Positions 1 through 64,000 of a DNA stretch of 64,000 bases are shown here, in pieces; positions within the stretch are counted from its first letter, which is position 1; every line of letters begins with the position of its first letter. Made by a program: the position numbers and the translations under genes. The notes beneath the pieces were generated by a model. The model searched no databases, had not been told where the DNA came from, and saw only the letters and a program-made list of their open reading frames with translations. Source of the DNA: Gottfriedia acidiceleris. GTDB taxonomy: Bacteria; Bacillota; Bacilli; Bacillales; Bacillaceae_G. The DNA lies in contig NZ_CP096034.1 in the NCBI RefSeq assembly GCF_023115465.1, positions 2,728,001 through 2,792,000 on the forward strand, in the 5' to 3' direction.

Positions 1-29
1 AACAAAATTCGATTTTCAAAATGACTAAT

Positions 30-167
30 TTACTCTGCTTTAGCTTTTCTTTCTAAACGTTCTTCTAGTCGATCATATATTTTATTCAAAGCTTCTTCAT
101 CATTTAATAGAGAATTTTTATTTTCAAGAATTAATTCTTGAAACGATTTATGTCTTTTCTTTCTCAA
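30..167 (-). CDS. FbpB-family small basic protein
   Basis: This 45-residue, highly charged protein starts MRKKRHKSF (TTG start) and ends LEERLERKAKAE. Both ends resemble the Fur-regulated basic protein (FbpB) family of Bacillus, small proteins thought to work with the sRNA FsrA to reduce translation of iron-rich enzymes. The TTG start is chosen because AAAGAGGTGAT lies just upstream. It sits 72 bp downstream of yneN on the same strand and shortly after citB, whose aconitase product is a known FsrA target in B. subtilis. I see no convincing Fur box directly upstream, so it may be cotranscribed with yneN. The family call is from memory of the motif; the link to iron sparing is inference. Confidence 0.7.
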   Translation of the reverse strand: MRKKRHKSFQELILENKNSLLNDEEALNKIYDRLEERLERKAKAE

Positions 168-239
168 AATAATCACCTCTTCTTTTAATGTTAGTATTGC
201 CAAAAAAAAGAGTTTTCTTACATTTTAGTAAATTTTTTC

Positions 240-791
240 TTATTTTAAAAATGCATTTAATTGTTTTTCAGTTAATGGTCCAATTTGCTTAAAAACTACT
301 TCCCCATTCGGATTAATAAAGTATGTAGTTGGTATTGAAATCACACCATATTTACGAAAATTATCACCGTTTTCATCAATTAAAATTCGATAATTCATAC
401 TATTTTTATTAACAAAGTTCCTGATAAAATTTAAATCCTTTTTCTCGCCAATATAATCCGCAACACCGATCATTTCAATATCCTTATGCTTTTGATGGAA
501 TTTCTCTAATGCTGGTATCTCGTCTTGACAAGGAGGGCACCAAGTAGCCCAGAAGTTTAAGATTACTTTCTTACCTTTGAATGACGACAAATTAACCTTC
601 TTTTCATCTAAAGTCATCAATTGTATATCGGGTGCCTGCTGTCCAACTTGAACACCTAATTTTTGAATTGAAGCAATATAAGCATCATTATTATTACTGA
701 CTTTTTTCTCTTCTTCTTTTTTCTCATATAATTGAAAAATTGAATATCCTAACGCTACTAAAAGAATCAGCAAAGGAATTACTTTTTTCAT
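240..791 (-). CDS. yneN: Membrane-anchored thiol-disulfide oxidoreductase (TlpA/ResA-like)
   Basis: A 183-residue thioredoxin-fold protein with one N-terminal membrane anchor (about residues 4-20) and a TlpA/AhpC-TSA-like domain facing outside. The active site WCPPC has cysteines at about 85 and 88, and a cis-proline lies in the later SIPTTYFI segment. Such proteins reduce or exchange disulfides outside the membrane, for example in cytochrome c maturation. The ATG at 791 is preferred over an in-frame GTG nine bases upstream because AAGGG lies at suitable spacing from it. It follows citB, as yneN does in B. subtilis. Its likely electron supplier, CcdA, is encoded in the same window. Confidence 0.85.
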   Translation of the reverse strand: MKKVIPLLILLVALGYSIFQLYEKKEEEKKVSNNNDAYIASIQKLGVQVGQQAPDIQLMTLDEKKVNLSSFKGKKVILNFWATWCPPCQDEIPALEKFHQKHKDIEMIGVADYIGEKKDLNFIRNFVNKNSMNYRILIDENGDNFRKYGVISIPTTYFINPNGEVVFKQIGPLTEKQLNAFLK

Positions 792-1086
792 ACAAATCAC
801 CCTTTTAATGAACTATCTCTATTTAACCATAATAAATACAAAAGTGGAACAAGCTCACATATGTTCCTTAGATAATATCTTCTGGATTATCTTTTATTTA
901 TTATTTCCATTCAAATTATCTTAATTTAGTCCACTTTTTTTATATTTTTTACAGGAATGCCTTATTAATTCGTAAATTTTATATCCATTTAGTCCATTTT
1001 GTTTTAAGGCTGTTTTTATTTTGCGATTCCATCTTTTTAATTGTGATTCAACAATCTTAATTCGCAATACCATCTACCCAAAACAA

Positions 1087-1117
1087 AAAAACACGGTCCA
1101 AAAGACCGTGTTTTCTA
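1087..1117 (-). terminator. Rho-independent terminator of citB
   Basis: A perfect 11-bp stem (AAAACACGGTC pairing with GACCGTGTTTT) with a five-base loop lies just after the citB stop. Read on the minus strand it runs into a T tract. Confidence 0.9.
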
Positions 1118-1124
1118 TATAAAA

Positions 1125-3851
1125 TTAATGAGTTACTTTAGAATTATTTAATTTATCACGTAATACCATTTGTAGTATACCACCATGACGGTAGTAGTCG
1201 ATTTCAACTTCACTGTCGAAACGAGCAACTACTTCAAATTCAACAGTTGTGCCGTCTTCTTTTGTTGCAGTTACTTTTACAAGATCACGTGGTTTAACAT
1301 TCTCATCTACATTAACAGCAAATACTTCTTTACCAGTTAATCCAAATGTTTCAGCATTTTCACCATCTTTAAATTGAAGTGGTAATACACCCATTAATAC
1401 TAAGTTACTTCTGTGAATACGCTCGAAGCTTTCAGCAAGAACTGTTTTTATACCTAACAGGTTTGTTCCTTTTGCAGCCCAGTCACGAGAACTTCCCATT
1501 CCGTAGTCATTTCCAGCTAAAATCATTAATCCAGTACCATCTTCTTTATAACGCATTGCTGCATCATAAATTGACATTACTTCGCCAGTTGGCCAGTAAG
1601 TAGTGTATCCACCTTCTGTACCTGGAGCAATTTGGTTACGGATACGGATATTAGCGAATGTACCACGCATCATTACATCGTGGTTACCACGACGAGAACC
1701 GTAAGAGTTAAAGTCTACAGGTTTAACACCTTTACTTTGTAGGTAAAGTCCTGCAGGAGTTGTTTTACCGATTGAACCAGCTGGTGAAATGTGGTCAGTT
1801 GTTACTGAATCACCGAATTTACCAACGATTTTTAAACCAGCTAATGGTTTAACTACGCCTGGCTCTTTTGATAATCCTTCAAAGAATGGAGGATTTGCGA
1901 TATAAGTTGATTCGCTATCCCATTTATATAATGAATCATCAGTTGTTTGAATTTCGTTCCAACGTTTGTTATCTTCAAATACTCTTTCGTATTCTTTTTT
2001 GAATAATTCAGGAGTAACTGTAGATGCAACAACTTCTTGAACTTCTGCAGATGTTGGCCAAATATCTTTTAAGAATACATCGTTTCCATCTTTATCTTGA
2101 CCGATTGGCTCAACAGAGAAGTCGATATTTACATTACCTGCTAACGCGTAAGCAACTACTAATGGTGGTGATGCTAAGTAGTTACCTTTAACTTGAGGAT
2201 GAATACGACCTTCGAAGTTACGGTTACCAGAAAGTACAGATGTTACTAACATATCATTATCAGCAATAGCTGCTTCCATTTCAGGAGCTAATGGACCTGA
2301 GTTACCGATACATGTAGTACATCCATAACCAACGATGTTAAATCCTAATTGATTTAAGAAAGGAATTAATCCAGCTTCTTGTAAATATCCACTAACAACT
2401 TTAGATCCAGGAGCTAATGATGTTTTTACATAAGCAGGTACTGTTAATCCTTTTTCAACAGCTTTTTTAGCTACTAAACCAGCACCTAACATAACGTATG
2501 GGTTTGATGTATTTGTACAACTTGTGATTGCTGCAATAGCAACTGCACCAGTTTTAAAAGTTGTTTCAGTACCATTTTCAAATTTAACAGTTACCTCTTT
2601 ATCTAATGCTTCGTCAGTTAAACCGAATCCTGCATTACCCATTGGAGCTGAAACTGCTGCTTGGAATGATTTTTTCATTTCAGATAATGGAATTAAATCT
2701 TGTGGACGTTTTGGACCAGAAAGATTTGATTCAATTTCTGAAAGATTGATTTCTACTAAATCAGTAAATGTAGGATCTTCTAAGTCAGCTGTATAGAATA
2801 AATCATTAGCTTTGCAGTATGCTTCTACTAATTGAATTTGCTCTTCAGAACGACCTGTTAAACGTAAGTAGTTAAGTGCTTCAACATCAACAGGGAAGAA
2901 TCCACATGTTGCACCGTATTCAGGAGCCATGTTTGCAATTGTAGCACGGTCTGCTAAAGGCATGCTTTGTAAACCTGGTCCAAAGAACTCAACAAATTTA
3001 TTTACTACACCTTTTTTACGTAATACTTCAGTAACTTTTAACGCAACATCAGTTGCAGTAGTTCCACTTGGTAAAGCACCAGTTAATTTAACACCGATAA
3101 CTTCTGGAACTGGGAAATATGATGGTTGACCAAGCATACCTGCTTCAGCTTCAATACCACCTACACCCCAACCTAATACACCAATACCATTAATCATAGT
3201 AGTATGTGAGTCAGTACCTACTAATGTATCAGGGAATGCTACTACTTCACCATCTTCATTTGCAATTGCATGTACTACGTTTGCTAAGTATTCTAAGTTA
3301 ACTTGGTGAACGATACCAGTTGCTGGTGGAACTGCACGATAGTTATTAAATGCTTTTTGAGCCCAGCTTAAGAATTGGTAACGCTCTTCGTTACGAGAAA
3401 ATTCTAAATCCATATTAAAATCTAATGCATCCGCTGAACCAGCTTTATCAACCATTACAGAGTGGTCAATTACTAGATCAACAGGAATTTCTGGATTAAT
3501 TACTTCAGGATCTCCACCCATATCAGCCATTGCCTTACGTAATGAAGCTAAGTCAACTACAGCTGGAACACCTGTGAAGTCTTGTAAAATAACACGAGAA
3601 GGTTTAAATGGAACATCTACATCTTGTAGCTCGCTTGTTCCCCATTTTGCTAAATTTTCAACATGATCTTTTGTAATTACTCTTCCATCTACTTGACGAA
3701 GAACTGATTCTAGTAACACTTTAATCGAATAAGGTAATTTACCGATTTTAGCTACTCCAGCTTCCTCAATTGCTTTTAAGCGATAATAATGATAAGTTTT
3801 ATCGTTCGCAGTAAACGTCGAACGAGATTGGAAAATGTCATTTTTCCCCAT
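1125..3851 (-). CDS. citB: Aconitate hydratase (aconitase A)
   Basis: This 908-residue enzyme interconverts citrate and isocitrate in the TCA cycle and has the usual length for AcnA/IRP-type aconitases. Three cysteine ligands for the 4Fe-4S cluster are visible: one in [10 protein letters not shown] and two in [12 protein letters not shown]. The swivel-domain motifs [10 protein letters not shown] and FERIHRSNL are near the C terminus. In B. subtilis the iron-free protein also binds RNA, and the same IRP-like architecture is present here. The ATG at 3851 follows a GGGGGAAG ribosome site. Upstream sequence predicts CcpC control, so it is expected to respond to citrate and to carbon and nitrogen status. 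Confidence 0.98.
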
Positions 3852-3925
3852 GTTTTCTTCCCCCTATTAAGCAAAAAATGTCTGAATATATTTTATATCC
3901 AAACTTTTCAATACCTTACAATAAT

Positions 3926-3954
3926 ATATTATTACAATGTATATCATAAGTAAA
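3926..3954 (-). promoter_or_regulatory. Predicted citB promoter
   Basis: On the minus strand TTTACT (3954-3949) and TAATAT (3931-3926) are separated by exactly 17 bp, placing the transcription start near 3919. The TTAT at 3949-3946 overlaps the end of the -35 box at about -30 to -27, where the CcpC half-site lies in B. subtilis. Confidence 0.7.
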
Positions 3955-3977
3955 TAACAAGTAACTTATCATTTGTA

Positions 3978-3992
3978 ATAAGTATTCCTTAT
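3978..3992 (-). promoter_or_regulatory. CcpC operator box I upstream of citB
   Basis: The sequence is ATAA-N7-TTAT, the published CcpC dyad. Its centre is at about -66 relative to the predicted citB start, the same position as in B. subtilis. CcpC represses citB in the absence of citrate. Confidence 0.75.
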
Positions 3993-4136
3993 GACCTTAT
4001 AAATCAAATAGTTCATTTCATAATATTTTGCTCAATTATAACATTGTTTATTTCAATATAATTAATTTATGTCTTTATAAGTCGTGAACAAGATGTGATT
4101 TTTATTGGTGTGAGACTAAAAAATGCGTGAACCATT

Positions 4137-4172
4137 ATAAAGACTCCTAAATCTATCTAGGAGTCTTTATTT
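4137..4172 (+). terminator. Hairpin with T tail, orphan
   Basis: AAGACTCCT pairs with AGGAGTCTT and is followed by TATTTTTAT on the plus strand. No intact plus-strand gene precedes it, so it may mark the end of a lost gene at the island boundary. The remainder of 4000-4370 shows no gene. Confidence 0.6.
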
Positions 4173-4370
4173 TTATATATTTATTATAACTACATCTCGG
4201 CATTTCACTCTACAACTCCCAATTATTTAAAAAGAATTTTTTTAATTCTTAAGCACACTATTTTTCATTTAATCGTTAGCAGATTTAAATAGAATTACTT
4301 GTAGGAAAGTATCAATTTCAAAATGTTGTTCAGAAAAAATGACTATATATGGAAAAAATGGTTGTTCGGG

Positions 4371-4773
4371 TTACCAAGGTAACGAAACCAATTCGTTTGA
4401 ATGGAAACAAGCTTCATATCGTTTTATTTTTTCATTCATAATTGTTTTACTGTAATGTGTAAGCTCGAATTCAACAAAAAATGGAGTATTGTTAAAATTC
4501 ATAAATGCATCTAGTTCAACTGTACCTTTTGAGCCTAATTTCGGTTCTACATCATACACGTTAATATAATTCTTTAATGTGTTAAATATATTGAATATTT
4601 CCAGATAATGAGGAATCTTTTTGGAAGTTTCTTTGATTGGATTTTCTTTTGAGAAGTATGTTGCAGGATTTTGTTTTTTTTGATTGTTTAATATGTCCAC
4701 GATCTCTAAACCTTCTTAATACTGAATTACAATTAGATACTGGACTGCTTTTGCAACTGACAACGCGCTCCAT
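4371..4773 (-). pseudogene. Decayed replication-relaxation-like protein gene
   Basis: Two overlapping minus-strand reading frames together resemble a Replic_Relax-type protein. The upstream frame (4773 to about 4650) contains a winged-helix-like SVLRRFRDRGHIK. The downstream frame contains VELDAFMNFN and PFFVEFELTHY, recalling the acidic 'RPDA...FLVEVD' core of that family, and ends after the KRYEACF helix. No single frame is open throughout, so a frameshift separates the halves. The family normally accompanies rolling-circle plasmids and integrative elements, which fits other mobile remnants nearby. The family call is tentative. Confidence 0.4.
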
Positions 4774-4950
4774 AATCCAAATACTTCTCCATTATGTAAA
4801 TGCTCATCTTGAGGTTCAAAAACTATTATTTTACAAAATATGTAAATTATACTTAATAATTATTTTGATGGATTAATTTCCCACGAATTATTCAAACCAA
4901 TTATCTAAAAATATAATTGCATTTACTCTACGTAAAAGGTGGTGAACAAA

Positions 4951-5319
4951 TTGAAAAGGCTGTTGATTGTTATTTTATCTTTATTATTTTCGATACCATT
5001 TTTAACCAACATTGTTTCAGCTATGAACGTCAATACTGACGAATACAATTCTACTAACCGATACGATATAAATTATAATTTGGATGAATACAAACCGAAT
5101 AATATGACTAATAATCGAAATAACAATACAAATAATATAAGTAACATGAGCAATAATCGATACAATCCAAGTAATATGAGTAATAATCGATTGAATCCAA
5201 CGCCTGTTGCCAATACTATTAATGATGGTGACAATAATAATAATTGGGGATGGCTTGGATTATTAGGGTTAGTTGGTCTATTAGGATTTAGAAGAAAAGA
5301 TCGAGAAGTCCGAACATAA
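4951..5319 (+). CDS. Secreted Asn-rich WGxxGxxG-family small protein
   Basis: About 122 residues: a signal peptide (KRLLIVILSLLFSIPFLTNIVSA), a low-complexity middle rich in Asn, Met and Ser with near-repeats of SNMSNNRYNPSNMSNN, and a C-terminal NNNNWGWLGLLGLVGLLG helix followed by the basic tail FRRKDREVRT. The WGxxGxxG motif, helix and arginine cluster resemble short C-terminal sorting signals. The TTG at 4951 is favoured because AAGGTGG is spaced correctly from it; a GTG at 4939 overlaps that ribosome site. Function is unknown; I infer a small surface-anchored or processed peptide. A terminator lies downstream. Confidence 0.7.
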   Translation: MKRLLIVILSLLFSIPFLTNIVSAMNVNTDEYNSTNRYDINYNLDEYKPNNMTNNRNNNTNNISNMSNNRYNPSNMSNNRLNPTPVANTINDGDNNNNWGWLGLLGLVGLLGFRRKDREVRT

Positions 5320-5357
5320 CTTTTATTTTTTATCTTTCTATATCCTATATTTTTCCT

Positions 5358-5423
5358 ATAATGTTTTATTTTGAATTTAAAGTTATATGAATAATGTTTT
5401 ATTTTGAATTTAAAGTTATATGA
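5358..5423 (+). repeat. Perfect 33-bp tandem duplication
   Basis: The 33-base unit beginning ATAATGTTTTATTTTG occurs twice back to back (5358-5390 and 5391-5423) between the WGxxGxxG gene and its terminator. It looks like a recent slippage or unequal-exchange duplication. Confidence 0.95.
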
Positions 5424-5464
5424 ATTAAGAAAAATAATATAATTCATCGAACATCAACTGTTTC

Positions 5465-5498
5465 TAAGGAGATCTATTTTTGATAGAGCTCCTTTTTT
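5465..5498 (+). terminator. Terminator after the WGxxGxxG gene
   Basis: AAGGAGATCTAT pairs with ATAGAGCTCCTT with one mismatch and is followed by TTTTTT on the plus strand. Confidence 0.8.
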
Positions 5499-5614
5499 AT
5501 GTTCATAATTAGATCTATTGAAACTAATCTTATGTGAGGTTACTATTTTTTTCAACGTTTTGCTTGGTTTATATTTTCGATATGCATCTTCTCAAAACAA
5601 TAACATTTGCTTAT

Positions 5615-5820
5615 CGATTAAGTATACTGTTTTCTTCCATCCGCTATGGCCATCATTTGCTGCTTTTTGACCATCTGAATCAGTCATATTAACTGGTCAT
5701 TTTCACCATAAATATATCCATTTCGACTTAGTGGATTAACATCGTTATTTTGTAAAATTGGGTCATATTCAATGTTCACTTAAAGTCCGTTTTCCATATT
5801 GACGACTTTATATTTCAACA
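5615..5820 (-). pseudogene. RHS-repeat protein C-terminal remnant
   Basis: On the minus strand, NIEYDPILQ, NPLSRNGYIYGEND and TDSDGQKAANDGHSGWKK can be read. They correspond to the conserved end of the RHS core, just before the variable toxin tip. A stop follows MENGL, and a stop and frameshift follow GENDQLI, so the gene is broken several times. Only about 200 bp survive. RHS/WapA proteins deliver toxins in contact-dependent competition; here no toxin or immunity gene is intact. Confidence 0.5.
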
Positions 5821-5827
5821 CTCTGAA

Positions 5828-5864
5828 AAAAGAGAATCCTCCTGAAAGGGATTCTCTTTTTTTA
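5828..5864 (-). terminator. Bidirectional terminator after the SLC13-like gene
   Basis: AGAGAATCC (5831-5839) pairs with GGATTCTCT (5849-5857), flanked by an A run on one side and a T run on the other. It lies about 40 bp past the stop of the minus-strand permease. Confidence 0.85.
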
Positions 5865-5904
5865 TTTTTAACCAACTAAACATGCGATATTTGAAGATTC
5901 AATA

Positions 5905-7056
5905 TTAAAAGAAATTTTGATATTTCATCGTAAAATAATAAACAAGCGTTAAAAGAGCTAAAATTGAAAAGTTATAAAAGCTAAACCTGATCAGGTACTT
6001 TTTACTTTTTTGTGGATCTCTCTTAATAAAAAGTTTAAATGAAATTACACTTGCGAGGGAAGCAACAATTGTACCAAGTCCACCTAAATTCACACCTACT
6101 AATAAAGGCTGCCAATTCATGGAGAATTTTGATAAAAAGATCGCAGCTGGTACATTGCTTATCAGTTGGCTTAAAATTATGGAACTGAAAAAGATTGATG
6201 TGGGACTTTTGAGATTTTCACTGGCGAATGTGTGTACTACCTTTAATTCCGATATGTTTCCTATAAAAATAAAAAAACATATAAAAGTAATAAGCAATAA
6301 ATAATCAATTTTCTTCAATAATTTTATATCAAGTATACATGTGGTTCCTAATGCGATGATAAACGCAAGTTTGTAGCTTAGAACCCCTAGTATGGATGCA
6401 GATATGATGACAAATAGTATTCCCCATACTGTTGCCTTTTTTTTATTTTTTATTGGAATATGCGGTAGTTCCATTTCCAATGTTTTACTATTTAATCTTT
6501 GATTAAAAAAGAATAACAGAACAATTCCCAGAACCACTAATAGAAGAATTGTTGTAAAAAATTGTACAGGCCTTATTCCGTAGAAAGTAAATATAAAAAG
6601 ATTTTGTGGATTTCCCATTGGAGTTAGGCTGCTTCCAATGTTAGCCGCAATTGTCTCTAGTATAATAGTATCCAACATAGAAGTTTGTATAATCTTACTA
6701 ATTATAAGTGTTAATGGTACAAAAGTTATTAATGCCACGTCATTCGTAACAAGCATGGAACTAAAAAAGCATAATAAAATTAAGATTGCTGAAACACTTT
6801 TACTATTATGACATTTACTCAGTATAGCAATGGCGAATTTATCCAATAGTTTAAGATCTTCCAAAGCCTTTACTACGAGCATAAGATTAAATAAACTCAC
6901 TAATACTTTAAAATTTATATAATCTAGTTTTGGTTCATGGAATAAACAGCTTACGATTGCTAACATGAGTGATATGGTAAATACAATGTCTTTTTTTAAA
7001 ATTCCAAAGTTCAATTTCACTTTTTTTTCGTTTTCTATATAAAGATATTCTTTCAT
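5905..7056 (-). CDS. SLC13/ArsB-like anion permease
   Basis: A polytopic membrane protein of 383 residues with about ten hydrophobic segments. MLVTNDVALITFVPL and the NIGSSLTPMGNPQNLF loop are typical of the SLC13/citrate/arsenite-pump superfamily, where an Asn-rich re-entrant loop binds the substrate ion. A second such loop, LISNVPAAIFL, is near residue 310. The start at 7056 is chosen because GGAGGGGG precedes it; an open frame continues 21 codons upstream without a ribosome site. The substrate cannot be decided, and dicarboxylate, citrate or arsenite are possible. It stands alone between terminators in the citB-sspO island. Confidence 0.75.
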   Translation of the reverse strand: MKEYLYIENEKKVKLNFGILKKDIVFTISLMLAIVSCLFHEPKLDYINFKVLVSLFNLMLVVKALEDLKLLDKFAIAILSKCHNSKSVSAILILLCFFSSMLVTNDVALITFVPLTLIISKIIQTSMLDTIILETIAANIGSSLTPMGNPQNLFIFTFYGIRPVQFFTTILLLVVLGIVLLFFFNQRLNSKTLEMELPHIPIKNKKKATVWGILFVIISASILGVLSYKLAFIIALGTTCILDIKLLKKIDYLLLITFICFFIFIGNISELKVVHTFASENLKSPTSIFFSSIILSQLISNVPAAIFLSKFSMNWQPLLVGVNLGGLGTIVASLASVISFKLFIKRDPQKSKKYLIRFSFYNFSILALLTLVYYFTMKYQNFF

Positions 7057-7200
7057 CAATCCCCCTCCAGTATTTTCTATTTTACTACACACCTCTGTTT
7101 CTTGCATTTGAAACATCAATGCACATAAAAAATACCATAATTCCCATTAAATCACAGTTGTGGGGGTAAAGTATGCACCTCAAAATCCAGGCATTTTCTT

Positions 7201-8304
7201 TTATAAGGCTGGGTATTTTAGTTTCCTTTTTATTAGCACTATTAGTATTAAACAAATTGGGATAATAATTTCTAAAGGAATTTGTAGTAAAAAGGGGACA
7301 ACCTCACTTGCTTCATTACGTAATGCAACATAATTCGTTGTCATCCACATTGAACAAACTAACATTATTACAGAAGTAGGATAAACTAATTGCCTACTCT
7401 CCTTAATCCCAAATAAATCTGCTGCCCCTGACACCGCACAATAGAAATATATAGTAATCTTCACGAAATAATTACATACCGAAATCACGATAATAAAGGT
7501 ATCTAATCTTTGAACAAAATCAGCAATACTAATATAACTAACAGCTGTAAGAAGCGGATATATGGTTCTTTCTATTTCAGAAACACCCATTATGGAAGTA
7601 TTTAACATTGAATATAAAGTCAAAATAAGCCCAGTAAATAGTAAAGATGTTATTCCTACTTTTACTACTTTCTTTTGTTTATTTAAATATGGCAAAATCA
7701 TCGTAAATGTAAATATCTCACCAAAAGGATTTGCAATTAATATCGGAGTTGCCTTTAATACTGGTTTCCATCCACTTTCTAATACAGGTCTTAAATTATT
7801 AATTTTGATTAAGCCGGAAATAATCTCTAATCCAATAATTATAAAAAGAATAAACATTATAAATAAAAAAATAAATTCATTTGCACGTGCAAATACTTCA
7901 AATCCTTTATGACTTGCATATATGACAACAATCATCATTAATATTCCGATTGAAATATGTGACGAAGCATTGTAAAGAGTAATAACCATTAACTCCTCAA
8001 AATTACGCAAAACTCGTGCACCTATATAAATAAAATATAATATATAGATTAGTGCTAACAGTTTTCCAACATATTTACCTAAAATATTTTGTATATATTT
8101 AGTAAATGGTTCATCAGGAAAAAATGAATATAATTTTATATATACAAAAAATAATAGACACCCCACAGTAAGTCCTAATAATAAACTCATCCATGCATCT
8201 TGCTTGGCTAAAGAATAGATTTCAATAGGTGGCGATGTACCATTAATAAACATAAAAATCATACATAATAATTGAAAACCACTCACTTTTAATTTACGAT
8301 TCAT
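7201..8304 (-). CDS. Spore germination permease, GerAB family
   Basis: A 367-residue protein with about ten membrane helices, belonging to the APC-type endospore germination permeases (GerAB/GerBB). The opening VSGFQLLCMIFMF, the GARVLRNFEELM loop and the NPFGEIFTF segment match this family. GerAB subunits bind germinant in the spore inner membrane and normally work with GerAA and GerAC partners in a tricistronic operon. Neither partner is next to it, so it is an orphan that may pair with subunits encoded elsewhere. GAAGGT precedes the ATG. Confidence 0.85.
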   Translation of the reverse strand: MNRKLKVSGFQLLCMIFMFINGTSPPIEIYSLAKQDAWMSLLLGLTVGCLLFFVYIKLYSFFPDEPFTKYIQNILGKYVGKLLALIYILYFIYIGARVLRNFEELMVITLYNASSHISIGILMMIVVIYASHKGFEVFARANEFIFLFIMFILFIIIGLEIISGLIKINNLRPVLESGWKPVLKATPILIANPFGEIFTFTMILPYLNKQKKVVKVGITSLLFTGLILTLYSMLNTSIMGVSEIERTIYPLLTAVSYISIADFVQRLDTFIIVISVCNYFVKITIYFYCAVSGAADLFGIKESRQLVYPTSVIMLVCSMWMTTNYVALRNEASEVVPFLLQIPLEIIIPICLILIVLIKRKLKYPAL

Positions 8305-8970
8305 TATAGTACCTTCATATAATACTTACTTCCTCTATTTTCTTATTTAAAACATGTTTATTTTTTCCATTTTGAATCTAAATTATTATTTATATTACAA
8401 AAAACCCTGTAGCGATAATGGATAAAAACATTAATCTACATAGAAAAATAATGCTAAGTACCTATAGTAAGATACGGAGTGTTATTATCTATAATTTAAA
8501 TATATTTTCGATTCTTACTCTATTCTGAATTAATGCTCCGAACATAAAAATCCTCAAATTTTGGTAGTTCACCAGTAATCAATCATCTATATCTGTAAGC
8601 TGGATACCACTTTTTTAAAAAATTTATTAATCTTATGCAGTTTTAACAACAGCCACTTCATATACTTTTTGAGTTATACCAGATTCAGTTGATAAAATTG
8701 GTAATATTTTAGAACCAATTGTAACCATTTGAATTTAATGCAAAAAGGTGATCCACTAGTTAACACTTGTGAGAACACACCATAAATGAAAAGCGATAAT
8801 GTATAGTTTGCTGCAGTTGCAGTAACTGTTACTGATTGCTGTAACTCCACTAAACGAAAAAGTACGAAAAAGAGTAAGGACCATTGTTATTGTGTTGGAG
8901 TGTTTCATCAGTACCAGTTATGTTATGAAAGGCAGTTTTTAAAAAACTTGGCGATACAATACTTGTAGAT
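8305..8970. other. Gene-poor stretch with decayed sequence
   Basis: No intact gene is seen. The minus strand around 8640-8850 gives broken protein-like phrases such as GITQKVYEVAVVKTA and SVTVTATAANYTLS. They suggest a decayed structural or surface protein that I cannot identify. Confidence 0.4.
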
Positions 8971-8974
8971 TTAG

Positions 8975-9145
8975 CGTTGATTTAGGTAGAGACACGAAAA
9001 TAGGAAAACGAAGACAACAAAACTCATAGTGGGTCTAAAACTAGCTGTATATGCTGAGCTAATCAGTGAAGTAGAAAAAGGCGTTTTATTTTGAATCCAA
9101 GAGTATTACTGTTAAAGAAGTGCTCAGGAAATTCGTAAACAGATT
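8975..9145 (+). pseudogene. Tyrosine recombinase (phage integrase) N-terminal remnant
   Basis: Across shifting plus-strand frames one can read VDLGRDTKIGKRRQQ, then AVYAELISEVEKG, then FESKSITVKEVLRKFV. This order matches the AP2-like and SAM-like N-terminal region of phage-type integrases (usually RDPxTGKRKQ..., AEAALAELxxEVEKG, ITVKEYLxEWL). Stops and frameshifts separate the pieces and no catalytic domain remains. It supports a mobile-element origin for part of the citB-sspO island. Confidence 0.4.
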
Positions 9146-10127
9146 CAAAGTAATCTGTATAAAATTGGGATCTTTTTAATGAAAACCGATAGTAAAATTG
9201 AAATTATTAATCCAAATGCAAAGTAGAATGTCCAATGTATGATTCCTTTAACAAAAAGCATATCAATAAATTTCAATGTAGCAATTGCAAACCCACCATG
9301 GAAAATTAAAATTATTAAGGATTCTCTACCTAAAAAGGTAAAAAACTTTGTCGTAAATTTCATTTTAGACAATAATTTCGCAATCGATAGTGTTACTATG
9401 CTTCCGGAAATGCCAGCTATATAAAATACAAAAATGTTATCATAAATCCTATAGTTCATATCTGCATTGTTGAAATACGTTGCAATTCCAAATATTAGAA
9501 GAGATAAAATTGATACTATACCAAATGGTTTTAGTTTATGTAATAATTGATAATACTTAAATTTTTTCCCAAAATGCATGAATAAAAGAGCGACTAATGC
9601 AATATCTAATCCCCACGGTAAAAATACAAAACGACTTATAGCATAGCCAACATACCCTAAAATTAAGTAAATACCTATTTGTATGTAAACACTAAATCCG
9701 CCAATGACCTTTTGAGTGTAACAATAGAGTAATTGAACGCAAAATAAACACACTAAAAACCATATAGGTGCATTGAAACCTAACCATCCGTTAACTCCAT
9801 TCCCATAAAAAATGCCAATAAAAGGTTTATACCATAAAAAATTATAATCTAAGGGGTTTACTGCGATTAAAATTAACCAATAAAAATAAGATAAGATCCC
9901 TGCTGTAAAGTAAGGTACTAATAAAGCATAAAATTTGTTGACCCATAAAAGCCTCGTACCTTTTAAGTAACTCTGACTACTAAAAAGATAACCTGATACA
10001 AAAAAAACAACGGCATTCTAAAGTCTCTTAAGATGTTATTTAACCAGATTGGAATAGCCGTGTGTCCCATTACTACCAAAAATATAGTTACCCCCCTTGC
10101 GATGTCTATTTCGTTAAATCGTTTCAT
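9145..10127 (-). pseudogene. Acyltransferase-3 family membrane protein, single frameshift
   Basis: An OatA/NodX-type acyltransferase of about 327 residues. It begins MKRFNEIDIARGVTIFLVVMGHT after GGAGG and continues through about nine hydrophobic helices. The frame breaks once, near 10005, at a run of eight T bases (minus strand) in the PLFFF segment. With one more T it reads PLFFFVSGYLFSSQSYLKGT and stays open to 9145. The family usually O-acetylates wall or surface polymers. The break could be a true mutation, a phase-variable tract or a sequencing error. Confidence 0.8.
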
Positions 10128-10292
10128 CCGTATCCTCCTGAAATGCTTCAAACACAAATAATAAGTTTTTGTCCATTAATCATCATATTGGAGGATGTTT
10201 TTACAATCTTATATTTTTTAAAACACCATTTGTTTAAGACTCACTTAGCCTTATCGTAAAGTAAGTCGAATATGTTTTGATTAGTCGAAAAT

Positions 10293-10330
10293 TAAAACAA
10301 ACCCTGTACAATACTGAAACAGGGTTTGGA
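10293..10330 (-). terminator. Terminator after the M15 peptidase
   Basis: AAACCCTGT pairs with ACAGGGTTT. On the minus strand the stem runs into TTGTTTTAATTTT, about 85 bp past the peptidase stop. Confidence 0.7.
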
Positions 10331-10411
10331 CGTAGTTATTACAATTTGAAATTTTGTATGGTAAATTAACTTTAATCTAAACTAAATTTTATAATGAGGT
10401 TTTACCTTTTC

Positions 10412-11020
10412 TTAGTCAAATAATTTTGCCCAAGTTTTTGGGCCAACTTTTCCATCTACAGTCAGTCCATTTTTCTTTTGAAAATTTTTTACTGCCCGAT
10501 CTGTAATTGGACCGAAAATACCATCTGCGGTAATTCCTAATTCTTTTTGAACTAATTTAACACTATTTCCTTTTGAACCTACTTTTAAAAGCGTTCCTGG
10601 ATATGCAGGAGGTTTAGCTTCCAATACTTTATCAGTACCATATCCTTTGTATTCAAATTGTAAATGTGGCTGATCTACAAATCCACTCCAGTCCCCACCC
10701 CATGTGAAGCCAATGGATTTAGCATAGTTAATAGCCGATTTAAATGGTTCAGTCTCGTATGAGTTCCACCCTTCTTTACCATTTACAATTGGAACAAAGT
10801 CTAGTGCTTGACCTACAAGATGATATGACTTTCTTGTTTGGGACTTGCCATTATCAACTAGTTCTTCTTGACGTTCTTTTGTTCGTGTCGTTTCGTAAAT
10901 TAAAACATTGATATTGTTTTTTATACAATAATTGTACCATTTTAAAGCAGCTTGCTTTGTATTTGGAGCTAGCTTATTTATATTTGATAAATTTCTTTCG
11001 TGATAAGTTGGATTAGTCAT
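10412..11020 (-). CDS. M15-family peptidoglycan peptidase with PG-binding domain
   Basis: A 202-residue protein. Residues 1-125 are an M15 L-alanyl-D-glutamate or D-Ala-D-Ala peptidase domain with SYHLVGQALDF (SxHxxGxAxD zinc motif) and HLQFEYKG carrying the last ligand. Residues 140-202 are a PG_binding_1 module (DGIFGPITDRAVKNFQKK, KVGPKTWAKLF). No signal peptide is visible, as in phage endolysins and some mother-cell enzymes. AAAAGGAG precedes the ATG. Its binding module closely resembles that of the glucosaminidase at 35253-35894. A prophage-derived lysin or a spore/mother-cell lytic role are both possible. Confidence 0.85.
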   Translation of the reverse strand: MTNPTYHERNLSNINKLAPNTKQAALKWYNYCIKNNINVLIYETTRTKERQEELVDNGKSQTRKSYHLVGQALDFVPIVNGKEGWNSYETEPFKSAINYAKSIGFTWGGDWSGFVDQPHLQFEYKGYGTDKVLEAKPPAYPGTLLKVGSKGNSVKLVQKELGITADGIFGPITDRAVKNFQKKNGLTVDGKVGPKTWAKLFD

Positions 11021-11472
11021 TTATGATTTCTCCTTTTAAATAAAATTTAAAAAGCCAACCTACTTAGGAAGACTTATCCCGATAAATAACATCGCTTGCT
11101 TTCATACTTTGAACACTTCTAAATAAACATTAAATCGTACACATAAGCCAATCTATTCATAAAATTGAAATATGGTTTGAATAAACAGTCCAAAAGTTTC
11201 CGTTTTTTTCTCCCAGACAGGCCTTTATTCCTGTTAATTTTTAAAACCTATTTAAACCCCCGGTAAATTCCAGCAACTACAATCATAGAAAAAAACACCT
11301 ATTGTAAGATACAGACATTAAACAATTTAATAATGACACTCACATTATTTACCATTGAATTTTTAGGGTACTTTAAAAAATATAGGAGAGAATATTGATT
11401 ATAAAAGGCAGTTTTCAAACCAATTCATTTAAAAGTGTTGGAGAAAATGCCCTTATATAAGGAGGAATAATC
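11021..11472. other. Intergenic region before sspO
   Basis: No gene is seen in these 450 bases. A forespore sigma-G promoter for sspO is expected here, but I could not assign -35 and -10 elements with confidence. GGAGGAA at 11461-11467 is the sspO ribosome site. Confidence 0.4.
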
Positions 11473-11619
11473 ATGTCTAGACGTAAAAATATTTCTGGTA
11501 GCGGAATGTCAGCTTCAATCGAACAAGGGAAAGCTGCTGGTTTTAAAGAAGAAACAGCACAAGAGCCACTTTCAGCTGATTATAAGTTAAACAATAAAAA
11601 GACAAAAAAAAGACAATAA
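11473..11619 (+). CDS. sspO: Small acid-soluble spore protein O
   Basis: A 48-residue spore protein with the SspO layout: basic N terminus MSRRKN, the GSGMSASIEQGKAAGF centre (compare GMNAA...QGxGAGY in relatives) and the ending NNKKTKKRQ. It is expected in the forespore core under sigma G. GGAGGAATA precedes the ATG. It runs divergently from citB as in B. subtilis, but here 7.5 kb away from it. In B. subtilis sspO and sspP form one unit; here a terminator and a minus-strand gene separate them. Confidence 0.85.
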   Translation: MSRRKNISGSGMSASIEQGKAAGFKEETAQEPLSADYKLNNKKTKKRQ

Positions 11620-11620
11620 A

Positions 11621-11661
11621 AAAAATAGCAAGCAATTTTTAGGAATTGCTTGCTATTTTTT
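11621..11661. terminator. Strong bidirectional terminator after sspO
   Basis: AAAAAATAGCAAGCAATT pairs with its complement on the other side of a short loop (stem about 16 bp), with A and T runs at the ends. It serves sspO and the convergent small gene. Confidence 0.9.
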
Positions 11662-11676
11662 ATATTATTTTGATCA

Positions 11677-11913
11677 TTACTCAAAATCATCTTTTCGCTT
11701 TCTTAAAATGCCTTTGTTCAGCGTTGATTGAGGCATTAAATAAATAATATCTCCTGTTCTTTTCGTATCTGTATTAACATTACTTTTTCTTCGATTATAG
11801 TATAGGAAAAAATTAATCACATTTTTTTGTCTCTTATTATATTGAATTTTCTTGAACAAGAGATAGAGTACGATCACACCCGAATATATAAGACAAACTG
11901 TTAGTATTTGCAT
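11677..11913 (-). CDS. Small single-pass membrane protein of unknown function
   Basis: A 78-residue protein with one N-terminal membrane helix (ILTVCLIYSGVIVLYLLF) followed by a basic cytoplasmic tail. No family is recognised. GAGGAG lies upstream but about 13 bases from the ATG, which is rather far. It sits between sspO and sspP on the opposite strand, shares a terminator with sspO and has no visible partner. Confidence 0.5.
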   Translation of the reverse strand: MQILTVCLIYSGVIVLYLLFKKIQYNKRQKNVINFFLYYNRRKSNVNTDTKRTGDIIYLMPQSTLNKGILRKRKDDFE

Positions 11914-12287
11914 AATCAGTATCAGTCTCCTCTTTCATTTTGACTATTACTAGTATTGGTCAAATTACTTGTTTCATACATCAAAAGAGTCAGACAAACT
12001 AAAAAAATTAACTTTTACTCTATTAATTTCTTAGATTTATTATTGTTTGTCATTTTTTATTATGAAAAATAATTTTCTCAACATTCAATTTTTATAATTA
12101 ATTTTAGATGAATTAGATCATAAGAATACCTCCCTTTCATTAATTTATTTATATATATGGAAAATGGTTATCGAAAATTATTAGAAAAAAATGATTAAAA
12201 CGCTTTCAAATATAAATTAGTAAATATTTCATTTTGGCATATTTTTTCGCATACAACTAAAGCTATTTGTAAAGGAAGGTGACAAAA

Positions 12288-12422
12288 ATGACAAACAAAT
12301 CGTCAAAAAGAAATAGCCCAATTGACCATGAAAGTGGACAACCAAAACCATTAAGCGGTTCTCATAAAGTGAAGAACCAAAATCATACAAGACAGAATAA
12401 ACATAGTCACCACGATATGTAA
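12288..12422 (+). CDS. sspP: Small acid-soluble spore protein P
   Basis: A 44-residue protein with the SspP pattern: [20 protein letters not shown] in the middle and an ending of KHSHHDM. It is a minor forespore protein. AAGGAAGGTG precedes the ATG. The next gene, a YfhD homologue, starts 34 bp later on the same strand and is probably cotranscribed. The 370-bp gap upstream (11914-12287) holds no other gene that I can see. Confidence 0.9.
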
Positions 12423-12456
12423 TTTAAATTAATTAGGTATAATGGAGGGGTTTAAT

Positions 12457-12615
12457 TTGAATGAGAAGAAAAGTACTTACAATTCTAATTTTAATAAGAA
12501 TGTAAAGCCTGATGGACTTGATGTCGAGTATTCAGCGGAATTAGCAGATCATGATGATATAGAGGCACAAGAACGTTCAGCTCAAGCAGATGCACGTGTA
12601 AAGAAAAAAATGTAA
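12457..12615 (+). CDS. yfhD: YfhD-family small protein
   Basis: A 52-residue hydrophilic protein starting with TTG after GGAGGGG. The core DGLDVEYSAELADHDD followed by EAQERSAQADARVKKK matches the YfhD family, known in Bacillus as sporulation-associated small proteins of unclear role. Its place directly behind sspP supports a spore function. A bidirectional terminator follows. Confidence 0.8.
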   Translation: MNEKKSTYNSNFNKNVKPDGLDVEYSAELADHDDIEAQERSAQADARVKKKM

Positions 12616-12625
12616 TTCGTTTTCG

Positions 12626-13375
12626 CTAAACAAAAAAAGGTATGCGAATACTTCCGCATACCTTTTTTAATAATTTGTTTATTTCAGCGTCAATTGCTGC
12701 TTTAATTGATTCTAAGCTAGGGTTGTCCACTGCTTTTCCATTTACAAATATTGTAGGTGTTCCGTTAACACCATAATGGTTAGCAATTGCAACATCGTTA
12801 GCAACTTGTTTCATTGCATCTTTTTTGTATAAATCTTTTTTAAATTGTTTTTCGTCTAAATTCGGAATAACAGATTTCGCAATGCTTGCTAATTTATCAG
12901 GTGTAGCCCAAGTTGTTGTTTCATCTTCTTGTTTTAAATAAATTTGCTCTTGAAACTTCCAAAATGAATCTTTATGAGTTTTATAAACTACTTCTGATGC
13001 AAGAGCAGCTAAATTTGAATCCTTCGAAATAAACGGATAGTTAATAAATGAAAAATTAATTAAACCATTATCAATATAATCTGCTTTTAGTTTTGGAAAA
13101 ACTACTTTATTCCACTGGGCACAAATCGGACATTTATAATCGCCAAATTCAACTACTTCCACTTTTGCATCATTATTATTAAATGTTGGTTGATCCTTTG
13201 TGTCAAACCCATCAACTTTCACTTGATTTACTCCAGCAATTGTTGGATATACTTCTTCAGTCTTTTTATCTTGCAATTTAGAAACTAAAAATAATGCTCC
13301 AACTAAAACAACTATTCCAACAAATACAGAAATAGCAAACGTTTGATTACTATTAGATTTTTTCTTTTTACTCAT
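12626..13375 (-). CDS. bdbD: DsbA-family thiol-disulfide oxidoreductase (BdbD-like)
   Basis: A 249-residue protein with one N-terminal membrane anchor (about 13-32) and a DsbA-like thioredoxin fold outside. The active site is CPIC (cysteines at 82 and 85) and the cis-proline lies in GVNGTPTIFVNG. The family oxidises secreted cysteines or, with CcdA and YneN, takes part in extracytoplasmic redox. The final 13 or so residues (KVCGSIRIPFFV) are encoded by the terminator hairpin, so the ancestral stop was probably lost just before it. No BdbC partner is adjacent, so bdbD itself is an approximate name. Confidence 0.8.
   Translation of the reverse strand: MSKKKKSNSNQTFAISVFVGIVVLVGALFLVSKLQDKKTEEVYPTIAGVNQVKVDGFDTKDQPTFNNNDAKVEVVEFGDYKCPICAQWNKVVFPKLKADYIDNGLINFSFINYPFISKDSNLAALASEVVYKTHKDSFWKFQEQIYLKQEDETTTWATPDKLASIAKSVIPNLDEKQFKKDLYKKDAMKQVANDVAIANHYGVNGTPTIFVNGKAVDNPSLESIKAAIDAEINKLLKKVCGSIRIPFFV
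12632..12669. terminator. Bidirectional terminator between yfhD and the DsbA-like gene
   Basis: AAAAAAGGTATGCG pairs with CGCATACCTTTTTT around an eight-base loop. It lies inside the last codons of the minus-strand DsbA-like gene. Confidence 0.9.
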
Positions 13376-13808
13376 TAGTGCTATATTCCCCCTACAATTA
13401 TGTACTGTACATTATTGTAACATAAACTCAATTGGCCTAACTATTGATAACCCTCGTAATTGAAAATAATTCTTAATATAAGTACATAAAATAAAGATTT
13501 CTTTATCCTAAGTAAAGATCCCTTTTATTCAAAATCTTAATTGAATTCTCTGCTTTTTACATAAATAAAAAAGCGGCCTATTTGCAGATTGTATTGTTTA
13601 ATTATCCTTAAAATTCAAATCCATCTTTGCACTTTTTGGGCAATATGAAACCAGACCCTGTTTAATTAATTTTTAAAACAGTTATTTTCTAATGCTTCAT
13701 TTATGATTGGCTAACGCATAAACGCAAGAATATGTTAAAAATTACTAGTCTTGTGAAAGCTCGTTCCCCTTTATAATGAAAGATGATTTGGAAAATTGGA
13801 GGAGAATT
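13376..13808. other. Intergenic region with a possible promoter
   Basis: No gene is seen. TATAAT at 13772-13777, with TTGTGA 15 bp upstream, could serve the following plus-strand gene; the spacing is shorter than ideal. Confidence 0.35.
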
Positions 13809-14324
13809 ATGTTTAAAATCATGCGATCAAGCTTTCAGCCGAGTAAGTACAATGAAGTGCTTCATTCGAAAAAACGAAGCATCATCGGTTACTACTTACT
13901 GGCAAGTGCCGTGTTAAGTGCGGGTCTATTTGAGCTTTTGATGAATTTCGATATAGCATCAGATACGACTTCGTTATGGACGGTTTTAGAAAATGGGTTC
14001 GGAGATCATGCTGAGCTATTTCTACTGATTGTCATCCCGTTCATTGTACTAATCATTCCGGTGATGATGCCAGTCTTGTTTTCACTTGTGTATAAGTATG
14101 CTGCACGAAAAAAGGACATTCATTTATCGTATCGCCAGTGGTACAAATTATTTTTCGTTGGTGCGATCTCATTTACGTTCGTTTCATTTATCGTAGAAAT
14201 CATTGCCTTTTTATTTGTGAACTTTTCATTGACATGGATTGAACGCGTTATGACCCTTCTGTTTCTTACCTTTATGTACAAAGCGGGAAAAGCAGCGACA
14301 ACCAAAAAAGAAACTACCAAATAA
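13809..14324 (+). CDS. Predicted multi-pass membrane protein
   Basis: A 171-residue protein with four hydrophobic segments (about 25-45, 70-95, 115-135 and 140-160) and basic ends. I do not recognise a family. GGAGGAG spaced four bases before ATG 13809 decides this start over one 33 bases upstream. Base composition is visibly less AT-rich than its neighbours, with GCG, CGG and GGTG runs, which hints at transfer from another genome. It is flanked by terminator-like sequences and seems monocistronic. Confidence 0.6.
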   Translation: MFKIMRSSFQPSKYNEVLHSKKRSIIGYYLLASAVLSAGLFELLMNFDIASDTTSLWTVLENGFGDHAELFLLIVIPFIVLIIPVMMPVLFSLVYKYAARKKDIHLSYRQWYKLFFVGAISFTFVSFIVEIIAFLFVNFSLTWIERVMTLLFLTFMYKAGKAATTKKETTK

Positions 14325-14443
14325 AGTAAAATTTCTGTTGGAGTTTACTGGAATACCCAAACAGCTAGTCTATTGATTCTTCCATTGAAATACTAGTAGG
14401 GAATTGGCTTTGATGACGGATAATTGAAAATAGTACTTAGAAT

Positions 14444-14482
14444 AAAAAACATAGGGAGATTTTAGCCTTCCTATGTTTTTAT
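14444..14482. terminator. Bidirectional terminator
   Basis: AAAAACATAGG pairs with CCTATGTTTTT, placed between the plus-strand membrane protein and a convergent small gene. Confidence 0.8.
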
Positions 14483-14487
14483 TCATA

Positions 14488-14637
14488 TTATTTATCTGTT
14501 TGTTTTTGCTTATTTTTCAAATACTCTGCACGCATTTTTTCAAGCTGCTGCTTTTTATCAAATTTGGCAGGTGTCTGTTTTTCATGAAACTTTGACACAG
14601 CCATCTGACCTTTTGTATCCAATTGATATTTTCCCAC
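14488..14637 (-). CDS. Small hydrophilic conserved-type protein
   Basis: A 49-residue lysine- and glutamine-rich protein, MGKYQLDTKGQMAVSKFHEK at its start, from a GTG preceded by AGGTGA. The helical QQLEKMRAEYLKNKQKQ tail is typical of small cytoplasmic or spore proteins of Bacillaceae. I cannot name the family. It has a good ribosome site and a terminator, so it is probably real. Confidence 0.6.
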   Translation of the reverse strand: MGKYQLDTKGQMAVSKFHEKQTPAKFDKKQQLEKMRAEYLKNKQKQTDK

Positions 14638-14965
14638 TTTATTCACCTACTTTTCTATCTTAAAAGAGAATCTATTCAACAAATATAATATACATTAATT
14701 TACTGAAGAATACCTTATTACTTTAATAGTTTAATGCTTAATCTTGCATATATCACTAAAAACATTTAAAACTTAGTAAAATAATTCATCACAAAATGGT
14801 ATTCATTTCATTTCTATAATCAGAATAAAATGCCTGACACCCTGCAAAAACCTTATAATTTTAGTGGTTGAAATAATCTAAAAGTAGCCCATCATTCTCA
14901 AGTTCTAGTTCATGCGGTTCGTACTAGTCATTATGATTATAAAAAGACTTCAATATTCTAAAAGC
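14638..14965. other. Intergenic region, nothing recognised
   Basis: AT-rich sequence between two minus-strand genes; no gene or RNA element is recognised. Confidence 0.4.
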
Positions 14966-15003
14966 AAAAAGCCAAGTCTATAATTAACTAAACTTGGCTT
15001 TCA
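14966..15003 (-). terminator. Terminator of the PH-like membrane protein
   Basis: AAGCCAAGT pairs with ACTTGGCTT and on the minus strand ends in TTTTTGCTTTT. Confidence 0.8.
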
Positions 15004-15007
15004 TTTA

Positions 15008-15478
15008 TTAGTTTTTTTTATTGACTAAAATAATCAATTCTTCATCAAATATAATGTCGGAATTTAAAATTAATAATTCTCTTATAAAAGCTTTTGGATT
15101 TTCGAGAGTTAAAATAATTGGTTGTACTGACTCGTTAATATGAATTAATAAAGTGATTACTTCTTTATTTTTTCCATAAACTTCGACTAGTTGCTTGATT
15201 TCTGTAATATCATTGACCTTTAGTTTAACTGTTAGAATGCCTTTATGAATAATAATTTCATCCTGGATTAATACAATATCACTTCTTATTAGGCGGAAAG
15301 CTGTAACACTTAAAACAATTACGACTACAGCGATTTGCAGATAAGTCTTTAAATCATTTCCGTTTCCTACAAGCATTGATATTAACTTGTACAGTATAAC
15401 CAGGAATATTGAACTGGCAGCCATATAAAATAAAACACTTAGAAACGTAAAGTGAGAAGAGAATTTAGTTTGTTTCAC
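15008..15478 (-). CDS. Membrane protein with bacterial PH-like domain
   Basis: A 156-residue protein with two N-terminal membrane helices (about 12-35 and 44-62) followed by a beta-rich domain (DIVLIQDEIIIHKGILTVKL, then LKVNDITEIKQL) that looks like a bacterial PH (YdbT/bPH) fold. The family is widespread and mostly uncharacterised. It is transcribed away from yneK. TTTTTTGTCAAAAAATG at 15588-15572 on its coding strand, about 100 bp upstream of the start, resembles a Spo0A box but is unproven. Confidence 0.55.
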   Translation of the reverse strand: MKQTKFSSHFTFLSVLFYMAASSIFLVILYKLISMLVGNGNDLKTYLQIAVVVIVLSVTAFRLIRSDIVLIQDEIIIHKGILTVKLKVNDITEIKQLVEVYGKNKEVITLLIHINESVQPIILTLENPKAFIRELLILNSDIIFDEELIILVNKKN

Positions 15479-15600
15479 ATTCTTTCGCCTCCTCTACGAC
15501 TTTTTTCTTTATTTTTTCTACTATATGATTCAAATACTTAAAATGAAACTAGTACTTAAAAATAAATGGTCATTTTTTGACAAAAAACATATGTACTTGC

Positions 15601-15630
15601 TTGATACTTGTCATATTTTCTTACTATAAT
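15601..15630 (+). promoter_or_regulatory. Predicted yneK promoter
   Basis: TTGATA (15601-15606) and TATAAT (15625-15630) are 18 bp apart, 35 bp before the yneK start. Confidence 0.6.
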
Positions 15631-15664
15631 AGTGGTATGTTTACCTAATACAAGGAGGATACAT

Positions 15665-16096
15665 ATGTTTTCGTTCTTTTCTCAAATTATGATTGTCTTA
15701 TGGACAATTTTCTTGTTAGGAATGATGTCAATCGGCGGATACTTTATGTTCAGAAAGTTTTTGAAAAGATTACCTAAAGAGGATGGGAAATCGATTTTAG
15801 ATTGGCAGGAAGAATATTTACAAAAAACAAGACATTTATGGTCGACTGAACAGAAAGAATTACTTGAAGAATTAGTAAAACCTGTTCCATCTTTATTTAG
15901 AGATATAGCTCGAGATAAAATAGCTGGAAAAATTGGTGAATTGGCATTGCTAAATAACGCTTCGCAAATTACACAAAGCTTAATTATTGAAGGGTATATT
16001 AAAGCAACCCCTAAGCGGGATCATGCATTTTTAGTTAAAACACTAAAGAAAAAAGAAATTGATTTTGCTGATTATAAACATTTACTTGCAAAATAA
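15665..16096 (+). CDS. yneK: YneK, DUF2621 membrane protein
   Basis: A 143-residue protein with one N-terminal membrane helix followed by a basic cytoplasmic domain. FRKFLKRLPKEDGKS, LDWQEEYLQKTRHLW and FRDIARDKIAGKIGELAL match the DUF2621/YneK family, and the ending HLLAK is as expected. AAGGAGG six bases before ATG 15665 sets the start. Function is unknown. The place beside ccdC and ccdA is the same as in B. subtilis. Confidence 0.9.
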   Translation: MFSFFSQIMIVLWTIFLLGMMSIGGYFMFRKFLKRLPKEDGKSILDWQEEYLQKTRHLWSTEQKELLEELVKPVPSLFRDIARDKIAGKIGELALLNNASQITQSLIIEGYIKATPKRDHAFLVKTLKKKEIDFADYKHLLAK

Positions 16097-16127
16097 AACG
16101 TGTACCGAAAAGGTACACGTTTTTTTC
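16095..16127. terminator. Bidirectional terminator between yneK and ccdC
   Basis: AAACGTGTACC pairs with GGTACACGTTT; T7 follows on the plus strand and a run of A's precedes it. It touches the ccdC stop codon. Confidence 0.9.
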
Positions 16128-16617
16128 AAGTGATAATTGTATTTGAAGGAAGCTGTCTTCTCATTTTTTGATATGATTTGTACATTGCTAAGCGCCAAGG
16201 AACAATCATTGAAAATGCTAATAAGAAGAACATACCACTTAATTGGCCTACATCGATTGATGAACTTAAATATAACTTCATCACGATTCGAACGACTAAT
16301 AAACCAAGTAAGATAAAGACAAATGCTTTAGATCTTTTTAAATAAATTTCATTATCCACAATTTCAAATTTAGATGTTTTAATTAAAAATAACGAAAAAA
16401 ATACTCCCATACAAACAGCTTCTAATACTTCAGAACCTGTCAATCTAAACTCTGGTACTAAGTACATTAAAGCTCCACTGCTCATAAAAAATGGAGGTAA
16501 AATTATTTTTCTAAGGTTTGTCGGCTTTTTAGCAGCTCTTAGTCTAACGACAATAACACCTAAAGCCATACAAGTTGCTAATACTGTGCTAAAAATTATA
16601 CTCATATCTTTACTCAT
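16126..16617 (-). CDS. ccdC: Cytochrome c biogenesis-associated membrane protein CcdC
   Basis: A 163-residue membrane protein with about five hydrophobic segments. VVRLRAAKKPTNLRKIILPP and the PEFRLTGSEVLEA loop match CcdC (YneJ, DUF1453). The protein is named for its linkage to ccdA; no essential role in cytochrome c maturation is established. AAAGGTAG precedes ATG 16617. In B. subtilis ccdB (yneI, a CheY-like protein) lies between ccdA and ccdC. Here only 180 bp separate them and no receiver domain is found. Confidence 0.85.
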   Translation of the reverse strand: MSKDMSIIFSTVLATCMALGVIVVRLRAAKKPTNLRKIILPPFFMSSGALMYLVPEFRLTGSEVLEAVCMGVFFSLFLIKTSKFEIVDNEIYLKRSKAFVFILLGLLVVRIVMKLYLSSSIDVGQLSGMFFLLAFSMIVPWRLAMYKSYQKMRRQLPSNTIIT

Positions 16618-16820
16618 TTTTTTCACTACCTTTTTTCTCAATCTTAAAGAATAACAATTCTCATATGCATTGACTATTTTAAAAACTGATTATTACAGTT
16701 TTTGTGAATATAAAGCATTCTTTTTATCATATAAACTGATTATATAATACTGCTTCTATCACATCGATGCAAATCCAATAACTTCAAATCCTTCAATTTT
16801 TTTCATTGGAAAGATATTGT

Positions 16821-17528
16821 TTAAAACCCAGTAAATCCACCAAAAAATCTAGTAAAATAAATTGTTATTTTAGTCAACCAATCAAAATATAACATGATTC
16901 CCATAATGATCATGATATAACCACCAAAAACGACGATTTTGTGTGAATACTTTTTAATCCAACCTAATGAGCCTAAATAAAACGACAATACAAAAAATGG
17001 AATAGAAAATCCAAGTGTATATGCTAACATATAAAATAGACTAGAACCTGGGTTACTTACTGCAAGTGCAAATACTGAAGTCAAGATTGGTCCAGTACAA
17101 GGTGTCCAACCTGCTGCGAAGGCTAATCCAATTAAAGTAGATCCTACAAATCCTGAAGGACGTTTTGAAAATTGAAACCTTCGATCATTCATTAAAAACT
17201 TCGGTTGAAAAATACCCGTTACAACTAATCCTAAAAATACAATTAAAATCGCACCAACTTGACGAATAAAATCTTGATAACGCATAAAAAAAGATCCAAT
17301 TATGGAAGTACTAAAACCTAAAACAATAAAAATGATTGTAAATCCTAGTAAAAAGAACAAAGTATGTAGTAAAGTTTTACTTTTATGTATTCTTTTTTCA
17401 TTTTGTAAATCACTTAAAGATACCCCTGTAATATACGATAAAAACGCTGGATAAATCGGTAGACAACATGGAGAAATGAAGGAGAGAAATCCCGCTCCAA
17501 ATGCAATACCAATATTTAAATCCCCCAT
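16821..17528 (-). CDS. ccdA: Cytochrome c biogenesis protein CcdA
   Basis: A 235-residue protein with six membrane helices. The redox cysteines sit in SFISPCCLPIYPAF near residue 20 and in AAGWTPCTGPILTS near residue 140, the pattern of the CcdA/DsbD membrane domain. It passes electrons from cytoplasmic thioredoxin to extracellular thiol proteins such as ResA, StoA or YneN, and is needed for cytochrome c maturation and spore cortex. AAGGGATG precedes ATG. It is upstream of ccdC in the same direction. Confidence 0.95.
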   Translation of the reverse strand: MGDLNIGIAFGAGFLSFISPCCLPIYPAFLSYITGVSLSDLQNEKRIHKSKTLLHTLFFLLGFTIIFIVLGFSTSIIGSFFMRYQDFIRQVGAILIVFLGLVVTGIFQPKFLMNDRRFQFSKRPSGFVGSTLIGLAFAAGWTPCTGPILTSVFALAVSNPGSSLFYMLAYTLGFSIPFFVLSFYLGSLGWIKKYSHKIVVFGGYIMIIMGIMLYFDWLTKITIYFTRFFGGFTGF

Positions 17529-17751
17529 TAACTTACATCCCTTCTCATCTTTACATTCTAGATAATATTATAACAGAATTACTTTTTATTTAGTATTAAA
17601 AGTAGTTAATAGACCGCATCATACTCATATTTCAAGAACCACTAATCATTCATTCATTACCAATAAATTGAAGAATAGTGATTAAAATGGAATATTTTCA
17701 CTTAAATTTCGGAACACTTCTTAATAAACTAATTTATATTAAGGTGGAAAC

Positions 17752-17847
17752 ATGTTAAAAAAAATATGGCCAAGTATTTTATTATTATTAATCCTTATCA
17801 TTTATTATTGGGAAATATTACCTATAATTTATAAATATCATGAATAA
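17752..17847 (+). CDS. Possible 31-residue membrane peptide
   Basis: ATG follows AAGGTGG and opens a 31-codon frame: MLKKIWPSILLLLILIIYY forms a single membrane helix, with a short tail ending KYHE. A good ribosome site and strong hydrophobicity support expression, but such short frames also arise by chance in AT-rich DNA. Downstream, 17848-18150 contains no intact gene; a hydrophobic phrase, QILVAIILSFLTLHIIFVVF, reads near 18010-18070 without a start. Confidence 0.45.
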   Translation: MLKKIWPSILLLLILIIYYWEILPIIYKYHE

Positions 17848-18151
17848 GTCAAAATTTTTTATGACATTTCCAAAAACTCCTCTTTTAACTTCATAATAAT
17901 CCCAAAGATTAAACAAATTAAATTTTAGTATTTTGAAAATTTTATTAATTTTATAGTATAATCATATGATAATCTTTGATGGCCAAATCGTTTTCCAACT
18001 AAACAAATATTAGTTGCAATTATCTTATCATTCCTTACTTTACATATCATTTTCGTAGTATTTGGAGCAATCGAAACGGTTTTAGTGATGAAGCTTTATT
18101 TTATTTAGTTATTTTCGATATCTTTAAGTTCGTTTCAGCGATTAAGTAAAC

Positions 18152-18186
18152 AAAAAAAAGTCGCAATAATATGCGACTTTTTATTA
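18152..18186 (-). terminator. Terminator of the S53 peptidase gene
   Basis: AAGTCGCA pairs with TGCGACTT; on the minus strand it is followed by T8. It lies just past the peptidase stop codon. Confidence 0.85.
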
Positions 18187-18192
18187 TTTAAT

Positions 18193-20082
18193 TTATTTTT
18201 CTGGAGTACTGAAATTATCAGCTAATTTTGCTACATCAGGTATGCCAAGTCCTGTAGCTTGGTTATAAAGCGTACCTGGTGTACCAGAATAGAATAGATT
18301 ATCGTTTTGCGCGCCTGTTTTATTTAATGGTGTGAAAGGCGAAGAACTTTGTTGTGCAAAACGGTAAATTTGTGGATTCCAGAAACCTACTTGAGTATGA
18401 TCTGCACTATTAATTAACGCTGATAAACCATTCAATTGAGGTGAAACGAAACTAGTTCCGCCAAATACAGCATATCCTGAATTTGTACCTGGTTTACCTG
18501 GTGCACTTAAATAAACGTAATATCCTGTGTATGGATCTGCAGCCATTGATAAATCTGGAAGGTTACGTCCTGTACCTTGTCCTGAAATAACAGTTGGTTG
18601 TTTGTATGTTACATTTGATAAATCAGGTGAAATAGTAAACTCATCTACTGCAGAATACTGATTAACACCACTAATTCCTTTTTGGTAATCTGGCGTTTCA
18701 AAATGAGTACTGAAACCTCCACCACCACCATTAATTAAATTAGCATCTGGTAGTTTTCTAGCTTTGTAATATTCATTTAGATAATCCCAACCCCAAGCAC
18801 GTTCTTCCCCTACTTTGACATCGACGCCTGTTGAATTAGAATGGAATTGGAAAGGTAATGTCGTTCCGCCCGCTACAGTAATGTACGGACTTGCTGCTGG
18901 GAAATCAGCTGTAAGTTTAAATACTTTATCTGCACCTCTAGTTTCGTCATAAGCACCTGCATCACCAGCTGCGGCAAACATCGAAATCCCTTGTGCTGCT
19001 GCCTGCATAAATAATTGATTAAATGTATCTTCATACTCTGGGGCTTCCATTTGCTGCTGTACGTATGAATCTATACTCAATTCGCTTGATCCCCAACTTA
19101 CTGAAATTTGTTTAGCTATATTATCATTAATTGCATTTGAAAATGCATCGACAAATCCAGTATCCGAGTTCGGACCTACATACACATTAATATTTGCATC
19201 AGGAGCAATTGCACCCGCTTGCTGAACATCTAAAGTAGTTTCTTCATAGCCATCCCATCCAGAACCGCCATCAACCTCATTTACTTTAATACGATTAGGC
19301 TTTGTTTTAATTCCTACATTATCCCAGAATTTATAAGCATCGTCTGTATTAAATTCTGCTAATGTAACAATACCGATTGTTTCGCCAGCACCAGTTGCTC
19401 CCTTTTTATAAAGTGGATTAACATTGTAATGACTTTGTAAATCTTGTGGTGTTAAACTAAGGGGACCAGTTGGTACATCCTTTTTATCAATTATTGCTGG
19501 TTGTTTAACAGATCTTGATTCTAAATTAGAATAATTATTTAAACCTAAAATACATAAAATATTATCTGAAATTACTTTTGGTAAAGTTGGGTTCTTTTTA
19601 GTAGCATGAATGCTTTTACCTTTAAAACTAGCATATTTTAAATCGACACTTAAGGCTTTATTTAATTGAGCAACTGTTCCTGTTGCTGTAATCGTTAAGT
19701 TATTTGCATGAACATCAGTTTTAATACCATATGATTGTAGGTAAGACGTAACAGAATGGATATAAGCTGGATTAGGTGCATATTTAGCTTTAAATTCATC
19801 AACACTTAAATATTTACGATAATGCGGAGAATATGGTGTAACTGTTTCCTTTATATATTTTTCTAAATCATCTTTGTTTTGAAGTTTCAAAACAAAATCG
19901 ATGGATAGCGTAGTATTTGGATCCATGTCTCCAAAATAATTTGTTCCATCTAGCACAGCAGCCCCAGTACCTTGAGCTACTTCCTTATTTACTTGTGCGG
20001 CTACTTTAAATGTTGGTGCATTAACTAATAATAAAGAACTTGCTGCTGCTACAGTCATTAATGGTTTTTTCCAATTTTTCAA
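18193..20082 (-). CDS. Secreted S53 serine-carboxyl peptidase (sedolisin/kumamolisin)
   Basis: A 629-residue preproenzyme. A signal peptide (about 1-29) is followed by a pro-kumamolisin activation domain (about 40-185, with YSPHYRKYLSVDEF) and a catalytic domain (about 215-625). YEETTLDVQQ supplies the Glu and Asp of the SED triad near residue 280, SVSWGSSE is close to the oxyanion Asp region, and GGTSFVSPQ carries the nucleophile Ser near 543. The calcium loop ATGLGIPD is near the end. Sedolisins work at acid pH. The start is TTG after AAGGAGG. It is monocistronic and not part of the B. subtilis gene order, so it is an insertion. Confidence 0.92.
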   Translation of the reverse strand: MKNWKKPLMTVAAASSLLLVNAPTFKVAAQVNKEVAQGTGAAVLDGTNYFGDMDPNTTLSIDFVLKLQNKDDLEKYIKETVTPYSPHYRKYLSVDEFKAKYAPNPAYIHSVTSYLQSYGIKTDVHANNLTITATGTVAQLNKALSVDLKYASFKGKSIHATKKNPTLPKVISDNILCILGLNNYSNLESRSVKQPAIIDKKDVPTGPLSLTPQDLQSHYNVNPLYKKGATGAGETIGIVTLAEFNTDDAYKFWDNVGIKTKPNRIKVNEVDGGSGWDGYEETTLDVQQAGAIAPDANINVYVGPNSDTGFVDAFSNAINDNIAKQISVSWGSSELSIDSYVQQQMEAPEYEDTFNQLFMQAAAQGISMFAAAGDAGAYDETRGADKVFKLTADFPAASPYITVAGGTTLPFQFHSNSTGVDVKVGEERAWGWDYLNEYYKARKLPDANLINGGGGGFSTHFETPDYQKGISGVNQYSAVDEFTISPDLSNVTYKQPTVISGQGTGRNLPDLSMAADPYTGYYVYLSAPGKPGTNSGYAVFGGTSFVSPQLNGLSALINSADHTQVGFWNPQIYRFAQQSSSPFTPLNKTGAQNDNLFYSGTPGTLYNQATGLGIPDVAKLADNFSTPEK

Positions 20083-20750
20083 AGCATATTCCTCCTTGTT
20101 GAGTACGTAAAACTCCTAAATTATAAGAATATTATAGTAGAATAATAAATTTAATACCCATTCATTTTCATATTTAATTTCAAAATACTAAATTTATTCT
20201 CTGATATCGATTATAATTCTCGAAATAGTCTTAAAAAAGAAATATTATTCGATATTAAACGCTAAAAATATTCAATTTTCGCACAATTACAACAAATTCC
20301 GTAAATTTTTTGGTAATATTTTCCTTTTCTGAACAATACGAAAAAAACCTTAATTAGAAAAAAATAATAAAGTTTTTACTTACAATTATTAAATTTAACT
20401 GAAATTTAATTATTATAAAATAATAAATAGCGAGTGTAATATGCGATATCCAGTAAAAATTGGTACTTTAACACCAAAATATTCTCATTTCGCTCTACCT
20501 TCCTGATCTTCGAGACACCCCATATTTGAACTATTATTGTGATCTTTTTCTATTCATTTTGGGAGAATTCTACTATTTGTAAATTAACTAGTTTTATTAT
20601 GAACTTAACAACTTATTTAATGTTAAATTTACTAGGATAATTTAACACATAAAACTGCTAAATTGAGATTCGATTAATTTAGCTCCACTTTATAAATAGA
20701 TTAATAATGAATTAATTTTTACTAATATCATCCTGAATATAGTTCTATCT
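20083..20750. other. AT-rich intergenic region, nothing recognised
   Basis: About 670 bases with no gene, repeat or clear promoter that I can assign beyond AT-rich tracts upstream of the S53 gene. Confidence 0.4.
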
Positions 20751-20751
20751 A

Positions 20752-20784
20752 AAAAAAGCAGCTAGAAAATCTAGCTACTTTTTC
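20752..20784 (-). terminator. Terminator of the yheI-yheH operon
   Basis: AGCAGCTAGA pairs with TCTAGCTACT with one mismatch, and on the minus strand runs into TTTTTTT. Confidence 0.8.
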
Positions 20785-20785
20785 A

Positions 20786-22570
20786 CTACTCGGCCAATAA
20801 TAAAGACCCTTTATTTTGTAATAGATACATATTATAGTACAACCCTTGTTTTGCAAGAAGCTGTTGATGGTTGCCTTCTTCCACGATTTTCCCTTTGTGC
20901 AATACATATATGCAATCAACATCTTGAATTGTTGATAAACGATGGGCAATGATAACAGTAGTTCTACCTTTTCTCATCTCTGTTAAAGCTTCTTGAATTG
21001 CTTCTTCTGTTTCACTATCAATATTTGCAGTTGCTTCATCTAATATAAGAATAGTAGGTTTAGCTGCGATCGTTCTTGCAAACGTGATTAATTGGCGCTG
21101 TCCACTTGATAAAGTTGAACCTCTTTCAACAACTGCCTCATCATACCCATTTGGTAATTTTTCAATAAATTCATTTGCTCTAACTAATTCGGATGCTTCT
21201 TTAATTTCTCTTTCAGTTATTTTGTTATTATACATTGAGATATTTCCTTTTATATCTCCAACAAATAAGTAAGGATCTTGTAAAACTAATCCGATATTAG
21301 AACGTAATTCACTTTCTTCAAATGTTGATAGTTTTTGATCATCAATTTGAATTTCCCCGTCTTTCACATCGTAAAAACGTAATAATAGATTCATAATTGT
21401 TGACTTACCACTTCCTGTATGACCAACAAAGGCAACTGATTGACCTGGTTTAACTGAGAATGAAATATCATGAATGACATTGTGTACTCCGTCATATGCG
21501 AATGATACATTTTTAAAATCAATACTTCCTTCTTTTACTTTTGGTAGATCAGTTCCAACTTTAGTAGGAGCTTTTTGTTCTTCATCCATTAAGTCAAATA
21601 CTCTAGATGAAGATACGACAGCTTGCTGTAATAAAGATAATTTCATCATCATTTGCGTAATCGGTTCAAAAAATCTTTCTAAATAACTTACAAAAGCATA
21701 AACAGTACCAACCTCAACTGGATTGCTAAAAGAAGAAATTCCAAAGAAACTAAGAACAAACATTATTCCAATTGTATAAATTAAATCTGTTGCCGGTCTT
21801 AAAAACAGAGAATCTAATCGTATTGTTTTTACACCTGCATTATAGTGAGACTTATTAACTCCCTCAAATTCATTTTGTAATCTTTTTTGTTGGTTAAATG
21901 CTTGTATAATTGACATACCTTGTAAGTGTTCGTTTAATTTAGCATTTAAATTACTTAACTGCCCTCTGGTTTCCATAAAAAATGGAAAACTTTTTTTACG
22001 GTAGGTAAGTATAATAAAATAAACAATGACAACTAACCCTACACAAATCGTTGCTAATTTAACGTCTAATGAGTACATCGCAATAATGATTCCCACTAAA
22101 AAGACAATTTGCTGGATAAACGTTGCCAGTACACTCACGTAAAAATCTTTAATAGCTTCTGTATCATTCGTAATTCTTGATACAATGCTTCCAATCGGCG
22201 TTTTATCAAAAAATGAAAAAGCTAATGAATGGACATGCTCATAAACTTTCATTCTTATATCTTGAACAACTTTAAAAGCAATTTGTTGAAACATTAAAAG
22301 CTGTAAATATGATAAAACGATTTTTCCGATTGTTATTGCAACATAAATAGAAAATAACATTGCAATTGTATCTTTTGGAAAATATCTTTTCATTAAATGA
22401 TCATCTAGAAATCTTTTAACTAAAATTGGACCATACATTTCACATGCTGTTGCAAGGAATAAGAAAATAAATGCAAAAGTCAGTAAAACTTTATATTTTT
22501 TTAGAAATGATAGAAGACGAATTAAATCTTTTTTCTGCCTTTTAGCATCGATTTCAATCTCTTGATTCAT
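20786..22570 (-). CDS. yheH: ABC exporter half-transporter, YheH-type
   Basis: A 594-residue fusion of a six-helix exporter domain (about 1-320) and an ATP-binding domain (about 350-590). Walker A is GHTGSGKST, the signature is LSSGQRQL, and Walker B is ILILDEATANID with the catalytic Glu intact. It starts one base after the end of its partner, so the two are cotranscribed and surely form a heterodimer. The closest known pair is B. subtilis YheI/YheH, a multidrug exporter also linked to sporulation timing. The gene name is by resemblance. Confidence 0.88.
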   Translation of the reverse strand: MNQEIEIDAKRQKKDLIRLLSFLKKYKVLLTFAFIFLFLATACEMYGPILVKRFLDDHLMKRYFPKDTIAMLFSIYVAITIGKIVLSYLQLLMFQQIAFKVVQDIRMKVYEHVHSLAFSFFDKTPIGSIVSRITNDTEAIKDFYVSVLATFIQQIVFLVGIIIAMYSLDVKLATICVGLVVIVYFIILTYRKKSFPFFMETRGQLSNLNAKLNEHLQGMSIIQAFNQQKRLQNEFEGVNKSHYNAGVKTIRLDSLFLRPATDLIYTIGIMFVLSFFGISSFSNPVEVGTVYAFVSYLERFFEPITQMMMKLSLLQQAVVSSSRVFDLMDEEQKAPTKVGTDLPKVKEGSIDFKNVSFAYDGVHNVIHDISFSVKPGQSVAFVGHTGSGKSTIMNLLLRFYDVKDGEIQIDDQKLSTFEESELRSNIGLVLQDPYLFVGDIKGNISMYNNKITEREIKEASELVRANEFIEKLPNGYDEAVVERGSTLSSGQRQLITFARTIAAKPTILILDEATANIDSETEEAIQEALTEMRKGRTTVIIAHRLSTIQDVDCIYVLHKGKIVEEGNHQQLLAKQGLYYNMYLLQNKGSLLLAE

Positions 22571-22571
22571 T

Positions 22572-24323
22572 TTATCTCCCTCCTTGCTCTACTAGTTCTT
22601 CTAGTTGTTGTCTTTCAAACATTTCTTTGTACCAACCATCAATTTGCACTAAATCTTCATGTTTACCACGTTGTATAATTCTTCCTTCGTCTAAAACGAT
22701 GATTAAATCACTATGCATGACAGCACTCATACGATGAGAAGTAATAAATGTTGTTTTCCCACTTCTCTCATCCTTTAATGAGTGTAATATTTTTTCCTCT
22801 GTTTTTGCATCCACCGCGGATAAACAGTCGTCTAATATTAAAATATTAGGATTTTTAATTAAAGATCTAGCGATTGAAATTCTTTGTTTCTGTCCACCAG
22901 ATAATGATACCCCTCTTTCTCCTACAATCGTGTCGTAGCCTAACGGGAATTCTAAAATATCCGCATGAATATTAGCAATCTCAGCAGCTTTATGTACTGT
23001 TTCGATTGATGAATCAATTTGGCTAAACGCTATATTTTCCTTAACTGATGATGAAAATAAGAAATGTTCTTGCGGTACATAACCGATATGTGATCTAAGA
23101 GATAATAAAGTTGTATCTTTAATATCTAAATCGCCAACTGAAATACTCCCGTTAATTACTTCATATTCTCTCAATAAAAGTTTTAAGAGAGTTGTTTTTC
23201 CTTGACCAGTTTTACCAACAATTCCAATTGTTTGACCTTCTTGCACATTAAAATGAATATCTTTTAATTCAAAATTTGATTCTTCATTAAACTTAAATGA
23301 ATCAATTGAATAAGTAATTTCACCCATGGGAAGTTTTTCTAATGCATTTTTCTTATTTTTAATTTCAGGTTCAACATTTAATAAAGAACGAATTCGATCA
23401 TAAGAAGCGCGACCTCTTTCAACAATATTGAATAACCATCCAATTGCAAGCATTGGCCAAATTAAAATTCCTAAATAAGTAACAAATGTAATTAATTGTC
23501 CAACAGTAATATCATCTGCAATAACTAATCTAGAACCATAAACAACTGCAATAATATAGCAAATCGAAACAACTAACATGATAGTTGGATCAAAAAGTGC
23601 ATCAATTCTAGCAACTCTCATATTGTATTTCACTACTAAATCTGCTTGGTTTTTAAAAGCGGTTACATCTTCTTTTGTTTGCCCTAAACTTCTGATAACC
23701 TTTAAGCCACTCATACTTTCTTGAACTTTATTATTTAATTCTGAAAATGATTCTTGTGCTAAATGAAAACGTTGATGTAATAATTTACCATAATATTGAG
23801 TCAAAATGGCCATAACTGGCAATGGTAATAGACTAATAAGTGTTAACTTCCAACTTATTGAAACTGCCATCATTATTAGTACTGATCCACCTAAAATAAT
23901 AGAATCAACAAAAGTTAAGATCCCAGCTCCAGCGGTCTCGCGTACTGCTTGAACATCGTTTGTTGCGTGAGCCATTAAATCTCCTATTCTATTTTTTTGA
24001 TAAAAAGATGGAGACATTTTTGAAAAATGATTATATAAATCATCTCTTAGCTGTCTGGCTAACTTTAAAGAAGAACCAAATATTAATCTCCTCCACCAAT
24101 ATCGAAATGCATAAAGAAGTAACCCATTTATAAAAATTAAACCTACCCAAAAAAGCAAATTTTTACTATTAAGTGAGTTTTTTACCATTTCATCAATGAC
24201 ATAACCTATAACCTTCGGAGGTAGTAGCTCTAAAATTGCAACGATTACTAAAAGAGATATTCCCCATACATAGTTTCTTTTTTCTTGTTTAAAAAACCAA
24301 AACAAATCTTTAAAAACTGACAT
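22572..24323 (-). CDS. yheI: ABC exporter half-transporter, YheI-type
   Basis: A 583-residue half-transporter with exporter helices (about 15-300) and an ATP-binding domain (about 335-570). Walker A is GKTGQGKTT and the signature LSGGQKQR is canonical, but Walker B ends LDDCLSAVD, with Asp in place of the catalytic Glu. Such a degenerate site is typical of one member of heterodimeric exporters such as YheI or BmrC; the partner YheH supplies the intact Glu. It is the first gene of the two-gene operon. Confidence 0.88.
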   Translation of the reverse strand: MSVFKDLFWFFKQEKRNYVWGISLLVIVAILELLPPKVIGYVIDEMVKNSLNSKNLLFWVGLIFINGLLLYAFRYWWRRLIFGSSLKLARQLRDDLYNHFSKMSPSFYQKNRIGDLMAHATNDVQAVRETAGAGILTFVDSIILGGSVLIMMAVSISWKLTLISLLPLPVMAILTQYYGKLLHQRFHLAQESFSELNNKVQESMSGLKVIRSLGQTKEDVTAFKNQADLVVKYNMRVARIDALFDPTIMLVVSICYIIAVVYGSRLVIADDITVGQLITFVTYLGILIWPMLAIGWLFNIVERGRASYDRIRSLLNVEPEIKNKKNALEKLPMGEITYSIDSFKFNEESNFELKDIHFNVQEGQTIGIVGKTGQGKTTLLKLLLREYEVINGSISVGDLDIKDTTLLSLRSHIGYVPQEHFLFSSSVKENIAFSQIDSSIETVHKAAEIANIHADILEFPLGYDTIVGERGVSLSGGQKQRISIARSLIKNPNILILDDCLSAVDAKTEEKILHSLKDERSGKTTFITSHRMSAVMHSDLIIVLDEGRIIQRGKHEDLVQIDGWYKEMFERQQLEELVEQGGR

Positions 24324-24518
24324 TCCTTCACCCCCGCAATGCTATCAAAATTAATTTTACAATTTTTAGAAAACTCAAAACACAGTGTTCATTATAACAT
24401 AAAAATTAAATCATTTTTAATAATCTGCCTTATTTGAAATGGTTGAAAATTTTCGGTAATGCTAAAGATATGCGTCTCTACTTCGTTATATAGCAAAATT
24501 TTAATATGGAGGTGAATT

Positions 24519-24651
24519 ATGGAAAATAAAAAGGAAAAAGTAACCTATTTTACGGACTAGCCCTCAGGTACCTTACCAAAAACGATTTAAAGAAATTAGT
24601 TTATTATTAAACTTGAATAGAAAAATAAAGGATGAAATTAATAAATTTTAA
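24519..24651 (+). pseudogene. Decayed small protein gene
   Basis: ATG after GGAGGTG begins MENKKEKVTYFTD, then meets a stop. After a frame change, RFKEISLLLNLNRKIKDEIN runs to a proper stop. Together the halves look like a 40-45-residue small protein that lost its frame. No family is recognised. Confidence 0.35.
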
Positions 24652-24702
24652 AAAACAAATAATGGTTGTTCTCCCTAGAGATCTAAAGAGTTCATAACTA
24701 GT

Positions 24703-24734
24703 AAAAGCCCCGGAAATTAATCGGAGCCTTTTAA
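24703..24734 (+). terminator. Imperfect hairpin with T tail
   Basis: AAAGCCCCG pairs with CGGAGCCTTT with a mismatch and a bulge, followed by T4. It probably ended the decayed small plus-strand gene. Confidence 0.45.
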
Positions 24735-24750
24735 CTATGTTCTTTATTAC

Positions 24751-24799
24751 AAAAAAAACCACTTTCAATTGGTTCATTTCCCAATAGAAAGTGGTTTAG
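24751..24799 (-). terminator. Terminator of the immune inhibitor A gene
   Basis: AAACCACTTTC pairs with GAAAGTGGTTT, extended by TTGG/CCAA, and the minus strand continues with T8. A closely similar hairpin lies at 27886-27935, after yneF. Confidence 0.85.
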
Positions 24800-24863
24800 T
24801 ATGTTATCTCCTGTACCAGCTCATCCTATGCACAGGTAATCTATCCTGAACTGTCAATCTACC

Positions 24864-27155
24864 CTATTTCCAAACCTCAATCATTGCATCTGCATAAGCT
24901 TTTAAATTAGTATACGCTTTTACGGAAACCTTTTTCGAAGCATTTTCATTCTCTAAAAATCCTTTAAAATCATTAATATGTTTGATAACTTTATCCGAAG
25001 AACCTTTCATTTCAAATTGCTCTACAGACCTCAAATGTGCCTTTAATGCTTGCGCTGAACCTGCTTTGAAAGCTCCCGCATTTTCGAAGATGTCGATTAA
25101 AGAACTTACACCAGCTGCATTTAGATTGCTCAGTAAAAGATTGTTATCAGTAGCGCTTTGATTTGAGTCTGTTTCTGAAGTTGCCGTAAAGTTAATGTTT
25201 GCCGGAGCTGTCATACCCTTAGGAATTTTAACATACACCGGTACATCAATGCTTTTCCCCGGTTCTACTGCAACAATATTTTGATCAAGTTGAACCGTCC
25301 AATCTTCACCTACAGAAGCGTTAACTCGAATAAGATCCTTTGCATCGCCGGTATTTGTAACATTAAAATGGTAAACTGCCACTTTGCCCGCAACGGCCGG
25401 TTGTATTGTACCTGCACTTACATTTACGTCGCGTTTATAAGCACCTGATCCTTCCGTGTTACGAACTGCAACTTGATAATGAAGTACCCCGTCATTGCCT
25501 TTGTATTTGCCTAAAATGTAGAAGTGAAGATGATTGTAAGGATCGATGTACTCACTGACAACATCGTCTTTTCTAATAGAACCATCGAATTTCCCGCTTA
25601 CTAAGCTAGCTCCATTCCCTGCATGGAATAAAGAATCCAATGTTTGCCTTGGGTCACCTTTTGTAACCGACACTTTTGTTCCGTCAGGCTTTGTAAAGTC
25701 CTTCAATGCGATATCTTCAGGATGTGAATCAACTGGCCAGATAAACGGTGCAGTCTCCGCATTTTTCGTTTTGGAAATCAATACACCAGAATCGGCTGCA
25801 AAGGAATCCGCTCCAACTCGATCTACTACTTCAAGGGTGTAGTTATTGTACTTAGCGTTGTTTACGTTGCCGATCATATCGTTACGCCAGTCTCCGCTTA
25901 AGTAATTGCTTGGAGTTAAATCAGTCATACTGATATTGATCCCATGGAGTCCGTTTCTGCCGAATTTACTGCCAATTGGTACTTCGCGCGCGATAATATC
26001 CGCAAAAGCCGGACCAGACTCTTTTAATTCATCACGATTGAGTTGCAGTACTTCATCATTAGATAGAAATCCTTGTTTCATCTTGTTTCGAAGCGTATGT
26101 GGAGCTGGCAAGGAAGAACCAAGGGTAGCTGGAATCATCCAGCGAGTGTGCGTTCCACCTGGACCGTTAAATGATCCACGACTCATCGTTTCCCAATAAC
26201 CCGCATAGGTTCGAGGATCTAAAGCTGCATTATTATAGTTATCGCCCAGTCCTTTAAGATGACCAAATTCGTGAGCAAATGTCGACATGCCATCGCTTTC
26301 TCCTTGAATAGAAACACGAATCGATTTGCCGTTTAATGTTGCACTCGATGCAGCAGACCAAATAGATTTAGCTGCAAACCAAGAAGTCCAAGGTACATAG
26401 CGTGTTTTTGCCCAAGTTGGCATGCTCTCAAATCCTGTTAAATTTGGAGGACCAAATTCAGAAGGTACCGAGTTCTGATTCATAAACTTCATTTCACCCA
26501 GTTCTTGCCAAACAGTTGATTCATCATAGCCAGCATGTACAATAAACGCAAAGTCATAGTTTTTTCCAGAAGCTATAATATCGGCTGTTGCCGCATTTAT
26601 GCCGTCTTGGAAGAGGTTTCCGGTTTTATAATTACTTGGCAGAAAACCAGCATTAAAACTATCTAGCCCATACTGAAATTCATATTTATCTAAGCGGTAA
26701 GGACCGTAAGAATCAAGAGTTACGCCCCATTTTCCATATGAATTCTCTTTCCAAAAGCCATCGATTGTCTGATAATGATTTAACTCACTCGGTACATTTA
26801 AGTAATTCGTCCAAAACTCCCCAAGCTTTTCGCGGGGAACAGCATTGACTTGTGGATTACCGATGAGATCTTTACCTTTGGGCAAAGTCAAGATAAAATC
26901 CTGACCTGGAAAGTCAACTAAAATCAATGCCCCTTTAAGGTTTGTTTCCGGTTGAATACTCTTATCGGTACTCCAGTTAATACCCGGGACTGGTTTATAA
27001 TCATTCCAAGTCATATCCTCTGGATTCACCCATGACTGGGGATCCACTGGACCGGGCATTTGATTTAGCCCTGGTTCAGCAGCGAATGCGGCTGTTGAAT
27101 ACATGGAAATTATTAAAGTGGTCGATAATACAGCAATCTTAAATCTACGCTTCAA
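24864..27155 (-). CDS. Secreted M6 metalloprotease, immune inhibitor A-like
   Basis: A 763-residue secreted enzyme. The signal peptide ends AAFAAEP. The zinc motif AHEFGHLKGLGDNY (HExxHxxGxxD) is near residue 295, as in the M6 InhA family that degrades host and matrix proteins. An Ig-like NEW3/CARDB-type domain (about 585-665) precedes a C-terminal FIMAH-like helical domain (about 685-763). The start is TTG after GAGAGGAG. Base composition is less AT-rich than the neighbours, which suggests it was acquired. It interrupts the ccdA-yneF order, together with the ABC and S53 genes. Confidence 0.9.
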   Translation of the reverse strand: MKRRFKIAVLSTTLIISMYSTAAFAAEPGLNQMPGPVDPQSWVNPEDMTWNDYKPVPGINWSTDKSIQPETNLKGALILVDFPGQDFILTLPKGKDLIGNPQVNAVPREKLGEFWTNYLNVPSELNHYQTIDGFWKENSYGKWGVTLDSYGPYRLDKYEFQYGLDSFNAGFLPSNYKTGNLFQDGINAATADIIASGKNYDFAFIVHAGYDESTVWQELGEMKFMNQNSVPSEFGPPNLTGFESMPTWAKTRYVPWTSWFAAKSIWSAASSATLNGKSIRVSIQGESDGMSTFAHEFGHLKGLGDNYNNAALDPRTYAGYWETMSRGSFNGPGGTHTRWMIPATLGSSLPAPHTLRNKMKQGFLSNDEVLQLNRDELKESGPAFADIIAREVPIGSKFGRNGLHGINISMTDLTPSNYLSGDWRNDMIGNVNNAKYNNYTLEVVDRVGADSFAADSGVLISKTKNAETAPFIWPVDSHPEDIALKDFTKPDGTKVSVTKGDPRQTLDSLFHAGNGASLVSGKFDGSIRKDDVVSEYIDPYNHLHFYILGKYKGNDGVLHYQVAVRNTEGSGAYKRDVNVSAGTIQPAVAGKVAVYHFNVTNTGDAKDLIRVNASVGEDWTVQLDQNIVAVEPGKSIDVPVYVKIPKGMTAPANINFTATSETDSNQSATDNNLLLSNLNAAGVSSLIDIFENAGAFKAGSAQALKAHLRSVEQFEMKGSSDKVIKHINDFKGFLENENASKKVSVKAYTNLKAYADAMIEVWK

Positions 27156-27184
27156 ATAGATTCTCCTCTCACTTGTAAACTAAC

Positions 27185-27244
27185 CTATAATTTATGTAGT
27201 TTTCTTTTTCCAATTTTGCCATGTCGAATATGTGATACAATCAC
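27185..27244 (-). CDS. Possible 19-residue leader peptide before inhA
   Basis: GTG after AAAGAGG opens MIVSHIRHGKIGKRKLHKL and stops 30 bp before the protease start. AGGAGGTGA lies just upstream of it as well. Expression is only suggested by these ribosome sites. The frame could also be chance within a long 5' leader. Confidence 0.25.
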   Translation of the reverse strand: MIVSHIRHGKIGKRKLHKL

Positions 27245-27780
27245 TTTTTTTCCTCTTTAACGTCACCTCCTAATTAAGTCCCCCCTTTAAGAGCTATTAA
27301 CATATAATCATAAATCGGAAAACAACCTGCCAAATTTCCTCCTTCTTCATGAAATCTATCTTTAAGATAAGCCTAGCAAATTACTCCTTAATAGACTTCA
27401 CTGATAGTTTCCTAGTTGCACTAATATGTAGAAGCATAATAAATTTTATAATAGTTTACTAATAATTCTAATCTTTTAATAATGAGTAAATTGACAAACA
27501 TTGGAACTTCCATGAACTTTTTTATCGACTTTTTTCTTCGTGTAACTTGTTAAACGGTTAGAAATCGCCGAATAACACGATTCATTTTCAAAATATTTGT
27601 CAACTTTTTGTACATTTCGGTATGTTCTGTATAAAAATATTTGTTCTAAAATAGTTTAGCGATGTACTAAATGATTAAAGGATCGTATTCACATTATTAA
27701 ACAAGTACTGTATTGGAGTGTTAATTAAAAATGATATGAAAATCAGAATTCTTCTAAATTCAAAATTAAGAAATAAGATA
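27245..27780. other. Intergenic region upstream of the M6 protease
   Basis: No gene recognised. TTTGTCA-like motifs near 27597 and 27480-27500 resemble Spo0A half-boxes but are too short to rely on. Confidence 0.35.
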
Positions 27781-27824
27781 AAAAAACACCAACCTTTCTT
27801 GAAGGCCGGTGTTTTAATTTTTTA
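27781..27824. terminator. Bidirectional hairpin terminator
   Basis: AACACCAACCTT pairs with AAGGCCGGTGTT with two mismatches; T runs follow on the plus strand and T7 on the minus strand. Confidence 0.7.
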
Positions 27825-27885
27825 TTTACTTTTCTAATTTAGGGCCAACTTCTTTTTGTATTTATTAAAATTTCCCTCTAAAAAA

Positions 27886-27935
27886 CATAAAAACCACTTT
27901 CCCATTGGTTATTTCCAACAGAATAAGTGGTTTAA
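27886..27935 (-). terminator. Terminator downstream of yneF
   Basis: AAACCACTT pairs with AAGTGGTTT; the minus strand continues with T5 and then T6. The sequence is about 80% like the hairpin after the M6 protease. Confidence 0.7.
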
Positions 27936-28072
27936 ATTAGTAAAATGATTCATGATTTAAATAATTACAAATTCTCGAAGTAGGATTCACTGTAAAGATC
28001 TGTTTCCTGAAAGAATATGTTCAATATTTATTTCTTAACAAGCTATAAAGCCTTATATTTTAAAAGGTTTTA

Positions 28073-28285
28073 TTATTTTGTTTGGTTGTTCATAGCCTTC
28101 ATCATTTGGTTAATTTTCTTTTGTGAAGGTTTTTGTCCCATTTGAGCCATCATTACTTTTAACATTTGTTCATTAATTGGTGGATTTTTCTTTAGGTAGT
28201 TCATTGTATATTGACGAGCTATGAAAAATCCAATCGCTACACCTGCAATTAATGCTAAGATGCCGACTAGAAAGTATACCCACAT
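28073..28285 (-). CDS. yneF: YneF family (UPF0154) membrane protein
   Basis: A 70-residue protein with one N-terminal membrane helix (about 3-23). The cytoplasmic stretch [20 protein letters not shown], followed by SQKKINQMM, is the conserved UPF0154 core. The function is unknown. AAGGAGG precedes the ATG. It lies downstream of sirA on the same strand, as in B. subtilis. Confidence 0.95.
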
Positions 28286-28370
28286 TTTATTGCTTCCTCC
28301 TTAAAATCATCTAGAAACAATTTTACTAAAACTAACCAGTTTATACAAGAGCAAACTGCAATTTAATCGT

Positions 28371-28808
28371 TTAAATATACTTTTGATAGGCGATAGGTCT
28401 AAGCCAGCCAAATCGTTGATCCTTCACATCAATTGCAATGAACGTTGAACGAAATTTTCTTAATAGCTCAAAGAATATTGTTTCTGCCTCTAATGATCCT
28501 TCTGCATATAAAATTAGTTCGTTAGGATAAAGTTTTAGCTGAGCTTTTGCACCATCAACAAGTTCGAGAAGATACTCTCCAGTTTCTTCATAAAAGTAGA
28601 TCTGTTGAGAATCAAATTTGCGAATAAAAGTATGTAGCTCAAATAATGGTATTGGTTCTGTTATATATTCTAATTGTTTTTCGATAATTTTCCTTAGTTC
28701 AATAGATGAGTAATAATACTCATATACTAGTTGATATATTTTATGCTCTTTCCCATAAAATTCTATAGACAGTGGTTCTCGAATTAAAAAAATTTTATAT
28801 TCCCTCAT
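28371..28808 (-). CDS. sirA: Sporulation inhibitor of replication SirA
   Basis: A 145-residue protein, MREYKIFLIREPLSIEFYGK at the start and FGWLRPIAYQKYI at the end, with the length and position of SirA (YneE). In B. subtilis SirA binds domain I of DnaA and blocks new rounds of replication in cells entering sporulation. A Spo0A box lies about 95 bp upstream. It sits between tkt and yneF in the conserved order. Confidence 0.85.
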   Translation of the reverse strand: MREYKIFLIREPLSIEFYGKEHKIYQLVYEYYYSSIELRKIIEKQLEYITEPIPLFELHTFIRKFDSQQIYFYEETGEYLLELVDGAKAQLKLYPNELILYAEGSLEAETIFFELLRKFRSTFIAIDVKDQRFGWLRPIAYQKYI

Positions 28809-28900
28809 ATCTTGTCCACTCCCAACAACTATCTGTAAGGAAGATTATATAAAATTCCATTCAAAATATTTGTCATTTTTAAGGAGTGAAAACCAACTAG

Positions 28901-28913
28901 TTTTGTCGAAAAA
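28901..28913 (+). promoter_or_regulatory. Spo0A box upstream of sirA
   Basis: TTTTGTCGAAAAA is a full match to the 0A-box consensus. It is located 93 bp upstream of the sirA start, fitting direct activation of sirA by Spo0A~P as known in B. subtilis. Confidence 0.7.
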
Positions 28914-28950
28914 TCTTTAATAAAGTATTATATTGAAAAAAGTTTAGAAA

Positions 28951-28986
28951 ATAGGAAAAGAATTTAAAATTCTTTCCCTACTTTTT
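28951..28986 (-). terminator. Terminator of tkt
   Basis: TAGGAAAAGAATT pairs with AATTCTTTCCCTA with one mismatch just after the tkt stop; T-rich sequence follows on the minus strand. Confidence 0.65.
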
Positions 28987-28999
28987 CCATCTTTACCTT

Positions 29000-31003
29000 T
29001 TATTGTAATACTTTTTTTGCTGCTGAAACGACATGATCAACAGTAAATCCGAATTTCTCCATTAATAAGTTACCTGGAGCAGATGCACCAAATGTATCGA
29101 TTGAGATAACTTCTCCATCGAATCCTACATATTTATGCCAGCCGAATGAAGACCCCATTTCTACTGCTACTCGTTTTGTAACTTCTCTTGGTAATACTGA
29201 TTGTTTATATTCATCAGATTGCTTTTCAAATAAGTCCATTGAAGGCATTGAAACAACCGATGCAGAAATTCCTTCTGCCTGTAGTTTTTCTTGTGCTCCA
29301 ACTGCTAATTGTACTTCACTACCTGCTGCAATTAATACAATATCAATTTTATCTTGTTTTGCAGGAGATATAACATAAGCACCTTTTGAAACTTTATTAT
29401 AAATATCAGTAGTAGTCCCCTCTAAAGTTGGTAAATCTTGACGAGATAATACTAACATTGTAGGTGCGTCTTTAGCTTCTACAGCCACTTTCCATGCTGC
29501 TGAGCTTTCATTTCCGTCTGCTGGACGAATTACATTCAGATTAGGCAATGATCTGAATGCTGCTAGTTGCTCAACTGGTTCATGAGTAGGTCCATCTTCA
29601 CCAACTGCGATACTATCATGTGTAAATACATAAGTAACTGGTAAATTCATTAAAGCTGCTAAGCGAATTGCTGGTTTTAAGTAATCAGAGAACACAAAGA
29701 ATGTCGCGCCAAACGCATGAACGCCACCATGTAGAGCCATACCATTTAAGGCTGCACCCATTGCAAATTCACGTACACCGAACCAAATATTACGTCCATC
29801 GTAGCTTTCTCTCGTAAAGTCACCTTTCCCATTCATATACGTTTTGTTAGATCCAGCTAAGTCAGCTGATCCACCGAAGAAACTAGGTAATACGTTTGCA
29901 ATAGCATTAATTGCTTCACCTGAAGATGAACGAGTCGCAATTTTTTTACCTACTTCATACTTTGGTAATGCTGTTTCTAAATCTACAGTAATATTACCTT
30001 CAATCGCATTCTTTAATTGAGCTGCTAATTCAGGATATTTTTCTTCGTATTTTGCAAATGTAGCATCCCATTCTGCTTCTTTCTTTGCACCAGCTTCAAC
30101 GATTACTTTATTAAAATGTGCATATACTTCTTCTGGAACGTGGAATGCATTTTCATAACCCCAAGCATACGCTTGTTTCGTTAAAATCGTTTCTTCTTTT
30201 CCTAATGGCTCACCATGAGATTTTGATTTACCAGATTTATTCGGAGAACCGTAACCGATTGTTGTTTTCACTTCGATTAAAGTTGGTTTTGATAATTCTT
30301 CTTGAGCTTTTTGGATCGCTGCAGTAATTTCATCTAAGTTATTACCATCTTCTACTCGGATAACTTGCCATCCATAAGCTTTAAAGCGGTCTTCTACACT
30401 TTCAGAGAATGAACGATTTAATTCACCGTCTAATGAAATATCATTTGAATCATAAAGAACTACTAAGCGCCCTAACTGTAAATGTCCCGCTAATGAAGCT
30501 GCCTCTGCAGAAACACCTTCCATTAAATCTCCGTCACCACAAATTGAGTATGTAAAGTGGTCAACTATATTTAAATCTTCTTTATTATATGTACCTGCTA
30601 AATGACGCTCTGCTAAAGCCATCCCAACAGCCATCGCAATACCTTGTCCTAATGGACCTGTTGTAGCTTCAACACCGTGTGTATGTCCAAATTCAGGATG
30701 TCCTGGGGTGTTACTTCCCCATTGACGGAAGTTTTTAATATCTTCAATTGACACTTCGTAACCTGATAAATGTAACATGCTATATAGTAACATTGAACCA
30801 TGGCCTGCTGATAAAACAAATCGGTCTCTGTTAAACCATTTTGAATTTTTTGGGTTATGATTCATAAATTTTGCAAACAATGCATATGCCATTGGTGCAG
30901 CACCCATTGGCATTCCTGGGTGACCAGAATTAGATTTCTCGATTGCATCAATTGATAATGTACGAATCGTATTGATTGCTAACTGTTCAATATTATTAGA
31001 CAT
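29000..31003 (-). CDS. tkt: Transketolase
   Basis: A 667-residue thiamine-diphosphate enzyme of the pentose phosphate pathway, moving two-carbon units between ketose and aldose phosphates. The cofactor motif runs from [14 protein letters not shown] to YDSNDIS (about 154-188). Active-site segments [26 protein letters not shown] and [17 protein letters not shown] are intact. Length is standard. AAAGGAGCG precedes the ATG. It lies between ynzC and sirA, the B. subtilis order. Confidence 0.98.
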
Positions 31004-31110
31004 AAATTTCGCTCCTTTAGCTTATTCATAGATATTATCATATAATTTACCATGATTTATTACAATAACTAACACTAAGTTTTGACAATTTTAACAAATT
31101 CTTTCCAAGA

Positions 31111-31148
31111 AATAGAAAAAAGCAGAATATTCTTCTGCTTTTTCTATT
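31111..31148 (-). terminator. Terminator between ynzC and tkt
   Basis: AATAGAAAAAGCAGAA pairs nearly perfectly with the sequence across ATATT; the minus strand ends T6 CTATT. Confidence 0.85.
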
Positions 31149-31189
31149 ATTTTTAACAAAATATGAAATTTTATATTGTAAAAATGTTT

Positions 31190-31429
31190 TTAATGTAAGT
31201 TTTTTTTACGCATTGCTTTTTCATATTTTAACTTTGCAGGAGTAATATCATTCCCTTTTTCATCAACAATCTTAATTGAAGTCAATTCATCGACCATACG
31301 AGAGCGGAAATCTGCTAAATATTCTTTTCTTAATTGATCTTGTTCAACTTTCTCTTCAGGACTTAAACCTACTTCTTTTGACTTTTTTGATAATTCATTT
31401 ATTCTATCTAAAGTTTTTTTAGTAACCAA
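31190..31429 (-). CDS. ynzC: YnzC family (DUF896, UPF0291)
   Basis: A 79-residue, highly charged helical protein. RINELSKKSKEVGLSPEEK, QLRKEYLADFRSRM and the ending YEKAMRKKNLH match the DUF896 family. In B. subtilis ynzC belongs to the SOS-controlled yneA-yneB-ynzC operon. The start is TTG with GGAGAGG upstream. Here about 220 bp separate it from yneB, so separate or processed transcription is possible. Confidence 0.95.
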   Translation of the reverse strand: MVTKKTLDRINELSKKSKEVGLSPEEKVEQDQLRKEYLADFRSRMVDELTSIKIVDEKGNDITPAKLKYEKAMRKKNLH

Positions 31430-31514
31430 TAATAACCTCTCCTTTAATTGTATCTTATCTATTCATTGTTAGTTCCATCACTTTAATAATCAGACGATTA
31501 ATTGTATGTTCTTT

Positions 31515-31620
31515 GCTAGAATGTCTGACGACGAGCTATCTTACCATTTGGGTAAAGAGCACCGCGCTTAGCAGGCATGCACCAAGAAAGTGATCGTTAG
31601 TCAGAGTCTAATATTCTATT
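31515..31620. ncRNA. Structured, GC-richer block between ynzC and yneB (candidate RNA element or tiny gene)
   Basis: Outer arms TAGAAT (31517-31522) and TCTGAC (31524-31529) pair with GTCAGA (31600-31605) and ATTCTA (31613-31618). Inside are a TCTTACC/GGTAAAGA hairpin and the GC-rich GCACCGCGCTTAGCAGGCA. The base composition differs sharply from the surroundings. On the minus strand it also encodes MPAKRGALYPNGKIARRQTF (20 codons) without a ribosome site. I do not recognise a known riboswitch or a complete tRNA. Confidence 0.35.
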
Positions 31621-31649
31621 CAATGTATCTCATCTTACAATAAATTGCA

Positions 31650-32392
<743 letters not shown>

Positions 32393-32446
32393 GAAAAAAA
32401 TAAAGAGGAACGTATTATCTACTTTATAGGCAAGGGGGAAATTCGA

Positions 32447-33094
32447 ATGAACAAACTATCGAAAAGGCAAGCAGAAATTTTAGCTTATATTAAAGATGAA
32501 GTAAAAATTAAAGGTTATCCACCTTCAGTTCGAGAGATTGCTGAGGCTGTTGGTTTAGCTTCAAGCTCTACAGTACATGGTCATTTAGAGAGACTAGAAC
32601 AAAAAGGCTATATTCGAAGAGACCCTACGAAACCGCGTGCAATCGAGATTCTTGGAGATACAGCAACTGTTGTGAATGAAGTACAAGCATCATACAGTGA
32701 AATCTATAACGATATTATTAACATTCCAGTAATCGGTAAAGTAACTGCAGGTATTCCAATTACTGCAGTTGAAAATGTAGAAGAATATTTCCCTTTACCG
32801 ACATCTGTCGCTCCATCTAACGAACAAGTTTTTATGTTACGAGTTGAAGGAGATAGTATGATCAATGCTGGTATTTTGAATGGCGATCTTGTCATCGTTA
32901 AAAAACAATTCACTGCTGAAAATGGCGAAATTGTTGTTGCCATGACTGAAGATAGTGAAGCTACTGTAAAGCGCTTTTATAAAGAAAGCGACCATTTTAG
33001 ACTTCAACCTGAAAATGATGCCCTGTTTCCTATTTTATTAAAACAAGTATCAATTTTAGGAAAAGTAATAGGAGTTTATCGTACATATCATTAA
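32447..33094 (+). CDS. lexA: SOS repressor LexA
   Basis: A 215-residue repressor. Residues 1-70 form the winged-helix DNA-binding domain ([20 protein letters not shown]). The autocleavage site is Ala101-Gly102 in KVTAGIP; Ser137 (EGDSMINAG) and Lys175 (ATVKRFYKE) form the catalytic dyad. The interdomain linker is about ten residues longer than in B. subtilis LexA. It represses DNA-damage genes until RecA filaments trigger cleavage. AAGGGGGAA precedes the ATG, and a matching SOS box lies in its promoter. Confidence 0.98.
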
Positions 33095-33101
33095 ACCTTT
33101 T

Positions 33102-33140
33102 AAAAGCAATGACATCTTTATGTGATTGCTTTTTGTTTTT
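33102..33140 (+). terminator. Terminator of lexA
   Basis: AAAAGCAAT pairs with ATTGCTTTT and is followed by TGTTTTT. Confidence 0.8.
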
Positions 33141-33198
33141 CATAAGTATAGACAAGCAAAATAATCTAAACTGACTTATCATTAAAGGAGTTTTTTTA

Positions 33199-33825
33199 GT
33201 GAGTAAACTTGAGTGGAGAAAAAGCTTAAAAGAAATTTATTTACCAAAAAGTAAGCCTAGTAAAATTAAAATACCAACCTTTAAATATATAACGATTGAA
33301 GGCAAAGGTAATCCAAATAATGAATTATTTAAAGAAAATGTCGAAGCGCTTTATTCTTTAGCATATGCCATTAAAATGTTACCCAAAAAAGGTATAGTTC
33401 CAGAAGGATACTTTGATTACACTGTCTTCCCTCTTGAAGGTGTTTGGGATTTAGATGAAGAAGGTCGAAAACTTGACTACTTAAATAAAGAACATTTTCT
33501 ATATAAATTAATGATACGACAACCCGACTTTGTTACAGAAGATTTAACGTACATCATTTTAGATCAACTTAAACAAAAAAAGAAAAATCCACTGCTAGCA
33601 AACGTAAAACTAGAATCGATTACTGAAGGTTTATGTGTTCAAGCCATGCACATCGGAAGCTATGATGACGAGCCAAGAACTTTTAAATTAATGGAAGAAT
33701 TCTGTATGGTGAATCATCTACAAAGAGTTCAAAAAACACATAAAGAAATTTACATTTCTGATGCAAGAAAAACTCAACCTGAAAAATTGAAAACCGTTTT
33801 AAGATTTCAAGTGGAAGAACGATAA
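33199..33825 (+). CDS. GyrI-like small-molecule-binding protein
   Basis: A 208-residue cytoplasmic protein of the GyrI-like (SOUL/SbmC) family. FKYITIEGKGNPNN and CVQAMHIGSYDDEPRTFKLM are characteristic of the single-domain type found in many Bacillus, where the fold binds hydrophobic small molecules. The start is GTG after AAAGGAG. It directly follows lexA in the same direction but behind a terminator. The ligand is unknown. Confidence 0.8.
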   Translation: MSKLEWRKSLKEIYLPKSKPSKIKIPTFKYITIEGKGNPNNELFKENVEALYSLAYAIKMLPKKGIVPEGYFDYTVFPLEGVWDLDEEGRKLDYLNKEHFLYKLMIRQPDFVTEDLTYIILDQLKQKKKNPLLANVKLESITEGLCVQAMHIGSYDDEPRTFKLMEEFCMVNHLQRVQKTHKEIYISDARKTQPEKLKTVLRFQVEER

Positions 33826-33834
33826 TAAATTAAA

Positions 33835-33857
33835 AGAGCTTGGAAGTTCCAAGCTCT
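33835..33857 (+). terminator. Hairpin after the GyrI-like gene
   Basis: AGAGCTTGGAA pairs with TTCCAAGCTCT. There is no long T run, so termination is likely but not certain. Confidence 0.45.
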
Positions 33858-33908
33858 AGACTTACTATTCGTTAGTTGGAATAGATCACTTCTAAATTAA
33901 TCACTTTA

Positions 33909-34349
33909 TCATTCACTATAACTCTCAAAATTCTTCTCTAAATCATCTCTAAACGCAATAGCTAAATAATTATCAATTATATTTCTAGTAATAGGTGATT
34001 GAAATACTTGACTCTTATATGCTCCACCATCATATTCAATTATATCAATCTTATTTTCGACCTGTTCATTTTGCACCTCGTCAAAATATTTAATACTAAC
34101 TACTACCCCAGCGTCATCAATCGTAATTAATAACTCTCTTTGATTTAATAAGACCTCAATAACACTATCTTTATCAATCATAATATCAAACTCACCATTG
34201 GAAACTTCAATTTCCTTTTTTAAAGACTCTTTTAAGTCAACAAAATATGATTCGAATTTCTCACACATCTTACTGTATGCCATATTTTCTGAAACAGTTT
34301 CTTTATATATTGCTTTTGTTTTTAAGATGAATTCCCTTTTAAAATCCAT
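33909..34349 (-). CDS. Hypothetical protein, possibly DUF3942-like
   Basis: A 146-residue acidic cytoplasmic protein: an N-terminal helical part (MDFKREFILKTKAIYKETV) followed by a beta-rich part (ELLITIDDAGVVVSIKYFDE). The N terminus recalls DUF3942 proteins of the Bacillus cereus group, but I am not sure. CAAGGAGTGG precedes the ATG. It stands alone. The 350 bp upstream (34350-34703) contain nothing I recognise. Confidence 0.55.
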   Translation of the reverse strand: MDFKREFILKTKAIYKETVSENMAYSKMCEKFESYFVDLKESLKKEIEVSNGEFDIMIDKDSVIEVLLNQRELLITIDDAGVVVSIKYFDEVQNEQVENKIDIIEYDGGAYKSQVFQSPITRNIIDNYLAIAFRDDLEKNFESYSE

Positions 34350-34703
34350 ATTTCCACTCCTTGTAGTGATATAATTGGAGCATTTATATATTATTACTAT
34401 TCATCATGTACTGAAAAATAGAATAACAGGAAGAATGTATTTAAAATTTTTTTATACTAATTAGTCTAAAGTAACAAATCGATCATTGCATCAGGACTTT
34501 TTACACATTTTTTTAAATTATGTGAATAATAGTAAACCTTTTCAATTTAACGATGAAAAGATAGGATTATTTCAAACTACGTATGAGAAACTGTTGGGAA
34601 TAATTTTATATAGTATTTAAGATGGGTATTGGAAAGTGGCTAATAATTGGGGTAATAAAATATTTTTATTCTTCATCAAAAAATAAATCACCAAAAATAT
34701 CGT

Positions 34704-35120
34704 TTAATCTATTAATTTAACATAAATAAATTCAGGATCTCCTTCATCTAAATTATCGATAAATCCACTTTCAATATATCCTAGAGATTGAAATACTTTT
34801 TGCATTGGGATATTAGATTTGTTAGTAGATGAAAATAATTTCTTTTCTGAAAAAGCTTCAACATATTTCATGAGATTTTGAGCTATACCAATCCTCCTAG
34901 TTTTTGGTGAAACAATTATTAAATCAATAAATAAATGGCCAAAGAAAAATTTATGATAAATCATGAAACCTACTATCCTTTTATTCATTTCATAAACAAT
35001 GCATCGATTTTCTACGATTGATCGTTTAATTTGATGTTCTCTAATTCGACTTTATATAATTTGAGAATCTAGAATTACGATTGATTCACAATCATTCATT
35101 TCCGCATTTCTAATTTCCAC
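34704..35120 (-). pseudogene. GNAT-family acetyltransferase with an in-frame stop
   Basis: A frame of 139 codons starts at GTG 35120 after AGGAGAAC. It runs VEIRNAEMNDCESIVILDSQ, then reaches TAA at 35054-35052 and continues in the same frame through IVGFMIYHKFFFGHLFID to the acetyl-CoA loop VSPKTRRIGIAQNLMKYVE and a normal end. The total length equals that of an ordinary RimI-like GNAT protein. A single nonsense codon at position 23 thus separates a short N terminus from an otherwise intact gene. Restart at the internal ATG 34988 would lose the first strand and helix. Confidence 0.75.
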
Positions 35121-35199
35121 TTTCGTTCTCCTTTCCTAGATCGTTATTGTTAACTTTTCTATAAAATTCTTTCAATCCCTTTATGTAGTAGGTTTAAAT

Positions 35200-35232
35200 T
35201 AAAAAACCTGTATTTAAAATCATACAGGTCAT
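35200..35232 (-). terminator. Terminator of the glucosaminidase gene
   Basis: ACCTGTAT pairs with ATACAGGT, followed on the minus strand by T6 and AATTT. Confidence 0.8.
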
Positions 35233-35252
35233 TTTATAAATGATTAAATACC

Positions 35253-35894
35253 TTATAGATTTGTTGGATTGAAAAGTTTCTCCCATGTTTTTACCCCAAC
35301 AATTCCATCAACTACTAAATCATTTTTTCTTTGAAATTCTTTCACTGCTTTTTCGGTTAAAATCCCGAAAATCCCATCCACTTTAACACCTATTTTTTCC
35401 TGAATTTTCTTTACTTGCTCTCCCCTTGATCCTTTTTTTAAGATCCCTTTATAAGGATGTAATTCAATTTGAATAATCCTTTTATATAATCCATTTTTAA
35501 TATTTGCATTATTAACCGAGATGAGCACATCTGCATAATTAGGGGCTACTGCCCAACCTGCATCAGCAATCGCTTGAAATTGTTCATTAGCAGTTTTGTA
35601 TGTTTTGACTTTACTGTACAGTGGATTATTTAAAATAAAATCAACATAGCCCTGAACAGGATCATTATATTTTATATAATATCCACCCTCATTTTTAGGT
35701 CTAGCTGTTCCTCTACTACTAAGAGGTAAGCCTGGATACCATGTTTGACCTGCGATATTGTTATTTTTCTTAAAATTTTTTGACGTAAAATGTGCTGTTT
35801 CTACTTGCCATTGAGTATAAATTACTTCGGTTAACCAGCCAATCTTTTTTGAAACCTCTTGAGCAGATTGAAAATATTTAATTGTATTAGACAC
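35253..35894 (-). CDS. Leaderless glucosaminidase with PG-binding domain
   Basis: A 213-residue protein. Residues 1-145 resemble a GH73-type N-acetylglucosaminidase domain: QWQVETAHFTSKNFKKNNN with the catalytic Glu, NIAGQTWYPGLP, and the DAGWAVAPNYADVLIS end. Residues 150-210 are a PG_binding_1 module (DGIFGILTEKAVKEFQRK, VGVKTWEKLF). No signal peptide is present. The domain plan parallels the M15 enzyme at 10412-11020. The start is GTG with GAGAGGG somewhat far upstream. A prophage-like endolysin or a mother-cell wall hydrolase is likely. Confidence 0.8.
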   Translation of the reverse strand: MSNTIKYFQSAQEVSKKIGWLTEVIYTQWQVETAHFTSKNFKKNNNIAGQTWYPGLPLSSRGTARPKNEGGYYIKYNDPVQGYVDFILNNPLYSKVKTYKTANEQFQAIADAGWAVAPNYADVLISVNNANIKNGLYKRIIQIELHPYKGILKKGSRGEQVKKIQEKIGVKVDGIFGILTEKAVKEFQRKNDLVVDGIVGVKTWEKLFNPTNL

Positions 35895-36091
35895 TATTAG
35901 ACTAACCCTCTCCTTAAAGTGCTTGTCCTATAGAGTATTCATTTGCTCCAACCTTGGTACTAAGGAAATAGTAGAATAAGTAATAGAAACTTACTATTTT
36001 TTTATTTAAATTTCATATTTCTATTACTCCTCTTGTATTTAACAACTATTAAACTTTCTTCATACTATGGTTAAAAACTGGAGCTGATAAA

Positions 36092-36427
36092 ATGACTAAT
36101 TGGATCTACATTTCTACATCAAACCGCCAGCTAAAACTTTTCGATGGAAACAATCTGCTTAAAACTTACCCAATCGGTGTTGGAAAAATGCTTACACCTA
36201 CTCCTACAGGAACCTATACAATTATTAATAAAGATCCAAATCCTGGTGGACCTTTTGGGGTACTATGGATGGGACTATCCGCTCCACATTACGGAATTCA
36301 TGGAACTGATAATCCATCAACAATTGGTCACTTTGTTTCACATGGTTGTATTCGAATGTATAATAAGGATGTTCTTGAATTATCCTCAATGGTTCCAATT
36401 GGTACAGGTGTCGTTATTCATCAATAG
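36092..36427 (+). CDS. L,D-transpeptidase (YkuD domain)
   Basis: A 111-residue protein consisting of only a YkuD catalytic domain: [28 protein letters not shown] and the catalytic SHGCIRMYN with its Cys near residue 97. Such enzymes cross-link peptidoglycan 3-3 or act in the spore. There is no signal peptide and no LysM domain, as in short Bacillus homologues. GGAGCTG precedes the ATG. The neighbouring glucosaminidase also acts on the wall. Confidence 0.92.
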
Positions 36428-36833
36428 ATGTAAAAACCTACGAGATGGATTTTCATAGCTTAATAGGTACTTCTATGTAAAAAATTTTACATTCCCATAA
36501 TGCTGCTTTATGGCTTGAATAGTAGAACTTAGAAGAACATTTAAAAACCCTTACTTTACTATAAAGGGGTTTGGAAAATGAATTGAAAATCTTATAATTC
36601 TTAATATTTATTCCCAGACTTTTTGTATATTTAAGAAATAATCTTGTTCACCTAGAAACGAAGTAATTTATACTCTGCCATTAGCAACTATCTATACTAA
36701 AGGGCTATAAAAAATAAATCATCATATTAAACCTATGAACTTATACGTAAATGGGGAATAGGAAATACAAGGCTTCCCTTTCGATTTTTTAGTGTTCCAG
36801 AAATTTCAGTTTTTACTTTAAAGAATAACTGAT
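36428..36833. other. Intergenic region, nothing recognised
   Basis: About 400 AT-rich bases after the L,D-transpeptidase; no gene found. An AAACCCTTAC/GGGGTTT hairpin-like pair near 36545-36575 may be a weak terminator. Confidence 0.35.
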
Positions 36834-36870
36834 AAAACCCGCAAGGAAATATGAATTCCTTGCGGGTACA
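36834..36870. terminator. Perfect 12-bp hairpin upstream of the FUSC-like gene
   Basis: ACCCGCAAGGAA (36837-36848) pairs with TTCCTTGCGGGT (36856-36867). T tails are short on both sides, so it could be a terminator or a regulatory hairpin. Confidence 0.55.
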
Positions 36871-36998
36871 TAAAAATAATCCTTTATCAACAAAGTTAAC
36901 AAAAATTGCTTTCTTATTTATTCTTATCTACAACTTATACATAATAGCTTAATTAGAGAGGATAATATAAAAAATAGAAGTTTCTATTAGAGGTGCTT

Positions 36999-37484
36999 AT
37001 GGAAGAAACAAAATCACTGAACGCATCTGAAAATATAACTAGTCTTATCTGGAGATTATCAATAGGTTCTACATTAGCATGGGAAATCTCAAAATTTTTT
37101 GGTTCCTCACACCCCTACTTAGGTCCAGTTTCTCTTATACTTACTGTTCAATCGACAATTGACAAAACAATTAGTTTATCAATCAATCGTGTAATTGGAA
37201 CAATGATTGGAATTGGTATTACTGTAATAATTGCCAGTTATCTGAAAGTCACTGGATGGAACTTAGGACTTTTAATTTTAATTGGTACATATATTGCTAA
37301 ATATTTAAAATTAGACAAAAAAGTACTTCACCAAGTCGCCCTCACAATTCTATTTGTCTTTGCATTTGAACAACAATCAAAGGATTATGCGATGGATCGA
37401 ATGAGGGATACGCTTATAGGTGTTTTGACCGCTGGATTAATACAGTTCGTTTGGTCTAAATTCATATCAAGAAAAAAGATCTGA
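36999..37484 (+). CDS. FUSC/aromatic-acid-exporter-like membrane protein
   Basis: A 161-residue protein with four or five hydrophobic segments and the FUSC/ArAE signature region: PYLGPVSLILTVQSTIDKTI, INRVIGTMIGIGI and the later MDRMRDTLIGVLTAG (RxxxTxxG). It matches the short N-terminal membrane unit of this exporter family without the cytoplasmic domain. AGAGGTG lies just upstream of ATG 36999. The substrate is unknown. Confidence 0.7.
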   Translation: MEETKSLNASENITSLIWRLSIGSTLAWEISKFFGSSHPYLGPVSLILTVQSTIDKTISLSINRVIGTMIGIGITVIIASYLKVTGWNLGLLILIGTYIAKYLKLDKKVLHQVALTILFVFAFEQQSKDYAMDRMRDTLIGVLTAGLIQFVWSKFISRKKI

Positions 37485-37903
37485 AATAGTACAAATACTA
37501 AGCTGATTTGTTCATTTTTTAGTTTTTAAGAGGATTAATTTAGAATGATACTCAATTCAATCCTTTTAATCTTTAGGTTTTTCATAACGATGCTGTACAA
37601 CAAAACATCAGTCTTACATGTTCTCACTATTGAAACTACAATTGATTTGCTTCCTTCATTTAAACCCACGATGGCAGTTCTTATAAACTTTTCGTGAAAT
37701 TTAATCATATTGAAATAAGTGAGCAGCAATAGACTACTTTCTACTTTTAATTTTATTTGAATATCTATTTATTAAATTGATTACAAAATTACATACTTGT
37801 TGTATTTAAACATTTTAGTTTCTTTTCAAATTTTTACGGTTATTTTCTTTATAATCACAGAAAATAGTAGAGCATAGTAATTAATGGAAAAGGAGATTTA
37901 CCG
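37485..37903. other. Intergenic region with a doubtful 64-codon minus-strand frame
   Basis: A frame at 37535-37729 (minus) reads KFIRTAIVGLNEGSKSIVV but has no ribosome site or recognisable family. It might be a fragment of an older gene. Nothing else is seen. Confidence 0.3.
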
Positions 37904-38671
37904 ATGAAGCTTTGGATTACTTCTATTTTCTCTATATTAGTAGCTCTATCTATCACCTGCTCTTCAGCATTTGCTGAGCCTAATCATAAGCTTGCTATAG
38001 TGATTGATGATTTTGGTAATAACATGAAAGGAACGGAGCAAATGCTTTCACTACCGATCCCATTAACAGTTGCAGTAATGCCTTTTTTACCTTCTACTAA
38101 AAAGGATGCAACTGTAGCTCACTCTAAGGGCTATGAAGTAATCGTTCATTTACCAATGGAACCAAGGAAAGGGAAAGAAAGTTGGTTAGGCCCAAATGCG
38201 ATTAAGACCAACTTAAGTGATGACGAAATTCGAAGAAGAGTTCTAGCAGCTATTGATGATGTCCCATACGCAATAGGAATAAATAATCATATGGGTTCAA
38301 AAGCAACTTCCGATGAGAGAGTAATGCGCGTTGTCTTAACAGCATGTAAAGAAAGGGGCCTATTTTTTTTCGATAGTAAAACGAATTATCGGAGCGTAGT
38401 TACTAAAATTGCAGATGAGATAGGCGTGCCGGTCATTGAAAACAAGTTATTTTTCGATGATTTATACACCTATAAACATATAGAAAAGCAAACTCGATTA
38501 CTATTAGAAAAAGTAAAAGTCGAACCAACTATGATTGCGATTGGACATGTAGGAGAACCCGGCGAAATTACCTCAAATGTAATAAAGGAATACATACCTA
38601 AAATTAAAGAAGAAGCTAAATTTGTATTTTTATCGGAATTAGTAGAAAACCTTCCAATTCCACTACATTAA
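37904..38671 (+). CDS. Divergent polysaccharide deacetylase family protein
   Basis: A 255-residue secreted protein with a signal peptide ending SSAFAEP. LAIVIDDFGNN, LTVAVMPFLP, GYEVIVHLPMEP and INNHMGSKAT are the signature blocks of the DUF610/YibQ group of the deacetylase superfamily, with the Asp pair and His residues retained. These enzymes are thought to act on cell-wall or surface polysaccharides, but the substrate is unknown. AAAAGGAG precedes the ATG. It is monocistronic. Confidence 0.85.
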   Translation: MKLWITSIFSILVALSITCSSAFAEPNHKLAIVIDDFGNNMKGTEQMLSLPIPLTVAVMPFLPSTKKDATVAHSKGYEVIVHLPMEPRKGKESWLGPNAIKTNLSDDEIRRRVLAAIDDVPYAIGINNHMGSKATSDERVMRVVLTACKERGLFFFDSKTNYRSVVTKIADEIGVPVIENKLFFDDLYTYKHIEKQTRLLLEKVKVEPTMIAIGHVGEPGEITSNVIKEYIPKIKEEAKFVFLSELVENLPIPLH

Positions 38672-38690
38672 GAGCTTGCTACTATATACA

Positions 38691-38731
38691 AAAAAATTAG
38701 GAACCGCTATTTTGCGATTCCTATATTTTTT
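38691..38731. terminator. Bidirectional terminator
   Basis: AGGAACCGC pairs with GCGATTCCT with one mismatch, with A and T runs at the ends. It overlaps the last codons of the minus-strand FlaR-like gene. Confidence 0.7.
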
Positions 38732-39258
38732 GATCTGTGTTCGTTAAAATAATCTTCAACTTCATTTAAATTATTAACGACCAATATTTTATCATTGTAA
38801 TCTTTAAACTTTTTAAAAAATATTGGTTTCCCCACTTCTTCAAAATACTTATTCCATTTAAACATTCTGAAGAATATTTTAAGTGTCGGTTTATAATTCG
38901 ACTTCTCTAATTTAAGTTTTTGTAAGAAATATCTTTTTATGATTCGGTAAGTTCTAACAGAATAGCTAGTATTTAAAAAAATAATCAACTCTGCATTTTG
39001 AAAACTATTACCTACCCACTCTTCATTATGAACACCTTCAATAATCCATGTATCCGAACGAGTGAGTGTATCTATATAGTATTCTTTTTCTTGTTCGGAA
39101 CGCCTGATATCTTTCTGTCCCTTTTGCCTTTTCCATACAACATTATCTAACTCATAATAAGGTATATTTAGTTTTTTGGACATCTGCCTTGCTAATGTCG
39201 TCTTTCCACTTCCAACTGAACCAATGATATGTATTTTTTTTGGAAGGCTATTTTTCAC
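38707..39258 (-). CDS. P-loop nucleotide kinase, FlaR-like
   Basis: A 183-residue protein of the adenylate-kinase-like P-loop group often annotated 'DNA topology modulation protein FlaR'. The Walker A motif is IIGSVGSGKTTLA. YELDNVVWKR and the DTWIIEGVH strand-loop follow at the usual distance. The true substrate of this group is unknown. The start is GTG after GGTGATT. The stop codon lies inside the terminator hairpin. Confidence 0.75.
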   Translation of the reverse strand: MKNSLPKKIHIIGSVGSGKTTLARQMSKKLNIPYYELDNVVWKRQKGQKDIRRSEQEKEYYIDTLTRSDTWIIEGVHNEEWVGNSFQNAELIIFLNTSYSVRTYRIIKRYFLQKLKLEKSNYKPTLKIFFRMFKWNKYFEEVGKPIFFKKFKDYNDKILVVNNLNEVEDYFNEHRSKNIGIAK

Positions 39259-39348
39259 TTAAATCACCACTTATCTTAAAACATTGATTCTATAATATTC
39301 GATTTAGTACTTAATATGACCTTGTTACTTTTTAAATCTTTCTGAATA

Positions 39349-39385
39349 AAAAATAGGAGCTGCTCTAGTCAGTTCCTATTTTTAT
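39349..39385 (-). terminator. Terminator of the fra gene
   Basis: AAATAGGAGCT pairs imperfectly with AGTTCCTATTT; A and T runs flank it. Confidence 0.65.
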
Positions 39386-39422
39386 TTATTGGTTCTGCTA
39401 TTAAATTAAATTGAAAGTATCT

Positions 39423-39794
39423 TTATTTGCGCCAAAAAGTCGTATATTCCGCTTTATCTTGAATATTGAACTCAATCATTTTTTCAAGTAATTCATAATT
39501 AACTGGGACTTTCCAAGAAATACGAAACAAACCTTTTGTAGCACTATAGCCAGCATTTGCAATTTCATCGGCAAATTGAACAATACCCTTTTCTTCAGGT
39601 GAAACGCTTATATGTTGCTTTGCATTTGAAATGCCAATGATGAATGTGCCATGATTGGAAAACATCGGCGTATTCCATTTAATTTGTGGCTCTAGATTAG
39701 GAAATTTATTCGAAATCCAATCCAAAATTTCTGCAGTCCGCTCACGGTGGTCTGGATGATCAATACCTGCTAAATATTCTGCAAAAACTTCCAT
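39423..39794 (-). CDS. fra: Frataxin-like iron chaperone (DUF1801)
   Basis: A 123-residue protein whose sequence blocks [34 protein letters not shown] and [15 protein letters not shown] match B. subtilis YdhG/Fra. That protein has a frataxin-like fold and supplies iron for Fe-S cluster and heme synthesis. GAGGAGGAC five bases before ATG 39794 fixes the start. It is monocistronic, with an own terminator. The functional statement rests on work in B. subtilis. Confidence 0.88.
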
Positions 39795-39953
39795 GTCCGT
39801 CCTCCTCAATCAAAAATTATGTAGATACGTTAGACTTTAATATAAACTATATACATTTAGATCTAAACAGTCAAAGTTGCTCACTATTTTTCATAATAAA
39901 AAACTATTTCTCTACTTTTTTTCATACGAAAACCTTTGTTTTATTTGTTCTTA

Positions 39954-40277
39954 TTAAAAAGTCATATTATCATTCATTGAAAAAAAAGTAATAATTCCTA
40001 AAACTAAAATGATAATCAAAATTGTCTGGATGCTTATTCCAACAATACTGCAAACTCTTCCGGATATTGCTAAACCTTTCCCTTTTTCATTCGTGCAATT
40101 AATTTCTGCAATACTCTTTCGAGAAATAAATAAACCTATTATACCAAGTATAAAGCCAATATAAGGAATGATGATTGATAAAACGCCTAAAGTTAATGAA
40201 GATATTGATTTACTGTTTGTTGTTACCACTACTATTTCCCCCATGAATTTAAACATAAAATTTAATATAAATAACAA
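39954..40277 (-). CDS. DUF4190 membrane protein
   Basis: A two-helix membrane protein. SSLTLGVLSIIIPYIGFILGIIGL is the first helical pair and KGKGLAISGRVCSIVGISI leads into the last helix, the layout of DUF4190. The start is uncertain: ATG 40277 has no clear ribosome site, while a GTG about 20 codons later follows GGGGGAAAT. Function is unknown. Confidence 0.7.
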   Translation of the reverse strand: MLFILNFMFKFMGEIVVVTTNSKSISSLTLGVLSIIIPYIGFILGIIGLFISRKSIAEINCTNEKGKGLAISGRVCSIVGISIQTILIIILVLGIITFFSMNDNMTF

Positions 40278-40456
40278 AATTCTAATTTCTAAATAAAAAT
40301 ATAATTACCATCCTATTATTTATAATTCAATTATAATATTACACTAACAACTTCTTTTTGTAATTTGGGTTATTTCTGACCTTTTTTATAAAAAGTATTA
40401 TAAATTTCAATAAAAATATAAGATTGAAATAATGAGGTATTGTTTTAAAAGGAATA
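40278..40456. other. AT-rich intergenic region
   Basis: No gene or signal is recognised here. Confidence 0.35.
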
Positions 40457-40582
40457 ATGACAGATTGGAATCAATTTAAAAGTTGAAAATATTTTAAAAA
40501 AATCAAGAAGGAAATAGTTGGATTGAGTCCATATTCTGGAGAAAACCTGAATAAAATGAGGAAGATTACTTCACAAATGTAA
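40457..40582 (+). pseudogene. Decayed small gene with an in-frame stop
   Basis: ATG follows AAAAGGA and reads MTDWNQFKS, then TGA, then the same frame continues KYFKKIKKEIVGLSPYSGEN to a TAA. It looks like a 41-codon gene with one nonsense codon, but no family is recognised and chance is possible. Confidence 0.3.
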
Positions 40583-40616
40583 CTCAAGCCAAGAATCATT
40601 TAAAGAGTATACAACA

Positions 40617-40650
40617 AAAAAAGGATCGAAATAATTTCCATCCTTAAATG
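40617..40650 (-). terminator. Hairpin with T tail
   Basis: AAGGATGGAAA pairs imperfectly with TTTCGATCCTT on the minus strand, followed by T7. Confidence 0.55.
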
Positions 40651-40673
40651 TTATCTCTTTTTCTTTAACCTAA

Positions 40674-40802
40674 TCAGTTTTCGGTACAATTGGAGCTACT
40701 TTTGAAAGTTTTTTTACTTAAATCGTTTAAAAGATATACCCCTCTAAACAAAGTTCCAACTAAAATTCCGAAACCTAAAATTATACCGACTTCTCCTAAC
40801 AT
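40674..40802 (-). CDS. Possible 42-residue membrane peptide
   Basis: The frame reads MLGEVGIILGFGILVGTLFR and a basic tail ending SSSNCTEN. A longer open frame up to 40868 only reads through the preceding terminator. No good ribosome site is seen, so expression is doubtful. Confidence 0.3.
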   Translation of the reverse strand: MLGEVGIILGFGILVGTLFRGVYLLNDLSKKTFKSSSNCTEN

Positions 40803-40845
40803 CAAAAGAATATGGCTAAAATTTTTTAAAAAAGCAGTTCTAATA

Positions 40846-40888
40846 AAAAAAACAGTGGAAAGGTACAATTTCCCACTGTTTATAATTT
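40846..40888 (-). terminator. Terminator of the metallophosphoesterase gene
   Basis: AACAGTGG pairs with CCACTGTT; the minus strand continues with T8. Confidence 0.85.
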
Positions 40889-40893
40889 TTAGA

Positions 40894-41613
40894 TTATGAA
40901 TTTCTGTACTTAGCGAACATTATTTCGTCATGATATTTATCTAGATCCGGCAATTTTAAATCTTCAGCAATCATAAGTTCAGCTTCTTTATTATATTCCA
41001 CCCTTACAAATTGGATTGAATTTGTTGAATAGGACCCATCAAGAATCGCATATGACGCTGAAGTTAAATCAAGGGAATTTCCAACACTTCCTACATTGCA
41101 TAAAATTCCGTTTTTGAAAGTTTCCATAAAAGTAGTATGTATATCTCCATAAAAGATGATATCAGGATTCTTATCATTTTTATTTGAATTTGTTATCTCA
41201 CTATTTTCAAACATACTTAACCGTTTTTCTATTGGATGGAAAGGTAGAATCCTCTCAAATTCACTCCTTGGTGAAGCGTGAAAAAACCTGATTAATTGTC
41301 CATTTAATTCAAGGTCAATATGAAATGGTAAAGAAGCTAGAAATTGAAAGTCTTCTTCTGTTAATCGATCTCTAAACCATTGAATAAAATCATTTTCTGC
41401 AGGTGACTGAATAAATACATCCCAATTGCCACGGACTACTTTTTCGCAATTTTTTTGAACGAGCTCTATACACGCTGAGCCTTGAGGCCCTTTACCAATT
41501 AAATCACCTAAGCAAAAAATCCTCTCAATTTCTCTTGAGCGAATGTCTTTTAAGACTGCTTCTAACGCAGTTTTATTTCCGTGGATATCTGAAATAATTG
41601 CTATTTTTGTCAT
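40894..41613 (-). CDS. Metallophosphoesterase, YfcE/MJ0936-like
   Basis: A 239-residue calcineurin-like phosphoesterase with the motif series SDIHGN, GDLIGKGP, GNWD, FFHASP and GDIHT, which bind a two-metal centre. The family hydrolyses phosphodiesters in vitro; the natural substrate is unknown. AGGAGGTAG before ATG 41613 decides the start. It is monocistronic. Confidence 0.88.
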   Translation of the reverse strand: MTKIAIISDIHGNKTALEAVLKDIRSREIERIFCLGDLIGKGPQGSACIELVQKNCEKVVRGNWDVFIQSPAENDFIQWFRDRLTEEDFQFLASLPFHIDLELNGQLIRFFHASPRSEFERILPFHPIEKRLSMFENSEITNSNKNDKNPDIIFYGDIHTTFMETFKNGILCNVGSVGNSLDLTSASYAILDGSYSTNSIQFVRVEYNKEAELMIAEDLKLPDLDKYHDEIMFAKYRNS

Positions 41614-41794
41614 GATGCTACCTCCTGTTCTCAAACATTTGCATTTTACATCAAAGCCCCAATCTAATTATGCCTTATAAACTAGCAAACATTTATACGT
41701 TTTGAAAATGTTAAAGGGAACTACTCATAATTGTTATCTATAAAATATTCAATTTAAAAGAATATTTATCCTTCCTTATTATGTTACCACAAAA

Positions 41795-41828
41795 GAAAAA
41801 AGGAGCTATTTTTAGCTCCTAGTTTTTA
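41795..41828 (-). terminator. Terminator of the M48 peptidase gene
   Basis: AGGAGCTA pairs with TAGCTCCT; the minus strand ends T6 CTTTT. Confidence 0.8.
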
Positions 41829-41878
41829 CGAGTTGTTCAATAAAATTTTAAATTTAATTCTAGTAGAGCTATGAATCA

Positions 41879-43054
41879 TCAGAAATGAATAGCATTGTCA
41901 TTTAGATAATAATTATAATGTTTTGTCATACTTACTTCTAAATAATCAAACGAATTTAGTAACTCTAATGCTTTTTCTTTGTTATCATATATCGTATCAA
42001 CACTCGGTAAATTTACTATCCTGTTGCTCAATGTAGGATGTGTAGCGTATTCTGCTTCATGATCACTTAAAGCTTTACCTAAAGACTCTTCTATTTGCTT
42101 ATTGTAAGTTTCAATATGCTCACGGTAATAGCTAAAATAATTTTCAAATTGAAAACCATGAACAATTTTCTCGGTCATTTGTTCATCAATTAATCGATTA
42201 AAAACATTACCATGACCTATTAATTTGGATAATGCCTCTTTAAAAATTTCATTTCCACACATTTTTGATGCAATATAATCGGCTCTGTACTCCATTTCTC
42301 TAGAAATTTTCATATTATACTTGTGAAAAAATTTAAGATAATACTCCATCAGTACTTTTGGTAATATCATTGGAATCGATATAAATATTGGACGACGACG
42401 ACCATTGTAATTAAATAAGGATGTTATATAGTCTAAATACTTATTTGCACCTTTATAGACTGGCGAAACAAACCTATTGAAAACTAAATCTCTACCCGTA
42501 AAATGTGAAAGTTCATGGGCAATAATTGCACGTAGTTCATTTACCGTTAATACATGAAGTAAAGGATAACTAATTGATAATATTCTACCTTTTGCATTTC
42601 CATTAAAGACATTAATTTTGCCTTCAGACACAAAAAAATTTGATTTCACATGCAAAATGATTGCGTCTGGCATTTGTGAACCCATTTTTCCAGAAAGTTC
42701 AGAAATTAAATCACGCAGTTTTGGATGATCATGGGGATTAATTAAAATAGCCGGCTCAAATTGTTTATTTTTAAAAAACATAGAAATAATTGCAATAAAA
42801 CAACTCACCACACCAAATATCATTCCAAAAAAAGGTAAAGCATCGAGTAAAATTAATCCAAAATATGCAAATCCTAATTCACCTAAAAATTTACCTACAA
42901 AATAATGAATGATAAAGATTAAGCCACTTCCAACAAATAGGATTAATCCAGTTGTAAATAAAACCATAAGATAAAACCCTGGGACAAATAAAAGAGATGC
43001 AAAGATTTTCTTTTTTGATACATTTGGTTCACATTTGATACTATTTTCTGACAA
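41879..43054 (-). CDS. Membrane-bound M48 metalloprotease
   Basis: A 391-residue protein with four N-terminal membrane segments (about 12-95) and a cytoplasmic or surface protease domain. AIIAHELSHFTGRD carries HExxH near residue 190, and the third ligand is in SREMEYRADYIAS. The C-terminal ATHPTLSNRI motif is typical of M48 (HtpX/CAAX protease) enzymes with two N-terminal helical hairpins. The start is TTG with GGAAGTG upstream. Membrane protein quality control is the likely role. Confidence 0.88.
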   Translation of the reverse strand: MSENSIKCEPNVSKKKIFASLLFVPGFYLMVLFTTGLILFVGSGLIFIIHYFVGKFLGELGFAYFGLILLDALPFFGMIFGVVSCFIAIISMFFKNKQFEPAILINPHDHPKLRDLISELSGKMGSQMPDAIILHVKSNFFVSEGKINVFNGNAKGRILSISYPLLHVLTVNELRAIIAHELSHFTGRDLVFNRFVSPVYKGANKYLDYITSLFNYNGRRRPIFISIPMILPKVLMEYYLKFFHKYNMKISREMEYRADYIASKMCGNEIFKEALSKLIGHGNVFNRLIDEQMTEKIVHGFQFENYFSYYREHIETYNKQIEESLGKALSDHEAEYATHPTLSNRIVNLPSVDTIYDNKEKALELLNSFDYLEVSMTKHYNYYLNDNAIHF

Positions 43055-43432
43055 CAGATCACTTCCTTTTTATAAAAAGTTCATAAATACTGTCTAACTT
43101 TTAAATACTAGATTTATTTAGTTTATCTGCTTCTCTGTTATGCTTTTACTAGGGGATATTTCAGCGTTTTTTATGATTATTCCTCGCTCCTCTCTCATTA
43201 TGAATATAAAATTCTACATTTTTCTACAAATCCCTTTTTTAAAATTTTGTCAACTTTTTTACAATTATTCTATCCACTCAATTTTTAGTACAAAAAAACA
43301 TTTCACAATTAAAAATGGAATGCTTCTTATGGTTTATTTTTTAAGCCCATTACTTGTTAAATAGCTTCCTAGATAAAAGTGTTCCTGTTAATAGTTCTGT
43401 TCTGTCTACATCATCAATTAATAAACCACTAA
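43055..43432. other. Intergenic region, no gene supported
   Basis: A 74-codon plus-strand frame exists but has no ribosome site and no protein-like features. A TTTTGTCAAC motif near 43245 is only weakly like a Spo0A box. Confidence 0.35.
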
Positions 43433-44314
43433 TTATTTCCATATATTTTTAATAGTTTTAACAGTTCTATTTGTCCCTGCATGTTTTAATCCGTAAATAT
43501 CCTCTATTGTATGTAAAAGATTAAAATGGTTTAAATTTTTGTTATATTGTCCTTTTTTTACCATGGGTCCGACAAAAACGGTGGAAATTTTGTTATTATG
43601 TGAAAAGTCATCTTCATCCCATGTTACAATTAACAAACTATTATTCTTTTTAGCCCATTTGACATAAGCACTAATTTGTTTTTTTAACCACTGATCTCCT
43701 TGTTTAATTGTTCCGTCGTGCATGTCATTTTGGAGATTTGGGATGATAAACGAAACAGTTGGCAGTTTACTAAAGTTTGTTGGGAATTTTTCTAATGGTT
43801 GATTTGCTTTTTTTGAGACATTTGTAAAATTAGTCCAGGGATTGTGTTTGCGTGCATAATCTTTGTTGTATTCTCCATTAAAGCCTATAGAAGGCAAATC
43901 TTCAGAATAACCGGCAAATGTTAGTTTTTTTTCATTAAGCTCACTTGCTAAATTATCTGTTGAGAATTTTGTTTTTGGTAAACCATCGTCAGTAACACCT
44001 TGATTTGAACCAGAGAACAAGTCCAAATAATTCGGCTGGCTAGGGTGTTCTATTGCATGATAGTTAATTAAATTTGCACCTTGGTTCATTAGTGAATTAA
44101 TATAAGGTGCAGAAAGATTCCCCATAATCTGCTGTTTCGCATGATTCTCCTCAATTACTACTACAATGTGATCAATTTTTGGAACTCCCGATTCTGATAG
44201 CGAATTGAAATTAAATAAATTAAACGTATTTTGTTTTTTAGTAGTAATCTGTAAACAAACAATTAAAACAAAACAGATTAAATAAAGTACTATAGCCCAT
44301 TTTCTTCTCAACAT
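43433..44314 (-). CDS. Secreted phosphoesterase/acid-phosphatase-like protein
   Basis: A 293-residue protein with an N-terminal membrane anchor or uncleaved signal (about 7-25) and a PF04185-type phosphoesterase domain. DHIVVVIEENHAKQQIMGN opens the domain; HPSQPNYLDLFSGSNQG, SFIIPNLQNDMHDG and VTWDEDDF supply metal ligands. The family includes phospholipase C and acid phosphatase AcpA; this short version fits acid phosphatases best. AAAAGGTAG precedes ATG. Its downstream neighbour on the chromosome is an alkaline phosphatase, suggesting a shared phosphate-scavenging role. Confidence 0.78.
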   Translation of the reverse strand: MLRRKWAIVLYLICFVLIVCLQITTKKQNTFNLFNFNSLSESGVPKIDHIVVVIEENHAKQQIMGNLSAPYINSLMNQGANLINYHAIEHPSQPNYLDLFSGSNQGVTDDGLPKTKFSTDNLASELNEKKLTFAGYSEDLPSIGFNGEYNKDYARKHNPWTNFTNVSKKANQPLEKFPTNFSKLPTVSFIIPNLQNDMHDGTIKQGDQWLKKQISAYVKWAKKNNSLLIVTWDEDDFSHNNKISTVFVGPMVKKGQYNKNLNHFNLLHTIEDIYGLKHAGTNRTVKTIKNIWK

Positions 44315-44502
44315 AACACTACCTTTTCTTAATTATTTTATTGTTTTAATGTAATTAAATTATCTTTAGCATAATTATTTCTTCCGTTTTTTTCATAAAA
44401 CATTAATTCTCTTTGTATATGTCATTACCCTTCTTGGATTTATTTCTTTCATTTAGTAAAGAATGATGATCTTCTTTTTGATGTTAAGCTTGCTGGGCAC
44501 TC

Positions 44503-44541
44503 AAAAAAAAACATCCCATTAGATAAATTGGAATGTTTTTC
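44503..44541 (-). terminator. Terminator of the alkaline phosphatase gene
   Basis: AAAACATCCCA pairs imperfectly with TGGAATGTTTT; the minus strand ends in a long T run. Confidence 0.75.
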
Positions 44542-44549
44542 AACAGAAA

Positions 44550-45803
44550 TTATTTTTTTAAATCCATTGCTTGTTTAATAGCCTCATAGATATAAGTGTT
44601 TTCATATGTTCCTGATAATCGTTCCGCTCCTGCACCAATTGCTGTTAAAGGAACAGATACACCACCGTGTCCACTTGTTGTCCAGTCAATCATGAATTGA
44701 TTGCTACTGTTTGCCACATTAAATGGCCCGTCTTCTTTAGAGATTCCATCGCCTGACTCATCTTTTGTGTCCACATCTTCAATTGATAAGCCGCCACATT
44801 CATGGTCTGCTACTACTAGAACAAGAGTATCAGGGTGATTCTTTGCGTATTCTTTAGCTACAGAGACTGATTTATCTAGTTCTTGACCAGCTTTAATCAT
44901 TTTTTCAGCATTGTTCTCATGAGACATTTCGTCTGTACCCTCTTCTTCAACCATTAAGAAAAAACCTTTTTTATTATCCGATAAAGTATCGATCGCTTTT
45001 TTTGTCATGTCAGGAAGAGATACTACTGGATCATAAAGATCACCTTTTCCCTCTTCTCTTTGTTCAAACATTTCTTCATTTGCAAAAAGACCTAACAACT
45101 TACCATTTTTCGCATTTTGTAGCTCATTTGCATTCGTCACGTAATTGTAGCCAAGCTTTTTCGCTTCCTCAACAAGATTTCCTTGTGTTCCTTTACTTTG
45201 TTCAGAAGAGTCCTTTGCTGGGTGATCTTCGTAGCTTCCAGCATTTCCTGCAGGATACCAAAAGTCCTCTCCTCCACCTAATAGCACATCGACTTTGCTG
45301 TTTTCAAGATACTGCTTAGCAATGTCACTTTGTTTTGAACGATCTGTTACATGAGCACCAAATGCTGCTGGAGTTGCATCCGTAATCTGGCTAGTTGTGA
45401 CTAAACCAGTTGATTTCCCAGCTTCTTTCGCCATTTCTAATACTGTTTTTACTGACTTTTTGTTTGCATCAACACCAATTGCCCCATTATACGTTTTTAC
45501 CCCTGACGCCATAGCAGTAGCCGCAGCAGCCGAATCTGTTATGGCAGTAGTTGAGCTAGTATGTACCAATCCTGCGTATGGCATATCATCCATTGCTAGT
45601 TTACCAGTTTGTCCAACAGTAGCCAGTCGGATCGCCTCACGGTGTGCAGCCCCCATTCCGTCTCCAACAAAAACAATTACATTTTTAGCCTTTCCTTGTT
45701 TGTCATTATCGGATTCTTTTGCATCTACAAAATGATTAAATCCCAATGTTGTTGCAGTTGCAATTGTTAATGCAGTACTAATAATCGTTTTCTTGTTCAC
45801 CAT
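44550..45803 (-). CDS. Secreted alkaline phosphatase
   Basis: A 417-residue secreted phosphomonoesterase. A signal peptide ends near HFVDAKES. VIVFVGDGMGAAHREA binds zinc and magnesium, the phosphorylated Ser is in TAITDSAAAATAMASG, and MVEEEGTDEMSHENN, VVADHECGG and TTSGHGG supply the remaining ligands. It belongs to the PhoA/PhoB group. ATG 45803 is preferred because GGGAG lies eight bases before it. A PhoP-like repeat array upstream predicts induction by phosphate starvation. Confidence 0.95.
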   Translation of the reverse strand: MVNKKTIISTALTIATATTLGFNHFVDAKESDNDKQGKAKNVIVFVGDGMGAAHREAIRLATVGQTGKLAMDDMPYAGLVHTSSTTAITDSAAAATAMASGVKTYNGAIGVDANKKSVKTVLEMAKEAGKSTGLVTTSQITDATPAAFGAHVTDRSKQSDIAKQYLENSKVDVLLGGGEDFWYPAGNAGSYEDHPAKDSSEQSKGTQGNLVEEAKKLGYNYVTNANELQNAKNGKLLGLFANEEMFEQREEGKGDLYDPVVSLPDMTKKAIDTLSDNKKGFFLMVEEEGTDEMSHENNAEKMIKAGQELDKSVSVAKEYAKNHPDTLVLVVADHECGGLSIEDVDTKDESGDGISKEDGPFNVANSSNQFMIDWTTSGHGGVSVPLTAIGAGAERLSGTYENTYIYEAIKQAMDLKK

Positions 45804-45852
45804 AAATAACACTCCCTATTGATTATTTCTTACTTTCAATATATAGGAAGAG

Positions 45853-45891
45853 TATTTAGGAACTGTTTAGATACTGTAAATATGGTATAAA
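45853..45891 (-). promoter_or_regulatory. Pho-box-like array upstream of the alkaline phosphatase
   Basis: On the minus strand TTTATA, TTTACA, TAAACA and TAAATA occur at exact 11-bp intervals (starting at 45891, 45880, 45869 and 45858). This fits the TT(A/T/C)ACA-N5 direct repeats bound by PhoP~P in Bacillus. The last repeat is about 50 bp before the start codon. Confidence 0.65.
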
Positions 45892-46031
45892 TTTGTATGA
45901 ACATTTTGTAATCTTTTTAAAGTGGTTCGATTATTAAATTTGTTCCTTTTTAATATTTGAATTGAAATAAATATCTTTTAACAGAGGAAAATAAAAAACC
46001 AATCAAATTGTAGATTCTTTTTTCTATTAAA

Positions 46032-46187
46032 CTATGATCTTCTAGATTTCTTAAAAATTCTATTTATTAGTACAAATATTGCAACTAGAATAATTAAGAC
46101 TAAACCAGGAAAAACGAAATTAAGCATTTTAGACCAACTTTTCGGGTAGTAGTGTTTTATATGATTCGCTACAGTTCTACTTTTCAC
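46032..46187 (-). pseudogene. Membrane-protein C-terminal fragment
   Basis: A 51-codon frame from a GTG without a ribosome site reads VKSRTVANHIKHYYPKSWSK, then a membrane helix and the basic end FKKSRRS. It looks like the tail of a larger membrane-anchored protein whose front is missing. No family can be named. The region 46190-46390 shows no gene. Confidence 0.35.
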
Positions 46188-46387
46188 CTTTATTTCTATT
46201 CCAGACAATCTGGTGGTTTGAACTAGTCCTATAAGGCCAAATTAAAAGCCACCAGTCTATCCTGGTTTAACCAGATTAATCCCTGTCCAAATGTAGTGCA
46301 TTAGATGTATTTTCCATTTGGTCTTCAAGTGATAATGTTCTTCTTGTTGTGCAAATATTATATACAACACAAGAACCGTCCCTTTGA

Positions 46388-46428
46388 CAAAAAAACATCC
46401 CGCCTAAGCATTTTGCGGGATGTTCTTA
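46388..46428 (-). terminator. Terminator of the subtilase-sipW-tasA operon
   Basis: AACATCCCGC pairs with GCGGGATGTT; the minus strand continues with T7. Confidence 0.88.
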
Positions 46429-46433
46429 AACTA

Positions 46434-47039
46434 TTATTTTTTTGGAAATTCTGCATTAGGATCTGTTTGCTTAGCTTGGACCTTAAAGCTGACTTTTAAG
46501 GCAACTCCTTGCATTTTGTTGTCTGCACTTTCTTTTAAACGTAATTTTAAATCGATCTCGATTTTGTCGTTTACTTTTAAGCGGTCTGAATCATCCTCTC
46601 CCTTACCCGGAAGCAGGTTATCTAATGTCGTCTGCAGATCATCAAGGTCGATCCAGTCAATGTCCGATACGGTCTCGCCGTTATACAGCATTGTCGGTTG
46701 AACTTCATAATTACTCAACAGCTTATCAAGCGATACGCCAGCTGGTGCATTGTCAATCGTAAAATGGACTTTACCACGGATAAACATATCATAGTCGCCT
46801 GTATTCTTAATCACGATCGGTGACATTTCGCTTATTTGGGAAGGCGCAAGCTTATCAGGCGAGAACGTCAATTGCTGCTCATTTTGTCCGTTATTTATCT
46901 CAAACGTTCCGTTTTGGACCGTTCCGCTAGCGGTCATTTGCGCGGTAAACCATGAATAGGTTCCGTATCCGGCCCCAACCACTAAAGAACCTGCCAATGC
47001 GGTTCCGATTAATGCTTTTTTTACTTTACTCATTTTCAT
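46434..47039 (-). CDS. TasA/camelysin-family matrix protein
   Basis: A 201-residue secreted protein of the TasA/CalY family. The signal region KALIGTALAGSLVVGAGYGT, followed by YSWFTAQMTASGTVQNGTF, has the SipW-type cleavage context (the helix, then S-x-F-x-x). The mature part contains the expected PIVIKNTGDYDMFIRGKV strand and a VALKVSFKVQA end. Relatives form biofilm fibres or act as surface metalloprotease-like camelysin. It is third in an operon behind a subtilase and sipW; its signal peptide is presumably cut by that SipW. The GC-richer composition is shared with the whole operon. Confidence 0.85.
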   Translation of the reverse strand: MKMSKVKKALIGTALAGSLVVGAGYGTYSWFTAQMTASGTVQNGTFEINNGQNEQQLTFSPDKLAPSQISEMSPIVIKNTGDYDMFIRGKVHFTIDNAPAGVSLDKLLSNYEVQPTMLYNGETVSDIDWIDLDDLQTTLDNLLPGKGEDDSDRLKVNDKIEIDLKLRLKESADNKMQGVALKVSFKVQAKQTDPNAEFPKK

Positions 47040-47064
47040 TTCGGTATTCCTGCCTTTCTAGTTT

Positions 47065-47607
47065 TTAATGCTGAACGTTCGTTTCATTTTGATTTCCAAA
47101 AATGCCGAGACGCTGAAAGATTTCGAGTATTACCACTAACAAGAGCGGCAGTACAATCAAAAGAAAAAAACCAAACCAGCTGGAGAAAAATTTGGAAATA
47201 TATCCAACACTCGGGATGGAGAAGGTTTCTACCCCCAAAATATCTTCCTTAGCCACGTAGCCATCATCTTCTAGATTGTTGGCGTCACCCTTGGTTACAA
47301 AGAGAGGTTTTCCGTCCTTCATTGTCATTCTCACAATTCGGTGTGTGATGAATGTGCCATCTGTTCTTTTATAGGTCACAACATCGTTTACTTGCAGTTC
47401 CCGATTCACCTTGATCAACACCAAATCGCCCGCTTGGAAGGTCGGCTTCATACTGTTAGACAGTACAATTAACGGCTTGTAACCGAGAACGCTTGGAACT
47501 TTTTCCACATTCCCCTTTGACTTTGCAAAGAAATAAATGACGGTCCCTGATCCGATGACGAGCATCATGACTAGGAGGAGAGAGAACCATTTCCATACTT
47601 TCTTCAT
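47065..47607 (-). CDS. sipW: Signal peptidase I, SipW (ER type)
   Basis: A 180-residue membrane signal peptidase with N- and C-terminal membrane helices. IVLSNSMKPTFQAGDLVL holds the catalytic Ser near residue 52 and FITHRIVRM has His in place of the bacterial Lys, marking the archaeal/ER-type SipW group. SipW processes TasA-type matrix proteins. It lies 25 bp upstream of the TasA-like gene and 70 bp downstream of the subtilase, so it is in the same transcription unit. In B. subtilis the first gene of the equivalent operon is tapA; here it is a protease. Confidence 0.93.
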   Translation of the reverse strand: MKKVWKWFSLLLVMMLVIGSGTVIYFFAKSKGNVEKVPSVLGYKPLIVLSNSMKPTFQAGDLVLIKVNRELQVNDVVTYKRTDGTFITHRIVRMTMKDGKPLFVTKGDANNLEDDGYVAKEDILGVETFSIPSVGYISKFFSSWFGFFLLIVLPLLLVVILEIFQRLGIFGNQNETNVQH

Positions 47608-47637
47608 GCTTTCAACACCTATCTTTAGTCATAATCT

Positions 47638-47668
47638 GCCGGCAGCGCCAATCAAAATCGCCACCGGC
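47638..47668 (-). promoter_or_regulatory. GC-rich hairpin between the subtilase and sipW
   Basis: GCCGG pairs with CCGGC, with additional GGCG/CGC pairing inside. No T run follows, so it may be an RNA processing or attenuation site that sets the relative levels of subtilase and sipW-tasA messages. Confidence 0.4.
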
Positions 47669-47677
47669 CTATGGTTG

Positions 47678-50600
47678 TTAAAGTCCTAATTCTTTCTTAA
47701 TATCAGCAATTGTTTTTCCGTCGATTTTCTTAACAGGCGCCGGTGCATTATCTACGGTCGGGTTCTGCAGAGCGAAGTTCTCTTCGACATAGCCGAAATC
47801 TTTTTCATCAATGACACCGTCAAAGTTGATATCGGCACCACGGTTGTAATTTCCGTCGACTGCATGCGCCCCGAAGCTATCCTGAATGGCAATGGCATCC
47901 TTAATGTCGATAACGTTGTCTTTATTGACGTCTCCGGCAGTGGCATTCTCGATATCATTAGGGTAGCTTAACGTTTTCCAGTCACCGTAGTCCACCCCGT
48001 CTAGTGTTCGATATTCATTAAAGGTGCTATACATAGTGAAATGTCCTGGTAGATCTTGGATAAAGGTTAAATCGTCACGCGTGACTGGAAGTCCGTTAAT
48101 CGTAAACCCACCGAACTTGTTGTTAATAGTCCCTGCATACGTGTTTCCTTCACTGTCGACCACCGATACTTTCGCACCAAATTTCGTATAGTCACGCGAA
48201 ACAAGATTTCCTTTCGCATCCAGGAGTTCTTCTGGGCGGATCATCCCATAGACAGATGAGAAATTCGGCAAAATCCCAGTAGGAGGAACCCAACTGTAAG
48301 GTCTAGTCACCGTTCCGCTCACACTTGTAAATGTCGAGGATACCGCGTTCGTCATGCTCGATGAATCTGTATAATCGGGCGTATTTGGAATTTGAATCGT
48401 GACATCGACCATCGGTATGTTGCCATTTACGCCAGTTGTCGGGTCAAAATTAACCGTGACATTGTTGGTTACCTGGGTAGATGATGGCGATTTCGTGTAC
48501 GTAAGCGTTGCGCCGAGTGCTGCTGCTGCCGGATTTAAGGACACATTGGTTACGACTGTGTCGACGTTTCTTGTGATAAAGCGGTAGGCCGCTGTTTTTA
48601 AGTTCTTTACATGGTTGGCTGTTATCGTATAAGTGATGGTATCGCCTTTATGGGTGAAGACATAACTCCCGCGCATTGGCACATTCGGCTTCCCATATAC
48701 ATAGGTGTAGTTGTTCGGAACAATGAAGTAGCGTTTTCGGCCGAACGTGTTACCTGCATGGTCAATTCCTTCCAGTTCGAAATCAACTAAATTTCCATTT
48801 GGATCCGTACTGACTTGGCTTTGATAGTTTCCTTTTGAATCTAAGTTATAAATTCCGGTTGGACCTTGTAAGCTGTTATAGAAATAGTAAAGATAGTTTT
48901 TGGACTGGTCGACCTTTTGACCTGAAATCCCATTGTCATGGACAAAAGCGTTAAACGGAATTGATTTCGTTCCCGGCTCATACTCCACAAACGGATTGTT
49001 CGGCTGTTCTCCCTCTAGATGAGTATCGAATGCATCCGGCATCGTGTTGTCGATATTTATCTCGGCGGTTGGTGAAACAAACGCCTTTCCTGTATCATTG
49101 AATCCAATCATCTGTAACTTATAATGACCTTCCTTCGCATTGAAAAACTTGGCTGAGAGCGGGTTGTCGTCATCGCCAGTAAACGGATAGTACGTTCCGT
49201 CAAATCCAGTGCTATACTGGACGCCTTCATTGATCAGCATTCCGTCCCCGTAGTTTGTGACCCCGAGCTCATTACCCTCATTGTCAGTGATGATCTCGTA
49301 AACGTATCTCATATGCGACTTTAAGGTGAAGTGGCCATATACGGTTGGGTCAAAGACTAGCGTGCTAAGATGATTGCGTGCCGTTGTGGTGCTATCATAA
49401 TCAAAGAAGTAACTTTGGATTCCCTCTTCTACATAATGCACGGCAAATGGAACACGGTAAGTTTCCGTTTTATTGCCGCGGTTAGTGTACGTGATATATC
49501 CTTCGTAAATCCCTTTTTGAGCTTTTTTCGGAATATAAAGACTCGCTTTACCATTAAACTTGCTGTTTGCATTCATTTTAACAGTCGATGGCGTCATCAG
49601 TTTCACTCCATTTTTACTAGCATCGAGCGAACCTCTTACCCCGTTTTGGAAAGTAACTTTGACGTCAAACGTCTTTGTTTTGCTTCCGTTGTTTTGAATG
49701 GTATAACTGCGCGTACTTAACATGTCTTTTCCAGCAAAGGACAGATTTCCGAAGTTCATTGCACCTGTCTTTTCATTGATTTTCGATAGGTCTCCTTTTG
49801 ATGTTAACGTCGGCGTTGTTTCTTTCACTTGAAATTCCATTGTAGAGTGGATTGCTTTGTACGGATCAACGCGCCCTGCTCCTTGTTCAAAAACGCTATA
49901 TGTTCCATTTAACGGATCTGCTGTATTCATTAAAATCGTTTTAATATCTTCTGGATTAAGATTTGGCTTTGCCTGCAATAGAAGCGCTGCAATACCGGTT
50001 ACATTCGGCGTTGCCATGCTCGTTCCGCTCATCCGCTCATATGCGGTGCTGTAATCGGACGGATTGTCAGGTGTATGCACAAATCCTGGCACAGTCGAAA
50101 GTACATTTACGCCTGGTGCAGTCACTTCCGGCTTGATGTCATATGTCGTTCGAGATGGACCACGGGAGCTGAACGACGCTAAGTTATCTCCTGATGTCTT
50201 ATAAGAACTTAAATTGGCAAAAGAAAATTGCGTCATACCAGATGCGATTTTCGCCTTTAAAGCAAGGCCGTCTGAGTTGGTCAAGTTAAACGCTGGTATA
50301 AAATCGGTCCCTTCACCCAAATAAAATGGCATATACCCTTCTGTCGAGTTGTTGTTCCAAATCAGGATTGCCACTGCGCCTTTTAGTTTCGCCTGAAGGA
50401 TTTTATCGTTAATGCTTTGATTGTTTCCGCGTTGAACAAGAGCCACTTTTCCTGCTACATTTATGTTCAGGTAATCATTTACTGCTCCGTAATTTGGAAC
50501 CGCTACGATTGGTAGTGTCTTTCCTTGGAAACTTGCGAAATCGTCATTCCACCCTTTTGCTAGTCCGCGCATAGTAGAACTCACGCTGTCCAAATTCCCT

Positions 50601-51847
50601 TTCATAGTCGGGATCACCTGTGGCACATCACTTGCACCAACGGTCAAAGCAAGTTGCGCATTTCCTGGTGAACCCAAGGTATACATGCCGTCTCCTGTAT
50701 TTCCTGCTGCAATAACAGCCGTTACACCAGTTAGGACTGCGTTGTTGATTGCGATGCTTGTTGGATAAAACGGGTCATTGTAGTTTGCCCCGAGAGACAA
50801 GTTCATGACGTCTACACCGTCTGCGACCGCCTTGTCTATTCCTGCCATTACACTTTCGTCACTGCCACTTCCACCAGGACCCAGCACACGGTACACATAG
50901 AGACTTGCATCCGGTGCAATTCCGTTTGTTGCATAAGGGCTGTTGTTTTTCCCTTGACCGACAATTGTTCCAGAAACGTGTGTGCCGTGTTCGGTTTCGT
51001 AATCACTTGCTTTTAGAGTCGTCGTTGGATTCACTTTTTTATAATTTAGGTAATCCTGATAAGTGGTTTCCATTGGATTAGAATCGTTGTCCACGAAATC
51101 ATATCCACTTTTAAACGCCGCTTTGATGTCCGGGTGGTTATAATCTACGCCTGTGTCGATGACTGCTATTTTTACACCTTTTCCAGTGTAGCCTTCTTTA
51201 TGTAGTTTGTTGATATTAAGGAAGGCGTTCTCTGCTGCCATTCCTTGTCCCTGCGGATCGCTTGATGGCATCGCATCCTTGATTTTTACAGGTGGATCCG
51301 CCATGATTTTGTTGTTGCTGTATATCGCTTGAACGGCTTTTGATTTCATGATTTCCTGAATTTTGTTTGCCGGTAAAGTCAGCGCCACACCATTAAAGGC
51401 ATATTTATATTCGCGCTTCAATTTATAAGTGCCATCTTGTTTTTGTTTAAATACCTCTGCTAAATCCTGTTTGAATAGTTCATGGTCACCATTGGCCTTG
51501 CTTTTTGCTTGGGCACTCGTCAAATTTCTTCCATTTACTGCTGCCTCCAGCACTGCAGTCTTTTCCGGCTTATTTTTAAACTGGACGATGACAGAAACAT
51601 TTGCTGTACTTGCGAGTTTGACTTTTGGGTCTAAAAACAGACCGGATTGGTCATTAGCTGTTAACTTTTGCAGGGCTTGTCTTTGTGCTGCCGTCAACTT
51701 GGATAGGATCTGCACCGCTGTCGGATTAGTTTCAGCATGCACGGGAGTTGGCGAAGATGGATTGAAAGCAGATAGGCCGCTTGTAACCAAGCCTGCCCCA
51801 AGCGCTAAGGTTGTCGCTTTTTTTATTATTTTCTTTTTCTTGTCCAT
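47678..51847 (-). CDS. Giant secreted S8 subtilase with cohesin-like and dockerin domains
   Basis: A 1389-residue Vpr-type subtilase. Order: signal peptide (1-38), inhibitor I9 propeptide (about 82-185), catalytic domain with Asp231 (AVIDTGVDYNHP), His288 (EHGTHVSG), oxyanion Asn383 and Ser610 (SGTSMATP), and a PA insert (about 440-545). Fn3/Ig-like domains follow (about 690-1045), then a cohesin-like beta domain (about 1056-1180, GDTITYTITANHVKNL), an X-module-like domain (about 1195-1285) and a type I dockerin with two calcium loops, DVNKDNVIDIKDAI and DINFDGVIDEKDF (1304-1363). It heads the operon with sipW and a TasA-like gene. Its DNA is clearly less AT-rich than the backbone, suggesting acquisition. 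Confidence 0.93.
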   Translation of the reverse strand: MDKKKKIIKKATTLALGAGLVTSGLSAFNPSSPTPVHAETNPTAVQILSKLTAAQRQALQKLTANDQSGLFLDPKVKLASTANVSVIVQFKNKPEKTAVLEAAVNGRNLTSAQAKSKANGDHELFKQDLAEVFKQKQDGTYKLKREYKYAFNGVALTLPANKIQEIMKSKAVQAIYSNNKIMADPPVKIKDAMPSSDPQGQGMAAENAFLNINKLHKEGYTGKGVKIAVIDTGVDYNHPDIKAAFKSGYDFVDNDSNPMETTYQDYLNYKKVNPTTTLKASDYETEHGTHVSGTIVGQGKNNSPYATNGIAPDASLYVYRVLGPGGSGSDESVMAGIDKAVADGVDVMNLSLGANYNDPFYPTSIAINNAVLTGVTAVIAAGNTGDGMYTLGSPGNAQLALTVGASDVPQVIPTMKGNLDSVSSTMRGLAKGWNDDFASFQGKTLPIVAVPNYGAVNDYLNINVAGKVALVQRGNNQSINDKILQAKLKGAVAILIWNNNSTEGYMPFYLGEGTDFIPAFNLTNSDGLALKAKIASGMTQFSFANLSSYKTSGDNLASFSSRGPSRTTYDIKPEVTAPGVNVLSTVPGFVHTPDNPSDYSTAYERMSGTSMATPNVTGIAALLLQAKPNLNPEDIKTILMNTADPLNGTYSVFEQGAGRVDPYKAIHSTMEFQVKETTPTLTSKGDLSKINEKTGAMNFGNLSFAGKDMLSTRSYTIQNNGSKTKTFDVKVTFQNGVRGSLDASKNGVKLMTPSTVKMNANSKFNGKASLYIPKKAQKGIYEGYITYTNRGNKTETYRVPFAVHYVEEGIQSYFFDYDSTTTARNHLSTLVFDPTVYGHFTLKSHMRYVYEIITDNEGNELGVTNYGDGMLINEGVQYSTGFDGTYYPFTGDDDNPLSAKFFNAKEGHYKLQMIGFNDTGKAFVSPTAEINIDNTMPDAFDTHLEGEQPNNPFVEYEPGTKSIPFNAFVHDNGISGQKVDQSKNYLYYFYNSLQGPTGIYNLDSKGNYQSQVSTDPNGNLVDFELEGIDHAGNTFGRKRYFIVPNNYTYVYGKPNVPMRGSYVFTHKGDTITYTITANHVKNLKTAAYRFITRNVDTVVTNVSLNPAAAALGATLTYTKSPSSTQVTNNVTVNFDPTTGVNGNIPMVDVTIQIPNTPDYTDSSSMTNAVSSTFTSVSGTVTRPYSWVPPTGILPNFSSVYGMIRPEELLDAKGNLVSRDYTKFGAKVSVVDSEGNTYAGTINNKFGGFTINGLPVTRDDLTFIQDLPGHFTMYSTFNEYRTLDGVDYGDWKTLSYPNDIENATAGDVNKDNVIDIKDAIAIQDSFGAHAVDGNYNRGADINFDGVIDEKDFGYVEENFALQNPTVDNAPAPVKKIDGKTIADIKKELGL

Positions 51848-52057
51848 TTTTTTACGTCCTCTCTATTTCCTAACTATGTATAAATTGATATTTCTTTAAT
51901 ATGAAAATTTCATGTTAGTTACTTAATTTCACATTTAAATCCTCTGAATTCTTTTTCTACGTTAGGATTTTCCGTGCAAATTAATAGTTTGATAACATAG
52001 AATATTCAGAAATATCAACCTGTACATAGTATAGTCCTTTGCTGATGTTCTTGTATA

Positions 52058-52068
52058 TTGGGGAAATT
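52058..52068 (-). promoter_or_regulatory. C4-5 motif, 210 bp upstream of subtilase 1
   Basis: On the sense strand of the downstream gene the sequence is AATTTCCCCAATATA. A matching ATTTCCCCCAATATA stands about 210 bp upstream of the paralogous subtilase. Confidence 0.4.
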
Positions 52069-52204
52069 CTATCTCTTTTTTATTATATTTTTAAACAAGA
52101 TTCTACAAGAACAGAACATTTTAATGTTGTATTTTATCTAATGCGGTAGAACGAATAGGGATTATGTTGTAATTTATCACGGAATTCAGAAAAATTTTTC
52201 GCTG

Positions 52205-52220
52205 AATTTGGGGGATTTTT
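52205..52220 (-). promoter_or_regulatory. C5 motif, 360 bp upstream of subtilase 1
   Basis: The sense strand reads AAATCCCCCAAATTC, matching TATTCCCCCGAATTC found about 360 bp upstream of the other subtilase. Confidence 0.4.
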
Positions 52221-52329
52221 GATAATCGTTACACTTGATAAACTATGTGCTCGTTCTTTTCTTGATCGCTCATATTCCGATTATGTTTGCTAGATGTGTT
52301 TTTCCTACACAACTTGTACTTAAGCTTTG

Positions 52330-52640
52330 TAGAAGGAGACCAACAATATCGGTAAAGAAAAATCTACATAGAACCAGTCTATAGACAAATTAAGCACTAT
52401 CGAGGATTTAAGAGTTTTGAATTAAGTAGCCTATCTCCAAAAACTACGCTTTGGATTTGTGTTGGCCATAATCTAAAAAATGGTAATTCAATTACAAGAA
52501 ACAGATGAAAATAAGGAAAAGTTGAGAAGATTTCATTCGGTTAGAAAACAAAGAATTCCTAAAAAAACTTCAAAAATTATAGTGAAATGAAAAACTGACT
52601 CAAAAAAGTCTTTTTTCAACGACCTTTTAAGTCAGCTTCT
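52330..52640 (+). mobile_element. IS1182-type transposase C-terminal remnant
   Basis: IEPVYRQIKHYRGFKSFEL and the later GHNLKNG can be read in one plus-strand frame, matching the end of IS1182-family transposases (IEPVFGxIKxNxGFRRFxLRG, AHNxKK). The frame soon ends in stops. A long inverted repeat, CTGACTCAAAAAAGTC against GACCTTTTAAGTCAG (52594-52635), follows, as often found at the element's end. The front of the element is missing. Confidence 0.6.
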
Positions 52641-52689
52641 AACTATATTTCAGAAGAATATTCTTCTCATCATAACTAAATACTGTACT

Positions 52690-53225
52690 TATTCTCAATT
52701 TTCGTCTCTAAATGAACTCCTCTACCCCGCAACTGATGAATATAAGGCATTACCTTCCCCACACACTACACATCAAGTTTCATATTTTCATAGAAATGTT
52801 TGAAATAAAGCTCAATATTTTTTAATAGTCACCTTCTTATAGAACGATGTATGGAAATCCTCCATTTACCCTGCTGACAATAACTGATCCCTTACTTTTT
52901 CCCATGCCTTATCAGTGACTTTATATTCCTTACTTTGTCGTTGGAATAAATACAATCTTCCCGCATGACGAGTTCTTTAGGTAAGTAGTTTGGAATAAAT
53001 GAACTACCGGACTCAAACTCTCGTACTTTAAACATCTTTTCTCGTCCGTTGCCAGGTTTAACGCTTTATCTTTCATTTCTTTTTTTGGATTATTATATTG
53101 CTCTTCAACATCTTTAAACATTCTTAGTCCTAAATAATACGGGTTAATGCTTGTTTTCGATGGCTGAACTAGGTCTGTGTTAAATCTACATTTATTCCTT
53201 TATACAGCTCTTCATAATTCAATAC
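52690..53225 (-). pseudogene. spoVR: Decayed spoVR gene
   Basis: On the minus strand, in broken frames, one reads [53 protein letters not shown], then RLYLFQ, VTDKAWEKVRDQL and traces of the C terminus. These follow the order of SpoVR (VQPSxTxxNPYxxGxxMFxDIEERYNNP... YLFQ...W..VRDQL). The N-terminal half is missing and several stops and shifts interrupt the remainder. SpoVR is a cortex-related sporulation protein; a functional copy may exist elsewhere. Confidence 0.65.
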
Positions 53226-53387
53226 TTGTAACAATCTCTTCCAAAATAATATTTGTTTTTGCTTTCAGCCGTCTAAAAATACTTCTTAAGTCATAGCTCA
53301 CCATTTAAAATATGAAAAACTAAGTCGAATTACTCAATTTCATTTCTTATACGTAATCTCAATTTCATTTTCCTACGTTAATACCAG

Positions 53388-53451
53388 ATATTCCCCCGAA
53401 TTCGATGTCGAATAATCCGCAAAAAAAATACAGTGAATTCGGGGGAATTTT
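53388..53451 (+). repeat. Inverted pair of C5/G5 motifs upstream of subtilase 2
   Basis: TTCCCCCGAATTC (53391-53403) and its exact reverse complement GAATTCGGGGGAA (53435-53447) are 31 bp apart. The first matches the motif upstream of the paralogous subtilase. A possible regulator site or stem-loop. Confidence 0.55.
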
Positions 53452-53534
53452 TATTTCTTTCATTTTTTTCTACAAAATGTAACAGAATCTAAGTGTTTCG
53501 GCATGAAATTTTAAGAAAATACAAACCATTTTTT

Positions 53535-53556
53535 AATATATTTCCCCCAATATATT
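53535..53556 (+). promoter_or_regulatory. C5 motif, 210 bp upstream of subtilase 2
   Basis: AATATATTTCCCCCAATATATT: two AATATATT direct repeats flank a C5 core. The counterpart before subtilase 1 is at 52058-52068. Confidence 0.4.
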
Positions 53557-53760
53557 TTAAAGCCATGTCTAAATATAATATTAATTGTTAGATGATTCGG
53601 AATATTTAGTTTTAAATAATTTGAAACTCTTACGACAGTTATCTTCATCTTTCAAAGTTCATTCCGTGTATGAAATGTGAAGGATCGTAACTCGGACGAA
53701 AACAACACATTTTTACAAATATATTAATCATTAAATATTGTATGAAAAGGGAGAGGTTTT

Positions 53761-56700
53761 ATGGGGAATAGTAGAAACAAAAAAATTATGAAAGTCATGT
53801 CGGTCGGGGCATTATCAACAAGTATTCTAGCAACATGTTTTATACCCGGACAGACATCTTTTGCAGTGACAGATTCCAGTACTACTATTAAGGATATTGA
53901 CAGTTACATAAAAAATATATCCAATGCTGATCGCGAAAGAATTCATAGTATGCAAGAGACAGACTATACAGGACTTATGATTTCACCAGATGTGAATTTA
54001 AATGAAGATACTCCATTAAATGTTATTGTTCAATTTAAACAAGCTCCTTCTGAGATTGATTACAAGGAAAAACAATCAAATGGAATTACGGCAACTCTTG
54101 ATGATTCTCTGAAACTAGTAGATGAATCTCATAAAAAATTTAAGGATCAGCTAAATGGTAATTCCAAATTAAATAATTCCGCTGATATTAAACGAGAATA
54201 CAAGTATGTTTTCAATGGAGTTTCAATGACTTTACCTGCTAATCAGGTAAAAGAACTATTAAACTTAGATTCTGTAAAAGCGGTATACGAAGATAAAGAA
54301 GTTTCAGTAGAACCGCTCGTAGAACAAAACGGAGAGCCTGCAAACAATTCTTCCATAAATTTAAATAATATGGAACAAATTGGTGCCAAAAAACTACATA
54401 ACGAAGGGATTACTGGAAAGGGTGTAAAGGTAGGAGTCATCGATACTGGAATCGATTATACTCACCCAGACTTAAAAGATGTTTATAAAGGTGGATATGA
54501 CTTTGTAAACAACGATTCAGATCCAATGGAAACAAGCTATGATGATTGGAAAAAATCTGGCCAACCAGAATTTAATCAGCTTTCGGGTGAACCATACTAC
54601 ACAGCTCATGGGACACACGTATCGGGTATCATTGCTGGTACTGGAAAAAATCATTCAAATTTCGCCGTAACAGGTGTTGCTCCACAAGTTGAACTTTATG
54701 GTTATAAGGTTCTTGGACCGTATGGGTCTGGTGGAGATAGTAACATTATTGCAGGGATCGATAAAGCGGTAGAAGATAAAATGGATGTTATCAACTTGTC
54801 TTTAGGAGCAGGTATAACCAACCCTCTAGACCCCATGTCAGTTGCAATTAATAATGCAACGTTAGCTGGAACAGTTTGTGTTATTGCTGCAGGTAATGGT
54901 GGAACTGGTGGAAAATATACAATTGGTAGCCCTGCTTCTTCAGCACTTGGTATAACAGTTGGTGCGAACAGCTCTCCAATCACAATTCAAACTAATAACG
55001 CAGTTGCAAATTCAGTAAATGAGACATTTAAATTAGACAATATGAGAATGATGGCTACTGATTATTCTGATATCAATACGTTAAAAGGATCTACTCTTCC
55101 AATTGTTTTTGTTGGAAAAGGAAACACATATGATTTCACTGGTAAAAATGTGAAGGATAAGATTGTACTGATGGAACGTGGGGATTTAACATTAAATGTA
55201 AAAATTAAAAATGCAAAGGCAAATGGAGCCAAAGCTGTCATAATGTTCAATAATATTCCAGGTGAGACTTATATTCCATATTATTTTGGAAACAATTTTG
55301 ATTTTATCCCGACCTTTAGCATTCCAAATGATCAAGGTATAAAACTGATCAATATGTTAAATAAAGGTGCCGTTAACCTCACTATGAATGATTTTGGAAC
55401 ATTTGAATCAGAAGGTGATAAATTAGCTGACTTTAGTTCGAGAGGTCCAGCAAGAAGATATTATGATATTAAACCTGAAATCACTGCGCCAGGTGTTGCC
55501 GTATTTTCTTCAATTCCTGCTTACTACAACGGAGCAGCTCATAAGGATGATTATGAGCATGCATATGCAAGATTTGACGGTACTTCAATGGCTGCGCCAC
55601 ATGTTGCAGGCTCTGCTGCCTTGATTTTACAAGCCCATCCTGACTATACACCTCAGCAAGTTAAGTTAGCTCTAATGAATACAGCGGATGAATTAAACGG
55701 GTCTTATAGTGTATTCGAAAAGGGTTCAGGAAGAATAGATACGGACGAAGCTGTCCACACTTCTATTCAAATTGGGGTTAAGGACGAAGTAGCAACAATG
55801 GAAGATGGTCAAAAAGTTATGATTTCAGAAACATCCGGTGACTTAAGCTATGGAGCAATCGTAACGACTGATAAGGACTATAAAGACAAAAAGTCAATTG
55901 AGATTACAAACAACTCAAATAAAAACAAAGTATTTGACGTTAAAGTTAAATTCAATAAGATTCCAGGTTATGATCAAGATGCAGAAAAAAATGGCATTTC
56001 TTTGGACATGCCTTCTGAAGTCACTGCTAAAGTAAATGGCACTTCAAAAATTATGCCTAAGCTACATGTTCCAGCAACTGCTGAGTTAGGTTTATATGAA
56101 GGAACTATTTATTTTACAAATAAAGATGACAGTAATGAAGTTTATCAAATCCCATTTGGATTAAATAAAATGGAGCAAGGAATACAAGATGTATTTTTAA
56201 CAACGAAAGCCTTTAATACAAGAAGAGATTTACCTTTTGCAATAAATGGAGGAACTGGAATTGCTTTCTCTCTGAAGAGCCGCATGGAGACTGTTGATAT
56301 CGTATTGAAAAATGCAGATACTGGTCAAGAATTGGGGATTATTGATTCTTTCGATGATGGGTTTAATGAAGGGAAGACTTTTGGTTTGGATGCTGGATTT
56401 AATGGACTTTACTTTCCATTCACTGGAAATCCTGACCAGCCAGTTCACATTACTAAATCACTTGCTTCACCAGGCAGATACGAGATTGAAATTATTGGTA
56501 CAAATGAAGATGGAAAAGTCTTTAAAAAGTCCAAACAAATCATTATTGATAATACACTACCTACGTTAAAAACAAATGTACCAGGTGGAGTATATGAAGT
56601 AGATGATACTGGATTAAAAATCAGTGGGAATATTACTGATTCTTCCATTGACCTATGGAATAAAAACGGCGAAAATATTGATCAATCTAATAATAAAGTA

Positions 56701-57918
56701 AATGTTACCTCTGCTACAAACCCATCTGGTAACGTACCGTTAGTTGTTGACAGTAAAGGAAACTTTGAATACACAAGAATGATTCAAGCTGGAAGAGATT
56801 TTTCAACAATGACTCTACAATCTCAGGATATTGCTACGAACGGCGTTCAAAATCATCCTGATTTTACTTACACATTGATCAGAAAAGGCCTTCCATACAT
56901 GAAGTTAACGGCTGACAAAAGTAATGCAAAATATGGTGAAACAGTTAAAGTAACATTAAACGAACAAAATATTAAAAATTTCATGGGTGGCGAGTTTACT
57001 ATCGCTTATCCTTATCAACTATTTGATTTCCAAAGCGCTGAGTTAAATAATGAATATGTAAATGCTGCGAAGTCCATGGGACTTACAGCCAAACTAACAG
57101 CACAAGATCTTAAAACTGATACATCAAACAACTGGGTTAAATTAGTGACAAATTTAGATGGAACTACCCCTTCATCTGGAATCAATGCAAATATGCCTAT
57201 TGCCACACTTACTTTCAAAGTGAAGGATGCTCCAAGTGTCTATACAAAGTGGGTTCAACAATTTGGTTTTCAAACTGCAAAGGCAAATATTTTAGGACAA
57301 CCACAAACGACAATTACCAACAAGTTTGGTAGAGGATTAAATATTATTCCAACCTATTCAATTCTTGAAGGTGGATTCTTGCCAGACGGCTTTATCCCAA
57401 GCAATCAAATTTGGTTAGATCCTAAAAAAGACTATTCAAAAGTTGGAGCAGAAGTGTATGTCATTGGTGGCACAGATGGAAAACGTTATGATGCAACAAT
57501 CAATAGTGCTGCAAGATTCTCAGTAAAGAATCTGCCATTACTAGACCAATCCTATGAAATCGTTATTAAAATACCTGGCCACTTCGAAAGACATGTAAAA
57601 GTTGATGAAATGGTCGATACCTATGATGGAATGGCAGCTGGAAAATTAAAGTATTTTTACTACGCTACTATGCGAGCTGGAGATGTTAACCATGATAATG
57701 TCATCGATATACTTGATGCAGTCTACATTACTAACAAGCTTAATACAAATGACCGAGAAGCTGATATCAACTTTGATGGAGTCGTAAATGCGAAAGACCT
57801 TGATTACGTTAAGAAAAACTATTTAATGCAAAACCCTGACGCTCCTTCTGGACATATTCAGCCAGTAACAAAATATAAAGGGAAAACATTAGAAGATTTT
57901 ACTGCACCATTAGGTTAA
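53761..57918 (+). CDS. Second giant S8 subtilase with cohesin-like and dockerin domains
   Basis: A 1385-residue paralogue of the protein at 47678-51847 with the same plan: signal peptide (1-35), I9 propeptide (about 84-182), catalytic Asp228 (GVIDTGIDYTHP), His283 (AHGTHVSG), oxyanion Asn379 and Ser609 (DGTSMAAPHV), PA insert (about 445-545) and Fn3/Ig-like region. A clear cohesin-like domain (about 1045-1170) runs from GETVKVTLNEQNIKNFMGGE to ANMPIATLTFKVKD. An X-like module (about 1195-1290) and a dockerin (DVNHDNVIDILDAV, DINFDGVVNAKDLDYV; 1305-1358) end the protein. The codon use is more AT-rich than the paralogue, so the two copies are not a recent duplication. It is monocistronic and starts after GGGAGAGG. 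Confidence 0.93.
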   Translation: MGNSRNKKIMKVMSVGALSTSILATCFIPGQTSFAVTDSSTTIKDIDSYIKNISNADRERIHSMQETDYTGLMISPDVNLNEDTPLNVIVQFKQAPSEIDYKEKQSNGITATLDDSLKLVDESHKKFKDQLNGNSKLNNSADIKREYKYVFNGVSMTLPANQVKELLNLDSVKAVYEDKEVSVEPLVEQNGEPANNSSINLNNMEQIGAKKLHNEGITGKGVKVGVIDTGIDYTHPDLKDVYKGGYDFVNNDSDPMETSYDDWKKSGQPEFNQLSGEPYYTAHGTHVSGIIAGTGKNHSNFAVTGVAPQVELYGYKVLGPYGSGGDSNIIAGIDKAVEDKMDVINLSLGAGITNPLDPMSVAINNATLAGTVCVIAAGNGGTGGKYTIGSPASSALGITVGANSSPITIQTNNAVANSVNETFKLDNMRMMATDYSDINTLKGSTLPIVFVGKGNTYDFTGKNVKDKIVLMERGDLTLNVKIKNAKANGAKAVIMFNNIPGETYIPYYFGNNFDFIPTFSIPNDQGIKLINMLNKGAVNLTMNDFGTFESEGDKLADFSSRGPARRYYDIKPEITAPGVAVFSSIPAYYNGAAHKDDYEHAYARFDGTSMAAPHVAGSAALILQAHPDYTPQQVKLALMNTADELNGSYSVFEKGSGRIDTDEAVHTSIQIGVKDEVATMEDGQKVMISETSGDLSYGAIVTTDKDYKDKKSIEITNNSNKNKVFDVKVKFNKIPGYDQDAEKNGISLDMPSEVTAKVNGTSKIMPKLHVPATAELGLYEGTIYFTNKDDSNEVYQIPFGLNKMEQGIQDVFLTTKAFNTRRDLPFAINGGTGIAFSLKSRMETVDIVLKNADTGQELGIIDSFDDGFNEGKTFGLDAGFNGLYFPFTGNPDQPVHITKSLASPGRYEIEIIGTNEDGKVFKKSKQIIIDNTLPTLKTNVPGGVYEVDDTGLKISGNITDSSIDLWNKNGENIDQSNNKVNVTSATNPSGNVPLVVDSKGNFEYTRMIQAGRDFSTMTLQSQDIATNGVQNHPDFTYTLIRKGLPYMKLTADKSNAKYGETVKVTLNEQNIKNFMGGEFTIAYPYQLFDFQSAELNNEYVNAAKSMGLTAKLTAQDLKTDTSNNWVKLVTNLDGTTPSSGINANMPIATLTFKVKDAPSVYTKWVQQFGFQTAKANILGQPQTTITNKFGRGLNIIPTYSILEGGFLPDGFIPSNQIWLDPKKDYSKVGAEVYVIGGTDGKRYDATINSAARFSVKNLPLLDQSYEIVIKIPGHFERHVKVDEMVDTYDGMAAGKLKYFYYATMRAGDVNHDNVIDILDAVYITNKLNTNDREADINFDGVVNAKDLDYVKKNYLMQNPDAPSGHIQPVTKYKGKTLEDFTAPLG

Positions 57919-57945
57919 GATCAATTACAGTAAAACTACACACAT

Positions 57946-57980
57946 CAAAAACCACCAGCATTTTGACTGGTGGTTTTTTT
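57946..57980 (+). terminator. Terminator of subtilase 2
   Basis: ACCACCAG pairs with CTGGTGGT and T7 follows. Confidence 0.9.
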
Positions 57981-58309
57981 AATGGTAGATGTGATTTCAT
58001 AAATAGAAGCAATTATCTTTCAATTCAGCGAAAGTGAATGTTTAACGATTTTAAAATTTGTAAGATTTGACACTTAGCTCACTAAACAAAATTGAAATCA
58101 AACCTATCTTCTCTTCAAACCCATTACTTTTCTCTACTAAAATACTTAATTATTAAAAAACCATCTATAGAAAGGTGGCCTCAAATTCACTTCCCATTTT
58201 AACTAAACACCATAGACTTATTCTCAGAACCACATCATTTATGATAAAGAAAACTGGAAAAAGATTGACAAGGAAGAGGATAATAAATATCTTTTTCGAA
58301 ATTCATTTG
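57981..58309. other. Intergenic region, nothing recognised
   Basis: About 330 AT-rich bases between convergent genes; no gene is seen. Confidence 0.35.
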
Positions 58310-58978
58310 CTATGGTAAGTGATATGATTTAATATGATTCAACCTCAATAAAGTGACCTCTCCACTTGCTACAATTAATTCAATGACACCATCTTCTACA
58401 CTCTTGAGTATTCCAATTTTCATTGGATCAAGCCCCCCATCAAATACGACAAATTTTCCTTCTTCTTTTTTTAATTGTGTATCAAACAAGCGTGAAAATG
58501 ACAAATTTGCATTTTCAGGTAATAGATTGATTTTAGAGTTATAGGGGTTGGCATTATGGCTATATGGTGTTAACCATTTTAAATGTGATAAAGGGATATA
58601 CAACATTTTAAATACTGGTGAATAAAACACGATATAGTCACTTAATACGTTTATAATATTTCCATGAAATGTGATATTACCTGTAACATATATCTCTGCA
58701 AAGATCCCTTTTGCATTTGATAATATTTTACGATAAGAGATTGTTCCAATATCTTCTGCTATTGACGGTCCAGTCGGTTTATCTATTTTGTCTTTATAAT
58801 TGCTGCTTAGACTAACCCTGTGAACGTGAAGCCATGGAATATAATAGTATTTTTTTCCGTTGTACAATACTAGGACGTCTCTACCATAATCTGTTAGTAT
58901 TCCTTCAAAATAATTACCACCTGATAATTGTACATAAATTTTTTCTCCAACTAATGATTGTACCTCACTCACTTGCAT
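58310..58978 (-). CDS. Triple-repeat DUF2642-like protein A
   Basis: A 222-residue soluble protein made of three similar beta-barrel-like units: 5-52 (GEKIYVQLSGGNYFEGILTD then YYYIPWLHVHRV), 88-140 (AEIYVTGNITFHGNIINVLS then LYIPLSHLKWL) and 170-220 (GKFVVFDGG then VTLLRLNHIKSYHLP). Each unit ends in a (Y/L)IPLxHIK-like strand as in DUF2642 spore-coat-type proteins of Bacillus. A GTG six bases downstream of the ATG has better spacing to GAGGAG and may be the true start. A paralogue lies at 60767-61432, across an ArsB-like gene. Function is unknown. Confidence 0.65.
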   Translation of the reverse strand: MQVSEVQSLVGEKIYVQLSGGNYFEGILTDYGRDVLVLYNGKKYYYIPWLHVHRVSLSSNYKDKIDKPTGPSIAEDIGTISYRKILSNAKGIFAEIYVTGNITFHGNIINVLSDYIVFYSPVFKMLYIPLSHLKWLTPYSHNANPYNSKINLLPENANLSFSRLFDTQLKKEEGKFVVFDGGLDPMKIGILKSVEDGVIELIVASGEVTLLRLNHIKSYHLP

Positions 58979-59008
58979 CTCCTCTTTCTATTAGATTGTC
59001 ATTGTTTA

Positions 59009-60364
59009 TTAGGCGAAAACTAATTGCACCCAATAGTATAGTAGAAACAACGTTACGATTGTTGTTAATGGTATGACAATTAATGATACATTTAGATAAT
59101 CCTTCCATTTCACCTTAATTTTATTTTGCTTTAATATGTGCATCCAAATTAGGGATGCTAAAGTACCAACTGGAAGTAATAACGATCCAATATCACTACC
59201 GATAATATTAGCTAAATAAATTGTCTTTAATGTAATTGGATCAAGCCCCATTTCTGTTAATGTAATAGTTCCAACCATTAAAGCTGGATGATTATTAAAC
59301 AGATTAGATAGGATTGAAACTAAACCTCCCATGATAAAGCTTGCTTGAAATAAGCCTTGATTTACGATTGGCTCACAGAATTTTACTAAAGCTGCCGTTA
59401 AACCAGCATTATGGAGACCATAAATTATCACATACATCGAAAAAGCAAAGACTAAAATATGCCAAGGTGTCTTTTTTAAGATATCAACAGGGCTTGTCCG
59501 TAAGTGATACCATCTCCAAAGTAATAAGACGAGTGAACCTAAAACTGCTACATATTGAATCGGTATTCCTAGAAATGACGCGACGAATAATAAGCAGCGC
59601 ATTAGGAAAACAAATCCTAATACCTTTAACATAAATTTAGTTCTTTTTTGTTTTGTTTCTACTGACATTTTGCCTTTTAAAGGATGAAAATTTTTCATAA
59701 AAAATGACTCTTCTATGTCATCGGTTGACACCGGCAATTGTTTTGGTAATTTGTTCCTTAATACCATATACATTAGCCATGACATAAATAACAATCCTGT
59801 ACTTGCAGGGACAAACATCATAGCTGTATGCATATAAAGTGTCATATGAACAATTTTTAATGCGATTAAGTTTACGATATTACTTACACCGATTGGTGCA
59901 CTTGAAGCTGTGGCAATTAATGCTCCGCTAAGAAGATATGGAATTTGTTGATGTGGTTTTAAACGTAAATTTTTTAATAGGAGAATTAAAATCGGCGTTG
60001 TAATTAAAATACTACCATCATTATTAAAAAGTAATGTCATTAAAAAGCATAAAAGCTGGATATACCAGTATAATCTGCGCCCTGACCCTTTAGCTAATCT
60101 AGCAAGTCTAGCAGCAGACCAATGGAAAAATCCAAAACTTTCTAAAATAATCGCCATGACAATCGTTGCGATAATTGTAATAGAAGCTTCACCAATTTTG
60201 TGTACAATATCGATCAAATTACTTTTTGTTACAATCCCAGTCACTAAAATGATTACTGCTCCAATTGCAGCAGGCCATGCTTCATTTATACCTTTTGGTC
60301 TCCAAAAAATGACCGCCATCGTTAATAGAAATACAGAAGCACTCATTAGAATTTCGAAATTCAT
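59009..60364 (-). CDS. ArsB/SLC13-like membrane transporter
   Basis: A 451-residue polytopic protein with about eleven helices. FWRPKGINEAWPAAIGA at the start, LLFNNDGSILITTPI and NLFNNHPALMVGTITL (the two Asn-rich half-site loops) and NIIGSDIGSLLLPVGTLASL match arsenical pump ArsB-type permeases. AGAAGGTGAG sets ATG 60364. No arsR or arsC is adjacent, so arsenite efflux is not certain; a dicarboxylate or other anion is possible. Just 30 bp separate it from the DUF2642-like gene downstream, so the two are probably cotranscribed. Confidence 0.78.
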   Translation of the reverse strand: MNFEILMSASVFLLTMAVIFWRPKGINEAWPAAIGAVIILVTGIVTKSNLIDIVHKIGEASITIIATIVMAIILESFGFFHWSAARLARLAKGSGRRLYWYIQLLCFLMTLLFNNDGSILITTPILILLLKNLRLKPHQQIPYLLSGALIATASSAPIGVSNIVNLIALKIVHMTLYMHTAMMFVPASTGLLFMSWLMYMVLRNKLPKQLPVSTDDIEESFFMKNFHPLKGKMSVETKQKRTKFMLKVLGFVFLMRCLLFVASFLGIPIQYVAVLGSLVLLLWRWYHLRTSPVDILKKTPWHILVFAFSMYVIIYGLHNAGLTAALVKFCEPIVNQGLFQASFIMGGLVSILSNLFNNHPALMVGTITLTEMGLDPITLKTIYLANIIGSDIGSLLLPVGTLASLIWMHILKQNKIKVKWKDYLNVSLIVIPLTTIVTLFLLYYWVQLVFA

Positions 60365-60702
60365 AAAACTCACCTTCTTATAAAATATTTTCCAATGAAA
60401 CTTGTCCATTTGTTATATTGTTATTCAAATATAACAATGATGTTTTAGATGATTTCATTATTTTATAGAAGATGGTTGTTTTACCTATATAATGCAAATG
60501 CCCCTTAAAGATAAATAACTAAGGTAACAATTGCCCATCAATCCTTATTTAAAAATCACAATAAATATCACATTAAATGGGTATTTAACTTACATTTGAA
60601 ATGATCTACTCCGATTTATATTTTTTCTAATTATATAAACTAGAAATTATCTTTTATTCTGATTCATTATATTAAAATATTTTTTACTATAAGAAACCGA
60701 TT
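60365..60702. other. Intergenic region upstream of the ArsB-like gene
   Basis: No gene is recognised. It should contain the promoter of the ArsB-like gene, but no clear elements could be assigned. Confidence 0.35.
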
Positions 60703-60735
60703 AAAAAGGGAAGCTCTAAAATAAGAGCTTCCCTA
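60703..60735 (-). terminator. Terminator of DUF2642-like gene B
   Basis: AGGGAAGCTCT pairs with AGAGCTTCCCT; the minus strand ends TTTTTAA. Confidence 0.88.
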
Positions 60736-60766
60736 TCAGTTAGTGTTTCATAAAAAACCAATTCAT

Positions 60767-61432
60767 TTAAGGCAAATGAACAGACTTAATATGGTTAAGT
60801 CTTAAATAAACTACCTCCCCACTTGCGACCGATAATTCAATTACACTATTTTCAATCGTATTCAGCAAACCAATTTTCATCGGATCATTTCCACCATCAA
60901 AAATAACTAGTTTTCCTTCTTCTTTTTTTAATTGGGATTCAAAAGAGCGCACAGGGGAGATTTTCGATGGATTTATTGGAAAGTTTGCATTATCAATTGA
61001 GTAAGGTGTTACATTTTGATGATATGGTGAGAGCCACTTTAGATGAGATAATGAGATATACATCATTTTAAATACTGGTGAATAAAAAACGATATAGTCA
61101 CTTAAAACACTTGTTATATAGCCATGAAAGGTCAAATTACCCGTAACATATATTTCCGAGAAAATCCCTCTCGCATTTGTTAATACTTTTCTGTAGGAAA
61201 TTGTTTCTATTTCATTTGCAATTGAAGGCTCGTTAGGAGTATCTATCTTATCTTTAATATGCTGACATAAATGTACTCGATGAACATGAATCCAAGGGAT
61301 ATAATAATATTTTTGACCATTATATAATACAAGTATGTCTTGTCCTGCATCAGTTAAAATACCTTCAAAAGCAATATCTCCAGATAGAAGTACAAATACT
61401 TGTCGATTTAGTAATGAATCTATATAACTCAA
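60767..61432 (-). CDS. Triple-repeat DUF2642-like protein B
   Basis: A 221-residue paralogue of the protein at 58310-58978, well over half identical by eye and with the same three-unit plan: YYYIPWIHVHRV, MYISLSHLKWLSPY and the ending VYLRLNHIKSVHLP. It starts with TTG after GGGGGAG. It has its own terminator and lies 400 bp upstream of the ArsB-like gene. The two copies around a transporter suggest duplication and perhaps a linked role, but no function is known. Confidence 0.65.
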   Translation of the reverse strand: MSYIDSLLNRQVFVLLSGDIAFEGILTDAGQDILVLYNGQKYYYIPWIHVHRVHLCQHIKDKIDTPNEPSIANEIETISYRKVLTNARGIFSEIYVTGNLTFHGYITSVLSDYIVFYSPVFKMMYISLSHLKWLSPYHQNVTPYSIDNANFPINPSKISPVRSFESQLKKEEGKLVIFDGGNDPMKIGLLNTIENSVIELSVASGEVVYLRLNHIKSVHLP

Positions 61433-61790
61433 CTTTTCTCCCCCCTTTTATAATTTAAAATAAAAACATTGTCTTTTAAAAAAACAAATATGTTCTTTCT
61501 ATTAATCGTACAGTTATTTATTTCTACAATTTTACTATTATTCTTTTATTAGTTAATATATGCAGCTAAAAAATGTCTATTGTTACATTAAACATGTGAA
61601 AAATTTATCTAGATACCAAGGTATGTATTAGTTGAAGAAAGAGTTAAGATAGAGACCATAATTTTTTTCATCAGATGCTAAGGCATGTCTTCCCTTATTA
61701 TGGAGACTAAAGATTTAGAAAAGGTATATAAAAAATGGAAATTCGCAATAAATATAGGCGTTAGAGCAAAAAATTGACCTTAAAACCATT
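61433..61790. other. Intergenic region, nothing recognised
   Basis: About 360 AT-rich bases between DUF2642-like gene B and the next terminator; no gene is found. Confidence 0.35.
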
Positions 61791-61838
61791 AAAAAAAGTA
61801 ACCCTTTGTACCAGCTGGAACAAAGGATTACTTTTTGT
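61791..61838 (-). terminator. Terminator of the flavoprotein gene
   Basis: AAAAAGTAACCCTTTGT pairs with ACAAAGGATTACTTTTT with one mismatch; the minus strand continues with T7. Confidence 0.88.
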
Positions 61839-61872
61839 TATAAAATACCTATCTAATGAATACCTTTAAATC

Positions 61873-63039
61873 TTAATACACATCACGTTGATAACGCCCT
61901 TGCTTCTGCATATCTTTAAGATGCGCTTCAGCTGCATCGCGTTCCATCGCACCTTCTTTTTCAAGAATCGTAATAAGCGCTTCGTTGACGTCTTTCGCCA
62001 TATATTCTTTATCTCCACAAACGTAGAAATAAGCTCCTTTTTCGATCCATTCAAACAATTCTTTGCTGTTTTCAAGCATTTTATGCTGTACATAAACTTT
62101 TTGATCTGTATCACGGGAGAATGCAGTATCAATTTTTGTCAATACTCCATCTTGTTGATATTTTTCTAACTCGCTTCTATAAAGGAAATCTGACGCTTCA
62201 TGCTGGTCTCCAAAAAATAACCATGAACGGCCAGTGACTTTATTGACTGCTCTTTCCTGGATAAACGAACGGAATGGTGCAATCCCCGTTCCAGGTCCAA
62301 CCATAATAATATCTTTGTCCCCAGACTCTGGCAAATAGAAGTGTTTATTTGCTTGAACATAGACTGGAAGAGTATCTCCTTCTTTAATACGTTCTGAACA
62401 TAAAACAGAACAAACACCTTTTCGCTCGCGTCCGTGTGCAGTGTAGCGTACTGCACCAATTGTTAGATGAACTTCATCTGGATTTGCAGCAATACTACTT
62501 GCGATTGAATAAAGTCGTGGAGTCATTTTTCTTAATAATGAAACGATCTCTTGAGCAGATGCACTCCATGGACCAAAATCACGTAACATATCAAGTAAAT
62601 CTCGCCCATTGCAATATTCCTTTAGTTGAGTTGCATTTTCAACCAACACAAGGTTTTTCAACTCTTCGTTTTCTGTAAATACAGCAGCTTGTTGTAATAT
62701 TTTCTTCGTTAACAGTGTAATTTCAAAATAGGATGTAAGCGCTTCTTTTAAAGATAGTGTTTCACCTTGCTTACCAACAGTTACAACTGCTTCTTCATCC
62801 CATTTCATTTCATTTATAAGAGCAGCAACTAGCTCAGGATCATTTGAAGGAATCACACCAAGTGCAGCACCTGGAACATAAGTAAATCCTGACCCTTTCA
62901 ATGATAATTCAATATGCCTTGTTTCCTTGTTTGAGTCAGTTCCATTTAAATTAATATTTTTTAGAACCTTCGCTGGAAATGGATTGGTTCTTGAATATGG
63001 GAGTTTCTCATTTGTAGTATCATTTAATGTAGATTTCAT
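61873..63039 (-). CDS. Sulfite reductase-type FAD/NADPH flavoprotein without flavodoxin domain
   Basis: A 388-residue protein equal to the C-terminal two thirds of CysJ. An FAD-binding domain (about 20-225) has RLYSIASS for FAD and GVCSVLCS for the isoalloxazine ring. The NADPH domain (about 240-388) has MVGPGTGIAPFRSF, LFFGDQHEASDFLY and the ending DMQKQGRYQRDVY. The flavodoxin (FMN) domain of full CysJ is absent and no flavodoxin or CysI is adjacent. GGAGGTTACGAGTA sets ATG 63039. It could pass electrons through a separate flavodoxin, or serve another reductase. Confidence 0.88.
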   Translation of the reverse strand: MKSTLNDTTNEKLPYSRTNPFPAKVLKNINLNGTDSNKETRHIELSLKGSGFTYVPGAALGVIPSNDPELVAALINEMKWDEEAVVTVGKQGETLSLKEALTSYFEITLLTKKILQQAAVFTENEELKNLVLVENATQLKEYCNGRDLLDMLRDFGPWSASAQEIVSLLRKMTPRLYSIASSIAANPDEVHLTIGAVRYTAHGRERKGVCSVLCSERIKEGDTLPVYVQANKHFYLPESGDKDIIMVGPGTGIAPFRSFIQERAVNKVTGRSWLFFGDQHEASDFLYRSELEKYQQDGVLTKIDTAFSRDTDQKVYVQHKMLENSKELFEWIEKGAYFYVCGDKEYMAKDVNEALITILEKEGAMERDAAEAHLKDMQKQGRYQRDVY

Positions 63040-63299
63040 TACTCGTAACCTCCAAGAATTGTGTATATAACTAAGATAACATAGAAGTGGGAAATAATGT
63101 ATTAACATCTACGACTTTTTTACCTTTTTTTGTGTTTTTCTTTAGCCACGTGTCCCGAAATCTTACGGATTCTCCTCTTGTCCACTATTTATACAGTGAA
63201 TTTTTAGATTATATACTGAAAACTGTAGAGGATAAATAAAATATTAGTAGTATCTATTATATTAAATAGCAGTTACTAATCATTGGGAGGAAAAAACTC

Positions 63300-64000
63300 A
63301 TGAAGAGTTTTACGAAGCAAGAAAATAGTTGGATTTTCTACGATTGGGCCAATTCAGCTTATTCCATTATTATTAGCACTGCGGTATTCCCTCTTTTTTA
63401 TAAAGCTTCTGCTTCAAAAGCAGGAATAAGCGCTTCTGATTCTACTGCTTATTTAGGTTATACGATCGCAATTTCTACATTCATATTAGCTATGTTAGGT
63501 CCAATTCTTGGAACAATTGCCGACTATAAAGGATTTAAAAAGAGGCTCTTTACTTTCTTTTTTTCTCTCGGTGTTTCTTTTACTGCATTACTTACTATTA
63601 TTCCTAATGATAATTGGCTGTTATTATTGATTTGTTATACGCTTACAGCTATTGGCTTTGCTGGTGCGAATGTATTTTATGACGCTTTTTTGGTAGATGT
63701 AACGTCAAAAGAACGTATGAATAAGGTATCCGCTCGGGGGTATAGTCTAGGATATATAGGTAGCACAATCCCTTTTATCATTAGTATAGCTTTAATCGTA
63801 TTAGCTCAAAAGGAGATACTTTCTATTTCAACAACTCTCGCAAGTCAAATTGCCTTTCTCATAACTGCTGTTTGGTGGGGTATTTTTACAATTCCTTTGT
63901 TACGAAACGTTCGTCAAAATTATTATATTGAACCTGAACAAAATCCTGTATTAAATAGCTTTAAGAGGCTAGGAAAAACCTTTAAAAATATCCGACAATA
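63300..64000 (+). CDS. MFS transporter, Atg22/UMF1-like (partial)
   Basis: The first 233 residues of a membrane transporter running off the window end. TKQENSWIFYDWANSAYSII is the hallmark N terminus of the Atg22-like UMF1 branch of the major facilitator superfamily. LGPILGTIADYKGFKKR is the MFS loop after helix 2, and VSARGYSLGYIGS lies before helix 5. GGGAGGAA precedes the ATG. The substrate is unknown; amino-acid efflux is proposed for eukaryotic relatives. Confidence 0.9.
   Translation, partial: MKSFTKQENSWIFYDWANSAYSIIISTAVFPLFYKASASKAGISASDSTAYLGYTIAISTFILAMLGPILGTIADYKGFKKRLFTFFFSLGVSFTALLTIIPNDNWLLLLICYTLTAIGFAGANVFYDAFLVDVTSKERMNKVSARGYSLGYIGSTIPFIISIALIVLAQKEILSISTTLASQIAFLITAVWWGIFTIPLLRNVRQNYYIEPEQNPVLNSFKRLGKTFKNIRQ

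Follow-up and report, generated by a model that had tools for sequence, protein, structure and literature searches.

Genomic Context of Two Vpr-Type Proteases

The window, i.e., the whole 64,000 nt stretch of Gottfriedia acidiceleris DNA that was analyzed (contig NZ_CP096034.1, positions 2,728,001 to 2,792,000), contains two divergent, complete ORFs, termed P1 and P2 (Table 1). In both gene products, Peptidase_S8, PA, Inhibitor_I9, and Dockerin_1 are identified above the Pfam gathering score. P1 and P2 are secreted Vpr-type subtilases with an intact catalytic triad, as each combines an S8 domain carrying a PA insert with an I9 propeptide, and their top PDB match is Vpr (8jmw; E = 4.7e-98 for P1 and 3.3e-87 for P2). 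A recent duplication was ruled out, as the two proteins share 38% identity and the nearest paralogue of P2 (79%) is encoded elsewhere.

Genes for a sipW-like signal peptidase and a TasA-like protein are located 3' of P1. The same arrangement next to a P1-type gene was found at 5 of 76 fetched loci of other genera, and variants of it occur in two of 15 one-cassette genomes, both from one genus. In this genome, matches to the sipW and TasA-like sequences were located beside P1 only, with about 1.5 kb of flanking sequence covered for the other paralogues. RNA elements were not detected at Rfam gathering scores between positions 44000 and 60000, and promoter and terminator scans remained near chance level. 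Among plasmids, a tblastn search with P1 returned a single record in which at least 80% of the query was matched at one place.

Table 1. Features of the P1/P2 locus (positions refer to the window).
Feature	Position	Strand	Characteristics
TasA/camelysin-like gene	46434..47039	-	Peptidase_M73 family; strand of P1
sipW-like signal peptidase gene	47065..47607	-	70 bp after P1; strand of P1
P1	47678..51847	-	1389 aa; Vpr-type S8 protease, cohesin-X-dockerin-tail at the C-terminus
P1 C-terminal tail	47681..47746	-	K1384 paired by co-variation with dockerin E1355
P1 dockerin	47786..47938	-	two calcium loops, 6-residue insert between loops
P1 X-like module	47942..48250	-	boundaries approximate; sub-threshold Pfam and structure model
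P1 cohesin-like domain	48251..48727	-	below Pfam threshold; family profile and structure model
P1 Peptidase_S8 domain	49874..51184	-	residues 222-658, PA insert, catalytic triad conserved
P2	53761..57918	+	1385 aa; Vpr-type S8 protease, cohesin-X-dockerin-tail at the C-terminus
P2 Peptidase_S8 domain	54415..55731	+	residues 219-657, triad D228 H283 S609
P2 cohesin domain	56872..57369	+	Pfam, family profile, structure model
P2 X-like module	57370..57669	+	PGHF motif; boundaries approximate
P2 dockerin	57676..57819	+	two calcium loops
P2 C-terminal tail	57847..57915	+	contains helix; residues 1363-1385

The C-Terminal Cohesin-X-Dockerin-Tail Unit

A preliminary description of the locus had assigned cohesin-like, X-like, and dockerin modules to both proteins, with a plain Ig/Fn3 fold as the alternative. 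Structure models, structural searches, and a sequence profile agree on the assigned modules. The AlphaFold2 models of both cassettes are confident (pLDDT 93.9 and 95.1; pTM 0.86 and 0.88 across all three modules), and Foldseek ranks 1-4 are occupied by the CohI9-X-DocII fragment of CipA for P1 (E = 1.8e-15 to 2.3e-14) as well as for P2 (E = 1.4e-19 to 1.6e-17), thereby ruling out the plain Ig/Fn3 fold. In addition, a profile built from 91 cassettes matches 3kcp_A in a single collinear stretch (E = 2.7e-8). These data show that P1 and P2 share a C-terminal unit of cohesin, X, dockerin, and tail, which is homologous to the terminal part of the scaffoldin CipA.

For the individual modules, Pfam Cohesin (PF00963) covers residues 1047-1177 of P2 with 33.6 bits (gathering score 24.1; E = 5.3e-8) and has no match in P1 at E values up to 1. 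The P1 domain is homologous to that of P2 in the full-length paralogue alignment and is matched by the family's own cohesin profile (E = 6.3e-36). As P1 contributed one of the 60 rows to this profile, the independent evidence for its cohesin is structural. Both domains adopt the cohesin jelly-roll fold (P2 against 1aoh_A, TMt 0.79; P1 against 2xdh, TMt 0.70). The X module yields no Pfam call above threshold in either protein; CarboxypepD_reg appears sub-threshold in P1 (E = 0.16) and is absent from the Pfam list of P2. Matches to the X-dockerin chain 5m0y_B were obtained for P1 (TMt 0.72, rmsd 4.3, 170 columns) and P2 (TMt 0.69, rmsd 3.6, 169 columns), and in the models X is packed on the dockerin in the orientation of type II X-dockerin dyads. 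Dockerin_1 (PF00404) scores 24.3 bits in P1 and 33.3 bits in P2 (gathering score 22.9), with two F-hands and, as originally described, two intact calcium loops in each protein. The initial view of two proteins that end in a dockerin holds for the modules only: P1 and P2 belong to a 23-member family, and the dockerin is followed by a previously overlooked, conserved tail of about 23 residues.

The C-terminus of CipA from Clostridium thermocellum (PDB 3kcp, 4fl4) exhibits the three modules in the same order and is the best structural and profile match. In contrast to CipA, where the cassette belongs to a scaffoldin, that of P1 and P2 is attached to a protease and carries an extra tail helix. Furthermore, the modeled linker between cohesin and X is short in P2 (3 residues between strands), and the inter-module angle differs (TM 0.34-0.44, rmsd 11.3-13.4).

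Family Expansion and Distribution

The genome codes for 23 proteases with a P1/P2-type cassette. Dockerin matches were identified in all 13 Gottfriedia genomes (2-62 each, the 62 in one genus mate), and the whole cassette is present in many genera among the matches listed. The gene family has undergone large expansions, through which the cassette was kept. Between the 23 paralogues, the dockerins resemble each other (55.8% identity on average, range 33.9-86.2) and are as conserved as the protease core (54.7%), whereas of all modules the cohesin diverges most (21.8%).

Genome-wide, all 29 profile cohesin matches and 25 of 26 dockerin matches reside in S8 ORFs; the remaining dockerin match, in a 132-aa fragment, is the only cohesin or dockerin found outside them. 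One extra Pfam Cohesin match (E = 0.507) is interrupted by a stop codon and was taken as chance. A second cohesin family was detected neither by Pfam at E values up to 1 nor by the family profile. A canonical cellulosome, in which a scaffoldin with repeated cohesins binds dockerin-bearing enzymes, was ruled out, as the searches revealed neither a scaffoldin-like protein nor a free cohesin. As no carrier outside the S8 family was found other than the fragment, any cohesin-dockerin pairing should occur within this family.

A survey that scored up to 15 candidates in each genome, so that the dockerin counts of rich genomes are lower bounds, yielded 33 genomes with one dockerin, and 22 of them were tested. 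Fifteen contain one cohesin match, located in the ORF of the dockerin; this count is not a rate, as the 22 were hand-picked, partly for a visible frame of about 1,370 residues. Some of the one-dockerin genomes are records whose cassettes are already in the profile (e.g., Fictibacillus nanhaiensis). The other seven lack this pattern, five having no profile cohesin and two a weak match, in an ORF of other length.

Co-Variation Between the Dockerin and the C-Terminal Tail

For coupling analysis, 321 matches were reduced to 268 unique rows with less than 25% gaps; the underlying records overlap, and identical rows were removed. The tail helix is present in 257 of these rows. When the dockerin-plus-tail profile was compared to the PDB, the best stretch ended by position 60 of 81 in all 38 matching sequences. 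Co-variation, which reads contacts within and between chains alike, connects the tail to the dockerin: 30 of the top 200 couplings are dockerin-tail pairs, about 5 being expected by area, and the top pair overall links dockerin position 323 to tail position 353 (12.5 sd). In 20 of 20 random halves, 323-353 ranked 1-2 and 319-353 ranked 1-6; most other single couplings were less stable, and 316-350 was unstable (median rank 1828). Of the 118 rows with K353, 116 carry an acidic residue at position 323, and K353 is found in none of the 28 rows with a basic residue at 323. In P2, the coupled positions are occupied by dockerin K1351 and tail T1381. Eleven rows are exceptions in that K353 is missing despite an acid at 323. 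Five of these come from the 15 one-cassette genomes, which show the acid-323/K353 pair in only one row.

On a tree built without the dockerin and the tail, the traits at 323 and 353 require 21 and 19 changes separately and only 24 jointly. When 12 independent pairs were compared, an average of 8.1 agreed and 0.4 opposed, with no difference in the other 3.5 (median p = 0.008, range 0.004-0.039). Positions 10/11 and 17 of the dockerin repeats are putative recognition positions (PMC3413522). Position 323 corresponds to position 17 of the second repeat, and 289/290, which couple to 351/341, correspond to positions 10/11 of the first. The recognition positions co-diversify with the tail (partial r 0.304, a value reached in 0 of 300 permutations), also when 323 and 353 are left out (0.271, 0/300), and to a lesser degree with X (0.124, 0/300). 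Taken together, the 10 recognition positions show only modestly stronger coupling to the tail than other dockerin positions (p = 0.016). Couplings between X and the dockerin fall on calcium loop 1 (242-283, 248-283, and 247-286). A helical wheel reckoning places the tail contacts to one side of the canonical dockerin face, and the cover may therefore be partial.

Conservation and Co-Variation of the Cohesin Docking Sheet

The docking sheet of the cohesin, which we take to be strands 8-3-6-5, does not co-diversify with the dockerin recognition positions of the same chain (partial r -0.033, 279 of 300 permutations as high), and its coupling to the dockerin does not differ from that of the other cohesin sheet (p = 0.48). 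Control comparisons gave 0.001 (147/300) for the other sheet with the recognition positions and -0.019 (252/300) for the docking sheet with the tail. A weak signal was observed between the other sheet and the tail (0.034, 14/300). Cognate pairing within one chain left no co-variation signal, with 22 cohesin-dockerin pairs among the top 200 and about 30 expected by area, which is weak evidence because the cohesin columns align poorly and contacts within the cohesin are themselves weakly recovered (26 pairs in the top 200, compared to about 33 expected by area). The docking sheet is the least conserved set compared (1.24 bits, vs. 1.76 for the other cohesin sheet). The recognition positions reach 2.10 bits, vs. 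2.82 for other dockerin positions, and the calcium ligands are near-invariant (4.19 bits).

Discussion

We favor a C-terminal unit that is self-capped, locked by calcium, and equipped with a diversified cohesin-like domain over a constitutive head-to-tail polymer, and as a whole this model, drawn from sequence and predicted structure, has about an even chance of being correct. In this model, calcium loop 1 of the dockerin would pack on the X module, and the last helix (TLxxILxxLG) would run alongside helices 1 and 3 of the dockerin, where it would overlap the positions by which other dockerins bind cohesins. Capping is suggested by the co-variation together with the confident helix prediction. 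The resting unit would most likely be a calcium-locked cap that stabilizes the C-terminus. The cohesin-like domain appears to be diversified between paralogues, as for binding different targets or matrix components. Any cohesin-dockerin assembly would require the tail to be displaced or removed.

A polymer in which the cohesin of one molecule holds the dockerin of another, head to tail or between paralogues, had been proposed initially and is improbable. It would agree with the confinement of both modules, one fragment aside, to S8 proteins, with their occurrence in one ORF in the 15 one-dockerin relatives, with the similarity of the 23 dockerins, and with the ability of Vpr-type proteases to form fibrils. 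However, the cohesin is the module that diverges most, its docking sheet shows lower conservation than the opposite sheet and does not follow the recognition positions, and these positions couple to the tail instead. Moreover, the type I cohesin and the type II dockerin of one CipA chain are not known to be partners or to self-bind. A simple head-to-tail chain looks doubtful, given that the dockerin plug appears to be covered in part by the protein's own last helix. Also in CipA, the scaffoldin is attached to the cell surface through X-DocII. By analogy, the X-dockerin could hold an unrecognised third partner such as a component of the wall, an S-layer, or a TasA-like fibre, leaving the cohesin-like domain as a spacer or substrate binder. 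The sipW and TasA-like genes after P1 and at the five loci of other genera are in line with such anchoring, as is a dockerin conserved like the protease core; the lack of a second cohesin family in the Pfam and profile searches and the restriction of the sipW/TasA-like matches in this genome to the P1 locus, with about 1.5 kb of flank covered for the other paralogues, speak against this unlikely reading.

It is very unlikely that the modules are an inherited beta-sandwich and EF-hand filler without a binding role, kept for folding only. The variable recognition surfaces of both modules would fit this idea, but near-invariant calcium ligands and the retention of the whole cassette in many genera (among the matches listed) and through large expansions argue against it. 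In a further scenario, which we regard as quite unlikely, the C-terminal helix would plug the dockerin until its proteolytic removal or displacement allows a cohesin to pair with a dockerin from the same protease or from a paralogue. If true, up to dozens of enzyme types could be joined outside the cell into a mixed protease network, which may be carried by TasA-like fibres.

The preliminary description knew of no such system in a Bacillus, which needs qualification since related elements are known. Vpr of Bacillus amyloliquefaciens, which belongs to the same protease type, forms active extracellular fibrils without cohesin-dockerin modules, the nearest known active protease polymer; in these fibrils (also B. 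subtilis; 8jmw), an active S8 protease polymerizes outside the cell via its own assembly domains rather than by cassette-based pairing, and the word “dockerin” is absent from the main text of that paper (PMC10657474). A Sub_N-Subt-PA-Dockerin architecture was tabulated in 2008 for one protein, NP_691157.1 (PMC2605481), and an S8 domain appears in the figure key of cohesin-containing proteins of Acetivibrio mesophilus (PMC11557425). The survey passages on these proteins list no cohesin on the dockerin subtilase and mention neither a tail nor an expansion. The dockerin of Ruminococcus flavefaciens ScaA carries an intramolecular clasp from an N-terminal Trp to a C-terminal Pro (Slutzki, 2013, as cited in PMC5864761). 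There, the dockerin termini stabilize the dockerin itself, as the tail would here; unlike the clasp, the tail of the P1/P2 family is a whole helix coupled to helices 1 and 3.

A self-capped dockerin was not found in the open-access literature searched. Dockerins are commonly seen as plugs seeking sockets, and we know of no earlier self-capped type. If true, a dockerin carrying the cover of its own plug, on proteases that also bear the socket, would be the first of this type and might provide a switchable coupling for protein engineering. With 23 copies in this genome and 62 dockerin matches in a genus mate, the family poses the question of why so many similar dockerins are maintained on divergent Bacillaceae proteases.

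Domain Organization and Structural Models

The Vpr-type subtilases P1 (1389 aa) and P2 (1385 aa) are divergently transcribed, with only short ORFs in the 1.9 kb between their starts. Both ORFs are complete. Both encode an S8 domain, in line with their designation as subtilases in the preliminary description. Pfam identified an I9 propeptide and an S8 domain with PA insert in both proteins and placed the dockerin above its cut-off in each, while a cohesin was matched only in P2 of the pair. The top PDB sequence match of both is the Vpr fibril protease 8jmw, and the catalytic Asp, His and Ser are retained in 23/23 aligned paralogues of the same genome, including P1 and P2.

Coordinates of features in the window
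Feature	Position	Strand	Remark
P1 ORF	47678-51847	-	complete
P2 ORF	53761-57918	+	complete
sipW-like, then TasA/camelysin-like gene	46434-47607	-	downstream of P1
Terminator-like site	47485-47473	-	inside sipW
Terminator-like site	46266-46251	-	past last gene
Secreted-type protease	24864-27155
Secreted-type protease	18193-20082
DUF6897 protein	58310-58978		also matches DUF2642
Second DUF6897 protein	60767-61432

The preliminary description had read both C-termini as cohesin-like, X-like and dockerin modules and proposed structure prediction with Foldseek as a check. AlphaFold2 models built on an alignment of 91 cassettes (P1: pLDDT 95.1, pTM 0.88; P2: pLDDT 93.9, pTM 0.86) bore this reading out: Foldseek ranks 1-4 were CipA CohI9-X-DocII chains for P1 and P2 alike (332-349 columns, 14-18% identity), and 3kcp_A came first by sequence profile alone in one collinear stretch. 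The hinge differs between the cassette models and CipA (TM 0.34-0.44). For P1, the pilin BcpA of B. cereus followed at ranks 5-8 as a weaker match between stacked beta-sandwiches. The high pTM suggests that cohesin, X and dockerin may form a rigid three-module unit.

Expansion and Distribution of the Family

The 4.69 Mb genome of G. acidiceleris contains 26 Dockerin_1 matches. Twenty-three reside in proteins aligned by tblastn with P2 from protease to dockerin, namely P2 and 22 others (38-79% identity), two of which comprise 1,762 and 1,853 residues. Two further matches are located in S8 proteins of ~2,700 residues. The remaining one belongs to a 132-residue frame (G000:C1:3428953-3429357) that covers only the cassette end, with one TAA inside the match, and is probably a gene remnant. 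A whole-genome profile search recovered 29 copies of the cohesin-like domain, 23 in the same proteases, six in S8 proteins of 2,674-2,864 residues and none outside S8 ORFs; Pfam Cohesin at E up to 1 added a single, chance-like match. The 49 Peptidase_S8 match places correspond to 47 ORFs (two listed twice), several of them 2,400-2,900 residues long.

Dockerins were found in 13/13 genomes of the genus (2 to 62 matches each), 15/19 of the family and 69/397 of an even draw from the order. Among the matches listed, the cassette occurs in Gottfriedia, Neobacillus, Peribacillus, Rossellomorea, Fictibacillus, Sporosarcina, Paenibacillus and others, G. luciferensis being closest (80% in the cassette); three Streptomyces loci (L105, L107, L109) also carry it in ORFs of 1376-1610 residues. 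In the genus mate with 62 dockerin matches (G012), nine are situated within 43 kb (L158-L160, G012:C1:2378000-2428500). The family is present on a plasmid besides the chromosome (CP053689.1; G012:C2), with 13 places on CP053689.1 (250,451 bp), whose Arthrobacter citreus label is probably wrong.

Genomic Context

Downstream of P1, gaps of 70 bp and then 25 bp lead to the sipW-like and TasA/camelysin-like genes. A minus-strand scan, whose hits are near chance level, found no terminator-like sites between the three genes. The order protease-sipW-tasA recurs in 5/76 fetched loci (L056, L063, L077, L079, L081; records named Paucisalibacillus, Sporosarcina, Neobacillus, Virgibacillus and Peribacillus); partial variants of it occur in two other loci of the set and in 2/15 one-cassette genomes. 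For B. subtilis, processing of TapA by Vpr has been reported (cited in PMC10657474). Together with the gene order, this makes a function close to matrix fibres a reasonable lead, though for P1 and not for the family at large. Elsewhere in the window, the secreted-type protease at 24864-27155 shows Peptidase_M6 (InhA) and FIMAH matches and the one at 18193-20082 pro-kumamolisin and S8 matches, and the genes of the two small DUF6897 proteins flank an ArsB/CitMHS-type transporter gene.

Co-variation of Dockerin and Tail

The chain runs 23 residues beyond the dockerin, and its last element is a conserved helix with the consensus TLxxILxxLG, which 257/268 aligned cassettes share; the other 11 include long proteins with different C-termini and four long proteins of the same genome without a dockerin match. 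In all 38 PDB sequences matched by a dockerin-plus-tail profile, the best stretch reaches no further than position 60 of the 81, which suggests that the tail is absent from solved dockerins.

In a mean-field coupling analysis of the 268 cassettes (Neff 153 at 80% identity), dockerin-tail pairs led the ranking, with 323-353 at 12.5 sd (cassette numbering; P2 residue numbers are higher by 1028); this pair again came first in the X-dockerin-tail part alone (12.0 sd) and ranked 1-2 in 20 half samples. Lys 353 is paired with an acid at 323 in 116/118 rows and a basic 323 with Lys 353 in 0/28, while 11 rows, five of them from the 15 one-cassette genomes, have the acid without Lys 353. P1 bears E1355-K1384 and P2 K1351-T1381 at these positions. 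When the tree is built on cohesin and X alone, these traits show 21 and 19 changes but only 24 jointly. Within the dockerin, position 323 corresponds to residue 17 of repeat 2, and positions 289 and 290 to residues 10 and 11 of repeat 1; an excerpt of PMC3413522 gives 10, 11, 17, 18 and 22 as putative cohesin-recognition residues.

Probable Self-Capping Versus Possible Cohesin-Dockerin Pairing

The preliminary description envisaged head-to-tail or cross-linked polymers through cohesin-dockerin pairing. A partner census covered 22 hand-picked genomes out of 33 one-dockerin order-mates in the draw. Fifteen have exactly one cohesin-like match, in the dockerin's own ORF (1327-1401 residues), so that any cohesin-dockerin contact there is expected to be intramolecular or to join copies of a single protein, unless another partner escapes both profiles. 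Five have no cohesin-like match, and two have a weak one in the dockerin's ORF (483 and 1475 residues). In the 483-residue ORF (G161:C3:899547-900092) it lies shortly before the dockerin, with no space for an X module; G329, G305 and G093 have dockerin ORFs of 450-482 residues without a cohesin match. The census supports the polymer proposal as possible rather than established.

However, the recognition positions vary in concert with the tail (partial r 0.304, 0/300 permutations as high; 0.271, 0/300, with the leading pair omitted) and with X (0.124, 0/300), and not with the canonical docking sheet of the cohesin (-0.033, 279/300), although the latter result is weak evidence because the cohesin aligns poorly. 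The docking sheet is also the less conserved one (1.24 versus 1.76 bits, p 0.0002), and the cohesin has the lowest mean identity of all modules between paralogues of the genome (21.8%), the dockerin (55.8%) being close to the protease core (54.7%). A cohesin-dockerin polymer could form only with the tail displaced or covering less than it appears to. The analysis establishes the modules, their homology, the family expansion, the gene linkage and the co-variation. The most likely reading is that P1 and P2 are secreted proteases whose X-dockerin end is self-capped and calcium-locked and whose cohesin-like domain has diversified: the tail would cap its own dockerin, calcium would lock the X-dockerin end, and the cohesin-like domain may bind targets.
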